Position numbers and translations under genes: made by a program. This document shows, piece by piece, positions 1-48,844 of a DNA stretch of 48,844 bases. The notes below the pieces were generated by a model that was not told where the DNA came from, searched no databases, and worked only from the letters and a program-made list of their open reading frames with translations. The DNA is taken from the IMG/VR virus record IMGVR_UViG_3300023180_000095, positions 1-48,844 of that record, one strand, 5' to 3'. The DNA is from a virus. Within the stretch, counting starts at the first letter, position 1, and each line of letters starts with the position of its first letter.

Positions 1-59
1 GTGATCGTTCACACATTGCCTCGCCAAGTGCATACGCTGTTGTTATGGGTAACGGGTGA
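1..59 (+). CDS. 3' end of an unidentified upstream gene (partial)
   Basis: Reading from base 3, the frame is open from the window edge to a TGA at 57-59 and gives a C-terminus ending SAYAVVMGNG. A Rho-independent terminator starts 17 bases later, which fits a real gene end. By position it should be another tail or baseplate gene, such as a hub or wedge component, but 18 residues are too few to identify it. The other two frames offer no comparable ending. Confidence 0.5.
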   Translation, partial: DRSHIASPSAYAVVMGNG

Positions 60-76
60 ACAGTTAGTAACACATA

Positions 77-99
77 GGGGCAGTTATTTGCCCCTTTTT
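77..99 (+). terminator. Rho-independent terminator
   Basis: A GGGGCA / TGCCCC stem (77-82 with 89-94) encloses a 6-nt loop and runs straight into five T residues (95-99). It closes the transcript of the partial gene at the window start. Confidence 0.85.
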
Positions 100-170
100 G
101 TTGTTACTTAGGCGCGCCGAGCGAACGGGACTCCTAGCACATTTTAGTCTACAAACGTTTCCCAGCGACC

Positions 171-178
171 TCTAAATA
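171..178 (+). promoter_or_regulatory. candidate T4-type late promoter
   Basis: TCTAAATA differs by one base from the T4 late promoter TATAAATA. It lies 44 bases before the ATG at 223 and downstream of the terminator, so it could restart transcription for the 223-1004 gene group. The match is short and AT-rich, and chance occurrence is possible. Confidence 0.4.
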
Positions 179-222
179 TTAAAAAGGGTCCCCCTGATAT
201 AGAAAAATTCCCCCAGAAAAAA

Positions 223-447
223 ATGGAACAAAAAGTCACTTATAAAAAACCCGATGGAACCTTACAAGAGGTTCATTTTGACGACTTCGATTCCTTTGCT
301 GATAGCATGGAAGGTGTCGCTCAGCAATATTATGCTGGACTTCGCCCTGACGTTGAAGTAGAGACAATCTATAGCGATGGATTTAAAGTAACTGAGAGAG
401 TAACAAATGAATCAGATAGAGATGGAGCTCAGTTCCTTTCGGAATGA
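223..447 (+). CDS. small acidic hypothetical protein, 74 aa
   Basis: I do not recognise a family. The product begins MEQKVTYKKPDGT and is rich in Asp and Glu, with a central acidic stretch around HFDDFDSFADSMEG (about residues 18-32). It has no membrane segment or signal peptide. No Shine-Dalgarno is obvious: the ATG follows a run of A residues, which is common in AT-rich phage genes. It is the first gene after a terminator, has a possible late promoter at 171-178, and its 3' end overlaps the next reading frame by 41 bases. The chain of overlaps with the PAAR-like gene suggests co-expression with baseplate parts. Confidence 0.6.
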   Translation: MEQKVTYKKPDGTLQEVHFDDFDSFADSMEGVAQQYYAGLRPDVEVETIYSDGFKVTERVTNESDRDGAQFLSE

Positions 448-628
448 ACTAAAAGTAATCAAAGCAAAACTATCACAGATAGAGTTTCCTTTCAAGTTCA
501 TGTATCGACCACCGAGGGAAGAGAAGCACAAGAATATCTGTCAGTACCTAGATAGTATTGACGAACGTTTATGTAGATTAGAGGAACTCAATGGCATTAC
601 CAGCGATACCGAAAGCACTAGGAGTTGA
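407..628 (+). CDS. small predicted coiled-coil protein, 73 aa
   Basis: The product is charged and probably helical. It opens MNQIEMELSSFRNELKVIKA, with heptad-like hydrophobic spacing over residues 1-28 and again near 48-62 (YLDSIDERLCRLEEL). It overlaps the preceding gene by 41 bases and the next gene by 38. Start choice is uncertain: ATG 407 has a GAGAG purine stretch about 9 bases upstream, while ATG 422 in the same frame is an alternative. Double overlap in a compact phage operon is plausible, but the frame could also be fortuitous. Function unknown. Confidence 0.5.
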   Translation: MNQIEMELSSFRNELKVIKAKLSQIEFPFKFMYRPPREEKHKNICQYLDSIDERLCRLEELNGITSDTESTRS

Positions 629-1004
629 TGCTATTGATGTACCGAGTGTTGAACCACCCGGATGTACGTATCCTTCAGCACCTGTAGGACCATCTACATG
701 TCATACATCACCAAATGTACTCGTTGGCGGTACTGCTGCTATTTTCGTAACGCCTGGTAGAGTTGCTACAGCTGTATCAGGTACATCACCGAATCCATTG
801 CTAGTACCGATTTGTGCCATTCCTGTGCCACGATTAGTTGTGACTACACCATATGGCAATCAAACGGTTCACATCAATGGTCAACTCATAGGGGTATCAC
901 CAGGGACGAATGCTCAGATCACTGCTGGAGGCACTCCTAGGGGCATTATAGGACCAACCCAGTGGGCAAAGGTATGTATTGAAGCATACACTGTACGTAA
1001 CTAA
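591..1004 (+). CDS. PAAR-like baseplate spike-tip protein, 137 aa
   Basis: PAAR proteins sharpen the tip of contractile-tail spikes (T4 gp5.4 sits on the gp5 trimer) and usually bind a metal through His and Cys residues. The sequence is rich in Gly, Pro, Thr and Val and shows short beta motifs typical of such tips: CHTSPNVLVGG near residue 37 and QTVHINGQLIGVSPGTNAQI further on. It carries several Cys (in PPGC, STCH, PICAIP and KVCIEAY) that could be metal ligands. It is somewhat longer than T4 gp5.4. Its place just before gp25 and gp6 supports a spike role. The assignment rests on composition and context, so another small beta-rich tail protein remains possible. The start overlaps the upstream frame. 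Confidence 0.6.
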   Translation: MALPAIPKALGVDAIDVPSVEPPGCTYPSAPVGPSTCHTSPNVLVGGTAAIFVTPGRVATAVSGTSPNPLLVPICAIPVPRLVVTTPYGNQTVHINGQLIGVSPGTNAQITAGGTPRGIIGPTQWAKVCIEAYTVRN

Positions 1005-1041
1005 AAGAGTGCCACTCTGAGAAGAAGGCGCTGAGAACCTC

Positions 1042-1070
1042 TTGACGATCCGAAAGGATCACTGTATAAT
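1042..1070 (+). promoter_or_regulatory. near-consensus sigma70 promoter
   Basis: TTGACG (1042-1047) and TATAAT (1065-1070) are separated by exactly 17 bases. This matches the consensus -35 at 5 of 6 positions and the -10 perfectly. The predicted start is near 1077, giving a leader of about 17 bases before the ATG at 1094. The spacer contains a perfect inverted repeat, GATCC-GAAA-GGATC (1047-1060). A host-sigma promoter inside a late gene block would let the 48-aa gene be expressed early and independently. Confidence 0.8.
1047..1060 (+). repeat. inverted repeat within the promoter spacer
   Basis: GATCC and GGATC flank a GAAA tetraloop and occupy most of the region between the -35 and -10 elements. 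In DNA it is a palindrome that a repressor dimer could bind. In read-through RNA it would be a short stable GNRA hairpin. No T tract follows, so it is unlikely to be a terminator by itself. Confidence 0.6.
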
Positions 1071-1093
1071 ATTAAAGTAACCAAGGAGAGATT

Positions 1094-1240
1094 ATGGCAA
1101 AACGACCGTCTTTTACAACTAACGGAAAACTGATCGAGTCGAAACCGAAGAAAACTCGTCAAGGATGTGGACAGCATACGAAGTACGCTTCTACAAGTCG
1201 TAACAAAGCCCGTAAGCGTTATCGTGGACAAGGGCATTAA
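1094..1240 (+). CDS. 48-aa very basic conserved phage protein
   Basis: ATG 1094 is preceded by a good Shine-Dalgarno (AAGGAGA at 1083-1089), and the frame ends with TAA at 1238-1240. The product starts MAKRPSFTTNGKLIESK and ends RNKARKRYRGQGH. It has 14 Lys or Arg among 48 residues and one Glu, so it should bind nucleic acid or another acidic partner. I recall very similar short proteins as conserved in T4-like cyanophages, with no established function. It has its own sigma70 promoter and its own terminator, so it is a monocistronic unit between late genes. There is one Cys (residue 25) and no membrane segment. Confidence 0.85.
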   Translation: MAKRPSFTTNGKLIESKPKKTRQGCGQHTKYASTSRNKARKRYRGQGH

Positions 1241-1247
1241 TATTACT

Positions 1248-1270
1248 AAGGTCCTTAAGGACCTTTTTTT
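1248..1270 (+). terminator. Rho-independent terminator
   Basis: AAGGTCC and GGACCTT pair around a TTAA loop (1248-1265; the whole element is a perfect palindrome), followed by T residues to 1270. It starts 8 bases after the stop codon of the 48-aa gene. Because the palindrome is AT-flanked, it could also act in reverse, but no minus-strand gene is seen. Confidence 0.88.
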
Positions 1271-1286
1271 ATGTGTTAAATATACA

Positions 1287-1339
1287 TAAAGGGATAGCAA
1301 CCCCTTTAAAAGTTCTGTTTTCACTTTACAGTAAAACAG
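1287..1339 (+). promoter_or_regulatory. two hairpins in the leader of the 60-aa gene
   Basis: Hairpin 1 pairs TAAAGGG (1287-1293) with CCCTTTA (1302-1308). Hairpin 2 pairs CTGTTTT (1315-1321) with AAAACAG (1333-1339) and ends at the base before the ATG at 1340. No Shine-Dalgarno is visible between them and the start codon. Neither hairpin has a T tract, so they look like leader structure and not terminators. A regulatory role is inference. Confidence 0.45.
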
Positions 1340-1522
1340 ATGGCAAACCACCCAGTAGATAAAAGCGAAGAGTTTATTAAGTCAGGAATGACTTTGATTA
1401 CAGATCGAGCATCTGATCGTTATTTAAAATCAACAAAAACTAATATTCCACCAGAAGATAGGATGTCCAGACCATGTGGAGGCAAGGGTGGATTTGATGA
1501 TTATGTAGAAAGGTGGCATTGA
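1340..1522 (+). CDS. small hypothetical protein, 60 aa
   Basis: The product starts MANHPVDKSEEFIKSGMTLI and ends KGGFDDYVERWH. It is polar, without membrane segments, and contains a single Cys in SRPCGGKGG (about residues 44-52). I do not recognise a family with confidence, though short genes are common just before gp25 in marine T4-like phages. The ATG directly follows a hairpin and lacks a clear ribosome binding site. The stop lies five bases before a late-promoter-like motif and 35 bases before gp25. Function unknown. Confidence 0.6.
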   Translation: MANHPVDKSEEFIKSGMTLITDRASDRYLKSTKTNIPPEDRMSRPCGGKGGFDDYVERWH

Positions 1523-1526
1523 GACA

Positions 1527-1534
1527 GATAAATA
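1527..1534 (+). promoter_or_regulatory. candidate T4-type late promoter before gp25
   Basis: GATAAATA differs from TATAAATA only at the first base and fits the NATAAATA form I recall for T4-like cyanophages. It ends 23 bases before the gp25 ATG, in the gap between two genes, and could drive gp25, gp6 and the gp7 giant. Confidence 0.6.
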
Positions 1535-1557
1535 AATGAAAGCAACCTTATTTCTCA

Positions 1558-1950
1558 ATGCCCATTAAAGTCAATACTTTTAAAGACTTTAGTTTAACCT
1601 TCAAACCTCATCCTATTACGGGTGATTTACAGGTTGCAAAAGATGAGAATGCGATCAAACAATCAATCCGTTCACTTTTGCTTACCACCAAGAGTGAACG
1701 GTTATTTAATTCTGATATTGGCACTCGATTAAAAGAAGTATTATTTGAACCTTTAGATTTTGCTAGTGCTTCTCTTGTGGAAACAGAGATTCAGACAGTT
1801 CTGGATAGGTATGAACCTAGGATCACCGTCATTAGACTTGACGTGTTCCCAAATCAAGCAGAAAATGGTTATGAAGTAGAACTAGAGTATGTTATTACCG
1901 GTAGTGAAAAAAGATTAACAACCGACTTATTCCTAGAAGCACTAAGTTAA
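1558..1950 (+). CDS. 25: baseplate wedge subunit gp25
   Basis: This small sheath-contact component of the baseplate wedge core belongs to the gp25 / GPW family shared by contractile tails and type VI secretion (TssE). At 130 aa it is close to T4 gp25 (132 aa, quoted from memory). It shows the expected order: an N-terminal FSLTFKPHPITGDLQVAKDE segment, IKQSIRSLLLTTKSERLF (residues 34-51), then the family's conserved EPR in DRYEPRITVIRLDVF near residues 83-97. The gp6 ATG follows its stop after one base, the classic 25-6 order. The Shine-Dalgarno is weak, but the upstream ATG at 1536 is out of frame, so 1558 is the start. Confidence 0.93.
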   Translation: MPIKVNTFKDFSLTFKPHPITGDLQVAKDENAIKQSIRSLLLTTKSERLFNSDIGTRLKEVLFEPLDFASASLVETEIQTVLDRYEPRITVIRLDVFPNQAENGYEVELEYVITGSEKRLTTDLFLEALS

Positions 1951-1951
1951 A

Positions 1952-3748
1952 ATGGCATCTTATGTACAACTAGCAAATCTAGATTTTGCTGAGATTAAAA
2001 CAACATTAAAAGAATATCTAAGATCACAGTCTGATTTTACAGACTATGATTTTGAGGGATCTGCTATTAGTGTTTTACTAGACGTATTAGCTTATAACAC
2101 TTATTACACAGCATTCAACACCAACATGGTGGCGAATGAACTGTTTTTAGATTCTGCTACATTAAGAGAGAATGTAGTTTCGTTAGCGAAGACCATTGGA
2201 TATCAACCAAAGTCGAAGCGAGCACCAGTATCATATGTTGACTTCGGCGTTAACTTTACTGGATCTTCTCCTGGTTCCATCTCATTGAAGAAAGGAACGG
2301 GATTTACCACAGTTTTTGACGATACATTATATCAGTATGTTGTTGCTGATGACATCACGGTTCCTGTAACTGCCGGATTTGCTTCTTTCGAGGAAGTACC
2401 GATTTATGAAGGAAAGTTAATCACCAACACCTATACTGCTAATACTGCTTCGTCGAATCAAAGATTTATTATCGACAACAGCAGAGTTGACACAAATACG
2501 ATTCGCGTAAGGGTATACGAGAGTGCTCAGTCAACCAACTTTCTTGATTACGAATATTCCAGCAATATCCTGAATGTAGATTCCGAATCTGCTGTTTATT
2601 TTGTAGAAGAGACTGATGATGAGCGTTATGAGATCTTCTTTGGTGATGGAGTATTAGGATCATCCTTAGACAATGGAAACCTCATTGAGATTTCTTACAT
2701 CATCACAAACGGTCCTGCCACGAATGGAGCAAGAACGTTCACATTTGCTGGTATTTTGGAAGATGCCAATGGATCTAGCAACTATCCCACTAGTGTTACT
2801 GTCAGTAAGATTGTTGCTTCCGATGGAGGAGAGGAAATCGAGACTATCTCTTCTATTAAGTACAATGCTCCCAAATATTTTGGCACCCAGGACAGAGCAG
2901 TAACTGCCGATGACTACGCTGCTATCATCAGAAACATCTATCCTTCTGTTGCCGACATTATCACCTACGGAGGAGAAGAGGAAGTAAACCCCGAGTATGG
3001 TAAAGTCAAGATTGTAATCAAACCAAAGAATACAGCAGTATTGTCGTCGTTCACCAAAAATCAGATCATCGAGAGGTTAAAACCATACATGGTTGCTTCG
3101 GTGACACCTGACCTTATCGATCCTTCTATTTTATACGTCGAACTGACCAGCAGAATCGCCTACAACAAGTCTATTACTACGGCAAGACCCGAAGACATCA
3201 AAAAGAAGGTAATCGCTGCTGTAGAGGACTACACTGCCCAATCAGACACCGAAAAGTTCAACGGTAAGTTTAGGTACAGCAAGTATGTCTCTGTGATTGA
3301 CAATGCTGATAGAACAATCGTCTCAAATGAGACAACGGTGAAAATGAGAAAAGATTTCTATCCTATTCTCAACAGTAAGTCATATTATGAGATTTGTTAT
3401 CAAAATAGATTTGCTGAATATTGTGGAGAACCCATCGTTCAATCGACCGGGTTTGTGGTTAGTGAATTCCCCAACAGGACTGTATATTTTGAAGATAACG
3501 ATGGCAAAATCATCCTATATACATTAGGACAAGGTGGTGAAAAAGTAACTGTGAGAGATTCTATTGGAAGAATCGATTACTTAAAAGGAGAAGTTATTAT
3601 TGACAACTTAACCATCATCAAAGGATCCTTCTTTGATAACAAGATTGAAGTCCGTGTTAATCCATTCAATAAAGATTTGAATGCTCTTCGTAATGTTTAC
3701 CTGGATGTTGACATTACAAATAGTACGTTTACTACATATCCCGAGTAA
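1952..3748 (+). CDS. 6: baseplate wedge subunit gp6 (baseplate J-like)
   Basis: gp6 forms the inner ring of wedges that links neighbouring baseplate segments and, with gp25 and gp53, the wedge core. The product is 598 aa; T4 gp6 is 660 aa (from memory). The hallmark N-terminal motif DYDFEGSAISVLLDVLAYNT sits near residues 32-51, followed by MVANELFLDSATLRENVVSLAKTIGY in two parts, which is the strongest signature of the family. The middle holds the J-like region with TADDYAAIIRNIYPSVADI (about 324-342). The start is one base after the gp25 stop, implying translational coupling, and gp7 starts 6 bases after its end. The size and motifs look intact. Confidence 0.95.
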   Translation: MASYVQLANLDFAEIKTTLKEYLRSQSDFTDYDFEGSAISVLLDVLAYNTYYTAFNTNMVANELFLDSATLRENVVSLAKTIGYQPKSKRAPVSYVDFGVNFTGSSPGSISLKKGTGFTTVFDDTLYQYVVADDITVPVTAGFASFEEVPIYEGKLITNTYTANTASSNQRFIIDNSRVDTNTIRVRVYESAQSTNFLDYEYSSNILNVDSESAVYFVEETDDERYEIFFGDGVLGSSLDNGNLIEISYIITNGPATNGARTFTFAGILEDANGSSNYPTSVTVSKIVASDGGEEIETISSIKYNAPKYFGTQDRAVTADDYAAIIRNIYPSVADIITYGGEEEVNPEYGKVKIVIKPKNTAVLSSFTKNQIIERLKPYMVASVTPDLIDPSILYVELTSRIAYNKSITTARPEDIKKKVIAAVEDYTAQSDTEKFNGKFRYSKYVSVIDNADRTIVSNETTVKMRKDFYPILNSKSYYEICYQNRFAEYCGEPIVQSTGFVVSEFPNRTVYFEDNDGKIILYTLGQGGEKVTVRDSIGRIDYLKGEVIIDNLTIIKGSFFDNKIEVRVNPFNKDLNALRNVYLDVDITNSTFTTYPE

Positions 3749-3754
3749 TCTTAA

Positions 3755-6700
3755 ATGGCTGCTAAGACAAGAAATATCTCTACATTAATCGAAAGCCAGT
3801 TACCTGGATTCATTATTGAAGATTACGCTCAGATGAAGACGTTCATAGAGAGTTACTATGAACAGCAGGAGCTTCGTGGGCAGCCGTTAGACATTATTCA
3901 TAATATTACGGAATATCGTAATATTGATTTCTATAGTAACAAAATCTTAAAGGAAAAGACTACTCTTGCCGTATCTGTTGCTGCAAATGATACTACCATT
4001 GTAGTTAGTGATGCTACTTCTTTCCCAGAAGTTAATGGATACATTCAAATCGACAATGAGATTCTATTTTATAAAGAAAGAACAGATACTGAGTTTTTAG
4101 AGGTATCGAGAGGTGTAAGTGGTAATAACACTCTCGGAGACCTATACAACAAAAGTAAGTTTGTCTCCACATCAGCGACAGCACACACACAAAATGCTGA
4201 TGTTCTTAATATCAGCAATCTATTTCTATATGCTTTTGTAAGAAACTTCGAACGAGAGTATCTTGCTTCTTTCCCAGAGAAGTTTTTAAAGGGAGATGTT
4301 GACAAGAGAACTCTAATCAAAAATATTGGAGATTTCTACAGAGCAAAAGGAACTGACAGATCTATTCAGTTCTTATTCAAAACAATCATTTCTAGAGATC
4401 CACAAGAGAAGGTTAGTGTATACAATCCTAAGGATACTACACTAAAAGCGTCTACTTCTGATTGGATTTCTAGTTACACTTTAAAAGTCAAGGTACTATC
4501 AGGTGACCTTACAAAACTAGTTGGTGCTAAAATCACACAGGGTCAGAATAGTGCCGTTGTTGACAATGTTACGCCCGGAAATCTTATTCTAGCTCCAGAG
4601 TCTGTCGTTGGAGAGTTTAATATTGTTTCTTCGACATCTCTAAAGAAAGAACCTTTATTGGCAAGTTATGGTTCTGGTTACAAGGTTACTGTAGATTCCA
4701 CCCAAGGTTTTCCACAGCAAGGAACTCTCACTATAGGATCTGCTACAATCGAATATCTCTCTAAGAGTGTAAATCAGTTTACTATCTCAAAGAGATCAGC
4801 AACAAATACTAACTTTGCTGTCGGAACACCTATTTACGCCGGAGATGTTGTAACTGGCACTTATGAAGGCGGAACTGTTAGATTCATCATTACTGGTGTA
4901 GTTTATAACCTCCTACCATCCAACCCAAAACCATATGCTTCGGCAGGTGACCAGATTCAACTAGTAGATACTTTTGATTCTATTTCCCCTGTCATCAAAA
5001 ACACCCTGAATAATAATAGGTGGTTACTCAATCCCGACTACTCGGAACCAAATAGTATCCATGCCAATATTGATTTGGATGGGGTAGTTGCTGATGTAAG
5101 TGCTATTTTTGAAGACGAACAATATTTTTATATCTGTTCTTCCTCTTTCCCATCAAACTCCGACTTGTTAACACCTCAGGTTACTGTAAGTCTAGATGGT
5201 CAGGAAATCTTAAAGCTTATCAGAAAGCACCCTATTACCACCACCGAGGTTTACAGCACGGGCAACAAAGATGTTGGTATCCTCGTTGATGGTACTCCTG
5301 TCTATTCAAATAGATCTGAAGAAGAAGTAGTATACGGAAAGATAGAAACCATTACCCTCCAATCAAAAGGAAGAAACTACAAGGTTGCTCCCACTGTTCT
5401 TGTTAACGAACAACCTAATAAAGCAACTGCTGTTTTGGCAGGAGAAACTGTTTCCAGAATCGATCCAGTAGATTTTGACACTACTCTATATGAAGAAGAT
5501 CCTACGATTAGAATCACTGCTGGAGAGGGGGCTATATTATCTGCTGTCGTAACAAACGGAGCGATTACTAGTATTAATGTTGATAATCCAGGTAGATATT
5601 ATACTTCCCCACCAACTATTCTCATTACTGATCTCACCGGAAGAGGAAGTTTTGCCGAATATGAAGCGGTTGTCTCCAACGGGGAGATTGTAGAATGTGT
5701 CAAGATTACTGAAGGAAAACTATACAATCCTCAGTTTACTTCGGTAGTTGCTGTTGCTTCCGGTACTGGTGCTTCTGCTACAGCAAAAGTGAGACGTTGG
5801 GCGAAAAATAGATATAGATCTCTACAATCTGTTTTAGATACCAACAATGGATATGCTTTCCCTTCCAGAACAGGTAAGGTTGGGTATGGTTATGGAGTAG
5901 TAGCAAATCCAGTTATTTTAAGAAGAAGACTATTAGACAGTATTGATGCTGTATATGAAGAGACTGCTACCATCCTTCACTCTCCTATCTTAGGATATGC
6001 TTACGATGGTAATCCCATTTATGGTCCTTATGGTTATTCTAATCCATTAGATCGTACCAGTTCTGTTGTGAGGATGAACTCGGGATACACCATCAAGACA
6101 TCCAGAGTAAATGGTCCTTCTAATATTTTTGATCCTCTTGGTAGTTTTGTTGATGACTACGAATGGAAACCATCTATCAATAGTGGAAAAACAGAACTAG
6201 ACGCTAACAATGGTAGATTTTGTGTAACACCTGATTATCCAAATGGTGTTTATGCTTACTTCCTTACTATTGATGCTGATAACAATCCCGTATTCCCTTA
6301 TGTACTAGGATCTAACTTCTACTCCCTTCCTGTAGATTCTAACTATAATACTCCCATCTCTCAAAGAGATTTACCAAAAGATATTAAGCGTTTAGGTTTC
6401 GCTGGATCCGGCGTAGGTTTGAAGGCTACTATTAAAGACGTTAGCAAAGGCAGAGTCAGTGGTGCTAACGTCATTTCCTCTACAGAAGAGTTTGAGGTAG
6501 GATCAAACCTTCTTATCGAAAATAAGGCAGTAAATGCTCAAGTATCTACTCTAAAAGGAAAAGAAGTTGTTGGTATTGAGTCGAATCAGACAAAAGCATT
6601 AGAAATCACAACTAGTCAAAGTGTATACTTATTTGCCGGAGACATCATTACCCAAGGTGGTCCTGGTGGCGCAACGGGAGAAGTTGTAACTAATACTTTC

Positions 6701-9700
6701 AATGGAAATAACTTCATTGTAAGAAATGTACAACCTAATATCAACGATGGATCTTTAATCACTGCTACAGGCGGAACTTTAGACTCTAGTTCAACGATAC
6801 AGAAGTTCATTCTCGATGCTTCTTCGACATATACAGTTGGATCGACATTAAACTTTATTAATGAAGATGAACAAGAAATCGAAGCAACTGCCGAGATTTT
6901 AGAATCTACTATTGCTCAAAACTCAGTCATAGTAAGGGTTTTGACGGGTACGTTTACTAATGACTCGGGATATTATCTCAGCAGCAGCACCTTGTCGGAT
7001 ACTGCCAGAACTGGAATCGAAAGTGTTCAAGATTTGAGTGTAGGTTTAGAAATCTTTGATATAAACGACAGCATTGCTATTTTAGAAACAGCAACAAATC
7101 ATGGTGTTTCTGTTGGCGACATTGTTGACGTTGATATCACTCCAGATGAGTCTGGAACAGAAACAACTTACTATGTAAGAAAGAAGATCTACCAAGATGT
7201 CACTACAGTACCACCCAAGCATCAGTCTGTAATCACTGACACTGGTATTGGTAGTGGTGATGTCATCAATACAGGCAACTCTTACCTCACAGGTACGTTT
7301 AATGATGTAGAACTAGTTTTCCGTGATTCTTCACAGGCAAGACCTGGCGTAGGACTACTAGGAGATCCTAATAACGCCAGAGCAACTATTGTAATTGGTA
7401 ATCCAAATGGATCTGGTTTTGGACCTGTTGCTAGCATTATTATCACAAATAAAGGATCTGGATATAGAAAAGAAGATGTTTTAACGTTTGTTGAGGGTGT
7501 TCCTGTTACTAATGTTGCTGCTGGCGGACCACAAAACTTTGCCTTTGTAGTTGATCATGTAGGATTTGCTGCTTCTAATACAAGACTATATCTATCAAAT
7601 GTCACTAACTTATCTAACGGAGATTTCCTCAAAGTAGGACAAGAGATCGTCGAGATTCAAAATGTAAACCTAGTATTTAAATACGTTACTGTAGGTAGAG
7701 CAAGAAAAGGTACGTTTTCCACTAATCACTATGATGGAAACGTAGTAAATGGCGAAGAGATTCCATTCAGAATCTCCAACGGATATAGACCTTTCGGTGC
7801 TGGAGCAGGAAACCCAATCGCCACAGACTATGATGCCGAGACCGGAAAGTTAACTATTTCCTATGATTACAATGATAACATTAATCTGATTAATAAAGTT
7901 ATAGGTAGTTCTGTTTTCTTCGACGAAAGCACTCCAAAGAAAACTGTTACCCTAACTAATGTAGAAGAAGCTTCCTATAAGTTGGAGTTGTCAAAAGATG
8001 ACGAAACTAACTTCATTGTCAATCCATCGTTTGACGTATTAAAATACTATTCTTATAGATTTGACACGGGTCACTTCTCCATGGCAAACACCTTCTTGGA
8101 CATTTCTCCAAGTATTAACTACAATATTCTTGTAGATGGTAAAGAAGTGGGTTCTATTAATCCAGGAACTGCCGGTTCTTATACTCGTATTAGATTTGGA
8201 TTTACACCAGACATTGCTACCCTTGATCAAGAAAGAGTAGATTTAAGATATAGCACATTCTACTATTTCATCAAAGCATCTGGGGTAGATACAGAAGAAT
8301 CTAAGATTAATATTGTTAATGATCCTCTCGTAGGAAGAAAGAAGGTTACTCATATCACAAATACCAAACTGGTGTATGATTTGGATTCTATTGTAGAATA
8401 CGATGGTAGTGGTGAGATTTCTTACACAACCACATCTACAAGTGCTTTCGGTGCCATTCATGACGTTTCAATCAGATCTAGCAAAAAGGACTTAGATTAC
8501 TTACCTATCGTATTTGGTGTCTATCCAAGAGAAGCATCTCAAGCTGTACTAGAACCTGTCATTGAAAATGGAACGATTACCAAAGTCGATGTTATTAAAC
8601 GTGGTTCTGGATACGTAAAACCAAAACTAGTATTTGAAGGAGATGGAACTGGCGTAGAGCTTGCTTTGGTCGTAATAGATGGATCTATCGTTGCTGTTAG
8701 AGTCGATAAAGGTGGACGTGGATATACATCTGCTAAAGCAGAAGTAGTAGAATCTAATACTACTATCTACCTTGAGTCTTCTAACATTGGCGTGCCACTA
8801 AATGTAGAGATTGGATTGTATGGTTCCGGTTTCAACACCGATTACTCCACTAGACCTACATTTAGATCTAAAACTGTTTTAGTATTAGAAGATGCTGATT
8901 TGTTCAAACCACAATCTCAGATTGTTCAAGATTCTTCTGGATCTAAAGCAAATGTAGATAGCTGGAGAATGGGCGGTAACCTTCTAAAGGTTTCTGATGT
9001 AGAAGGTATATTTGAAGTTGGTCAACCTATTAGAGATACCAGAAATAATAGCACTGCTAATGTTAAGCATGTTCTAGAAACAGATTTCAATGAGGATGTT
9101 AAGTCCTATTCACAGCAAGGATATTTCGCTAGTGTAAAAGGTTATATTGGAGAAAATAGAAATAAGATCACAGATTCGTATTTCTATCAAGATTATTCTT
9201 ATGTAGTAGAATCCGATACCCCTGTTGACATTTGGAGAGATTTAATCTTAGAAACTACTCACCCAGCAGGTTTTGAGTTATTTGGTGAGGTTAACGTTTT
9301 CTCTCAGGGTTCTGCTCCTATGCCTCAGGCATCTCAGGCAGCAACTCCTATTACATGTAATCTAAATCTATCAATCAAAGCGATTGAGACGATCAATACT
9401 TCCAGGGTTGTTACTACACATATCGCTAAGTTTGCTGATAGCAATGTTAAGCGTGGAAAGGGTGCTATCAGCATTTCTGATGTTGATCTATCGGCTACAA
9501 ACTTCCAAGATATTAGACTAGAACCTAACTTTGATGGAATCGAAGATCCAAACACCGGTAAGAGAGTTGGAACTACTGTCTTCACCATGTATCAAGCAGG
9601 ATCTAATAATACCATCGTTGCTTATAACGACCAAGAGTTTTTCATTACCCTCGATGGTATTTTACAAGAACCAGGAGAAGCATTCACAGTTTTAGGAAGT

Positions 9701-12700
9701 CAGATTGTTTTTGACACCGCTCCTTTGGGAGAAAGGGTAGTAGAAGGTCAAGATGTAGATGAACAAAAGTTCTACGGTAAACAGTTAAAGTATAATGATG
9801 CTGTTAATAGTGATCAGTATCTAAGAAAGTTCCAAGATATTAGTGGTGAGTTTGATAATATTAAATCTGACTTTGATTTGTACTATGATGATGGATCTAT
9901 TGCTAAGACAGAAGAAAATGAACTTCTAATCGTTGTTATTGATGGAGTCAAGCAACGTTATGGCGAAGCATATGAAATCTTAAGATATGAAGATCCTGCT
10001 ACACCAGATAAAATCAAGTTTATTGGTAAACCCGAAGTAGAAGATCCATTATATGATGCCGAAGACGAGAGAGAAGATAGGGTATTAAGAAATGGACAGA
10101 AGTGTTACATCTTCGGCATTGGAAACTATTTCACTGCTACTATTTCCACCGATAATATTGTAAACAATCCTATTGGACCATTTATTATCAAGAATAGTCT
10201 TACTGGAAATGCTGTTGAAGTTCCTGATCCTGATTATGGTATTGTATTTGTAAACAATGTGTTACAGATTCCAGGAAAGGCATACAATATTACTGGATCT
10301 GTGATTACGTTTAGACAACCTCTACCATATGCTGTCCAATCGGATGGATCCGTTGTTGTTGCTCCTATCGAAATCATTTATGTGTACGGTAAAACTACCG
10401 ATCAAGTTTTAACGTTACATGATTTTGAACCAGATGTATATCTAAGAGATGTAACAGTAGAGATCACTGATGCCTATGCTGATGAGTTTTTCTTCTTCTA
10501 CAATACAACTGCTGCTCAGCAAGATCTGGCTAGTGGTGATTCCCTATGGGTAGAAGATCTAGCACCAGTAGAAGATAGATTAACTTATCAAATCAGTGCT
10601 GATTGGACACTTCTATCTAGTGGAACAGGATACACAGAAGAAAAAGTATATGCCAACGTTCCTTTCTATAACGTAGCAACACAAACTTTTGTGGTTACTT
10701 TGGCAGGTGGTCAATATCTAATCGATGGTGTTCCATTACCTACTCTACAGTTATCTCCTGGTAATACCTATAGATTTGATGTTTCCGACCCATCTTTGGT
10801 AGGATCTGACCTAACATTCCAACACCAAGTTGATTCTTCTTTTATTCGTCAGGAAGATATTGGGTTCCAGGGTGAACCAAACTCTTTTATTGATTTGATT
10901 ATCTTCCCAGAAGCTCCAGAAGGTCTTGCTCAGATTAACTACACCAACCTACTGGACGCACCAAATACAGGAACCGTTGATGTACTTGCTGGTCCTACGG
11001 GACAGTATGGTTACGGATTTAAAGTTGCTAGATTACGTGTTACGGATAATGGTGAGGTTATTCTCGAAAGTGTTGTCTGGAATCAGCGTGGAGAAAGATA
11101 TCAAGACGGCGACATTACATTATCCATAGGTTTTGTTGGTTACGATGGTCTCGGTAATGGTGATATCTCTATTCAACACAATCTAGCATACAGAACCACT
11201 GAAGTATCTGCCGGAACAAACGAGTATCTCCTAGGAAGAGTTAAAGATGTTAGTCAAGATGGTAATGTAACTCGTATTCGTTTAGAATCGAAGTTTTCGT
11301 GGCCAGAGGATGTTCTACAAGATAAAGTATTTGTATATAAGAGAGATTACAGGATTGGAAGTAGTATTGAATCTCGTAGATATAATATTAGAGGTTTAGG
11401 TTATTCTGTCACCAGTACAGAACCTTTGGATGCTAATGGATTCCCTCAACTAAAAAGAAACACTACTTATTGGTTGAATGGAACTAAAGATGATAATGCT
11501 TACTACGAAAGAACTAAACTTTTCTCTAACTTACATCCAAAAGATAAAGTCTGTATCTCTGGAGAAACTCATTACAGAGAGATTAAAACTATCAGTAGAC
11601 TCGCTAAGAGAACTCATTTTGATCCTGGTAAGTACCTAGGTAAGGATCATGCTGTACGTGTTACTACGAGTGCTTATAACGGAACACAATCAGGTTCTGG
11701 TCTAAGCATATATGCTCCTATTGATTCCGAAGGAAGAGTAACTGATCTTATTTGGAATAGACCTGAATGGAATGCCGAGTTTACTAGGAGATCAGAAACA
11801 GCGAGAGGATATCTTGCTGCTCCTAAACTATATTTTATTCCAAAAACTCCTGCTGGTGGTGGAGCACAGGCAGCGGTATATTTCCACAAAGGTATTGTAA
11901 GTGTAGATTTAATCCGTCCTGGTTATGGATACGAAGAACCACCTACTGTTGTGGTGGCAAAACCATATGATGTTCTAAGAAATCCAAACAGAAAGATTGA
12001 TAGTGTCTCTAACTTAACATTTAATTTATCTATTCCCAATACTTTTTTCTCGATTACAACACTCAACGAGATTGCTGTTGGTTCTACAGAAGAATTCCTC
12101 TCTATTATTAACCTCACTATATTTGTTAGTGCTGAGACCAGTGATCAGATTACAACAATCATTGAACCAGAAGTTGCTACGGTTCGTCTACGTCTAGAAA
12201 CAGAACTCACATACCTCGATCTCGAAACTGAGATTGTTGATCTTCCACCTACTGTATTGGCATTCAATGCTCTAGATGTAAATGAAACTCTAATCACTCA
12301 GTTCATCCAGACAGAACAAGTTGTTGGTGATGAAGTAATCATCGAAGAAGCGATTATTGATCTTGAGTTCCAGCTGGAAGTAATCGCTGCTCAGCGAGGT
12401 GCTACTGCTTCTACAAGTGATCAGTTTGCTATTATCGCTGCTGACTTCTTGATCGGTGACACTATTTTATATGTACTCAATAGCAATAACTTCCCAGAAG
12501 AAGGAAATCTGATTATTGGTTATACCGATTCTAATGGATATGAAAGAATCGAAAGAGTTTCTTACTTCAGAAGAGAATATGATAGATTCTTTATCGATGA
12601 AAGAGGAGTAGGTGCTACGCTTGAGGCAGATCATTTTGCCGGAACACTGGCTAAACTAGAACCACCTCTTGTCTTCGTCCGTGATGTTGATATTGATACT

Positions 12701-15583
12701 CAACTTGTACCACCTCCAGTTCCAGGAGAGGTCGGTGAAGAACTATTTGGTTCTGTGGCGATGCCATTTATCATCGAGAACTTTACTCCTATACTGAAGC
12801 AAGTTCAATTTGTAAGTAATGATAATCTAGCAGTAAGAGATATTGAGTCAGATGATGTAATCTCCAGACTAGAGCTCATTCCTATTGATCTTTCTATCGA
12901 AAGTATTGAGATTGAAACTCAGAAGGGTGGTGTTATTGTTGTTCCTGGTGCTTTCATTCCTGTCTTCCTTGAGCGTGTATTTGTTAACGAACTACCATCT
13001 GGACTAGAGAATGAACCAGAAGTCTTCTATCCACAAGGATCCTTAACATTAGCAGTTACTGAACCTAAGATCTATGTTCTCAAACAAAATGATATTAACG
13101 TTCCATTCAACGTTGATATTGCTCAGTGGACTCAGGTTCATCAAGATGATGACACTATCTTTACATTCTTTGTCGGTGGTGTACCAGAGACAAGTGTCGA
13201 TGTAACAAATGAAGTTAAATGGTTCCGACAAATCGAACCATCTTTCGGTAATGAGATTGATGTTGCTGTTGTAAATATTGAACTAGAAATCATTACCCTC
13301 CTACCACAGATTGATGATGTTGAGGATATCATTATCTGGGAGGCAACTAGAGTTGTTCCATTCAACGTTGATATTGCTCAGTGGACTCAGGTTCACCAGG
13401 ACGATGATACAAATATATTCCTAGATTCTATTATTAGCATCTTCTTAGAAGATGAGTTTAAAATCCCCATCGAAGATCGTTTTGGAGAACAACTTTTTGC
13501 TGGTCTACCCGGTCCTACTTTCTATGAAGTATTCATCACCAAACCTATTGAGATTGATGTTACCATTTCTGTAGAAGACTTCTCTATTGCTAGTATTGTA
13601 CAGAACAATCTACGTTATTTCGTCTTTGATGTTGATGCCGGTGCTAGCACTCTTACTGCCAACTCCGATCAAAGTCCTTGGGCAATCCATCGTGTCTGGA
13701 CAGCAACAAATGAGGAAGAGGTAGCGGATGTTAAGGGTATCGAATCCTTTGTAAATCTAATCATCAATCCCGTTGAAGATATCTCCATGGAGGGTGTATT
13801 CACCATCTTTGGCGCTGAACTTATCGAGATTGTTCAGGATGATGTTGTTTCTCTAGTAGAAATCGAGACCCCCTACATTACTCCTGTTAGTGTAGAATTC
13901 GAGAAAACAAATACTGTTCCTCTATGGTCTGGTGGTGCTGAGTTCCGTGGACAAGTTCCTCTAGATGAATCTGGTCAAGAACTATTCCTAGACACCCCAT
14001 ACGTAGGCGAAACTCTAGATCCTATCTTTAACATGGTTAAGGTCTGGCAGTATCAGACTGAAGATTTTGCTATTATTTCGATCAGAACTACAATCGAAAG
14101 ACTTGGTTCTGAGATTAATGGATCTGAACTATTTGTTGCCTTTGATCCAGAATCCCCCGTTCAAGGTTTCCTTGATGGCGGAGAACCCAGAAGCTATGGA
14201 GATGGACCACCAGCAGATTCTGTCTTTAAGATTGTTAACATGTGGTCCGGTGGTGCCGCTTTCCGTGGACAAGTTCCCCTAGATGAATCTGGACAAGAAC
14301 TAAAACTAGAAACTCCATATCAAGGTGATGAACTCGGAACTGTCTTCTGGATGGAGAAGATCTGGCAATATGATTGTGATCAAACGAATCTCAATGTTGT
14401 CAAGCAGATTGAGAGAGATTATCCTAATAGACACCTCGAACCAGGAGCATTCCAGTTATCTGGTCAAGGATTCTATGGCGATGCCGGAATGCCACAGCAA
14501 GCATTCGTATTTGAGGTATTCTTCACAGAAACTATTCCTGGCGCTGGGGTTGACCCAGAAGATCCAACAGATATCCAGAAGATCATCGTCAGAAGTGTTG
14601 AACTTGAAGATGTTATCTTTAACCTCCGTAGAGAAGCCGAATGGGTTCTTGTTCCTGGTGATAACATTAACACCACACTTGAAGTTCGTAGAACGATTGG
14701 AGAACCAACTGAAGGTGGACAACTATACGGAGTTGTTAATGTTCTCAATATCTTTACTAACTTCAATGACTTCGAAGATCTACCAACACCTCCATACGAG
14801 GAAGATGGAGCAATCTTCAGTGATGTCACTGAAGTTCTCATGCTTGAGCCTTTCAGTGTAGAATCCTGGAGTCAAAGAAATATTACCCGTGAGGTTAACC
14901 CCTCTGCTGGATTTAAGGTATTCCAGGAAATCAGAATCCCCTATGATTCTACCTCTCAGGATAATCTAGCAGTTGTAGATATTGATAGCAATGTTACGTC
15001 TGTTATTGTACAGGAAGATGATATTGAGATCTTTATCGGTGATATTAACAGCGAGGTAAATATTACTGTTGTTACTGGTATTGCTGATCAGTTAGATGAT
15101 GAGTTAGATTCTCAATATCTCAGAACGACTCTAGGCATGTCGTTCGGTATGTATGAAAGAAATGCTTTCGTGTCCAATGGTTCCTTGAACATCAATGGAT
15201 CTATTGCCGAAACTCTTGCTTCTTATGAGATTTTAGAGTTTGAAAGAGGAGAATCTAGCATCCTCACCAACGGAACAAGATTCAGACTAGGATTCCCATC
15301 GATTAATGAAATCGGTGGAACGTTACAGTTTGATTTACTAGATACCAATGATACTTTGGTGCCCATCAACTCCAGTGTTGATCTGACTGATCTTGATTGG
15401 CCAACAAGTGGAACAATCATCGTTGCTAATACGTCTGATCCTGATCCCGCCAACCACACAATCGAAGAAATCGAATATACAGGAATCGCCGGAACGTTCC
15501 TAACAGGAATCACCAGAGGAGCCAACGGAACTACCGTACAGACTCATCTTGCTACTGGTTCTTACCTCAGAACTATCGGATAA
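3755..15583 (+). CDS. 7: giant gp7-type baseplate wedge protein with YHYH domain, 3942 aa
   Basis: T4 gp7 (about 1032 aa) joins gp6, gp8 and gp10 in the wedge. The first 230 residues resemble the gp7 core: GFIIEDYAQMKTFIESYY near 18-35, then DKRTLIKNIGDFYRAKGTDR and IQFLFKTIISRDPQEKVSVY near 184-223, which follow a stretch I remember in the C-terminal half of T4 gp7. The order gp6 - this gene - gp8 agrees. A YHYH domain lies near 743-860 (GYAYDGNPIYGPYGY onward). Beyond it are many beta modules: GSGY-type repeats, five copies of an FP-G-IxI-RG module, and three DGIxQEPG-type modules (about 1950-2210). The last 1100 residues are strongly acidic and contain two near-identical internal duplications. 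The frame is open throughout, with no frameshift. The size makes it one of the largest phage structural proteins; annotations of relatives often read only YHYH-domain structural protein. Confidence 0.82.
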   Translation: MAAKTRNISTLIESQLPGFIIEDYAQMKTFIESYYEQQELRGQPLDIIHNITEYRNIDFYSNKILKEKTTLAVSVAANDTTIVVSDATSFPEVNGYIQIDNEILFYKERTDTEFLEVSRGVSGNNTLGDLYNKSKFVSTSATAHTQNADVLNISNLFLYAFVRNFEREYLASFPEKFLKGDVDKRTLIKNIGDFYRAKGTDRSIQFLFKTIISRDPQEKVSVYNPKDTTLKASTSDWISSYTLKVKVLSGDLTKLVGAKITQGQNSAVVDNVTPGNLILAPESVVGEFNIVSSTSLKKEPLLASYGSGYKVTVDSTQGFPQQGTLTIGSATIEYLSKSVNQFTISKRSATNTNFAVGTPIYAGDVVTGTYEGGTVRFIITGVVYNLLPSNPKPYASAGDQIQLVDTFDSISPVIKNTLNNNRWLLNPDYSEPNSIHANIDLDGVVADVSAIFEDEQYFYICSSSFPSNSDLLTPQVTVSLDGQEILKLIRKHPITTTEVYSTGNKDVGILVDGTPVYSNRSEEEVVYGKIETITLQSKGRNYKVAPTVLVNEQPNKATAVLAGETVSRIDPVDFDTTLYEEDPTIRITAGEGAILSAVVTNGAITSINVDNPGRYYTSPPTILITDLTGRGSFAEYEAVVSNGEIVECVKITEGKLYNPQFTSVVAVASGTGASATAKVRRWAKNRYRSLQSVLDTNNGYAFPSRTGKVGYGYGVVANPVILRRRLLDSIDAVYEETATILHSPILGYAYDGNPIYGPYGYSNPLDRTSSVVRMNSGYTIKTSRVNGPSNIFDPLGSFVDDYEWKPSINSGKTELDANNGRFCVTPDYPNGVYAYFLTIDADNNPVFPYVLGSNFYSLPVDSNYNTPISQRDLPKDIKRLGFAGSGVGLKATIKDVSKGRVSGANVISSTEEFEVGSNLLIENKAVNAQVSTLKGKEVVGIESNQTKALEITTSQSVYLFAGDIITQGGPGGATGEVVTNTFNGNNFIVRNVQPNINDGSLITATGGTLDSSSTIQKFILDASSTYTVGSTLNFINEDEQEIEATAEILESTIAQNSVIVRVLTGTFTNDSGYYLSSSTLSDTARTGIESVQDLSVGLEIFDINDSIAILETATNHGVSVGDIVDVDITPDESGTETTYYVRKKIYQDVTTVPPKHQSVITDTGIGSGDVINTGNSYLTGTFNDVELVFRDSSQARPGVGLLGDPNNARATIVIGNPNGSGFGPVASIIITNKGSGYRKEDVLTFVEGVPVTNVAAGGPQNFAFVVDHVGFAASNTRLYLSNVTNLSNGDFLKVGQEIVEIQNVNLVFKYVTVGRARKGTFSTNHYDGNVVNGEEIPFRISNGYRPFGAGAGNPIATDYDAETGKLTISYDYNDNINLINKVIGSSVFFDESTPKKTVTLTNVEEASYKLELSKDDETNFIVNPSFDVLKYYSYRFDTGHFSMANTFLDISPSINYNILVDGKEVGSINPGTAGSYTRIRFGFTPDIATLDQERVDLRYSTFYYFIKASGVDTEESKINIVNDPLVGRKKVTHITNTKLVYDLDSIVEYDGSGEISYTTTSTSAFGAIHDVSIRSSKKDLDYLPIVFGVYPREASQAVLEPVIENGTITKVDVIKRGSGYVKPKLVFEGDGTGVELALVVIDGSIVAVRVDKGGRGYTSAKAEVVESNTTIYLESSNIGVPLNVEIGLYGSGFNTDYSTRPTFRSKTVLVLEDADLFKPQSQIVQDSSGSKANVDSWRMGGNLLKVSDVEGIFEVGQPIRDTRNNSTANVKHVLETDFNEDVKSYSQQGYFASVKGYIGENRNKITDSYFYQDYSYVVESDTPVDIWRDLILETTHPAGFELFGEVNVFSQGSAPMPQASQAATPITCNLNLSIKAIETINTSRVVTTHIAKFADSNVKRGKGAISISDVDLSATNFQDIRLEPNFDGIEDPNTGKRVGTTVFTMYQAGSNNTIVAYNDQEFFITLDGILQEPGEAFTVLGSQIVFDTAPLGERVVEGQDVDEQKFYGKQLKYNDAVNSDQYLRKFQDISGEFDNIKSDFDLYYDDGSIAKTEENELLIVVIDGVKQRYGEAYEILRYEDPATPDKIKFIGKPEVEDPLYDAEDEREDRVLRNGQKCYIFGIGNYFTATISTDNIVNNPIGPFIIKNSLTGNAVEVPDPDYGIVFVNNVLQIPGKAYNITGSVITFRQPLPYAVQSDGSVVVAPIEIIYVYGKTTDQVLTLHDFEPDVYLRDVTVEITDAYADEFFFFYNTTAAQQDLASGDSLWVEDLAPVEDRLTYQISADWTLLSSGTGYTEEKVYANVPFYNVATQTFVVTLAGGQYLIDGVPLPTLQLSPGNTYRFDVSDPSLVGSDLTFQHQVDSSFIRQEDIGFQGEPNSFIDLIIFPEAPEGLAQINYTNLLDAPNTGTVDVLAGPTGQYGYGFKVARLRVTDNGEVILESVVWNQRGERYQDGDITLSIGFVGYDGLGNGDISIQHNLAYRTTEVSAGTNEYLLGRVKDVSQDGNVTRIRLESKFSWPEDVLQDKVFVYKRDYRIGSSIESRRYNIRGLGYSVTSTEPLDANGFPQLKRNTTYWLNGTKDDNAYYERTKLFSNLHPKDKVCISGETHYREIKTISRLAKRTHFDPGKYLGKDHAVRVTTSAYNGTQSGSGLSIYAPIDSEGRVTDLIWNRPEWNAEFTRRSETARGYLAAPKLYFIPKTPAGGGAQAAVYFHKGIVSVDLIRPGYGYEEPPTVVVAKPYDVLRNPNRKIDSVSNLTFNLSIPNTFFSITTLNEIAVGSTEEFLSIINLTIFVSAETSDQITTIIEPEVATVRLRLETELTYLDLETEIVDLPPTVLAFNALDVNETLITQFIQTEQVVGDEVIIEEAIIDLEFQLEVIAAQRGATASTSDQFAIIAADFLIGDTILYVLNSNNFPEEGNLIIGYTDSNGYERIERVSYFRREYDRFFIDERGVGATLEADHFAGTLAKLEPPLVFVRDVDIDTQLVPPPVPGEVGEELFGSVAMPFIIENFTPILKQVQFVSNDNLAVRDIESDDVISRLELIPIDLSIESIEIETQKGGVIVVPGAFIPVFLERVFVNELPSGLENEPEVFYPQGSLTLAVTEPKIYVLKQNDINVPFNVDIAQWTQVHQDDDTIFTFFVGGVPETSVDVTNEVKWFRQIEPSFGNEIDVAVVNIELEIITLLPQIDDVEDIIIWEATRVVPFNVDIAQWTQVHQDDDTNIFLDSIISIFLEDEFKIPIEDRFGEQLFAGLPGPTFYEVFITKPIEIDVTISVEDFSIASIVQNNLRYFVFDVDAGASTLTANSDQSPWAIHRVWTATNEEEVADVKGIESFVNLIINPVEDISMEGVFTIFGAELIEIVQDDVVSLVEIETPYITPVSVEFEKTNTVPLWSGGAEFRGQVPLDESGQELFLDTPYVGETLDPIFNMVKVWQYQTEDFAIISIRTTIERLGSEINGSELFVAFDPESPVQGFLDGGEPRSYGDGPPADSVFKIVNMWSGGAAFRGQVPLDESGQELKLETPYQGDELGTVFWMEKIWQYDCDQTNLNVVKQIERDYPNRHLEPGAFQLSGQGFYGDAGMPQQAFVFEVFFTETIPGAGVDPEDPTDIQKIIVRSVELEDVIFNLRREAEWVLVPGDNINTTLEVRRTIGEPTEGGQLYGVVNVLNIFTNFNDFEDLPTPPYEEDGAIFSDVTEVLMLEPFSVESWSQRNITREVNPSAGFKVFQEIRIPYDSTSQDNLAVVDIDSNVTSVIVQEDDIEIFIGDINSEVNITVVTGIADQLDDELDSQYLRTTLGMSFGMYERNAFVSNGSLNINGSIAETLASYEILEFERGESSILTNGTRFRLGFPSINEIGGTLQFDLLDTNDTLVPINSSVDLTDLDWPTSGTIIVANTSDPDPANHTIEEIEYTGIAGTFLTGITRGANGTTVQTHLATGSYLRTIG
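13100..13395 (+). repeat. internal direct repeat, 41 identical bases, in the gp7 giant
   Basis: Bases 13100-13140 and 13355-13395 are identical over 41 positions and encode VPFNVDIAQWTQVH in the same frame, 85 residues apart (residues about 3116 and 3201). Identity at silent positions shows a recent duplication or gene conversion. The flanks continue as similar protein (QDDDT) with diverged codons. Confidence 0.9.
13925..14320 (+). repeat. second internal duplication in the gp7 giant (WSGG-A-FRGQVPLDESGQEL)
   Basis: Two in-frame copies start at 13925 and 14243, 106 residues apart. Both encode WSGGA-FRGQVPLDESGQEL, followed by L-TPY-G and, 20 residues later, a K-WQY motif. The nucleotide match is high but not perfect, so this duplication looks older than, or less homogenised than, the one at 13100-13395. 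Confidence 0.88.
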
Positions 15584-15588
15584 TCTTG

Positions 15589-15596
15589 TATAAATA
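15589..15596 (+). promoter_or_regulatory. perfect T4 late promoter match before gp8
   Basis: TATAAATA matches the T4 late promoter consensus exactly. It begins 5 bases after the gp7 stop codon and ends 36 bases before the gp8 ATG. The leader then has a strong Shine-Dalgarno, AAAGGAGA at 15617-15624, set between a run of seven A and a run of six T. gp8 is therefore probably transcribed in extra copies over gp7. Confidence 0.8.
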
Positions 15597-15632
15597 ACAA
15601 TAAATATCGACCAAAAAAAGGAGATTTTTTAA

Positions 15633-17699
15633 ATGAGTGCAATCATTTCTGATAAGTTCAGGATTTATAATGCTGAAGCATTTTTAGATGCTTTGGGTGA
15701 TGACTACTTCGATCTAGACGGTAACTTCATTGGTAACAATGACCCGCTAATCGAAAGAAACCAAATGTATTTCTTCGTTGGTAGACCACAAAGCTGGGAG
15801 CCTACGCTTGAAGTTTATGGACGTGTTGATGCTGCTGCCGGTTGGGCTGGTTCCGTTGGAGATCAAGTTTCCGTCGGTACTCCAGGTGTAGACTTTACAG
15901 CAGACGTTGTTGCCGTATACGAGGATGTCCTAGTACTAGGTAATGTTTCTGGATCATCTGGTAACCTAACGACCCCTCCTGCCGGTTCTACCCTAACCGT
16001 ACAGGCTGGTGGTGCCGCTGCTGGATCTACTGCTACTACTGGAGTATATCGTTTTGCTGACGAGGATACCACTGTTCCTACAGCGTTTGATAACACCAGA
16101 GAGTTCTATGAAGTCTATGATGATATCATTGCCGCCAAGAGAATGACGGTCGAATACACCAGAGCTGTGGTTCGTCGTTATAACTGGGCACTAACCGGTA
16201 CTGATGTCTATGACATGTATCGTCATGATTATTCCTTCGCTGGAGCTCCTAACACCGGAACCATTGGTAAGCCAGGATCCAACGCTGTTACCGACAGAGG
16301 ACAACCCCTTCCCCAAGAAGATAATCTTGGAGATATGAAGTTCTATGTAATGAACGGTGACTATGAAGTTTGGAAGTGCCTATACAACGGTTCTTCTGAA
16401 GCAAATCCTAATGGTATTGCAGCTACTATCGAACCAACAAGAAACCCATCTCTCCCTGCTATCTACAGAGATCCTGTTAATGGCGAGCGTGAGCAAGGTC
16501 TCTTCTGTGAGAACGTTGCCCCATCGGGACCACTTTCTGTTGCTGCTCCCGGTCCAGTTCAGTTCAGGGAAGCAAATGGATACGTATGGAAGTTTATGTA
16601 CAAGCTTCCTATTGATGACGTTCTACGTTTCCTATCGACAGACTTTATGCCTGTCTCGCTACAAGTTCCTAACAACGGTTCCGATAGACTACAAACTGAG
16701 CAGATTGCTCAAGATGGTGCTATTCTATCCGTTTATCTAAGAAGTGCTCAGTCGGCAGGTCTTCCCGTGGGCGGTCCATACTTCGCTCCTGTTGTAGGAG
16801 ATGGTACTGGCGCTGTTGTGTCTTTCGAGGTTGATGGTACTAATAATATTATTAACCTTGCCATTGCTGCTGATGGTACTGGATATACTTACGGTAGTGT
16901 TATCCTTGAGACTGGTACGACGACCCCAGAACCAAATGGTGTATTCGATAGCTGGAATGATCCCGAGACCGGCGGTGACGGATTCGCTACTGCCACTGGC
17001 ACGGTCATCGGCGCTGGTGGTGGAGATGGTGCTGATATCGAAGTCATTATCGCTCCTAAGGGCGGTCATGGTGCCGGTGCTTCTTCCACTCCTGTTGCTG
17101 GTGCTCGTAGCATCGAGCGTGAGTTCAATGCCAAGCGTATCATGGCAAACATCCGTCTAACCTATGCTGAAGGTGATGGAGACTTCCCTGTAGATAACGA
17201 TTTCAGAAGAATCGGTATTCTCAAGGATCCAACAACATCCTTGGCTGTGGGTGACGCAGAGACACTATCTAACCTCAAGGTTATTCGTGTATCTCCATCC
17301 GCTGCTGGTTTCCAACCAGACGATGACATCAGTCAGGTTCTTGCTGGCGGCGGTACTGCCAAAGGTAAAGTAGTTTCTGTAGAAACTCTTTCTCCTAGTG
17401 GTGACGAACTTCTTTCCTACTACCAGTCTCAAGTTGAGCACAAGGACAGAGGTGTTGTAAGAGAGTTTGACAATGGTGTTACCGCAGTCAACCCTGTTAC
17501 TACTCCTTCCAACCAGTCTAATGAGTCTGGTACTGTTGTGAACTTCGACGGAACTGAGGGCGCTATCGTTCTCGTTGCTGGTGTACGTGATACCGAGTTT
17601 AATCCTAATACTGGAGACATCCTCTATCAGGAAAACAGAAGACTAATCACTCGTGCTCCTGACCAGATCGAAGACATCAAACTTGTCATCGAGTTCTGA
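15633..17699 (+). CDS. 8: baseplate wedge subunit gp8, 688 aa
   Basis: gp8 dimers bridge gp7 and gp6 in each wedge. The T4 protein is 334 aa, so this one is about twice the usual length. The family frame is visible: an N-terminal SDKFRIYNAEAFLDALGD and YFFVGRPQSWEP near 47-58, GDYEVWKCLYNGSSEANPN near 242, ANGYVWKFMYKLPIDDVLRF near 314, and a C-terminus APDQIEDIKLVIEF that parallels the remembered T4 ending in an acidic motif plus a beta strand. Extra length comes from Gly/Thr-rich beta insertions near 75-150 and 372-490, the second with a DGTGYTYGSVILE module. It has its own consensus late promoter and strong Shine-Dalgarno, and a strong terminator follows. Confidence 0.88.
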   Translation: MSAIISDKFRIYNAEAFLDALGDDYFDLDGNFIGNNDPLIERNQMYFFVGRPQSWEPTLEVYGRVDAAAGWAGSVGDQVSVGTPGVDFTADVVAVYEDVLVLGNVSGSSGNLTTPPAGSTLTVQAGGAAAGSTATTGVYRFADEDTTVPTAFDNTREFYEVYDDIIAAKRMTVEYTRAVVRRYNWALTGTDVYDMYRHDYSFAGAPNTGTIGKPGSNAVTDRGQPLPQEDNLGDMKFYVMNGDYEVWKCLYNGSSEANPNGIAATIEPTRNPSLPAIYRDPVNGEREQGLFCENVAPSGPLSVAAPGPVQFREANGYVWKFMYKLPIDDVLRFLSTDFMPVSLQVPNNGSDRLQTEQIAQDGAILSVYLRSAQSAGLPVGGPYFAPVVGDGTGAVVSFEVDGTNNIINLAIAADGTGYTYGSVILETGTTTPEPNGVFDSWNDPETGGDGFATATGTVIGAGGGDGADIEVIIAPKGGHGAGASSTPVAGARSIEREFNAKRIMANIRLTYAEGDGDFPVDNDFRRIGILKDPTTSLAVGDAETLSNLKVIRVSPSAAGFQPDDDISQVLAGGGTAKGKVVSVETLSPSGDELLSYYQSQVEHKDRGVVREFDNGVTAVNPVTTPSNQSNESGTVVNFDGTEGAIVLVAGVRDTEFNPNTGDILYQENRRLITRAPDQIEDIKLVIEF

Positions 17700-17711
17700 T
17701 CTACATATTAT
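17683..17711 (+). promoter_or_regulatory. possible sigma70 promoter overlapping the gp8 end
   Basis: TTGTCA (17683-17688) and TATTAT (17706-17711) are 17 bases apart, and each differs from consensus at one position. The predicted start near 17718 falls inside the 5' arm of the terminator stem, so RNA from it would lack part of the stem and might escape termination. The match is short and partly coding, and no late motif is seen before 17765. Confidence 0.35.
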
Positions 17712-17715
17712 ACTA

Positions 17716-17740
17716 CGGTCCCCTTCGGGGGACCGTTTTT
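17716..17740 (+). terminator. strong Rho-independent terminator with UUCG loop
   Basis: CGGTCCCC (17716-17723) pairs with GGGGACCG (17728-17735) around a TTCG tetraloop and is followed by TTTTT. It separates gp8 from the DUF4815 gene, so it splits the baseplate cluster into two transcription units or limits read-through into the next gene. Confidence 0.95.
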
Positions 17741-17764
17741 AACTCCCAGGAATAATGTACTCTC

Positions 17765-20700
17765 ATGCCACAGAAGACTAACATTAATGCAACTCCATAT
17801 TTTGACGACTTTGATGCCGATAAGAACTTTTACAAAGTTCTTTTTCGACCTGGATATTCTATTCAGTCAAGAGAACTAACTACACTTCAATCTATTCTAC
17901 AGAATCAGATTGAAAGTATAGGGAGGTATACTTTTAAACAGGGACAGCAAGTAGTTCCGGGGGAGGTTGGTCTCAATACAAAACTTGACTATGTTAAGTT
18001 ATCATCTGTTTCCGAAGTGGGAGTCGGTCAACCAGATGGTACTATTGTTTATCAAACATATGATATTAGTTTATTAGTTGGACAAAAACTAAGAGGAATC
18101 ACCTCTGGTGTTATTGCTAATGTAGTTGATACTGCTTTAGCTACAACTACTGAGTCTGATACTTTATTCGTAACGTATGTCAATAGTGGCGACGACAACA
18201 ACGAAACAACTTTTAGACAAGGCGAAACATTAGAAGTTGTTAATGGTATTAACACTCCACTATTGGTAGTTGGTATTGACGGGAGCGTTCTACCAACATC
18301 TATCACTATTGAAAATCCTATTACTGGCGATCAAACCGTGATCGGTAGTCCAGCAATGGGGTTTGCTAGTGCTGTAGAAGTAGAAGAGGGCATTTATTTT
18401 GTAAATGGTTTCTTTGTAAAAAATAAAAAGCAGATTTTAGTTATTGATAAGTATTCTTCCAAAACTTCTGCTAAAGTAGGATTTCGTATTGTAGAAGAGA
18501 TTGTTACCCCACAGCAAGATGGGTCTCTCTTCGACAATGCAAGAGGATATTCAAATGCTTCTGCTCCAGGAGCACATAGATTTAAGATTACTTTAAATCT
18601 AGTTGAAGTTGGTTATTCCGATAAGACAGATAATAACTTTGTTCAACTATTAAAAGTAAATCAAGGTGTAATCGAAAAAGAAGTAGAAAAAGCAGATTAC
18701 AGTTTACTAGAAGATACTCTAGCAAGAAGAACCTATGACGAGTCTGGAGACTACGTTGTAGATACGTTTAAGACCGAAGTTAGAGAATACTACCAACAAA
18801 ATGGTAACAACGGTATCTACAGATTAGGTAGTAGCGGAACCGTAAACGGGTTATCGGAAGTAGAAGCAGAATCTAAGATGATTCTTGCTGTTGGACCCGG
18901 TAAGGCATATGTTAGAGGATATGAGATTGTTAACAAGGCAACCAAGAATGTAGAGGTTGATAAAGCAAGAGATATTCTAACAAAAGATAATGTACTCTTA
19001 AAGTCCACTGGTCTTGCCACATATAAGATTACCAACTTATCAGGCACAGTCCCTCTAAACACTGTGGGAGGAGAACTAACGTCATATCCTGATGTATACT
19101 TGAACACTGTATTTAATGATGGAACCGTTGGATTGAATGGTCTAGAAGCAGAAGGTTATTTCAAATCAACTGTCAACAGAAGGTCTCAACCCTTTGGACT
19201 TGATGTGGGAATCAAAACTCTGTACCTTCAGTTGACTGATGATGTCCCCACATTAGAACTTATCCCCGATGAACTATGGTTCTCTAAAACAGTTAGCGGC
19301 GGAGTTCCTACTACTGTTGATAAAGTAACAGTCATCGGAAAGTCTATTGTTAATAGAAACGTAGTTAACTCGGAAGCAACACAACTATTTGCCGAAGTTA
19401 CTGTTTTAGCTCAAAAATCTATTTTAGATACGTATCTATTTGAATATGACGAGAACGGCAGTGGTAGATATAGATATTTCTGGACATCAGAAGCAACTGC
19501 TTTTACCGAAACTCCATGGGCATTTGTCGTAGATTATAATGACACCATTCACCCTGTAGCAGGCATAGCAAAACCAAAGAACTATTCTTTAGTTAGAAGA
19601 GCAGAAGGATTTAATGAAGATCTAGACAAGATTCTTTCTAAAGGTAGAGCAGAAGATGGATCACGTCCTTATAACGCTACGTTTAACTTCTCTTACTTCG
19701 CTCCTAGATTCTTCACAAAGTTAAAGTTAGAAACTTCTCCTACTACAGGATTTACCCCAGGTAAGTATGTTGTTGGACGTGATAGTAAAGCATATGGTGT
19801 TGTTGAGTCTGATGAGACTAGAAACTACTCATTTGGAAAAAATCTTTTTGTAACCACTTTGTCTGGAACTTTCAGACCAGGAGAAACTATTATTGATGAA
19901 GATGGGGTTTCTTTGAAGATTGCTCAAGAAAATACCATCTCTCACTTTGTTGTAAACTACCGAGGATCTGGATATGCTGATTCGGGTCCTACCAGAGCAA
20001 AACTAGTTATTAATGGCAGAGAGTTTGATACTGCTGTTGTAGAAGCTAAAGTAGAAGGTGGTGGAATCTACGCTGCCGAGATTGTCAATAACAATGAGAT
20101 TAGACAGCAATATGTTTCTCCCCCTGTTGTAACAGTAACTCCTGATCAAGGTGGTGTTAATAACGCTAGAATCACAGCGGTTCTTAACAAGGACACTGTT
20201 CTTACTTACAGTAACCAGAATATTAAGTCCTTCAACTCTGTATATGACTCATATACATTTACAGCAGACATTGATACTACGAAAGCAGAATACGCCGAAT
20301 CCGTACAAGTTACATCTTTCACTTTTAGTGGAGAAAAAGGAAACAAGTATTTGGTATCTAATGGATTTGCTACCGATCTTTCTCAGACACTTAAGAGAGG
20401 AGATCTAATCCAATACACAGATGATGCCGGACAAGTTATTAGAAATGTCGTACAATCATATACTGATTCTGAAGGTGTCGTAAAATCTAGAATCCTTCTA
20501 GACTACACATTAGGAGCAAATGTCACTAATGCTACGGTTGTTAGAGTTCGACCTGTTCTAGAGAATGCCACAAAGTCTAGTCTTATCTTCCCAACAGGAA
20601 GTAAGCAAGTTGCTTCTTTGGTCAAAGATACAGAGGATACTAGATTTAAGTATTATATCAGGAAAGATTTTGTTTCTGAACTTGCTGCTGCCGGTAGCAC

Positions 20701-23700
20701 GGTAACATTTAGTGCTCAGTTAACGTCCGGTACACAAAGATTTGCTAGATATAACGAAGAAAACTTTATTATAACTGTTTTGGATGCCGGAGACTCTACG
20801 GCAGTAAATACAGGAGACATTATTTACATTGATGAACAATATGTTCAGATCAACTCAAACGTCATTACTTCTACAGAAGTAACCTCCGGTTCTTTGGTTA
20901 TCACATTACCAAATAGTTTCTTCCAAGGAGAGGGTCAAGGTGCTCTAGCTGTTTATCCAAAACTTAAACTAACTGCTACGATTGAGATTGATAAGGCAAG
21001 ACCTAGACTAAAGACTGCTATTAGGAATAAGAGACTCTCTGTTGTATCCGGTGGTGATAGAATCATTCCATTTAGAGGAACTGATTACGACGCAGAAACT
21101 ATTGAAGTATTAACATATTCAGATGCCTTTAAGTTAAGATATGTTTATGAAGGTACATCTTCTACTCCCCCAGATGCTGATGCTGACGGAAATCTTGTAA
21201 GTGGAACTGACATTACTTACAAGTATACTTTTGATAGCGGACAGAGAGATACTTTCTACGATGTTTCTAGAATCATTCTCAAACCAGGATTTGATGCTCC
21301 TACTGGTCAGTTATTGATTGCTTTTGATTACTTCGAGCATTCTCTTGGAGATTTCTCTACAGTTGATTCTTATATACACCAAGCAGGTGTAACAGCTTCA
21401 GAAATCCCAACATTTAACTCTTCTGTATATGGAACTGTAAGTCTAAAAGACGTAATCGATTTTAGACCTAAAGTAGATAGCACTTCTATTATTAGCGGTT
21501 TCCAAGATACATCCATCTTAAGTGAGGCATCTGCTCTCTCGTTCACTGGTCCATCGGGTATTCCATCTTTAACACCAGCCACAGATAAAAACCTAGAGTA
21601 TACTTTTACGTTCTCCGAAAGTCAGTATCTAGGAAGAATGGATGGTGTGTTCCTAACAAAACGTGGAGAGATTGTTGTAGAGCAAGGAAACCCTTCATTA
21701 AACCCATCCAAACCAGAAATCATTGATGATTCCATCGCTCTCGCTTACTTAAACATTCCTGCTTTTACAAATAGCACCAAGGATGTAAGGATTATTCCTG
21801 TGGATAACAGACGTTATACCATGAGAGATATTGGCAAGTTAGAGAAGCGTATTGAACGCCTTGAGTTCTACACTACGCTAAGCATTCTTGAGCAACAGGC
21901 ACTAAACATGCAGGTTAAGGATGACTTGGGTATTGATAGGTTCAAGTCTGGATTCTTTGTTGATGCTTTCGAGGCACATTCTGTTGGTAATCTTGGTTCT
22001 ATTGATTACCAATGTGCTATCGATTCACAGCAGTCTGTATTAAGACCTCAAGCAAAAGAAGATAGTTTCTTATTGAAAGAAGTTAATACCAGGAACGATC
22101 AAAGAGTTCTTGCTGGATATGTTAACAACAATGGTGTTATCACCCTGCCCTACACAGAACAGAAACTCTTAGGAAATGACAACGCTACAAACACCGTCAA
22201 CCCCAATCCATTTGTTGTACTTCAGTATGTTGGAGATGCTAACGTTTCACCAACTATCGATCAGTGGTATGATTCTTCTGTAGAACCATTAGTTGTTGAT
22301 ACCAACACAAAGTTAAACTCTATTCTCTTGGCAAAAGATGATTCCAAAGAATCACTTTCTAGTTTGTATGATTCTTTCATTGTTAACTGGGTAGGTACAG
22401 ATAAAACTCTATACAATATTGAGTCTTTATCTGATATCAATACAGATAATATTATCTCCTCTACAACTGCTGCCAGCATTGCTAGTTCTTCTAACGTAAG
22501 TCCACAAAATAATGAGTTGGGCAAAGGAGTTAATAGTAAGATTGTCAATGGAAGATCTGTAGCTACTGGAGTTCAGTTCTTTGCTAGATCTATCCCCATT
22601 AAGTTTACTCTAAACAGACTTAAACCAAATACAAAGATCTACGTTTATCTAGATGATAGAGATGTTGGAAGGTGGGTTTGCCCTGATATCTCTTATACTG
22701 GTATTGCCGGTAACTCTCTATCTACTTTTGGTAACGAATTAGTAACTGATGTCAACGGTAGTTTGAGTGGTATTGTTCTAGTTCCTGCTGGAGCTCCACC
22801 AAGACTAAACACCAGATGGACAGGAGATGTTAATACAGTACAGTATGATCTATCAGCCGAAGAAGTAAGAGTAACAGAAGGATCTAAAACATTCCTCTTC
22901 TCTTCTGGTGTTTCTAATGAATCCAAAGAAAATCTAGACACCTACGCTGAGGTACAGTTCTATGCTTCTGGTGTGATGCCCTCCAATCCACAGAGCATCG
23001 TCTCTACTGGTATTGCTTATTTCAAGGCAAACGAGGGTGTTCAACTTGCTAACAGCAATACAGATCAGGAACTAAAACCAAATCCACTGGCACAAACGTT
23101 CAAGGTAGAAGGATATCCAGGCGGAGTATTTACAACCGGTGTTGATGTCTTCTTCTCCAAGAAGAGTAATGATATTCCTATTAGAGTATATCTAACTAAC
23201 GTAGAGTCTGGAGTTCCAGGAAAGTATATTGTACCAGGAACTCAGATTAGTCTTTCCCCAACTACAAAGTTAAAGGCGTATTTAACAGGAGATACAGATT
23301 CTGTCTCCTTATTTAAAGGAGAGAACATTACCGGAGCATCTTCTGGTGCTGTTGGACCTTTGGTTGATGTCTTAGATAAAAATGGTATCTCTTTAGGTGA
23401 TGAGTTAAGCACTTCTTTCACGATTACCAAAGAACAAACATATACGCTGATTCTCTCTAATCATAATGGAGTTTCCTTTATTCAAGATGAAGATTTAAAT
23501 ATTTCATCTGTAACTCAATATAACTCTACAAACAATAGACTTGCTGTTGTTACTCTTGCTAAAGACTCTGGTAGAGTTGTTGATCTAAAAGTTAAAAGTG
23601 TTGGCGAGAAGTACAATGGCGCTTCGATTACAATCGAGAGTCCACAACTTCCAGGTGGCAGTATTGCTTCTGCTGATATCCAAGTTTCTAATGGTTCTGT

Positions 23701-25840
23701 TTACAACGTTGACCTAGTTCTATCTGGAAAAGGATATACCGAAGCACCTTCTGTGATTATTAAAGGTATTGGAACAGGGGCTACTGGAGCAAATGTTGAG
23801 TCTGTTATCGAAATCGACACGCCTGCCGTACAGATGGGTGTTGCCACAGATTCAGATCTAAGCGAAACCAACTCTGTTACTCCAACTTTATTCAAGTTTA
23901 AGTATCCTGTATATCTCCAAGATAACACAGAATATGCTTTAGCGATTGAAACTGATTCCTTAGAATATGAACTATGGGTATCTAGACTTGGTGAAGATGA
24001 AATCACTACCCAGGCATCGGTAACTACACAACCTTTACTTGGTTCCGTGTATAAGTCACAAAATACTGGTAACTTCACCGAAGATCTGTTTGAAGACATT
24101 AAGTTTACTTTATACAGAGCATCGTTCTTCACAAATGCTACTGGAGAGTTAAGACTCACTAACGAGAACTTAGGATATGAATCACTTAATGTTTCTCCTT
24201 TCGAAACCAGTGCTAAATCTCCTGTCAACTCTACGTCTCCCTTGTTTAAGGGCAACAACTCTATTGTTAAAGTAAATCACAGAGACAATGGATTCGAAGA
24301 TACCGGAAAATCCTACGTATACTTCAAGGAAGTTGAAGATGTAGGTGGAGTTTCGGCGGTTACTCTAAATGGATCACTATTTAAAGTATCTAACAGTGGT
24401 ATTGACTCCTATAACATCACCAGTCCAAGCAGAGCAGGTTCTAGTGTTATTGGAGGTGGATCTAGAGTATTATCAACTTATAATAGAAAGTATGAAAAAC
24501 TATATGCTCAAGTAGCATATCTACAGTTAAATAATACTTCTATTCAGGCAATGGTAAAAACTACCGACATTGTTCCTGTAGATTCCGAGACTACTAACTT
24601 TGTTTCTTATCAAGAAAACGATTTCGAGAAAACTTTCTTAAACGAGCAGCATTACTTTACCAATCAAAAAGTGATTGCTTCTAGAATCAACGAAGTGTTC
24701 AACTCAGTTGATAAATCCCTAGAATATAAGATTAACTTATCCAGCACAAGTGAAACTGTATCTCCAGTTATTGATTTGAACGCTGCTTCTGTCAAAACAG
24801 TCTCTAACAGAGTAGAGAATGCTTCCGGCAGAGAAGCAAGATACGGTAAGAGATATCAAGAACTTCGTTTCTTACCTTCTTATGAAGTTAACTTCCTGGT
24901 TATCGGTGACCCATCTCAGATTACTGTAGGATGTACTGTTACCGGAACTACTTCCGGTGCTATTGGTTCCATCATTGCTTTCGACGGTGTTGCAACAGCA
25001 TCCATTAACGTATCAACTACATCCAACTTTATTGTTGGAGAATCTACTCTTATTGTAGACCCCGTAGGTACTACTATTACATCTGCTACAACTAGCATCA
25101 ATGGCATTTCCGAAGAAACATTCCAGTTCTCGGAAGGTTCTAATGTCGTTGCTTCTTATCCCCTAGAACTAACTACAACATACGATAATACAATCAACGG
25201 TAAGATTGTTGAGTGGGATTCCAAGGATAAAGTTCTAGTCGTAGATACTCCATACGAACCTATCAATGGAGACTATGATTCTGAGATCTCACCAGGGTCT
25301 GCCTATGTAAGATCTGCTGATCCAGTGGAACAACAACCAGATATTTTTAGAGTTGGCGATATTATCAAGTCCGCCGATGATAAGTATCTAAATGTAGGAA
25401 CTATGACTCTTTCTTCCGGTGTTGACTTTGTTTCTGATGTAGAATCCAAAAATAGTTCTTCTGCTGCTAAGTATGTTTCTAAAGAGACATTCATTAATAC
25501 ACCAGGAACATCTATTGATGTTCGTGTTACAGCAACGGTTAAGGATACAGAAAATGTCAAAGTGTTCTATAAGTTTAAGAAAGCTTCTAGTCAAGAAAAC
25601 TTTGATGATATTAACTGGGTGGCATTCAACGTTGATGGAAATCCAGACAACACAGATATTGCTACTTCCGGCAACTCTATCTCTGGAAACTACGAAACAC
25701 AAGCAGAATATCAAGAGTTTAAATATAGTGTAAGTAACTTACCCGAGTTTTCTTCTTACGCTGTTAAGATCGTTATGAAGACAGATGAACCTGCTTTCCC
25801 ACCTAAGATCCAAGATTTAAGAGCAGTAGCTTCTTACTAA
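17765..25840 (+). CDS. DUF4815-type virion structural protein, 2691 aa
   Basis: This is a giant wedge-periphery or fibre-attachment protein. The N-terminus carries the DUF4815 signature: FDDFDADKNFYKVLFRPGY (about 13-31), QSRELTTLQSILQNQIESIG and FKQGQQVVPGEV. Further family-like landmarks are LKDVIDFRPKV (about 1227), YTMRDIGKLEKRIERLEFYT (about 1349), LAQTFKVEGYPGGVF (about 1775) and TLFKFKYPVYLQDNTEYALA (about 2039), the last two resembling a carbohydrate-binding-like beta segment. Two GSGY/GKGY modules lie near 735 and 1945-2010. In cyanophages such proteins are annotated as virion structural and sit between gp8 and gp10-like genes, as here. It could supply the T4 gp9 or gp10 role, but I see no direct similarity. 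The start follows a strong terminator with only a weak AGGA site at an unusual 13-base spacing. Confidence 0.8.
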   Translation: MPQKTNINATPYFDDFDADKNFYKVLFRPGYSIQSRELTTLQSILQNQIESIGRYTFKQGQQVVPGEVGLNTKLDYVKLSSVSEVGVGQPDGTIVYQTYDISLLVGQKLRGITSGVIANVVDTALATTTESDTLFVTYVNSGDDNNETTFRQGETLEVVNGINTPLLVVGIDGSVLPTSITIENPITGDQTVIGSPAMGFASAVEVEEGIYFVNGFFVKNKKQILVIDKYSSKTSAKVGFRIVEEIVTPQQDGSLFDNARGYSNASAPGAHRFKITLNLVEVGYSDKTDNNFVQLLKVNQGVIEKEVEKADYSLLEDTLARRTYDESGDYVVDTFKTEVREYYQQNGNNGIYRLGSSGTVNGLSEVEAESKMILAVGPGKAYVRGYEIVNKATKNVEVDKARDILTKDNVLLKSTGLATYKITNLSGTVPLNTVGGELTSYPDVYLNTVFNDGTVGLNGLEAEGYFKSTVNRRSQPFGLDVGIKTLYLQLTDDVPTLELIPDELWFSKTVSGGVPTTVDKVTVIGKSIVNRNVVNSEATQLFAEVTVLAQKSILDTYLFEYDENGSGRYRYFWTSEATAFTETPWAFVVDYNDTIHPVAGIAKPKNYSLVRRAEGFNEDLDKILSKGRAEDGSRPYNATFNFSYFAPRFFTKLKLETSPTTGFTPGKYVVGRDSKAYGVVESDETRNYSFGKNLFVTTLSGTFRPGETIIDEDGVSLKIAQENTISHFVVNYRGSGYADSGPTRAKLVINGREFDTAVVEAKVEGGGIYAAEIVNNNEIRQQYVSPPVVTVTPDQGGVNNARITAVLNKDTVLTYSNQNIKSFNSVYDSYTFTADIDTTKAEYAESVQVTSFTFSGEKGNKYLVSNGFATDLSQTLKRGDLIQYTDDAGQVIRNVVQSYTDSEGVVKSRILLDYTLGANVTNATVVRVRPVLENATKSSLIFPTGSKQVASLVKDTEDTRFKYYIRKDFVSELAAAGSTVTFSAQLTSGTQRFARYNEENFIITVLDAGDSTAVNTGDIIYIDEQYVQINSNVITSTEVTSGSLVITLPNSFFQGEGQGALAVYPKLKLTATIEIDKARPRLKTAIRNKRLSVVSGGDRIIPFRGTDYDAETIEVLTYSDAFKLRYVYEGTSSTPPDADADGNLVSGTDITYKYTFDSGQRDTFYDVSRIILKPGFDAPTGQLLIAFDYFEHSLGDFSTVDSYIHQAGVTASEIPTFNSSVYGTVSLKDVIDFRPKVDSTSIISGFQDTSILSEASALSFTGPSGIPSLTPATDKNLEYTFTFSESQYLGRMDGVFLTKRGEIVVEQGNPSLNPSKPEIIDDSIALAYLNIPAFTNSTKDVRIIPVDNRRYTMRDIGKLEKRIERLEFYTTLSILEQQALNMQVKDDLGIDRFKSGFFVDAFEAHSVGNLGSIDYQCAIDSQQSVLRPQAKEDSFLLKEVNTRNDQRVLAGYVNNNGVITLPYTEQKLLGNDNATNTVNPNPFVVLQYVGDANVSPTIDQWYDSSVEPLVVDTNTKLNSILLAKDDSKESLSSLYDSFIVNWVGTDKTLYNIESLSDINTDNIISSTTAASIASSSNVSPQNNELGKGVNSKIVNGRSVATGVQFFARSIPIKFTLNRLKPNTKIYVYLDDRDVGRWVCPDISYTGIAGNSLSTFGNELVTDVNGSLSGIVLVPAGAPPRLNTRWTGDVNTVQYDLSAEEVRVTEGSKTFLFSSGVSNESKENLDTYAEVQFYASGVMPSNPQSIVSTGIAYFKANEGVQLANSNTDQELKPNPLAQTFKVEGYPGGVFTTGVDVFFSKKSNDIPIRVYLTNVESGVPGKYIVPGTQISLSPTTKLKAYLTGDTDSVSLFKGENITGASSGAVGPLVDVLDKNGISLGDELSTSFTITKEQTYTLILSNHNGVSFIQDEDLNISSVTQYNSTNNRLAVVTLAKDSGRVVDLKVKSVGEKYNGASITIESPQLPGGSIASADIQVSNGSVYNVDLVLSGKGYTEAPSVIIKGIGTGATGANVESVIEIDTPAVQMGVATDSDLSETNSVTPTLFKFKYPVYLQDNTEYALAIETDSLEYELWVSRLGEDEITTQASVTTQPLLGSVYKSQNTGNFTEDLFEDIKFTLYRASFFTNATGELRLTNENLGYESLNVSPFETSAKSPVNSTSPLFKGNNSIVKVNHRDNGFEDTGKSYVYFKEVEDVGGVSAVTLNGSLFKVSNSGIDSYNITSPSRAGSSVIGGGSRVLSTYNRKYEKLYAQVAYLQLNNTSIQAMVKTTDIVPVDSETTNFVSYQENDFEKTFLNEQHYFTNQKVIASRINEVFNSVDKSLEYKINLSSTSETVSPVIDLNAASVKTVSNRVENASGREARYGKRYQELRFLPSYEVNFLVIGDPSQITVGCTVTGTTSGAIGSIIAFDGVATASINVSTTSNFIVGESTLIVDPVGTTITSATTSINGISEETFQFSEGSNVVASYPLELTTTYDNTINGKIVEWDSKDKVLVVDTPYEPINGDYDSEISPGSAYVRSADPVEQQPDIFRVGDIIKSADDKYLNVGTMTLSSGVDFVSDVESKNSSSAAKYVSKETFINTPGTSIDVRVTATVKDTENVKVFYKFKKASSQENFDDINWVAFNVDGNPDNTDIATSGNSISGNYETQAEYQEFKYSVSNLPEFSSYAVKIVMKTDEPAFPPKIQDLRAVASY

Positions 25841-25841
25841 T

Positions 25842-26042
25842 ATGAATAACTATATTAAGGTAAAGGGTCACGAAAACTTATATCGTGACCCGGAAACCGG
25901 TGCCATTGTTAATACCGATAAACCTGTTAGAAACAGTATTGCTAATAGGTTCTCTACAATAACTACTGACATAAATAATCTTAAAGAAGACGTGTCAGAA
26001 ATCAAACGTTTACTCCGTCAGTTAATCGAAAATGGCAATTAA
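25842..26042 (+). CDS. 66-aa conserved coiled-coil protein
   Basis: The product starts MNNYIKVKGHENLYRDPETG, a short N-terminal beta-like patch with VKGH-NLYRD that I recall in a widespread T4-like cyanophage small protein. It ends in a helix with heptad spacing (ITTDINNLKEDVSEIKRLLR, about 41-60), suited to oligomerising or binding a larger partner. It starts one base after the preceding stop and overlaps the next start by 11 bases, so it is tightly coupled to the two giants around it. Function is not established; a small assembly or bridging factor is inference. Confidence 0.75.
   Translation: MNNYIKVKGHENLYRDPETGAIVNTDKPVRNSIANRFSTITTDINNLKEDVSEIKRLLRQLIENGN
25970..25977 (+). promoter_or_regulatory. 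possible late promoter inside the 66-aa gene
   Basis: CATAAATA fits NATAAATA and ends 54 bases before the ATG of the 2509-aa gene. It is inside coding sequence and could be chance. Confidence 0.25.
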
Positions 26043-29000
26043 TCGAAAGGAAGTTTTTAGATCAGATACCTTTGAACAACAAAGGGAAAAGATCAATGAA
26101 GTCGCCCAGGATCTGTTCGACATCGCTACAGGTGTAACTCCTATTGATCGATTGCTAATCGATGGGGGATTACAACCAGGAGAGATTATTGATTCGACTG
26201 GCAGTGCCGGAGAAGACGGACAGTTTCTTAAAGTTAATAAAGAAGGAAAACTTCTTTGGAAATCTCTCACTATCGAGAACGTATTGTGGGTGTCGAAAGA
26301 CGGAGACGATGCCAACGACGGTCTAAGTGCTGAGACAGCAAAAGCATCTATCGGGGCTGCTCTTAGAACAGCACAGAGAGGATTCTTTGGTAAGTTATGT
26401 GACGGTGCTAACAATATTCTGTTAAACAGAAAACTTCTCCAGGATGAAGTAGTCGGAGAACTTCTAACCGAGTATAAGGATTATGCCAGAGGCAACAGAT
26501 GGATTGATGCCTACGACACTATCCAGAACAACGTTGATTATATTGCTAACGAAGGATTCGAGAGAGGACTAGCGAGATACCTATTAATCAATCCAGGATT
26601 TACTGTTCCTAACGGAAACCAGGAATGCATCGATGACGTAAAACTATTCATCGATGCTGTTGCTTTCAACATGAAATATGACGGCAACAATAAGGTATAT
26701 GACTATGCTGAAGTATATACCATTTCCGAGTTTGGTGATCTTATTACAGGTGAGAGAGATGCTTCCGCTATTGTATATCAGGAAGTTGCCTATGTAATGA
26801 TGGAGGTAATGAGACAAGATGCTACCGCTGTCATTGAAGGTACTCATGGACTCACTCCAGTATTTGATAGCACTATTGTTCTAGATCCCCTAGCAATCTT
26901 TGATCAGACATCTGCTGAAGCTGCTGATCTCATTAGAAGAAATAAGAACTTTATTGCTGCTGAAGGTTACGACCGAATGATTGCTAACCCAGCATTTGCT
27001 GGATTTGTCGGAACAGGAACACCACAAGATTGTATTGATGACGTACTAGATGTATTAGATGCTATCATCTACAACCTAACATATGGTGGTAACGATAGAG
27101 TATATGACGCCGCTAATGTATATGTAACAGGAACGTTCAATGGCGAAGCAGTTTCTACTCTACTAGATGCTGAAAGAGATGAAGCTGTAAATGTATACGA
27201 GAATGCTAGAGATGTAGCAATCGATGTAATGAGAGGCATCACTGTTACTCCAATTAGCGGAACACAAAATACATTCACTCAGGTTATTGATCCTTATGTA
27301 TTACCCGATCCTGCTAATCCAGACTGTGCTGATCAAGCAACTAAGATTGCTGACTTGACAACAATCATCACCGATGCCATTGGAACAGATTCTGGTGTTG
27401 GTGATCTAACTGGATTTACAAGAACAGAACCCACACCTGCTGTCGATTACGGTGCTGGATGTACTGATGTTGCTTCTGCTATCTGGGCATTAACACTAAT
27501 CTATCTACAAGCAATCGGTAGTGATGCTACTCCCGGCAACTTAGACGGTATTACTAGAACTAGCAACAACAGATTTGTATTTCCTGACTCCCCTGCCGAG
27601 TCTGGTAGATGGAAGGATGCTAGAAACCTAATCTTCTCCAACATGGAAGAGATTCAGGATAGATCTCTTGCCGAGATTGCTCTTGAATATCCTGATTTTA
27701 ACTTCCCCGAAGATGATACAGAAAATAGATTCTCTAGATATAAAGACTCTTATCGTCTCATTCAGCAAAACCGTAGAGAGATTGTAGATAGATCTCTTGC
27801 TGAGATTGCCAATAACTATCCTTTATTCTCTTATCCTGGTGATCCAGTAGAGACAAGACTATCGAGATATAAGGATGCCTATCGTTCTATTCAACAAAAC
27901 AGAACTCTAATCGCTGAGTTATCATATGATGATATGGTCCTTGAAGGTCTTACCCTCCAAGGAACCCCAGAACAATGTAAGCGTGATATCGGATACTTTA
28001 TTGATGCTGTATCCCTAGATTTATTCTTAGGTGGATCTAATACCTATACTAGAAAGTATCTATTAAACTATTACGACGAGACCAATACGTTTATCCTTAA
28101 TGGTTTGGATGGAGAAGAAGCAGCATCTATTGTTGCCTTCACTAATGCCGAGGCAATCATGGGTGCTGTAATCAGCAACCAGTTGAACGTTACTCTCCCT
28201 ACAACTAGAGCGTATCAGTTAGATGATGGAACCAACACTGCAGGTGAAGCATTTGACAGAGGTCTAGTTCTTTACAGAGATTTAACTCAACTTGTAGGTG
28301 CTCCAACCTATGAGTTTGGTAGTGCCAATGATACTGGTAGCAACCAGGCGGCAAACTCCTGTACTGATGTCAAGTCTACCTTAAACGTTCTAGTTACATA
28401 TGTAACTGATGTTCTAAATGCTGAGATTGCTGTGGATAACAGTGGTTTTGCTGTAATCCCCGATGAACTAAACGTACCACAGGGTAGATATCAGGATGCT
28501 TCTAATCTAGTATTTGCTAACAAGAATGAGATTGCTGATAGAGCATTAGCACAGATTGCTATTGATCATCCAGACTTTGTGTTCCCTGGTGATCCTGCCA
28601 GCAATCAAGAGAACTATCGTTATTATGATGGATATCGTTTGATTCAACAGAACAAGAATGATATTGTTGACCAGGCATACGTAGACACTTCCGCTTACAT
28701 CATTGCCAACCCATTATTGTTCCCCAACTTCAATACTGGTGATGTCGTTACTAACCTCGCTGCTGTAGAAGTTAAGTGCCGTAGAGATATCGGATACTTC
28801 ACCGATGCTGTATCTTTAGATGTCTTCACCAGAGGAAACAGATACACCAGAGACTTTACTCTCTTCCATTACGACGAGTTTGGCAATAGACTTCCTCAAC
28901 TAGACGACGAGGAGCATTTAGCATCTATCTATGCTTGGGGTCAAGCAGCTTCTTACATGAAGTTGTCCATTGCTAACCAGTTCCCCATTCAAGATCTCAC

Positions 29001-32000
29001 TGTTGTAGAAGGTCCTGCTGTATTTGGCAGTGGCGAACCAAATGTCCTCAACACAGATGCAACTGCTTGTTCTGATGTACAAACAACAGTTGATAACTTA
29101 ACCACTATTGTTGTTGATGTATTCACCGATGATGACATTGATCTTCTTCCTTATGTCAACAATGGTGACTATAACGCTGGTATGGATAAGTGTAAGCGTG
29201 ACCTAGGATATCTAGTAGATGCTGTTGTAGATGACCTCTACAACGAAGCAAACGTCAAGTCTGTCGCTAACGCTCTAGCATATTTCCCTGGTGGTGTTTA
29301 TAATGACATCGGTGAAGAACTAGAGTCTGTGACTGCTTTCCAGGCTGCCGCCGATGCTATGGAGTTAGCAGTAACAAACAATCTATTCAGACAAGATCTA
29401 ACCATTCTTCCTGATCCTCCTAGCGTAGATCCAAGAGATCCTGCTAACTGTGCTGATGTAAGAGCAACAATCCAAACTTTGGTTGGTATTACTAAAGATG
29501 CTATTGACGCAGAGAGACTTGCTCCAGGAACAGGTTTTGCTACTATTCCTGATGCTGCAGCCGGAGAAGTTGATTATGGTAATCCTGTTTTCTCAGAATC
29601 CAAGTGTGGTAGAGACATTGGATACTTTATTGATGCTATCTCTCTGGATATTTTCCTAGGTGCTGGTAACAAATACACTCGTAAACTTGCTCAGAACTAC
29701 TTTATCTCTACTGATGTACCTATCTATCCAGGTCTTGTAGGGGAAGAGTCTCAGTCCATCACTGCTTTTGAGATGGCAAGAGACATGATGCAGAAGGCGG
29801 TAACTAACCAACTCTACATCAAAGACTTAACCATCTCTGCTGGCGAAGCAGAATATGGAGACGGACTTGGTGATATCCCTGTGCTTGAATCTGGCAATGC
29901 CGCTGCTTGTGTAGACGTTCAGAACTCTATTGCTTCTTTAACTGCTATTGTCACAGGTGTATTAACTGACGGAAATCTAAGAAATCTAGTAGATGAGGTT
30001 GCCTTCAGATTTGATCGTTTTGACGATGCCGCCAATCTAATCGGTATTAATAAGAATGAGATCCTAGATAGATCTCTTGCTCAGATTGCTATTGACTTCC
30101 CCGACTATGCTTTCGCTGGTGATGAGGTAACAAACGACAACAGCAGATTCTTTGATTCGTATCGCTTAATCCAGCAGAACAAGACTGCTATTACCGATGA
30201 CGCTTTTGATGCCGCTGCTGCCAACCCACTCTATGCTACTTTCTTCAGTGCCCTAACACCAACAGAGATTGATAAGTGTAAGAGAGACACTGGATACTTC
30301 ATCGATGCCGTATCTCTAGATGTCTTTACTCAAGGTAACAGATATATTAGATACAACACAGAGTATTACTTTACTGATGGAGTTCTCACTCCTAATGTAT
30401 TCCATCCTTCTGGAAGCACCGTCGAATCTTTATTCGTATTCAGATGTGCTGCTGAGTTAATGAAGGCAGCGATCACTAACCAGGATTCGTTTGACTTCAC
30501 GCCCAACTTATCCAATGGTGCTGTATATGCTACAGCAGATCTAACAGCATACACCAAAGATCTAACTCTTACACCAGATCCAGCAACACAAAGTAATACA
30601 GACGCTAGATCTTGTGCTAATGTCAGAACACTAATCGATAATCTAACTACTATCAAGGTAGATAATATCGAAGCAGGAACTTTAAATCTTCCTTCTCTAG
30701 ATGAAGGTATCTTCCTTGATACAGATTCTGCCTATACTCCCGGTGGTAAGATTTGCCGTAGAGATATTGGTTTCATTGTTGATGCCGTAATGGCAGACCT
30801 TAAGGGAAGAAGCAACACTAATAGTGTTACTGCTGCTAGATCTTACTTAGATGGTGGTGTTTTAATCCCAGTCATTGCTGGAGAAGTTCCTCAGACTGTA
30901 AGTGCTTTTAGCAAAGCAATCCTAGTGATGCAGGATGCCATTCAGAACGTTCTTTATAAGAGAGATCCTAATGTCATTGATGACGGTAATGTTTATCCAA
31001 ACAAATGTATCGATGTTCAGAATGAGATCGCTTCTTTAGTAACCATCGTTACTGATACCCTATCCGCTGGTGATGATAGCATTGTTAATACCCCAGGACT
31101 AGAAACATTTGGTTCTCCTGGTGTAAATGAACTTAAGTGTCGTAGAGATATTGGGTATGTTGTAAGAGCACTCGCTGAAGATCTATATGCCAACAGCAAC
31201 ATTAACATTATTAAGGTTGCTAGAGCATATTTCAATAACGATGGCACTCCCCGTGCCGATGGATTAGTAGGAGAAGAATCCGAATCTATCACCGCTTATA
31301 AAGCTGCTGTTAAGTTCTGTAAGAAGGCACTTACCAACCAACTCTACAATAAGGATCTAGAACTATTCTTCGGTCCAGAAGAGTATGGTTTAAGTTTCCA
31401 ACCAAGAGATTATACTAAGTCTGGATCTGATAAGGTATGTGTTGATGTCCAACTTGCCTTAGACAACCTCATTACTATTCTTGAGAAAGTTGTAACCGAT
31501 GGGACTTTAGCACACTTAGATACCGTCAAGGAAAACTATGGTAGGACTGGATGGAAGAAGACAGAATCTCTCTGCTACCGTGATACTGGATATATTATTG
31601 ATGGAGTTGCAACAGACCTTAAGGTTGGCGGCAACGTTAACACAACTGATATTGCTAACTTCTACTTCGATAACCAGAATCAACAACTCATCTATATTGA
31701 TGGAGAACTAGAGCAGTCTATTCTCTCTTATAGATTTGCCAGAGATCTAATGAAGAAGGCAGCAAATCAATGGTTGATTTCGCCTTCTAATGATCTATAC
31801 GAACCCAAGTATAGTTTAGAACCTCTATACTTCGACAGCAATGTTATTCGTGATTTTGAATATCCATATTGTGTTGATGTTGCTAACTCGATTGATAACT
31901 ATTGGGATATTATCGAGTATATGCTACTAGAGGGTGGTCCAAATACAGACGCTCAAACTTCTGTTCAAGTTCAGTTACCATCCTTCAAGACCACAGTATT

Positions 32001-33561
32001 TGTCAAGTCTGGTGTGTATACAGAGCAGACTCCTATCACTCTACCTCCAAACACAGGTATCTTCGGTGATAACCTCCGTGATGTCAGCATCTATCCAAGC
32101 GATCCTACACAGAATCTAATCTACTGTGAGAACGGTGGATATATCACTAACGTCACATTCTCTGGACACTTATTCCCCTCTTATACTTGCTCCTTCCCCA
32201 AAGTTAAGATTGGCGATAATAACCAAGCATATGTCGCTGAAGGTCAAGGAACGATTACTAAGATTGGATCTGGTGTCAAGGGATCATATCAGATTACTCT
32301 AGATGATACACAAGGTCTCAAGGAGAGAATGTATGTCACGGTTAAGAATCTAGAACCAGGCAAACTTACTGGCGGTGTTGCTACTGCTGCTGTTATCATT
32401 AGCATTCAAGATAAGGTAATCACCGTCTCTACTGCTAATGAGCTTAACTTCACAAACATTGAACTCAACTTCGACTACTATATTGGTACGGCTGGTAACA
32501 TCACCAGATCTCCATATGTACAAAACTGTACTTCACTAACTACTACTGGTAGTGGTTTGATTGTAGACGGTAACCTAGCAACAGGAACTGCCTCGTTCGT
32601 TCTTGACTCCTATACCCAGTATAACCAAGGTGGCGACGGTATTACTATCGTTAACGGTGGATATACTCAGTTGGTGTCTATCTTCGAGATCTGCTGTAAC
32701 CGTGCTGTATATCTAACTGCTGGTTCTACTTGCTCTATCACGAACTCCAACACTGACTTCGGTAACTTCGGACTAGTTGCTGATGGTGTATCGCCACTAC
32801 AATACACAGCACAAGTTGATGGAACTCAATCTCCTGGTTCCGTTTTCAATCTTAAGAATCTACCCAAGAGACCTTACATCGGTCAGGGTATCACGATTGG
32901 TAATAATGGTCAACCTTATTACTTTATTCAAGAGATAAATATTACCAACGGTGGTAGTGGCTATGCCTCTCCTCCATCCGTTGTTATTGATGATCCAACT
33001 GGTCCAAGCGGTATTCCTGCTCAGGCTATTGCTAACTTGACAAATGGTGTTGTAACTTCGATTACAATCGTTTCCTCTGGTTCACAGTTTATTAATCCTC
33101 CAAACATTACATTGGTTGGTGGTTCTCCTACTGTTACAGCAACAGTAGAACCAGAAATGTATCCACAATATTATAGCATTGTTACCTCAACACAACCAGA
33201 TGCTGAAGGTAAAGCAACCATCACTACTGATGAAAATATTGCCTTTGACTTGAATGATGGTGATGAAGTCTACTTCTTCCAGCAGACTAGAATCATCGCC
33301 AACTCTCATTGTATGGAATATGTGGGTGCTGGAACTAAGATTCAAGAAGCCATTCCTGCTAGAGGTGGAGTTCCCATCCAAGCAAATGAAGTTGTTGAAC
33401 TTAATGGTGGTAAGGTTGCTTTCACCAGCACAGACCAACTAGGTAACTTCAGAATCGGTCAAGGTCTACAGATTAACCAGAACACTGGTACATTATCTGG
33501 AGATTCATTCCAAAGATCTCTCTTCGTTACAGTAACCCCCTTCATTCTCGCCCTATCATAA
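26032..33561 (+). CDS. giant repeat protein with beta-helix C-terminal region (gp10-like position), 2509 aa
   Basis: The N-terminus (NRKEVFRSDTFEQQREKINE) resembles the wedge-attachment start of T4-like peripheral baseplate and fibre proteins such as gp10. A GQFLKVNKEGKLLWKSL strand (about 64-80) follows. Residues about 195-1960 are an array of three interleaved repeat types carrying conserved Cys (see the repeat feature). Residues about 1975-2250 look like a pectate-lyase-type right-handed beta-helix (VFVKSGVYTEQTPITLPPNT onward), the fold of many phage tailspikes. A GGSGYASPPSVVIDDPTG module lies near 2300-2376, and the end carries GGKVAFTSTDQLGNFRIG. It overlaps the 66-aa gene by 11 bases. 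The T4 gp10 equivalent is the best positional guess; a tailspike with or without enzymatic activity is the alternative, and no catalytic residues can be assigned. Confidence 0.75.
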   Translation: MAINRKEVFRSDTFEQQREKINEVAQDLFDIATGVTPIDRLLIDGGLQPGEIIDSTGSAGEDGQFLKVNKEGKLLWKSLTIENVLWVSKDGDDANDGLSAETAKASIGAALRTAQRGFFGKLCDGANNILLNRKLLQDEVVGELLTEYKDYARGNRWIDAYDTIQNNVDYIANEGFERGLARYLLINPGFTVPNGNQECIDDVKLFIDAVAFNMKYDGNNKVYDYAEVYTISEFGDLITGERDASAIVYQEVAYVMMEVMRQDATAVIEGTHGLTPVFDSTIVLDPLAIFDQTSAEAADLIRRNKNFIAAEGYDRMIANPAFAGFVGTGTPQDCIDDVLDVLDAIIYNLTYGGNDRVYDAANVYVTGTFNGEAVSTLLDAERDEAVNVYENARDVAIDVMRGITVTPISGTQNTFTQVIDPYVLPDPANPDCADQATKIADLTTIITDAIGTDSGVGDLTGFTRTEPTPAVDYGAGCTDVASAIWALTLIYLQAIGSDATPGNLDGITRTSNNRFVFPDSPAESGRWKDARNLIFSNMEEIQDRSLAEIALEYPDFNFPEDDTENRFSRYKDSYRLIQQNRREIVDRSLAEIANNYPLFSYPGDPVETRLSRYKDAYRSIQQNRTLIAELSYDDMVLEGLTLQGTPEQCKRDIGYFIDAVSLDLFLGGSNTYTRKYLLNYYDETNTFILNGLDGEEAASIVAFTNAEAIMGAVISNQLNVTLPTTRAYQLDDGTNTAGEAFDRGLVLYRDLTQLVGAPTYEFGSANDTGSNQAANSCTDVKSTLNVLVTYVTDVLNAEIAVDNSGFAVIPDELNVPQGRYQDASNLVFANKNEIADRALAQIAIDHPDFVFPGDPASNQENYRYYDGYRLIQQNKNDIVDQAYVDTSAYIIANPLLFPNFNTGDVVTNLAAVEVKCRRDIGYFTDAVSLDVFTRGNRYTRDFTLFHYDEFGNRLPQLDDEEHLASIYAWGQAASYMKLSIANQFPIQDLTVVEGPAVFGSGEPNVLNTDATACSDVQTTVDNLTTIVVDVFTDDDIDLLPYVNNGDYNAGMDKCKRDLGYLVDAVVDDLYNEANVKSVANALAYFPGGVYNDIGEELESVTAFQAAADAMELAVTNNLFRQDLTILPDPPSVDPRDPANCADVRATIQTLVGITKDAIDAERLAPGTGFATIPDAAAGEVDYGNPVFSESKCGRDIGYFIDAISLDIFLGAGNKYTRKLAQNYFISTDVPIYPGLVGEESQSITAFEMARDMMQKAVTNQLYIKDLTISAGEAEYGDGLGDIPVLESGNAAACVDVQNSIASLTAIVTGVLTDGNLRNLVDEVAFRFDRFDDAANLIGINKNEILDRSLAQIAIDFPDYAFAGDEVTNDNSRFFDSYRLIQQNKTAITDDAFDAAAANPLYATFFSALTPTEIDKCKRDTGYFIDAVSLDVFTQGNRYIRYNTEYYFTDGVLTPNVFHPSGSTVESLFVFRCAAELMKAAITNQDSFDFTPNLSNGAVYATADLTAYTKDLTLTPDPATQSNTDARSCANVRTLIDNLTTIKVDNIEAGTLNLPSLDEGIFLDTDSAYTPGGKICRRDIGFIVDAVMADLKGRSNTNSVTAARSYLDGGVLIPVIAGEVPQTVSAFSKAILVMQDAIQNVLYKRDPNVIDDGNVYPNKCIDVQNEIASLVTIVTDTLSAGDDSIVNTPGLETFGSPGVNELKCRRDIGYVVRALAEDLYANSNINIIKVARAYFNNDGTPRADGLVGEESESITAYKAAVKFCKKALTNQLYNKDLELFFGPEEYGLSFQPRDYTKSGSDKVCVDVQLALDNLITILEKVVTDGTLAHLDTVKENYGRTGWKKTESLCYRDTGYIIDGVATDLKVGGNVNTTDIANFYFDNQNQQLIYIDGELEQSILSYRFARDLMKKAANQWLISPSNDLYEPKYSLEPLYFDSNVIRDFEYPYCVDVANSIDNYWDIIEYMLLEGGPNTDAQTSVQVQLPSFKTTVFVKSGVYTEQTPITLPPNTGIFGDNLRDVSIYPSDPTQNLIYCENGGYITNVTFSGHLFPSYTCSFPKVKIGDNNQAYVAEGQGTITKIGSGVKGSYQITLDDTQGLKERMYVTVKNLEPGKLTGGVATAAVIISIQDKVITVSTANELNFTNIELNFDYYIGTAGNITRSPYVQNCTSLTTTGSGLIVDGNLATGTASFVLDSYTQYNQGGDGITIVNGGYTQLVSIFEICCNRAVYLTAGSTCSITNSNTDFGNFGLVADGVSPLQYTAQVDGTQSPGSVFNLKNLPKRPYIGQGITIGNNGQPYYFIQEINITNGGSGYASPPSVVIDDPTGPSGIPAQAIANLTNGVVTSITIVSSGSQFINPPNITLVGGSPTVTATVEPEMYPQYYSIVTSTQPDAEGKATITTDENIAFDLNDGDEVYFFQQTRIIANSHCMEYVGAGTKIQEAIPARGGVPIQANEVVELNGGKVAFTSTDQLGNFRIGQGLQINQNTGTLSGDSFQRSLFVTVTPFILALS
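26600..31830 (+). repeat. composite protein-repeat array with paired Cys motifs
   Basis: Three repeat types alternate in frame. Type A is C-(K/R)RD-(I/T)GY-x-x-DAV followed by about 65 residues; ten copies begin near 26620, 27027, 27975, 28770, 29190, 29605, 30275, 30755, 31135 and 31570, the first two diverged (CIDDV form). Type B is C-x-D-V-x-x-x-(I/L)-x-x-L-x-x-I; about ten copies include CTDVKSTLNVLVTYV, CSDVQTTVDNLTTIV and CVDVQNSIASLTAIV. Type C is a helical unit of the form NKNEI-DR-LAQIAID-P-F plus YRLIQQNK, seen near 27610-27960, 28490-28690 and 30020-30200. Copies have diverged at the DNA level. Confidence 0.88.
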
Positions 33562-33571
33562 GTAAAAAACA

Positions 33572-33913
33572 ATGGCTGGTTTACCCCTAAATAATTTTAA
33601 GACTATTACATCAGATGTAACAACATCATCTACTAGTGTCTACGAAGCACCTCTTGGTTTTAAATCTGTATTCCTTTTGGCACAGATTACAAATACAAGT
33701 GGAACAACGCCATATGAAGTAACATTCAAGTTTGGCAGAGGCGCGGTTACTACAGACGTTGTTTCTGATTTTACTATTCCGGCAAATGATACCTTAAATC
33801 TATTAACTGGAAAACTAGTATTAGAAACTGGAGATTTTATCGAAGTCTCTGGATCAGACGCTACCGGTAATGATCTTAAGTTTATTGCAAGTATCCTAGA
33901 AACATCCGCTTGA
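33572..33913 (+). CDS. small beta-rich virion protein, 113 aa
   Basis: The product begins MAGLPLNNFKTITSDV and is rich in Thr, Ser and Val, with alternating strands (VFLLAQITNTSGTTPYEVTF about 31-50) and LNLLTGKLVLETGDFIEVSG near 82-101, a pattern I associate with small beta-sandwich proteins on cyanophage virions. It has no membrane segment or Cys. It lies 10 bases after the beta-helix giant and 7 bases before the collagen-like fibre gene, so it is probably co-transcribed and may be a fibre accessory or connector. The precise role is unknown. Confidence 0.7.
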   Translation: MAGLPLNNFKTITSDVTTSSTSVYEAPLGFKSVFLLAQITNTSGTTPYEVTFKFGRGAVTTDVVSDFTIPANDTLNLLTGKLVLETGDFIEVSGSDATGNDLKFIASILETSA

Positions 33914-33920
33914 TCGTTAA

Positions 33921-36900
33921 ATGTCCCAAATCAGCAGACTCCTTAGTAATAGAGTAAAGGTAAAAGGTCCACTAGAAGTTGGTCCTGGTAGATACACCTA
34001 CCTTGCTCTAGAAGAAGCGGAACCTAATCTAGGTGCTCCTCCGGGACCGGCTCCGGTTGGTCAAGTATATGTATTGGCATCTGACGAAACCGGATTTAGA
34101 TTTTGGCAACTTATTGATCCTGCTGGTCAGGGCATTCAGGGCATTCAGGGTATCCAAGGCACTCAGGGTATCCAAGGTATAGGAAACCAAGGTATCCAAG
34201 GTATTCAGGGTATTCAAGGTATAGGAAACCAAGGTATTCAGGGTATTCAAGGTGAACAAGGTATCCAAGGTGTTGATGGTACATCAGTAGAGATTATTGG
34301 ATCGGTTCCTGATGTAAACGTAATTGGTGATCCACAGGCAACATTAAATGGAGCATTCCCATCTGCTGTAGCAGGTAATGGTGTTCTTGATGATGCAACT
34401 GGAGATCTTTGGGTATACGATGGTGCTCTATGGGTCAACGTAGGACCAGTTAGAGGACCACAGGGTACTCAAGGTATTCAAGGAGATTTTGGACCACAGG
34501 GCATCCAGGGTATCCAAGGTGATCAAGGCATTCAAGGTGTTCAGGGTGATCAAGGCATCCAAGGCATCCAAGGTGGTGGTAATCAGGGTATTCAGGGTTT
34601 ACAGGGCGATTTTGGTATTCAGGGTATCCAAGGTGATCTTGGACCACAGGGTACTCAAGGTATCCAAGGCGAACAAGGCGTCCAAGGTACTCAAGGTTTT
34701 GACGGATTCCAAGGAACTCAAGGAACGAGAGGATTCCAAGGTATTCAAGGTATCCAAGGAGACCAGGGTGTACAGGGTGATTTCGGTATTCAAGGTGATC
34801 TTGGACCACAGGGTATCCAGGGTATCCAGGGAGATCAAGGTGTCCAAGGCATCCAAGGTGGTGGCGGTCAGGGTATTCAGGGCATTCAAGGTGATGCTAT
34901 CCAAGGCACTCAGGGTCTCCAAGGAGATCAAGGCACTCAGGGCATCCAAGGAGACCAAGGTATTCAGGGCATCCAAGGTCTAAGTATCCAAGGTGTCCAA
35001 GGTATTCAAGGAGACCAAGGTATTCAGGGTATCCAAGGTACTGGTATTCAGGGTTTACAGGGTATTCAAGGAGATCAAGGCATCCAAGGTACTCAAGGTT
35101 TCCAAGGTGTTCAAGGACAACGTGGATCACAAGGTTTCCAAGGTATTCAAGGTGATCTAGGTATTCAAGGAGAAGTTGGACCTCAAGGTGTTAGAGGATT
35201 TACTGGTCTTCAAGGTAATACAGGTAATACTGGTAACCAAGGTTTCCAGGGTATCCAGGGAGATCAAGGCATCCAAGGTATCCAGGGAGATCAAGGTATC
35301 CAAGGTATTCAAGGTTTCCGTGGTAGAGACTTTATTGTTATCGGTTCTCTTGATGACGTAACTCTAGGTGGAGTTCTAACAGAAGTTAGCGGTGGTAGTG
35401 TTGGTAGTATTGACCAGTTTAGTGTTACTAATAACACTGGTACTACTTCACTTGGTTCTGGGCAGTACACGGTAACTGTACAAGGAGACCTCGGTGGAGC
35501 GGATGCTTTCTTACAGTTCCAAGTAGATGGAGCAGGTAATGTTACCGTAGATTCTTTATATGGAGGAACTGGATTCCAACTTAATGAAGCGGTTACTCTA
35601 AATGATACCGATCTTGGCGGTAGTGGTGCTGGTACTATTTCTCTCATCGTAAGAGCAGATACACTCTGGACCTTTGCTAATATTTCTGCTTACATTAGTT
35701 CTGAGTTTGATGGTAATCCACCCAAGAATAAACTTGCCGGATTCAATGACGGTATTATCGACGAAGCATCTGGTGACATTTATGTTCTGCAATCGGATAA
35801 TGTTACTTGGGTTAACGTAGGTAATCTAAGAGGTATCCAAGGTCTTCAAGGCATCCAAGGTATTCAAGGTATCCAAGGAGACCAGGGAGTACAGGGTATC
35901 CAAGGAGACCAGGGAATACAGGGTATCCAAGGAGACCAGGGTGTACAGGGTATTCAGGGTATTCAAGGAGACCAGGGTATTCAGGGTGTCCAGGGTGGAC
36001 AAGGCGATAAAGCAGGTTTAGTTTTTGAGTTTGATAGTTCTACAGCGACTGGAGATCCTGGCAGCGGTATTATTAGATTTGACGCTTTAACTCCAGCATC
36101 TACCACAATCGTTAGGGTCAATAACCTTACTCTTACAAGCGGAAATATTCGTAGTTATATCCAATCGTGGGTAAACTATGGTTTTGCTGGAAATCTAGGA
36201 ACTCTTCTTCTCGTAGATAATAGCAACGATGATAATGATTTTTCTGCTTTCCAAGTTGAAAGCATCGATGACACCAATGTTGGTTGGTTGGAGCTTGCCG
36301 TTACAAACGGATCCGGTGTTGGTTTTGCTGATGCTGACGTTATTGCCTTACAGTTTATTCCTGCTGGTGCTCAGGGCATTCAAGGTCCACAAGGTTCACA
36401 AGGTTCACAAGGTATCCAAGGAAACCAGGGTATTCAAGGTATCCAAGGAGACCAAGGAGTACAGGGTATTCAAGGTGTCCAGGGTGTCCAGGGTGTCCAG
36501 GGCATTCAAGGTCCACAAGGTTCACAAGGTATCCAAGGAGACCAGGGTATTCAAGGTATCCAAGGAGACCAGGGAGTACAGGGTATTCAAGGTATTCAAG
36601 GTTTATCCATTCAAGGAACTCAAGGAACTCAAGGGTTCCAAGGTGTTCAAGGTAATGAAGGAACATCGCTAGTTATCGTAGGATCTGTCCCTGATGTTTC
36701 GTTAGGCGGAACTCTTACTACCGACACACAGAAGAGTAACTACTTAATCACTCAGTTTGATGGTGATCCCAATCCTCAGATTCAGCAAAACCAAGGCATC
36801 ATTGACGAAGCAACTGGTGACCTTTGGGTGTATGACGGTACTCAATTTACCAATGTAGGTACTATTAAAGGTAACCAAGGCACTCAGGGTACACAGGGTC

Positions 36901-38384
36901 CCCAAGGCGTTCAAGGTTTTACTGGTATTCAGGGACCAGTTGGTAACTTCGGTGGTGCTACTTTCAACTACACATTTAGTAACAGCACTCTTGTACAAGA
37001 TCCTGGCATCAGCAACTTAGCATTAAATAATAGCACCCAATCTAGTGCTAATAGGTTATCAATCGATCAACAGGATGATGATCTAGGTGTTATCGATAAC
37101 TTCTTAGTAAGCATTGATAGTTCTACTTCTACGATTAAGGGTCATTTTAAGATTTCCACCAACGGAGATCCATCCGAATACTTGTTCTTTGCTATCAATG
37201 ATTTAACAAATCAAACCGGATGGTGGGAAATAGATTGTACTTTTGTATCCGGGTCTGGGGTTGTATTCGTTAATAACGACGATGTTCTAATTACATTTGC
37301 CAGAACTGGTGATATTGGTAACCAAGGATCTCAAGGTATCCAAGGCATTCAAGGAGATCAAGGCGTCCAAGGCGAACAAGGTATCCAAGGTCTAAGTAAT
37401 CAAGGTATCCAGGGTATCCAAGGAGATCAAGGTGTCCAGGGTATTCAAGGTGACTTAGGTATTCAAGGACAAGTTGGTGCTGCTCTAAAGATCATCGACA
37501 CTGTTGAAGCTCCAGATTCTCCTATTGATCAAACTAGTCAAGCAACTATCAATGCTGATATCGATAACTGGTTAGAAGTTAACAGACCAGAAGGAGCATA
37601 TAGCACTACTGTAGGACCCTTAAATCAGGGTGATGCTGTTATTGATGATGCTACGGGAGATATTTACATCTATGACGGAGCAGACTGGAGTAACAGCGGA
37701 AACCTTAGAGGACCACAAGGTCCACAAGGCGTTCAAGGCACTCAAGGTATCCAAGGAGATCAAGGCGTTCAAGGTATCCAGGGTTTAAGTAATCAAGGTA
37801 TCCAAGGAGATCAAGGTATCCAGGGTATCCAAGGAGACCAGGGTATTCAGGGTGTTCAGGGAGATCAAGGTATCCAGGGTATCCAAGGAGACCAGGGCGT
37901 ACAAGGTACTCTAGGTAATACTGGACTTACAGGACCACAAGGAACTCAAGGTGTTCAAGGTATTAAAGGAGATCTAGGTGATACTGGTATTCAAGGTACT
38001 ACTGGTCCTACGGCGTCAGTCCCTGATGATATTGAAAATATTACATTAGTGGAAGCATTTGACGGAGTTAGAACTGAGTTTACTGTACAGAAAGGCGGAG
38101 TCACATTAACGAATGATGATGTTCTGGTAGAGGTATCCAGACTGATGATTTCTGTTGGTGGTATTATCCAAGAACCCGATCCATCTGGATTTGGAGCAGG
38201 TGGTACAGTTGGTTTTAGACTAAATACTTCTAATGGAACAGATAATCTGGTGATCCGATTTGCCGAAGCACCAGACAGCACCCAGAGCTTCTTCGGTGTT
38301 GTTTTCCAACAAACCAACAGCCCCACCACCACATACGCTACGAGAGAATACGCTCTCACTAAAGCTATCATATTCGGAGTCTAA
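33921..38384 (+). CDS. collagen-like tail fibre protein, 1487 aa
   Basis: Long Gly-X-Y tracts (GIQ, GDQ, GVQ, GTQ) should form a trimeric collagen-type shaft, with Gln almost fixed at Y. Tracts run near residues 70-119, 177-467, 636-695, 819-913, 980-1008, 1134-1182 and 1264-1364. Between them sit globular inserts of two types. Type 1 (about 120-176, 468-635, 914-983 and 1187-1262) has IGSVPDV...DEATGDLWVYDG...VNVG-RG. Type 2 (about 697-815 and 1009-1131) starts with (F/Y)-(E/T)-F-(D/S)-(S/N) and ends with a DVIALQF- or DVLITFA-type strand. The C-terminus (about 1365-1487) holds a DG-T-F...LMISVGGIIQEPDPSGF...FFGVVF module found elsewhere in the window. It is preceded by a 113-aa gene and followed closely by the next fibre gene. 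A receptor-contacting fibre is the likely role. The shadow frames over the repeats are also open and are not genes. Confidence 0.85.
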   Translation: MSQISRLLSNRVKVKGPLEVGPGRYTYLALEEAEPNLGAPPGPAPVGQVYVLASDETGFRFWQLIDPAGQGIQGIQGIQGTQGIQGIGNQGIQGIQGIQGIGNQGIQGIQGEQGIQGVDGTSVEIIGSVPDVNVIGDPQATLNGAFPSAVAGNGVLDDATGDLWVYDGALWVNVGPVRGPQGTQGIQGDFGPQGIQGIQGDQGIQGVQGDQGIQGIQGGGNQGIQGLQGDFGIQGIQGDLGPQGTQGIQGEQGVQGTQGFDGFQGTQGTRGFQGIQGIQGDQGVQGDFGIQGDLGPQGIQGIQGDQGVQGIQGGGGQGIQGIQGDAIQGTQGLQGDQGTQGIQGDQGIQGIQGLSIQGVQGIQGDQGIQGIQGTGIQGLQGIQGDQGIQGTQGFQGVQGQRGSQGFQGIQGDLGIQGEVGPQGVRGFTGLQGNTGNTGNQGFQGIQGDQGIQGIQGDQGIQGIQGFRGRDFIVIGSLDDVTLGGVLTEVSGGSVGSIDQFSVTNNTGTTSLGSGQYTVTVQGDLGGADAFLQFQVDGAGNVTVDSLYGGTGFQLNEAVTLNDTDLGGSGAGTISLIVRADTLWTFANISAYISSEFDGNPPKNKLAGFNDGIIDEASGDIYVLQSDNVTWVNVGNLRGIQGLQGIQGIQGIQGDQGVQGIQGDQGIQGIQGDQGVQGIQGIQGDQGIQGVQGGQGDKAGLVFEFDSSTATGDPGSGIIRFDALTPASTTIVRVNNLTLTSGNIRSYIQSWVNYGFAGNLGTLLLVDNSNDDNDFSAFQVESIDDTNVGWLELAVTNGSGVGFADADVIALQFIPAGAQGIQGPQGSQGSQGIQGNQGIQGIQGDQGVQGIQGVQGVQGVQGIQGPQGSQGIQGDQGIQGIQGDQGVQGIQGIQGLSIQGTQGTQGFQGVQGNEGTSLVIVGSVPDVSLGGTLTTDTQKSNYLITQFDGDPNPQIQQNQGIIDEATGDLWVYDGTQFTNVGTIKGNQGTQGTQGPQGVQGFTGIQGPVGNFGGATFNYTFSNSTLVQDPGISNLALNNSTQSSANRLSIDQQDDDLGVIDNFLVSIDSSTSTIKGHFKISTNGDPSEYLFFAINDLTNQTGWWEIDCTFVSGSGVVFVNNDDVLITFARTGDIGNQGSQGIQGIQGDQGVQGEQGIQGLSNQGIQGIQGDQGVQGIQGDLGIQGQVGAALKIIDTVEAPDSPIDQTSQATINADIDNWLEVNRPEGAYSTTVGPLNQGDAVIDDATGDIYIYDGADWSNSGNLRGPQGPQGVQGTQGIQGDQGVQGIQGLSNQGIQGDQGIQGIQGDQGIQGVQGDQGIQGIQGDQGVQGTLGNTGLTGPQGTQGVQGIKGDLGDTGIQGTTGPTASVPDDIENITLVEAFDGVRTEFTVQKGGVTLTNDDVLVEVSRLMISVGGIIQEPDPSGFGAGGTVGFRLNTSNGTDNLVIRFAEAPDSTQSFFGVVFQQTNSPTTTYATREYALTKAIIFGV
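34129..38010 (+). repeat. collagen-type Gly-X-Gln coding repeats with recurrent 5-residue interruptions
   Basis: Degenerate 9-base repeats of the form GGT-ATC-CAA with synonymous changes occupy seven tracts. Triplet phase is broken about ten times by five-residue units: GIGNQ (twice), GGGNQ, GGGGQ, GDAIQ, GTGIQ, GLSIQ (twice) and GLSNQ (twice). The repeats make every reading frame open, which explains the long shadow frames here. Confidence 0.9.
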
Positions 38385-38392
38385 CCTAAGTC

Positions 38393-41344
38393 ATGGCAAG
38401 AAGAAAAGAAGAAAAATATCTATTTGACGCCTCCACAAGACAGGTGTCGATTCCCGGACATGTTAATACCAATGATATGTTGACGATTATCAATGTTACC
38501 GATAACATTGTTATTCAGTCATTGGAACCAGGAAAGGGTATTACCAACCGTGAGCACTTCCATCCTCTCATTGGAACCGATCCAAACTTTGCGTGGTCTA
38601 TTGACGGATATTGTGTTTTTACATTAGAATATGATACAACGGCAATGGATGATGCCGATGAACTTCTTATCTTTGTAGAGGACGAAAGGAAAGGATTAAC
38701 CATTAGACCTTATGATGCGGCGGTGGATGGCATCGAGAGAATGAAGGTCTCTCAACCAGAAACGTTGATTGATGCCGACTTTGAGTATGGTTTACAAGAT
38801 TCCAAGTGGCAGAATCTAGGATATAACAATGGATATCCATCTTTCTCAGAAGGAATCGGTCTTCCTTTAGATTTATCCGGTGGTTCTATCTCTTCTAACG
38901 GAGCAAGTCCAAACTCTACTATTACAGTTAATGCTCCAGGTCAAGCATTGGCAGTAGGTGATGCTGTTGTTGTCAAAGGACTTCAAGAAGGAAAATCACT
39001 TGCTGAAGGTGCATTTGTTGTAGTAACTAGCGACAACGTTAATAACTTTGCTTATCAAGCAAAAGGACTTGTTACTGGTGCTAACTTAGAATCTTCTTTT
39101 ACTTCTGTTAGAGAAGCAGCTATTTTTGATCAAGCAGGATTAGACATTGCTCAATATAGCAGCACTGCTGGTCAGGTAAATGTTACGTTGACATTTAACA
39201 CACCCCATGGTTTGATTCCAGGAACTCCTTTCATTTTAGTTGACACGGCAGCAAATATTCAAACCGAAGAAGGTCCTTTCTTTGTTAATGAAGTTGTAGA
39301 TGATTTGACTATCATTTATGATAGTGGGCAGACCCAGGCTGGTAATACGGTTAACTCTGGTCTTTTTCTGTATGCTGTCTCAAATGCTAGTTTCACTCAT
39401 AGACCATTTGACGGCGGTGTAGAACTATCCTCTTTCTATCCTATTGCTGGACTAGAGGCAAAAAGACAATCCAGAAGATATTTTAGATATCAAGCAGGTA
39501 AGAGCATTAACTTTGCTTCGGGAACTTTATTTTGTCCTTCTCTTGATATCACATCGATATTTACAGATGCTGCCGGTATTATGTCCGTCACAACAGAAAG
39601 ACCTCATGGATTCCAAGCAGGTGTAAAAGTAGCACTTAGCGATATTGTAAGCACTGGATATAACTCCCCGATCGATGATTATGTCTACACACCTTATACA
39701 GTAACCGGCGTCACTGATGACGACACTTTCCAGATTGATATTATTAGTGAACCACTAAACTCTAGTCTCCCTAACGTATCGTCTATTACTCTTAATGCCG
39801 CTGCTACGCTGGGCATTTCACCAAAGGTAACCGCTACAAACTGGACTGCTGGAGCTGTTCGTTCTGGAATGTTTGATGATGCTAATGGTATGTTCTGGGA
39901 ATATGATGGAAATGAACTATTTGCTGTAATAAGAAGTTCTACTACTCAAGTAACCGGAACTGTTACTTTGACTAACAACAGTAACTTAGTTCAGGGAACT
40001 GGAACAAGATTCGGAGAACAGTTAACTGCCGGAGATAAACTTTTCATCAAGGGTCAGGTTTATACCATTGCTGCCGTAAGAGACGCTAATAACGTTAATA
40101 TTAATCCCGCTTATAGAGGAGTATCAACACCAGCTGGATCTGTTGATAAGATCTCTATGGTAAGAGAGACTAGAGTTAGATCATCAGACTTCAACTTTGA
40201 TACTTTAGACGGTGATGGTCCTTCTGGATATTTCCTCCACCCAGATAGGATGCAGATGTTGGGCATCCAGTGGTCGTGGTATGGTGCTGGTTATGTTGAC
40301 TTCCAGTGTCGTGGACCACTAGGAGACTATATTACTGCTCATAGAATGCCTCATGCTAACTTTTCTACGGAAGCATACATGAGAACTGGTAACTTACCAG
40401 CAAGATATGAGATCATCACTGGTTGTAGAAATCTAAAAACATCCACTAATACAGGAACAGGAACAGGTCCACTTTCTGTAACCAATGCTAGCGAGTTCCC
40501 ATCATCAGGAACTATTGCAATTAAAAGTTTAGATGGAGGATCTGTTAAAACAGAACTCATCGAATATGATGGTAGCAACGCCACTCAGTTAGGAACAAAT
40601 AGTGTAACAAGAGCAACTAGTTATAGTAGATTCTTGGCAGGTTCTACTAGAACTTTCCAGGGTACGGGCACTCCGATTGATCACCCTGCTAACTCTTCTA
40701 TTCAACTGGTTAGCACAAATATGGCTCCTCAAGTTTCTCACTGGGGTTCTTCTGTTATCATGGATGGAGGATTCCAAGAGGATAAAGGATTTACTTTCAC
40801 CGCTTCCCGATTTGGAATATCTTTGGGTACTGGCGTAACTACTGGTATTCTTCTTTTCCGTCAAGCACCTGCTGTAAGTGATACCTTAGTTGGTTTAGTA
40901 GGAGAAAGAGAACTTATTAATAGATCCAGAGTAGAACTATCTAGCATAGCATTAAATAATGTAAATACCGCCGGATCGGGTAGTGTTGAGATTACGGGAG
41001 TCTTAAATCCATCCAACATTGATCCTTTAGCAGTAGTTTGGGAAAATGCCAACCAAGAAGGTTATGGAGGAATCCAAACTGGATTCCAACCAACATTTGC
41101 TCAATATAACTTACCTACTAACCCAACATCCATTGCCGATGGAGAAGTTTTATTTAAGTTTATATGTGCTGAAAACACCAATACATTCTCTCTAGAGAAC
41201 GTTAAAGAACTACAAAACTCTATTCTAGGAGGTAATGGAAGATACCCCAATGGTCCTGATTTGCTAGCTGTTGTAGTATCTAACAAATCACCCAACACAA
41301 CAGTATGTGATGTTGTTCTTACTTGGAAGGAGGCACAAGCGTAA
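38393..41344 (+). CDS. cyanophage virion structural / fibre-type protein, 983 aa
   Basis: The N-terminus is polar (MARRKEEKYLFDASTRQVSI). Landmarks I recall from cyanophage structural proteins follow: TNREHFHPLIGTDPNF (about 51-66), RYFRYQAGKSINFASGTLFC (about 362-381) and MLGIQWSWYGAGYVDFQCRG (about 622-641), then AYMRTGNLPARYEI. A GTGTRFGEQLTAGDKLFIKG segment lies near 538-557. An FPSSGTIAIKSL module (about 703-714) is the same type seen in the gp7 giant. It starts 8 bases after the collagen-like gene, and its stop overlaps the next start (TAATG). The enzymatic function is unknown; a fibre or baseplate decoration is the likely role. Confidence 0.75.
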   Translation: MARRKEEKYLFDASTRQVSIPGHVNTNDMLTIINVTDNIVIQSLEPGKGITNREHFHPLIGTDPNFAWSIDGYCVFTLEYDTTAMDDADELLIFVEDERKGLTIRPYDAAVDGIERMKVSQPETLIDADFEYGLQDSKWQNLGYNNGYPSFSEGIGLPLDLSGGSISSNGASPNSTITVNAPGQALAVGDAVVVKGLQEGKSLAEGAFVVVTSDNVNNFAYQAKGLVTGANLESSFTSVREAAIFDQAGLDIAQYSSTAGQVNVTLTFNTPHGLIPGTPFILVDTAANIQTEEGPFFVNEVVDDLTIIYDSGQTQAGNTVNSGLFLYAVSNASFTHRPFDGGVELSSFYPIAGLEAKRQSRRYFRYQAGKSINFASGTLFCPSLDITSIFTDAAGIMSVTTERPHGFQAGVKVALSDIVSTGYNSPIDDYVYTPYTVTGVTDDDTFQIDIISEPLNSSLPNVSSITLNAAATLGISPKVTATNWTAGAVRSGMFDDANGMFWEYDGNELFAVIRSSTTQVTGTVTLTNNSNLVQGTGTRFGEQLTAGDKLFIKGQVYTIAAVRDANNVNINPAYRGVSTPAGSVDKISMVRETRVRSSDFNFDTLDGDGPSGYFLHPDRMQMLGIQWSWYGAGYVDFQCRGPLGDYITAHRMPHANFSTEAYMRTGNLPARYEIITGCRNLKTSTNTGTGTGPLSVTNASEFPSSGTIAIKSLDGGSVKTELIEYDGSNATQLGTNSVTRATSYSRFLAGSTRTFQGTGTPIDHPANSSIQLVSTNMAPQVSHWGSSVIMDGGFQEDKGFTFTASRFGISLGTGVTTGILLFRQAPAVSDTLVGLVGERELINRSRVELSSIALNNVNTAGSGSVEITGVLNPSNIDPLAVVWENANQEGYGGIQTGFQPTFAQYNLPTNPTSIADGEVLFKFICAENTNTFSLENVKELQNSILGGNGRYPNGPDLLAVVVSNKSPNTTVCDVVLTWKEAQA

Positions 41345-42828
41345 TGGCATTATCGAGAGGTCAAATACTAAATCAACCTGTAGTATCAGATCCTGATCAG
41401 GTTTTAGGAGGAAGTATCACACTTAGAGATACTTCAGGAACTCCTGTAGATATTACTATCACTGCTCCGGCAACTGTAAGTACAGGATATACTTTTACTC
41501 TTCCAAATGCTCCTCCGGCAGTTTCTGGTTACATCTTATCGTTTACAACAGCAGGTGTAGCATCTTTTGTTGAAAACACTCCTACTCCAGGCGGAACTGT
41601 AGAAGGTGCTATTCAATACAGAACATCAGGTGGTACTCAAGCAGGAGCAGACTATGCTCTATACAATCCAGGAAACCAATCGATTGATCTTGTATATAAC
41701 ACAACCACACCAACACCTCTCAGATGGTTAGATACTGCTAGTACAAACTTCGCTGCCTTCCAAGCGCCAGCAGATATTACCAGAGATTATACTGTAGATC
41801 TACCAGCACTGATTCCAGGAACAACAGGCACCACTGATGCTGTGGGATATGTACTTAAGATTGCCTCTCATAGTGATCAGTCAGTTGTAGGAGAAACAAC
41901 AGCTGTGCTGGAGTGGGGTCCACCATTAACAGGTTCTAATGTTTCTCAAGGTCCGGCAGGAAACATCCAAACATCAGACAACACTGGTGGTTTCGAGGAT
42001 AAAACTGCTGGCAACTATTTAATCTATAGCTCAAATACATTAAACTTCCAGAATACTGCTGGCACGATTCAAATCAATGGAGGACTACTTTTAAATAGCA
42101 GCACTCTTGGATCTACAGTTACAGACTCTAGTCTTACTACTGTGGGTATCTTACAGGGGAACACCACATCAGGTGCTACTGGCGTGGAAGTTTCTAATAC
42201 TGTTGAGTCTGCTGCTGATCTAATCTTAAATGCAGGTGGAGCTGGTGTCGGATCTGTTATTATCAAAGGAGAATCTGGCACTGGTGTAGGAAGAGTAGAA
42301 ATCCAAGATCAGCAAGTTGCAGTAAACTCCATTACGATTGATGTTCCTGGCAACATCGGAACTTCTTATACCCTTACCTTACCACCATCTGTAACAGACT
42401 CTAGTTCCTCAGCATTACAACTAGACTCTGGATATAATGCCACATTAGTTGACAACAGAAGAACTCTTAACTTCTGTATGGATGGAGGCGGAGTAACTGC
42501 TTTAAGTATTGGTCCAAAAGGATTTATGAGAATCTCCGGAGATTACACTATCGAAGAGATTATCCTGTTGACAGAATCTGCCGATACAATGACAGTTGCC
42601 GTAAATCAGTATACATATGCCAACTTCCCGGCATCCCCAAGTCTTATTGATACCATCTCTACTACGGCATCTAACAAAGTAACAAGAACCACTGCTGATT
42701 TTGGAGTTCAAACTATTAATGCCACCTCTGGAGATATCATTGACTTCGAAATCACTGGTGGCACTACACCATTTACTTCTGTATTTGCTACGATAAGTAT
42801 TACATTAAGACCTAACTCAAAGACATAA
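41344..42828 (+). CDS. fibre-type protein with repeated beta strands, 494 aa
   Basis: The start is ATG 41344, which overlaps the upstream TAA and has AAGGAGG at 41327-41333. An in-frame TTG at 41323 lies in the upstream gene before this ribosome binding site and is unlikely. The product is rich in Thr, Ser and Gly. It carries strands such as TVSTGYTFTLPNAPPAVSGY (about 50) and NIGTSYTLTLPPSVTDSS, a YTLTLP-type unit common in phage fibres and shared with the 477-aa protein at 46801. The C-terminal 110 residues (GFMRISGDYTIEEIILLTES onward) look like a compact beta domain that may be the distal tip. No catalytic motif is seen. Confidence 0.75.
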   Translation: MALSRGQILNQPVVSDPDQVLGGSITLRDTSGTPVDITITAPATVSTGYTFTLPNAPPAVSGYILSFTTAGVASFVENTPTPGGTVEGAIQYRTSGGTQAGADYALYNPGNQSIDLVYNTTTPTPLRWLDTASTNFAAFQAPADITRDYTVDLPALIPGTTGTTDAVGYVLKIASHSDQSVVGETTAVLEWGPPLTGSNVSQGPAGNIQTSDNTGGFEDKTAGNYLIYSSNTLNFQNTAGTIQINGGLLLNSSTLGSTVTDSSLTTVGILQGNTTSGATGVEVSNTVESAADLILNAGGAGVGSVIIKGESGTGVGRVEIQDQQVAVNSITIDVPGNIGTSYTLTLPPSVTDSSSSALQLDSGYNATLVDNRRTLNFCMDGGGVTALSIGPKGFMRISGDYTIEEIILLTESADTMTVAVNQYTYANFPASPSLIDTISTTASNKVTRTTADFGVQTINATSGDIIDFEITGGTTPFTSVFATISITLRPNSKT

Positions 42829-42832
42829 TATT

Positions 42833-43624
42833 ATGGCTTATTACCTTGACCTGTCTGGTGTTGGCAATAACAACTTCAGGATTGTTAAACCATCTTCTTT
42901 TTTGAATATTGGTTTAGTTGGCGGCACTATTAACTTGGACCTTACTCCTGGTGTAAGTGCTTTAGGAGAATCTTGGACAGGAACAGGAGCAGGAGGAGTT
43001 CTTGTAGAAGATCCAACAGATCCCGTAAATAATCTTCCGTCTAGTTTAGTGCTAGGCACTAACAGGACTACGATTAGCACCGGAATGACTACAAACTTTG
43101 ACAACAACAGTATTTCGTATAATGGCAACGGTCAGGATCTTGCTAGTCTACATGTAGATTTTGAAAATCTAGATGCTATTGCTAGTCCAGCATTTGGCGA
43201 TCAGTCAACTAATAATACTCATATTCTTAGAATAGCATGTGATCCTGTTGATCGGCAAGGTCTTCCCCAGCAGGGGACGGCGGGCAACATTGATCAGGTA
43301 GAGTTTATTGCTAACTTAAGATACTCTGGTGTAGACGGTGTTATTCTTACATCGACAGGAAATCTAATCGTTGCTAGAGATGCTGATCAAGTATTGAATG
43401 ATAGGCAGACAGTATTCGAGATTCCTTTCCAAATACCACAAGGTTCTCTTTCTGCTGTTGGTGGTAGAAGGTATCCTAATCTAGAACTGTATATTGAACA
43501 GGTTGCTGGTAACTCCGGCGGACAGGCAAACCGCTCTTTCCCGAGATTTAATGCCATTGAGATATATTTAAATGTATTAGATATTGATCCTTACGATTTC
43601 CAAAATAGAGGGTATTTGACGTAG
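42833..43624 (+). CDS. putative virion protein, 263 aa
   Basis: I do not recognise a family. The product starts MAYYLDLSGVGNNNFRIVKP and is beta-rich, with SLHVDFENLDAIASPAFGDQ (about 103-122), then HILRIACDPVDRQGLPQQG and RRYPNLELYIEQVAGNSGGQ, a pattern suggesting a jelly-roll or lectin-like head such as those on fibre tips. It starts 4 bases after the preceding gene and ends just before a late-promoter-like motif. Position between fibre genes suggests a fibre tip or adhesin; this is inference. Confidence 0.65.
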   Translation: MAYYLDLSGVGNNNFRIVKPSSFLNIGLVGGTINLDLTPGVSALGESWTGTGAGGVLVEDPTDPVNNLPSSLVLGTNRTTISTGMTTNFDNNSISYNGNGQDLASLHVDFENLDAIASPAFGDQSTNNTHILRIACDPVDRQGLPQQGTAGNIDQVEFIANLRYSGVDGVILTSTGNLIVARDADQVLNDRQTVFEIPFQIPQGSLSAVGGRRYPNLELYIEQVAGNSGGQANRSFPRFNAIEIYLNVLDIDPYDFQNRGYLT

Positions 43625-43632
43625 AATAAATA
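43625..43632 (+). promoter_or_regulatory. candidate late promoter before the glycan-enzyme pair
   Basis: AATAAATA, in the NATAAATA form, starts at the base after the preceding stop codon and ends 26 bases before the ATG at 43659. It could give the two enzymes their own late transcript. Confidence 0.55.
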
Positions 43633-43658
43633 GTAGAAAGTGAGTTGAGTTTTATTTC

Positions 43659-44720
43659 ATGAATAAAGATTCTATTGACGCTTATGTGCCACATGCCATA
43701 ACGCCTTGCGAATATCCAAACTTTGCTGGTAATGTTGTCAAAAATGGAGGGGATCTGATTCCTCTATTGATTGATTCAAAAGAGACTGGTGGTACTGGCG
43801 TAACTAATGGATCTGTTGCTCTTATAAATGATAAGTTACATGTAAATCTACGACATGTAGAGTATACTTTGTACCACGCAGAGAAGGTAAAGTATGCTCA
43901 TCCATGGGGTCCTGTAGTATATTTACACCCAGAGAATGATTGGCGTCTCATAACCAATAACTTCCTGGGTGTTATTAATGATGATTTTACAGATTGGGAA
44001 TATTACTCAAAAGTCAATATGAAACTAGACGTAACTCCTATCTGGGAGTTTGTCGGGTTGGAAGATGCCAGAGTAGTTCAATGGGACGATAAGATTTTTC
44101 TCACGGGAGTAAGAAGAGATACCACAAAAAATGGTATTGGTAGAATGGAACTTTCCGAAGTTCAGTTAGATGAAAATGGTAAGTGGGAAGAAGTATCTAG
44201 ACAAAGGATTCCTATTCCAAAAGAAACTTTGGAAACTATTAATACCGGTCCTTCTTATTGTGAAAAAAACTGGATGCCAGTTATCGATCAACCATATACA
44301 TGGGTTAAATGGTGTAACCCCGTAGAGGTAGTTAGATATGACCCAACCACTAAAGAAACAAAAACTATTTCTCTCGACGAATCAAAATATGTAAATCTTG
44401 ATTTTGATTTTAGGGGAGGATCTCAGGTCATTCCATATAAAGATGACTATTATATTGCTCTATGCCACGTAACCAACTTATTTAAAAGTGAGTCTGGAAG
44501 GAAGAACTGTACGTACAGACATAGATTTATAGTTTTTGATAAACAATGGAATATCGTGAAGTACACGGGCGAGTTAAACTTTTTAGAATCACATGTTGAG
44601 TTTTCATGTGGTATGTGTTTCCACAAAGGAAACTTTGTAATCGTATTTGGTACTCAGGACAATACTTCATTTGTATTAAAAGTACCACAAAAATATCTCG
44701 AAGATTTTATCGGAGTTTGA
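43659..44720 (+). CDS. beta-propeller glycan-active protein (GH130-like), 353 aa
   Basis: The pattern fits a five-bladed beta-propeller of the GH43/GH130 type: VGLEDARVVQWDDKIFLTGV near 132-151, KNWMPVIDQPYTWVKWCNPV (about 204-223), RGGSQVIPYKDDYYIALCHV (about 249-268), YRHRFIVFDKQWNIVKYTGE and EFSCGMCFHKGNFVIVFGTQ. Related modules occur in mannoside phosphorylases and in glycosyltransferase-associated proteins. The catalytic residues cannot be fixed from sequence alone, and activity may be lost. It is followed after 2 bases by a methyltransferase-like gene, so the pair may modify a host glycan or a virion glycan. It has a late-type promoter. Phage-borne glycan enzymes next to fibre genes often affect adsorption. 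A non-enzymatic sugar-binding role is the alternative. Confidence 0.6.
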   Translation: MNKDSIDAYVPHAITPCEYPNFAGNVVKNGGDLIPLLIDSKETGGTGVTNGSVALINDKLHVNLRHVEYTLYHAEKVKYAHPWGPVVYLHPENDWRLITNNFLGVINDDFTDWEYYSKVNMKLDVTPIWEFVGLEDARVVQWDDKIFLTGVRRDTTKNGIGRMELSEVQLDENGKWEEVSRQRIPIPKETLETINTGPSYCEKNWMPVIDQPYTWVKWCNPVEVVRYDPTTKETKTISLDESKYVNLDFDFRGGSQVIPYKDDYYIALCHVTNLFKSESGRKNCTYRHRFIVFDKQWNIVKYTGELNFLESHVEFSCGMCFHKGNFVIVFGTQDNTSFVLKVPQKYLEDFIGV

Positions 44721-44722
44721 TT

Positions 44723-45988
44723 ATGGAAAACAAAACACTCAAAGAAACAGTTATTGAATACTCTAAAGATCCGAGAAATGCAGATCTAAACTTTAATATG
44801 GGGTATAAGTACCAGGAGTTAAATCAAGGTGCTTCTGCTTTTTCTCATTACCTTAGAGCTGCCGAAGAAGGCGATGATTTATTGGCATATGAATCTTTAA
44901 TCCGAGCACAATATAGTATTGTTTCCCAAAAAGATAGAGGATATACAGAAAAATATCTTCTCAAACAATGTATAGTTATTTTACCAGAGAGACCAGAAGC
45001 ATATTATTTGATGGCTAAGCATTACATGAAACGTAATGATCATGCTGATGCTTATTTTCATTTTAAGATGGCAGAAAAACTATGTGATTTTACGTTGCCC
45101 GAAACACAACCATTAAGAACTAAGATTGGATATAAAAACAATATTCACTTTTATATAGATTTTGCCACTTGTGCTTGGAAGTGGGATAAAAATGAAGAAG
45201 CCAGAACTATCCTCAGGATGCTAATGAAAGATGAAATCTACAACTCAGCTGACGAAGAGGATAAGAAATATATTAGAGATTCTATTGAGGAAGTAGGTAT
45301 TCTTGGTGGAGATACATCATACACATACTACAAAAAAGATCTCTATCCCAAACTCAAGTATACTTTTGAGGGTTGTGAAAACATCGAGACTAACTTTTCT
45401 CAAGTATATCAAGACATGTTTATCCTTTTCATGCACAAAGGAAAGAAGAATGGAACTTTTGTTGAGGTTGGTTGTGGTCCTGCTGTACGTGGAAGCAATA
45501 CATATCTACTAGAATCAAAATACAACTGGAAAGGAATCTCAATAGATAAAGATCCTGAGTTCGCTGCCGAACAGCAGCATAGAAGAAAAAGCACTACTAT
45601 TTTTGATGATGCTTTAACTATTGATTATGAAAGTCTTATCGCTAAACATTTACCAGATGTAACGGAGATTGATTACCTACAGTTAGATTTAGAACCAGCG
45701 AAGAATACGTTTGAGTGTTTGCTGAGCATTCCTTTTGAAAAATATAAGTTTGGTGTTATCACTTACGAGCATGATCACTATATTGATTTTACAAAATCAT
45801 ATAGATCAAAGTCTAGAAGATATCTAACACTAATGGGATACGAACTGGTGGTTGCTGATGTATCTTCTGAAGGATCTTGTACTTTTGAGGATTGGTGGGT
45901 ACACCCAGATCTTGTTGATAGAGATGTTATCGATAAGATTAAGAGTCTTGAAGGTGTTGTAAACATTAAAGAGCATATGATCAAATGA
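44723..45988 (+). CDS. TPR-like plus FkbM-type methyltransferase, 421 aa
   Basis: ATG 44723 is the likely start: it follows the upstream stop by 2 bases and has GGAG at 44712-44715. A longer in-frame reading from 44606 would overlap the propeller gene by over 100 bases. Residues 1 to about 200 look helical and TPR-like (NMGYKYQELNQGASAFSHYL, AYYLMAKHYMKRNDHADAYF). Residues about 225-400 resemble an FkbM-family SAM-dependent O-methyltransferase: GTFVEVGCGPAVRGSNTYLL is motif I, GISIDKDP holds the acidic residue after strand two, and IDYLQLDLEP follows. FkbM enzymes methylate sugars or small molecules. It overlaps the next start by ATGA. A partner role with the propeller protein in modifying a glycan is inference. 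Confidence 0.7.
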   Translation: MENKTLKETVIEYSKDPRNADLNFNMGYKYQELNQGASAFSHYLRAAEEGDDLLAYESLIRAQYSIVSQKDRGYTEKYLLKQCIVILPERPEAYYLMAKHYMKRNDHADAYFHFKMAEKLCDFTLPETQPLRTKIGYKNNIHFYIDFATCAWKWDKNEEARTILRMLMKDEIYNSADEEDKKYIRDSIEEVGILGGDTSYTYYKKDLYPKLKYTFEGCENIETNFSQVYQDMFILFMHKGKKNGTFVEVGCGPAVRGSNTYLLESKYNWKGISIDKDPEFAAEQQHRRKSTTIFDDALTIDYESLIAKHLPDVTEIDYLQLDLEPAKNTFECLLSIPFEKYKFGVITYEHDHYIDFTKSYRSKSRRYLTLMGYELVVADVSSEGSCTFEDWWVHPDLVDRDVIDKIKSLEGVVNIKEHMIK

Positions 45989-46170
45989 ATAATACTGAAG
46001 CTAGAGCAAAACTAGAAGATCAAATGAAAAAGATCTTAGAAAAAGAAAAAGAACTGGAAGAGAGTATGAAAAATCTACAAGATTTCAAACTCAAAGTAAG
46101 GGGTGGTTTAGAAACTTTAGATATGCTGGAGGCAGCAGAACCTGAAGAGATAAATAATACCGAGACATAA
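45985..46170 (+). CDS. 61-aa coiled-coil protein
   Basis: The product is an almost continuous charged helix: MNNTEARAKLEDQMKKILEK, then EKELEESMKNLQDFKLKVRG, with heptad spacing and no Cys. It ends in an acidic tail. The start overlaps the upstream stop (ATGA), so it is translationally coupled to the methyltransferase. A late-promoter-like motif lies inside its 3' end (46149-46156). Family unknown; an oligomerising or scaffold helix fits best. Confidence 0.65.
   Translation: MNNTEARAKLEDQMKKILEKEKELEESMKNLQDFKLKVRGGLETLDMLEAAEPEEINNTET
46149..46156 (+). promoter_or_regulatory. candidate late promoter before the 115-aa gene
   Basis: GATAAATA ends 26 bases before the ATG at 46183, the same spacing as the motif before 43659. 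It overlaps the 3' end of the 61-aa gene, so it could be chance. Confidence 0.4.
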
Positions 46171-46182
46171 TCCCCGTCTAGC

Positions 46183-46530
46183 ATGGCATCCACAGTACCA
46201 GTTAATTTAACTGTAGAGCAAGGAGCAGATTTCCTCGTGGAGTTTAACCTAAGGAATGAAAGCAATAGTTTTCTAAATCTAGCAGGTTACTCCGTAGTTG
46301 CCAAGTTTGCTAGAAACTATTATTCCACAACACCTAAGTTTGATTTGGGTGCTAGTATTCCAGTTGACACTCAAGACCAAGGATTAGTTGAGTTGAGGTT
46401 AGATGCTACTCAAACTTCTGCTTTAAAAGCGGGAAGGTATGTATATAGTTTGGTCATAACTAATGAATTAACTGGGGAAAAAGATAGATACATTGAAGGG
46501 ATTGTCACTGTAACGCCAGGAGTTCTATGA
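46183..46530 (+). CDS. beta-sandwich-type small virion protein, 115 aa
   Basis: The product begins MASTVPVNLTVEQGADFLVE and shows the regular strands of an Ig-like or beta-sandwich fold (YSVVAKFARNYYSTTPKFDL about 35-54; YVYSLVITNELTGEKDRYIE about 86-105; final GIVTVTPGVL). Proteins of this kind are frequent in phage tails and baseplates as small connectors. It overlaps the next gene by ATGA. The family name is not certain, and no enzymatic motif is present. Confidence 0.7.
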   Translation: MASTVPVNLTVEQGADFLVEFNLRNESNSFLNLAGYSVVAKFARNYYSTTPKFDLGASIPVDTQDQGLVELRLDATQTSALKAGRYVYSLVITNELTGEKDRYIEGIVTVTPGVL

Positions 46531-46766
46531 GCAAGTTTCGAATAACAGTTGATTTATCAGGTCAAGAGAAAAAAAGAATTGTTGACGTAAACGAAACTCC
46601 TAATACAATCACTGGACTAACTGATGTTGATCAGACAAATCAGCAGGATAAATATCTGTTGGTATGGAATGCCACGTTGAATAGACATGAATATATTCCT
46701 GCTTCACAAGTCAATGATCTTGCTGATGAAGTTCAGGATGACGTTTTAGATTACGGAACATACTAA
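46527..46766 (+). CDS. 79-aa fibre-linker-type protein
   Basis: The product begins MSKFRITVDLSGQEKKRIVD and continues ITGLTDVDQTNQQDKYLLVW, a motif I know from the linkers of phage fibre proteins in which a short LTDVD-type strand is followed by LVWN. It ends DVLDYGTY, similar to the end of the 477-aa protein downstream. It is ATGA-coupled to the 115-aa protein. Length is small, so it may be a free module or a connector. Function unknown. Confidence 0.65.
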   Translation: MSKFRITVDLSGQEKKRIVDVNETPNTITGLTDVDQTNQQDKYLLVWNATLNRHEYIPASQVNDLADEVQDDVLDYGTY

Positions 46767-46793
46767 ATAGATATAGAGATATTATCTATAAGG
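46762..46793 (+). promoter_or_regulatory. leader of the 477-aa fibre gene: weak late motif, hairpin and Shine-Dalgarno
   Basis: ACTAAATA (46762-46769) is a two-mismatch relative of the late promoter and overlaps the upstream stop. ATAGATA (46767-46773) can pair with TATCTAT (46783-46789) across a 9-base loop, and AAGG (46790-46793) then precedes the ATG at 46801. The hairpin is weak and AT-rich. Confidence 0.35.
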
Positions 46794-46800
46794 TAAATAA

Positions 46801-48234
46801 ATGGCCGCACCAACGCTAAGAATTAAAAGAGGTACTACTTCTGTAGCATCTTCAGTTGCTGTCCCCAATACAGTAGCGGGTGAACCTATTGTTCGTTATA
46901 ACACCGATCAAGGCAAGTATGCCGGTATCACCGAATTTTATGTTGGTGATGACGGAGCAACAACTTCTAAGTTGATTGCTGACTCAGGCGCAACAGCTGC
47001 TGCTAATGAAATTCTAACAGCATTTACTGTTGAAACTGCTGATGGCAATGCTGACGGAGTAGATGCTAGCCTTACTTTAACCAGTCAAGATATCACTGGT
47101 TCTGCTATTACCGTCCAACCACCTAGCAATCTTGCTGCTGATTACACCTTAACTTTACCAGCTAATGATGGAGATTCAGGTCAAGTTCTACAGACAGATG
47201 GTTCTGGTGTTCTAACTTGGGTAGCACAAACTGCTGGATTCTCTGGGTTTGATATTGCTGCCGATACTGGCACTGCCGAAACTGTTGTTTCGGCAGATAC
47301 AATAACCTTCACGGGTGGAACTGGTATTGCTACAACAGTAAGTGCTTCTGATACTATTACTATTGCTATTGATAGCACTGTAGTAACCACTGCTGATACT
47401 GGTTCAGTTACCAGCACGATGATTTCTGATGACACCATCGTAAATGCTGACATCAATGCTTCTGCTGGTATCGCTTTCTCTAAGTTAGCGTCATTAACAA
47501 GTGGTAATATTCTTGTTGGTAATGGATCAAATGTTGCTACTTCAGTAGCTGCTTCTGGTGATGTTACAATCAGCAATGCTGGTGTTTTCTCGGTTAACAG
47601 TGTTCAGGCAAATTCAGTTGCTCTTGGAACAGATACCACTGGTAACTATGTTCAGTCTGTAACTACTGCTGCTGATTCTGGTCTTACAGGTGGTCAAGCT
47701 GCTGCCGAAGGAACTGATTCTCCCCTTGCTCTTAAGAACGCCGCTAACTTAACTGGCAACACAGTTCTTAAGTGGGATAGCGGCAATAGTCAGTTAACTG
47801 ATAGTCTTATTACTGACGACGGATCTACAGTAACCATTACAGGCAACTTTACCGTTACTGGTACTACCACAACCGCTAGTGTAGAGACAACTAACACTCA
47901 GATTACTGACGCACTGATTGAGTTAGCAAACGGAACTACAGGACCAGCTTCCTTAGATGCTGGTCTAGTTATCGAACGTGGCGATGATTCCAATGTATTC
48001 ATTGGTTTTGACGAAGGACTCGATTTATTCGTTGCTGGTACTACAACAATCACCGGAACAGGCTCCGATGCTGCTCCAACACCAGTTGCTTTCTTAGCAC
48101 TTCAGTACAATGTAACTGATACTGCTGGAGCTAATGAAGCTGTAGTTAGCTACCTTGCTGCTGGTGCTGCCCCAGATGGTGCTACTGCTGGTAGATATCT
48201 TCAAAACATCACAGTTGACGCTGGCACATATTGA
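46801..48234 (+). CDS. fibre-type protein, 477 aa
   Basis: The N-terminus MAAPTLRIKRGTTSVASSVA is a known phage fibre start with an R-(R/K)-x-(G/S)-x-T motif and a following FYVGDDG strand. It is related to the N-terminus of the truncated gene at 48483. The body is rich in Thr, Ala, Ser and Asp with fibre-typical units: ADYTLTLPANDGDSGQVLQT (about 112-131), SNSQLTD-type and TVTITGNFTVTGTTTTASVE (about 343-362), then IELANGTTGPASLDAGLVIE. The C-terminus is NITVDAGTY. It lacks an obvious catalytic domain. The gene is followed by a gene whose start is buried in a long hairpin. Likely role: part of a host-contacting fibre or collar whisker. Confidence 0.78.
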   Translation: MAAPTLRIKRGTTSVASSVAVPNTVAGEPIVRYNTDQGKYAGITEFYVGDDGATTSKLIADSGATAAANEILTAFTVETADGNADGVDASLTLTSQDITGSAITVQPPSNLAADYTLTLPANDGDSGQVLQTDGSGVLTWVAQTAGFSGFDIAADTGTAETVVSADTITFTGGTGIATTVSASDTITIAIDSTVVTTADTGSVTSTMISDDTIVNADINASAGIAFSKLASLTSGNILVGNGSNVATSVAASGDVTISNAGVFSVNSVQANSVALGTDTTGNYVQSVTTAADSGLTGGQAAAEGTDSPLALKNAANLTGNTVLKWDSGNSQLTDSLITDDGSTVTITGNFTVTGTTTTASVETTNTQITDALIELANGTTGPASLDAGLVIERGDDSNVFIGFDEGLDLFVAGTTTITGTGSDAAPTPVAFLALQYNVTDTAGANEAVVSYLAAGAAPDGATAGRYLQNITVDAGTY

Positions 48235-48240
48235 TAAATA
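48233..48240 (+). promoter_or_regulatory. candidate late promoter before the 67-aa gene
   Basis: GATAAATA overlaps the stop codon of the 477-aa gene and ends 20 bases before ATG 48261. A transcript starting 5 to 12 bases downstream would begin at or just before the long inverted repeat at 48252-48333. Confidence 0.55.
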
Positions 48241-48251
48241 GATTTATATGA

Positions 48252-48333
48252 GATTTTGGTATGAATGAAGTTCAAGTAGATTATGCTCTTCTAGTAGAGG
48301 TTATGACTGAAGAACTTCATTCATACCAGAGTC
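48252..48333 (+). promoter_or_regulatory. 22-bp inverted repeat enclosing the start codon at 48261
   Basis: Arm 1 (48252-48273) and arm 2 (48312-48333) are reverse complements over 22 positions, with two G-U pairs; 17 of these are consecutive Watson-Crick pairs (48257-48273 with 48312-48328). The loop is 38 bases (48274-48311). The ATG at 48261 and the bases just 5' of it lie inside arm 1. An in-frame ATG at 48303 lies in the loop. Folded RNA would hide the annotated start, so this may control translation. Confidence 0.85.
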
Positions 48334-48464
48334 AGATCATTGCAATGAAAGCAAAGATCAAGGCATACGACAGGGCACTCACGGAAGCGTTAAATAATGC
48401 TTCGCCCAAAACCACATCCCGTAAAAAGTCTGTAGATACAGATAAGGATGCTGGTACATTTTAA
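48261..48464 (+). CDS. 67-aa protein with predicted helix, basic tail
   Basis: The product starts MNEVQVDYALLVEVMTEELH, continues as a helix to about residue 47, then has a Ser/Thr/Lys-rich tail (TTSRKKSVDTDKDAGTF). It has no membrane segment. I do not recognise it. The start is not certain: ATG 48261 has only a weak TGAG upstream and lies inside the 22-bp hairpin, while ATG 48303 (residue 15 of this reading) is in the loop with GAGG two bases upstream, too close for ideal pairing. The next gene starts 18 bases after its stop, past the palindrome CCTATATAGG (48465-48474). Confidence 0.6.
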   Translation: MNEVQVDYALLVEVMTEELHSYQSQIIAMKAKIKAYDRALTEALNNASPKTTSRKKSVDTDKDAGTF

Positions 48465-48482
48465 CCTATATAGGTATCACCA

Positions 48483-48844
48483 ATGGCAGCACCAGTAGTA
48501 CGGCTGAGAAGATCAGCCACACAAGGGGCAGTACCTACAACTGCTCAACTCGATTTAGGCGAGGTAGCAATTAATACTTTTGATGGGAAGATTTTTCTCA
48601 AGAAAGACCAGAGTGGAACAGAAAGTATTGTAGAAGTATTAAGTGATAGCATTACAGAGTTTAGAATTCTGGATGATATCTCTAGTGGATTCAATGGAAC
48701 CACAACTAACTTCACTCTGTCTTACAATTCAGGAACCAACTTTGTTAATACAGAGATTACGACAGCAGCAAGATTGCTAATCTCTGTGGGTGGTACGATT
48801 CAGGAACCATCAGCAACTAGAGGTTTCCAACTTTCAGGTGGTAC
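48483..48844 (+). CDS. fibre-type protein, N-terminal part (cut by window end)
   Basis: The frame is open from ATG 48483 to the window edge (120 complete codons). The product begins MAAPVVRLRRSATQGAVPTT and continues LGEVAINTFDGKIFLKKDQS, a fibre N-terminal motif related to that of the 477-aa protein (RxRR/RIKRG, then a short DG-(K/x)-IF or FYVGDDG strand). Residues about 65-120 contain DDISSGFNGTTTNFTLSYNS and LLISVGGTIQEPSATRGFQL, the QEP module also found at the end of the collagen-like fibre and inside the gp7 giant. It is the second of two paralogous fibre genes. The rest lies outside the window. Confidence 0.75.
   Translation, partial: MAAPVVRLRRSATQGAVPTTAQLDLGEVAINTFDGKIFLKKDQSGTESIVEVLSDSITEFRILDDISSGFNGTTTNFTLSYNSGTNFVNTEITTAARLLISVGGTIQEPSATRGFQLSGG

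Follow-up and report, generated by a model that had tools for sequence, protein, structure and literature searches.

The locus raises the question of which architecture underlies a long repeat array with two regular cysteine motifs in a viral tail-fibre-like protein. The window was the whole 48,844-nucleotide stretch of IMG/VR record IMGVR_UViG_3300023180_000095. The array lies in the open reading frame P0001 (26032–33561, + strand), a 2509-residue protein that matched PHROG 4527 (short tail fiber, E=0) and PHROG 5342 (tail fiber). The C-x-RD-x-G[YF] motif was found at eight sites (residues 649, 916, 1054, 1192, 1416, 1575, 1703, and 1848) and the C-x-[DN]-V motif at nine (residues 477, 777, 1013, 1140, 1293, 1528, 1659, 1803, and 1947). 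In 1000 shuffled copies of the protein, the mean counts were 0.0 and 0.37, with maxima of 0 and 3, respectively, which confirms the array, with its three regular parts and two cysteine motifs, as real. Two degenerate units of the first type (CIDDV, residues 199 and 334) were detected by a profile, and an additional site of the second type, CADQ, was located at residue 432. With these units included, each type has ten members, in line with the roughly ten of each in the original prediction, which was also correct that along the chain one cysteine type is mostly followed by the other. The third repeat (YRLIQQNK/NKNEI) was present in ten copies between residues 124 and 1371. The array had been placed correctly, but the extent of 26600–31830 was slightly too short, as it covered about 26401–31940. 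The three repeats described as interleaved do exist, but they appear to be portions of a single domain.

The phycobilisome protein family PF00502 matched the whole protein with 36.9 bits, above the curated cut-off of 22.2, and its strongest stretch was at residues 1369–1436. The lone frame stretch gave 16.5 bits, below the cut-off, and single repeat units were mostly below it (20.8 bits at best). When two-domain segments were searched, 51 of 55 matched PF00502 at E ≤ 0.1, with a best value of 3e-9, and four of 12 other phage records exceeded the cut-off. Among PDB sequences, phycobiliproteins accounted for 27 of 30 matches to a 14-unit profile (best E 0.0044), and were the sole family matched by a 55-row profile (55 of 55, best E 4.4e-4); KCxRDIGY aligned with the Cys84 site of phycocyanin alpha. 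One unit used as a single-sequence query against the PDB gave three weak chance matches and no phycobiliprotein, and a profile–profile comparison by hhalign gave a weak match (E 0.026) to four near-identical phycocyanin beta chains. The YRLIQQNK repeat looks like helices A/B, the C-x-RD repeat like helix E with the bilin-cysteine motif of phycobiliproteins, and the C-x-DV repeat like helix H, its cysteine apparently at the position of Cys153 in phycocyanin beta. The two cysteines of the repeat domain fall at both bilin-attachment positions of beta-phycocyanin. The array had been regarded as no named domain; no earlier description of it under any name was found in the open-licence PMC literature, but the domain itself matches phycobiliproteins, so that the outcome named in the original prediction as refuting, a profile match with a known domain, did occur.

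The structure of residues 1315–1684, containing two neighbouring domains designated D9 and D10, was predicted by AlphaFold with no templates (model 1), with a pLDDT of 90.9 and a pTM of 0.90. Foldseek placed phycobiliproteins at ranks 1–9 and in 43 of the best 50 rows, with weak E-values (best 0.19, none ≤ 0.001). A second structural aligner gave phycobiliproteins in 50 of the 50 matches listed, with Z scores of 15.2–17.4 and, in one example, 1.8 Å over 136 residues. Seven of these 50 listed matches spanned model residues 1–13 to 363–364, which corresponds to the discontinuous outer domain D9, and the remaining listed matches mostly covered the inner domain D10. In the model, the fold of the repeat domain was globin-like and comprised helices A to H. 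Model residue Cys214 was 19 residues ahead of the last aligned residue, 233, as read from the alignment end, and Cys153 of beta-phycocyanin is likewise 19 residues ahead of residue 172; the second cysteine is thus predicted to precede helix H in the same way. A second model (residues 560–1318) had a pTM of 0.55 and all 50 of its listed matches on one domain, so that nesting beyond one level was not visible in a structure model.

The array most probably consists of ten nested phycobiliprotein-type globin domains, recursively inserted into one another, with the whole tree inserted in the beta-helix of the fibre. This explanation was based on identification of the domain by sequence, the predicted fold of the two neighbouring domains, the bracket order of the parts, covariation, and the interrupted beta-helix. 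Each domain copy would be divided into three pieces (helices A/B, helices E to G, and helix H), and whole domains would be inserted in the B–E loop of other domains and once in a G–H loop. Since domains would sit in the loops of others, the chain would go out along the A/B parts and return along the E-to-H parts. The ten A/B, ten E, and ten H parts of the window protein parsed exactly into ten nested domains. The proposed tree has five levels, in which D1 holds D2 and D4; D2 carries D3 in its G–H loop; D4 holds D5 and D9; D5 holds D6 and D7; D7 holds D8; and D9 holds D10.

All parts are on the + strand; the E-to-G parts were assigned by profile and parse and the H parts by parse, and the ends of all A/B and H parts are approximate. 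The outermost domain, D1, would comprise helices A/B at 26401–26505, helix E to G with CYRD at 31570–31782, and helix H with CVDV at 31867–31938. In the same order, D2 was assigned to 26494–26598, 26620–26817 (CIDD), and, after D3, 27460–27531 (CTDV), and D3 to 26920–27024, 27025–27237 (CIDD), and 27322–27393 (CADQ). The D4 parts were at 27604–27708, 31135–31356 (CRRD), and 31438–31509 (CVDV), and enclosed those of D5 at 27733–27837, 29599–29826 (CGRD), and 29905–29976 (CVDV). D6 would occupy 27862–27966, 27970–28191 (CKRD), and 28357–28428 (CTDV), and D7 28483–28587, 29188–29397 (CKRD), and 29446–29517 (CADV). The A/B part of D8, also seen in model 2, was at 28615–28719, followed by 28774–28995 (CRRD) and 29065–29136 (CSDV). 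The A/B parts of D9 (30013–30117) and D10 (30142–30246) were also seen in model 1. The D9 domain was completed by 30751–30966 (CRRD) and 31006–31077 (CIDV), and D10 by 30274–30483 (CKRD), which was within the strongest PF00502 stretch and was supported by that family as well, and 30610–30681 (CANV).

The nested order was compared among relatives. The words of A/B and E parts were balanced in 58 of 63 complete distinct proteins, which are related to each other and not independent, and the other five were off by one bracket. These balanced words could partly be a product of gain or loss of whole A/B-to-H blocks. With three-part tokens, 54 of the 63 proteins had zero violations, compared with 0.3 expected from shuffles; 25 of these parses were complete, and in the other 29 helix H was not located for one or two of the domains. 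When covariation was trained on contiguous domains, the nested pairing ranked above every other permutation in 13 of 15 architectures (3.6 by chance, and 1–5 with shuffled training), and in the window protein it exceeded the 119 other permutations. The inferred nesting depth was five in the window protein, as in L162, a long linear nest, and up to ten in two relatives (L137 and L114). An insertion order A1-B-A2 in which inserted domains are themselves hosts is supported by the grammar, the covariation, and, for one level, the predicted structure. Bracket words differing by one pair were also tried as a pairing test, and among the 60 best comparisons 19 agreed with nested pairing only, one with first-with-first pairing only, six with both, and 34 with neither. 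This comparison was not used as main evidence because neighbouring A/B parts were too alike for gap placement.

The array was flanked by the two portions of a beta-helix. The first part, beginning VSKDGDDANDGLSAETAKASIGAAL.., was at 26278–26376 (+ strand), and the rest, beginning VFVKSGVYTEQTPITLPPNTGIFGDNLRDV.., together with the fibre C-terminus, was at 31966–33561 (+ strand; 5' boundary approximate), with PHROG 17885 matched at residues 2155–2508. The start of the beta-helix was uninterrupted in four relatives (L035, L126, L129, and L156) and was interrupted by an array at the same site in 16 open reading frames. The whole domain tree would be inserted near the start of the fibre beta-helix. 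The beta-helix and the other domains would be left undisturbed because insertion into a loop keeps its ends together. The tree may have grown as domains were repeatedly inserted into each other's loops, and may form a branched arm that lengthens and spreads the fibre towards the cyanobacterial host.

The resemblance to phycobiliproteins could be convergence, with a helical stalk repeat resembling them by chance. The weak scores of single units and the Foldseek E-values above 0.1 fit such a reading, but three methods (PF00502, the 55-row profile, and the structural aligner) selected phycobiliproteins almost alone, the cysteine motif was in register with the Cys84 site, and the carriers of array-specific matches had a cyanobacterial host by name in 182 of 183 phage records, the other being named 'Marine' only; convergence is highly improbable. 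Pairing of the parts might also follow their order along the sequence, or take place across the chains of a fibre trimer. Fibres are usually trimers, which would allow domain swapping, and nested partners may be swapped between the fibre chains. Yet first-with-first pairing was never the best by covariation, nested pairing was better than or equal to it in 15 of 15 words, and the single-chain model already forms the nested pair of D9, which makes either form of pairing very unlikely as a replacement for nested domains. The original prediction suggested that the two cysteines could lock the fibre, either through disulphides formed once the cell has lysed or by binding metal. Both cysteines are indeed nearly invariant, with one of each type per domain: among 261 distinct parsed domains, the first was present in 253 and the second in 258. 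However, eight domains lacked only the first cysteine, three lacked only the second, and none lacked both. A disulphide between the two cysteines of one domain was not supported, because they were not lost together. An early count had suggested that the first cysteine is kept where the second is missing, but the three-part parse showed many of these cases to be domains with a G–H loop insertion and a later helix H. The structure prediction that had been proposed as a check on the repeat units gave a phycobiliprotein-type fold; in beta-phycocyanin, the two positions carry separate bilins and are far apart. For metal, a second ligand pattern was not seen, and locking by disulphides or metal has little likelihood.

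A different rival concerns the function of the domains, which might be working biliproteins that carry bilin at the C-x-RD cysteine (Cys84 type), the C-x-DV cysteine (Cys153 type), or both. Phage CpeT or host lyases would attach it, and a pigmented or bilin-stabilised fibre would result. By sequence, the first cysteine has the arginine and aspartate of a bilin-attachment site: where it was present, Asp was at +3 in 253 of 253 domains and Arg at +2 in 228 of 253. CxRD was thus found in 228 of the 261 distinct domains, and in eight of the ten in the window protein, with CxDD in the other two. CxRD has been described as the bilin-binding motif (PMC10151467), and CpeT as a T-type lyase, the type serving Cys153 (PMC10452541). 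Of the 12 phage records that bear the fibre, 11 contained CpeT, and a CpeT-labelled gene was 0.3–1.8 kb upstream of the fibre gene in five of the eight annotated regions whose records had a full-length CpeT hit. Against this, no CpeT was found in the window record and in seven of nine related contigs, all of which are or may be fragments, a bilin reductase was found in only one of the 12 phages, and S-ShM2 had no CpeT match yet kept the cysteines; the proximity of CpeT to the short tail fibre may simply reflect a variable cargo region in which both reside. Working biliproteins are accordingly unlikely. The use of cpeT as a plus/minus marker was abandoned, as PF06206 found divergent copies in three of the four phages labelled 'minus' by tblastn; cpeT therefore does not account for the difference between CxRD and CxDD phages. 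It is likewise unlikely that cyanophages took a light-harvesting bilin protein from the host, expanded it into a branched virion fibre by inserting copies recursively, and continue to load it with bilin by their own CpeT.

The nested domains share the helix order A/B, E, F, G, H with phycobiliproteins (phycocyanin and phycoerythrin alpha/beta; PF00502), together with the CxRD cysteine at the Cys84 position and a second cysteine where helix H starts, corresponding to beta Cys153. They differ in that ten copies, split and nested in each other, share a single viral fibre chain, with longer loops and putative bilin binding. A 2026 survey of domain insertion highlights six levels in cyanobacterial RNA polymerase (PMC13114784). 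As described there, the SI3 of rpoC2 likewise has domains inside domains at several levels with branching, but it is built from SBHM/HABAS-type domains in a polymerase, whereas the window protein would have a depth of five, and its relatives of up to ten, the repeated unit being a helical domain of phycobiliprotein type within a virus fibre. Bilin biosynthesis-associated globins (BBAGs) are also phycobiliprotein relatives with CxRD outside the phycobilisome, but are single soluble globins adjoining bilin reductase genes and not virion parts (PMC10151467). The window protein is one member of the short tail fiber and tail fibre proteins of Kyanoviridae cyanophages (PHROG 4527 and 5342), and the phycobiliprotein fold and the nesting were absent from the annotations of these proteins in the records examined. 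The named carriers of the array are cyanophages, including the cultured S-RSM4, Syn1, and S-PM2, and many of them have the bilin-lyase gene cpeT beside such a fibre.

Under the nested explanation, the construction of a virus fibre would follow a context-free rule: whole domains sit within copies of themselves, five levels deep in the window protein and as many as ten levels deep in relatives. A phycobiliprotein relative would then be in use as a virion part, in what would be a novel mode of viral fibre construction. For Prochlorococcus phages, it has been called unclear what benefit bilin genes bring (PMC2984593), and the fibre domains would be a concrete candidate acceptor for the bilin lyase encoded by cpeT. 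Were the fibre in fact loaded by CpeT, the bilin genes of cyanophages would serve the virion as well as photosynthesis.

The 2509-aa protein (positions 26032–33561, + strand), a tail-fibre-like protein, was surrounded by baseplate wedge and tail genes in the 48,844-base virus record. Its two Cys motifs, proposed in the original prediction, were borne out at counts far above chance, and profile searches found ten of each motif together with ten helical repeats. The next large gene (33921–38384) encoded a 1487-aa protein composed mostly of GIQGIQGDQ-type collagen-like repeats (PHROG collagen-like and tail fibre families). A 2691-aa protein (17765–25840) matched DUF4815 (PF16075) and PHROG 358, of unknown function, and the largest ORF (3942 aa) was located at 3755–15583. 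No tRNA was found in the 48,844-base window.

The single Pfam match above the cut-off in the 2509-aa protein was PF00502 (Phycobilisome, residues 1369–1436). When the ten segments were scanned singly, PF00502 was matched in four, none above the cut-off. Relatives were taken from viral contigs, at 11 and then 80 loci. A 14-unit profile gave 30 matches in the PDB (E ≤ 10), comprising 27 phycobiliproteins and three sequences of a Mediator subunit. With a profile of 55 two-domain segments, all 55 matches were phycobiliproteins (best E 4.4e-4), and KCxRDIGY was in register with the same letters of phycocyanin alpha; PF00502 was matched at E ≤ 0.1 in 51 of the 55 segments. The identity of the repeat as a phycobiliprotein-type domain is well supported.

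The structure of residues 1315–1684 was predicted confidently (pLDDT 90.9, pTM 0.90). Phycobiliproteins occupied Foldseek ranks 1–9 with probabilities of 0.92–1.00 and 43 of the 50 rows shown, with E-values from 0.19 upward. A second structure aligner returned phycobiliproteins in all 50 rows at Z 15.2 to 17.4, which is above, though only modestly, the chance level of up to 13–14 for helical models; the agreement of all 50 rows on one family is the stronger argument. In the predicted structure, the second Cys was located directly ahead of the last helix, as is Cys153 in beta-phycocyanin.

Seven of these 50 rows extended from model residue 1–13 to 363–364 with 139–149 residues aligned. They fit a predicted outer domain (helices A/B at residue 1328, helices E to G at 1575, helix H at 1659) broken by a complete inner domain (1371, 1415 and 1527, respectively). 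When each A/B part was read as an opening bracket and each E part (helix E to G, with the first Cys) as a closing one, the 2509-aa protein gave the balanced word (()()((()(()))(()))); the A/B part of the first opening (residue 124) was found by the profile although it was absent from the seed. From 179 loci and the window protein, 63 complete distinct proteins with at least two E parts were obtained, and 58 were balanced, in 19 distinct words. The other five were one short at the end: in two, an A/B part scored E = 0.078 and narrowly missed the limit of 0.05, two had an E part in two partial matches split by ~400 residues, and the fifth may have a truncated start. When helix H was included as well, giving three parts per domain, 54 of the 63 showed no violation, against 0.3 expected from shuffled parts. 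The parse was complete in 25, including the 2509-aa protein, where one domain was placed in a G–H loop; the H part was not found for one domain in 28 and for two domains in one. In two related fibres, L137 and L114, one domain was split inside helix E to G by ~410 more residues, and the word reached a depth of ten.

Partners were also compared independently of any structure model, by training A/B–E column covariation on contiguous domains and scoring every pairing of separated parts. In the final run, with one protein per word and training pairs of the same or similar proteins left out, the nested pairing ranked top of all pairings in 13 of 15 words (3.6 expected by chance); an earlier run on 44 proteins gave the same outcome. 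Ten trainings with shuffled partners placed it top in 1 to 5 words, first-with-first pairing scored above it in no word, and in the 2509-aa protein it was the best of 120. The signal may be owed to shared subfamily as much as to contacts; either way, it says that nested partners belong together. The bracket order is well supported, as are one level of nesting, as modelled, and nesting beyond one level, by grammar and covariation.

Among 261 distinct parsed domains, the first Cys was present in 253, with Asp at +3 in all 253 and Arg at +2 in 228, and the second in 258; only the first was absent in eight and only the second in three. CxRD is described as the bilin-binding motif, whose Arg and Asp contact the chromophore (PMC10151467). 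Of 12 phage records with the fibre, 11 contained CpeT (PF06206), a T-type bilin lyase, and one contained a bilin reductase; no CpeT was found in the window. A tblastn search with Syn1 CpeT matched 66 phage records, and 67 carried strong array matches; among the matches listed (60 of each), 54 of the 60 array carriers were also cpeT records, those not among them being B23, DSL-LC03, S-SZBM1 (two records) and S-WAM1 (two).

In the annotated regions of Syn1, S-RSM4, S-CAM1, S-RIM32 and ACG-2014j, cpeT and the fibre gene shared a strand, with cpeT 0.3 to 1.8 kb upstream. In five cyanophages the nested fibre gene was closely preceded by a gene annotated as CpeT-like antenna protein (loci L177, 6486–7025; L179, 3790–4314; L184, 5857–6393; L185, 5277–5810; L186, 5625–6149), and in three of these a 2OG-Fe(II) oxygenase gene lay between the two. 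A CpeT match preceded a PF00502 match in a giant ORF by 2 to 5 kb in S-PM2 and S-WAM2, although no CpeT was found in the other fibre regions examined in these two phages. CpeT was distant from the fibre region examined in syn9, S-RIM2, P-TIM40 and S-SCSM2R, and none was found in S-ShM2. Because a variable cargo region adjoining the fibre gene would produce an identical pattern, the association of CpeT with the fibre is a lead to a putative bilin link, not a demonstration.

An array-specific query matched 183 of 50,697 phage records, named as Synechococcus (128), Cyanophage (50), Prochlorococcus (4) and Marine (1). The whole-protein query matched 354, one a Pelagibacter phage, and a genome scan gave three matching contigs in two marine MAGs. 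The start of the beta-helix was uninterrupted in four related ORFs (L035, L126, L129 and L156), where it matched the stretches flanking the window array on both sides, and 16 ORFs carried an array at the same site; the whole tree of nested domains is therefore an insertion of ~1,860 residues in the beta-helix, and we infer that it forms a branched arm of the fibre.

Follow-up and report, generated by a model that had tools for sequence, protein, structure and literature searches.

The 67-aa gene and its surroundings

The window, by which we mean the whole stretch of 48,844 bases analyzed here, is the virus record IMGVR_UViG_3300023180_000095 of IMG/VR and derives from environmental DNA. It stops 380 bases past a gene for a 67-aa protein (Table 1). 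In related contigs, this gene is followed by more structural genes and then by T4-type neck genes, hence the window's virus, as judged from gene order, is a T4-like phage. A late-promoter box of the T4 gp55 type, GATAAATA, is co-oriented with the structural genes and lies, as the original prediction had it, 11 bases before the first arm of a hairpin. Since the contig ends so close to the gene, the extent of the operon was taken from relatives: L010, L008, L034, and L029 have their next co-oriented late box 5.5–5.8 kb downstream, before the first neck gene. On this arrangement, a late operon begins with the 67-aa gene as its first cistron.

The gene is present in 20 IMG/VR contigs and, with the window included, in 14 distinct sequences. 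No homologues were found among 50,697 phage records, and no cultured phage gave a match. Searches of PDB and Pfam with the 67-aa protein returned weak coiled-coil or chance matches only, and none to an endonuclease. PHM1_094 of phage P-HM1, a 68-aa gene in the same place, was rejected (profile match not significant at E 0.78; its start is open, at 3.1 kcal/mol), as was a genome-collection match, L045, which covers 25 residues of a longer, unrelated protein. The dN/dS ratio in Table 1 indicates that the protein is under purifying selection and must therefore be translated. Readthrough or frameshifting from the upstream gene was also considered and rejected, given its tandem TGA TAA stops and a further stop in the -1 frame.

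Table 1. Features at and around the 67-aa gene (positions in the window).
Feature	Position	Strand	Basis or remark
Late-promoter box GATAAATA (T4 gp55-type)	48233..48240	+	In nearly all 14 distinct sequences; variant in L039
Possible 6-codon upstream reading frame MRFWYE*, stop overlapping gene start	48248..48268	+	Sequence; also in L008, not in most relatives
Hairpin arm 1, contains ATG	48252..48273	+	Inverted repeat and folding
67-aa gene	48261..48464	+	Single long helix predicted (residues 8-47); dN/dS 0.23 (window vs L008)
Hairpin loop, 38 nt	48274..48311	+	7/38 sites differ from L008 (arms, 1/44)
Hairpin arm 2, codons 18-24	48312..48333	+	Inverted repeat and folding
Second hairpin in gene (GAAGCGTT AAAT AATGCTTC)	48384..48403	+	Recurs at this place in relatives, where paired changes occur
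Third small hairpin (TCTGT AGAT ACAGA)	48429..48442	+	Fully paired in nearly all relatives

A stem enclosing the start codon

The original prediction described two complementary 22-base arms that form 20 Watson-Crick and two G-U pairs, with 17 consecutive Watson-Crick pairs, around a 38-base loop, and we confirmed both the coordinates and the pairing. It was also right that the start ATG (48261–48263) lies inside arm 1, that arm 2 is coding sequence, and that a second in-frame ATG (48303–48305) sits in the loop. Such a stem had been called very unlikely by chance, and our simulations agree: when the entire 48.8-kb window was simulated 60 times under a Markov model, perfect inverted repeats enclosing a short loop never exceeded 15 bp, and the longest one per run was usually 11 bp. 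The stem is the longest high-identity inverted repeat of the window (runner-up, 21 nt at 76%). Folded as RNA, the hairpin has an energy of -39.5 kcal/mol (z -7.0; 0/200 shuffles), and the 225-nt late RNA as a whole gave a z of -8.05. Four further contigs from four IMG/VR samples carry the same stem, five contigs in all, hence we rejected an assembly or amplification artifact. Rfam gave no match above the gathering score, only sub-threshold matches to microRNA hairpins of the kind expected for any long stem. Neither is the stem an intrinsic terminator, as no T run follows it.

The T4 late box spans -13 to -6 (PMC1524935), and by this geometry late transcription is predicted to start at 48246, 6 nt before arm 1. 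The in silico energy required to open the start region was 22.6 kcal/mol for the late RNA and 21.8 kcal/mol for the read-through RNA, compared with 2.7–14.1 kcal/mol for 18 other genes of the window and 0.6–16.1 kcal/mol for 60 genes of two cyanophages. Because the predicted start precedes the whole stem, both RNAs are predicted to be closed. As a positive control, the same calculation for T4 gene e yielded 2.0–4.3 kcal/mol for the late RNA vs 15.9 kcal/mol for the read-through RNA, in accord with its published switch (PMC3014915).

In T4, the genes e, soc, 49, and I-TevI have start-region hairpins that are bypassed from a late promoter (PMC3014915, PMC2988022). The 67-aa gene resembles the e/soc type in being a late gene of a T4-like phage, with a gp55-type box upstream of the gene, its start codon or ribosome site predicted by folding to be held in a strong helix near the late promoter, and its read-through RNA predicted to be closed. 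Unlike in e and soc, however, where the late RNA lacks the 5' arm, the late promoter of the 67-aa gene lies upstream of the complete stem; its near-perfect 22-bp stem and coding arm 2 further set it apart from gene e. A switch of the gene e type, in which the read-through RNA alone is closed and a late RNA beginning within arm 1 is open, has these precedents and fits four related sequences (see below), but the start predicted in the window is upstream of arm 1. Even a 5' end at 48258 leaves 15 kcal/mol, and only an end past the ATG frees the start. We therefore regard such a switch as very unlikely in the window.

We also considered whether a ribosome on the MRFWYE* frame (ATG at 48248) melts arm 1 and reinitiates at the overlapping ATG at 48261. 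The upstream ATG would occupy position +3 in the late RNA as predicted, and both it and the stop that overlaps the gene start are shared with L008. Against this, the frame is absent in most relatives and has no visible Shine-Dalgarno sequence; moreover, it is beyond test by comparison because it lies mostly within the conserved arm sequence. Coupling of this kind appears highly improbable.

Conservation of the stem and other hairpins in relatives

The 22-bp stem is found only in the window, in two contigs with an identical protein sequence, and in the 84%-identical L003/L004 type. Between the two haplotypes that carry it, 1 of the 44 arm sites differs, compared with 28 of 166 sites in the gene outside the arms (p=0.012), and the sole arm difference, A-U to G-U, keeps the pairing. 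With only two such haplotypes, the stem itself shows no compensatory change. The remaining lineages pair 8–15 of the 22 positions, and L037 and L038 are unstructured, hence the claim that the coding sequence is constrained to keep the pairing is not generally true and applies to the window's lineage alone. The proposal of translational gating fared better: the start region is sealed (~22 kcal/mol to open) and the arms are more conserved, although the pairing is again not general across lineages. A DNA processing or recombination site, suggested as another option, is disfavored because the relatives do not conserve the sequence. For 8 of 10 relatives, the sense strand showed a stronger folding bias than the antisense strand did, which favors RNA over DNA.

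Could the stem be a mutational product, that is, an imperfect inverted repeat that was perfected by template switching and then tolerated without function? Template switching is known to create perfect stems (PMC8794818), and L032 and L039, with 13 Watson-Crick pairs at the 22 positions, might resemble an imperfect precursor. However, the arms are more strongly conserved than other parts of the gene, and structure recurs in most other lineages. Furthermore, comparison with relatives suggests that arm 1 is ancestral in its inner half and arm 2 in its outer half, hence a single copying event does not account for both. We consider this origin improbable.

Most other lineages have different, weaker hairpins near the same place. 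In each of the ten sequences found first, codons 1–35 were more structured than synonymous recodings (z -1.7 to -5.3; 60 interior windows as background, mean -0.58, sd 1.0); the null applied the window's codon usage to all relatives, and the lineages are not independent. Of the four found later, L039 and L040 were strongly structured as well (z -3.4 and -5.2). By contrast, L037 and L038 have no hairpin at the gene start (z -0.3 and +0.5 in the codon null); since both have the gene nonetheless, not every relative needs a brake.

In one related group, codons 11–13 pair with codons 23–25, with 95% of cells paired vs 23–42% in slid controls, and three pairs changed on both sides. The compensatory changes that the original prediction proposed to look for are thus present in the relatives' own hairpin and not in the 22-bp stem. 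A leader inverted repeat of 10–11 bp occurs in L029, L033, L034, L040, L028, and L039 (P 0.003 or less). The leader-palindrome clade, which also contains L027 without the palindrome, is supported at 93/97 in a protein tree that, being so short, does not firmly resolve where the hairpin types belong and supports this clade only. In L029, L033, L034, and L040, the left arm of the repeat is within the promoter, and by T4 box spacing their late RNA would lack it. The calculated opening energies of these four are 0.8–4.1 kcal/mol for the late RNA and 8.6–9.0 kcal/mol for the read-through RNA; on this model, closure would be confined to the read-through RNA, as it is in T4 gene e.

Further into the gene, the second hairpin (codons 42–48) is paired at or near the maximum in most sequences. 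In L031 (5039–5083, minus strand), two perfect coding hairpins with 4-nt loops are adjacent, GAGAGTATT-AGAT-AATACTCTC and GAAACTCT-TAAA-AGAGTTTC, the latter exemplifying the paired changes of the second hairpin. At codons ~42–60 of L027, an insertion repeats the hairpin unit (AAGCGTTAGATAACGCTT after GGAAACATTAGATAATGTTTCC), a sequence pattern that suggests that a hairpin module was duplicated. The third hairpin was not significantly conserved under the codon null (P ~0.25 in each sequence). We also noted that the QVDY codons at 48273–48284 keep their synonymous bases (CAA GTA GAT TAY) in nearly all relatives at a protein identity of 51–84%, possibly reflecting a nucleotide-level signal after the start.

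A candidate translational brake

We tentatively favor the reading that the hairpin in the 5' end of the late mRNA acts as a translational brake on the 67-aa cistron, with initiation on nascent RNA; to us this is a serious possibility, though still somewhat short of probable. The hairpin would mask the ribosome-binding region of the first cistron together with its start codon, and, going by T4 promoter geometry, late and read-through RNAs would both carry it. We infer that the stem lowers translation. In a growing transcript, the calculated opening energy stays at or below 3 kcal/mol until the RNA reaches 48319 and exceeds 20 kcal/mol only at 48333; a start that is open up to the former point and closed by the latter favors initiation on nascent RNA. 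Ribosomes would thus load mainly before arm 2 emerges, and the finished RNA would be largely silent for this cistron. First-cistron output would be low, while the downstream structural genes of the operon would be made in bulk. A stricter form of this proposal, in which all full-length transcripts have a closed first cistron, whose translation depends solely on nascent-RNA loading, with relatives keeping the T4-type promoter-bypass switch, is unlikely in our view. If it were true, the length of the loop would act as a timer on output.

A duplex of 22 bp has the length that RNase III requires. The stem might accordingly be a stabilizer or an RNase III-like processing site, at the 5' end of the operon mRNA or the 3' end of the upstream mRNA, that includes the start codon by accident. 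Its location would suit this, as it begins 18 nt past the stop codon of the upstream gene and, by the predicted start, 7 nt into the late RNA, with 5.5–5.8 kb of operon ahead in relatives and no further late box. Nevertheless, relatives with the same operon have shorter stems elsewhere or none, cleavage would take off the start of a gene under purifying selection, and there is no U-tract terminator here on the + strand. We deem this role doubtful.

Returning to the translational brake, other start-region hairpins offer partial parallels. Those of T4 genes 25 and 38 are split ribosome-site hairpins, between Shine-Dalgarno and AUG, that help initiation (PMC3014915). As in those genes, the hairpin of the 67-aa gene falls where translation of a structural-module gene starts, and the gene 25 hairpin is likewise confined to one lineage; the AUG of the 67-aa gene, however, is itself within the stem. 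Hairpins in the start regions of the homing-endonuclease genes Aeh1 mobE and T4 segB restrain translation (PMC2988022), as is predicted for the hairpin here, where the 67-aa product is instead a predicted single helix with no endonuclease match. Overall, the hairpin appears to be an uncommon version of an established means of holding back protein synthesis.

One small late gene thus presents a natural series: no hairpin, a coding hairpin, a promoter-overlapping palindrome, and a full seal of the start codon. This series makes it possible to test how RNA structure is used by phages to tune a late operon's first cistron. T4-type hairpin control is known mainly from enterobacterial phages, and whether it reaches beyond them can be tested in the same series.

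Two more structures were noted in the window. Directly past the stop codon of the 67-aa gene (48465–48474) is a palindrome, CCTANATAGG, which is kept in most relatives and includes the AGG of the next gene's likely ribosome site. The other, at 17715–17736 between two large structural genes, is a strong, GC-rich hairpin capped by a TTCG loop; it probably represents a terminator or the end of an mRNA.
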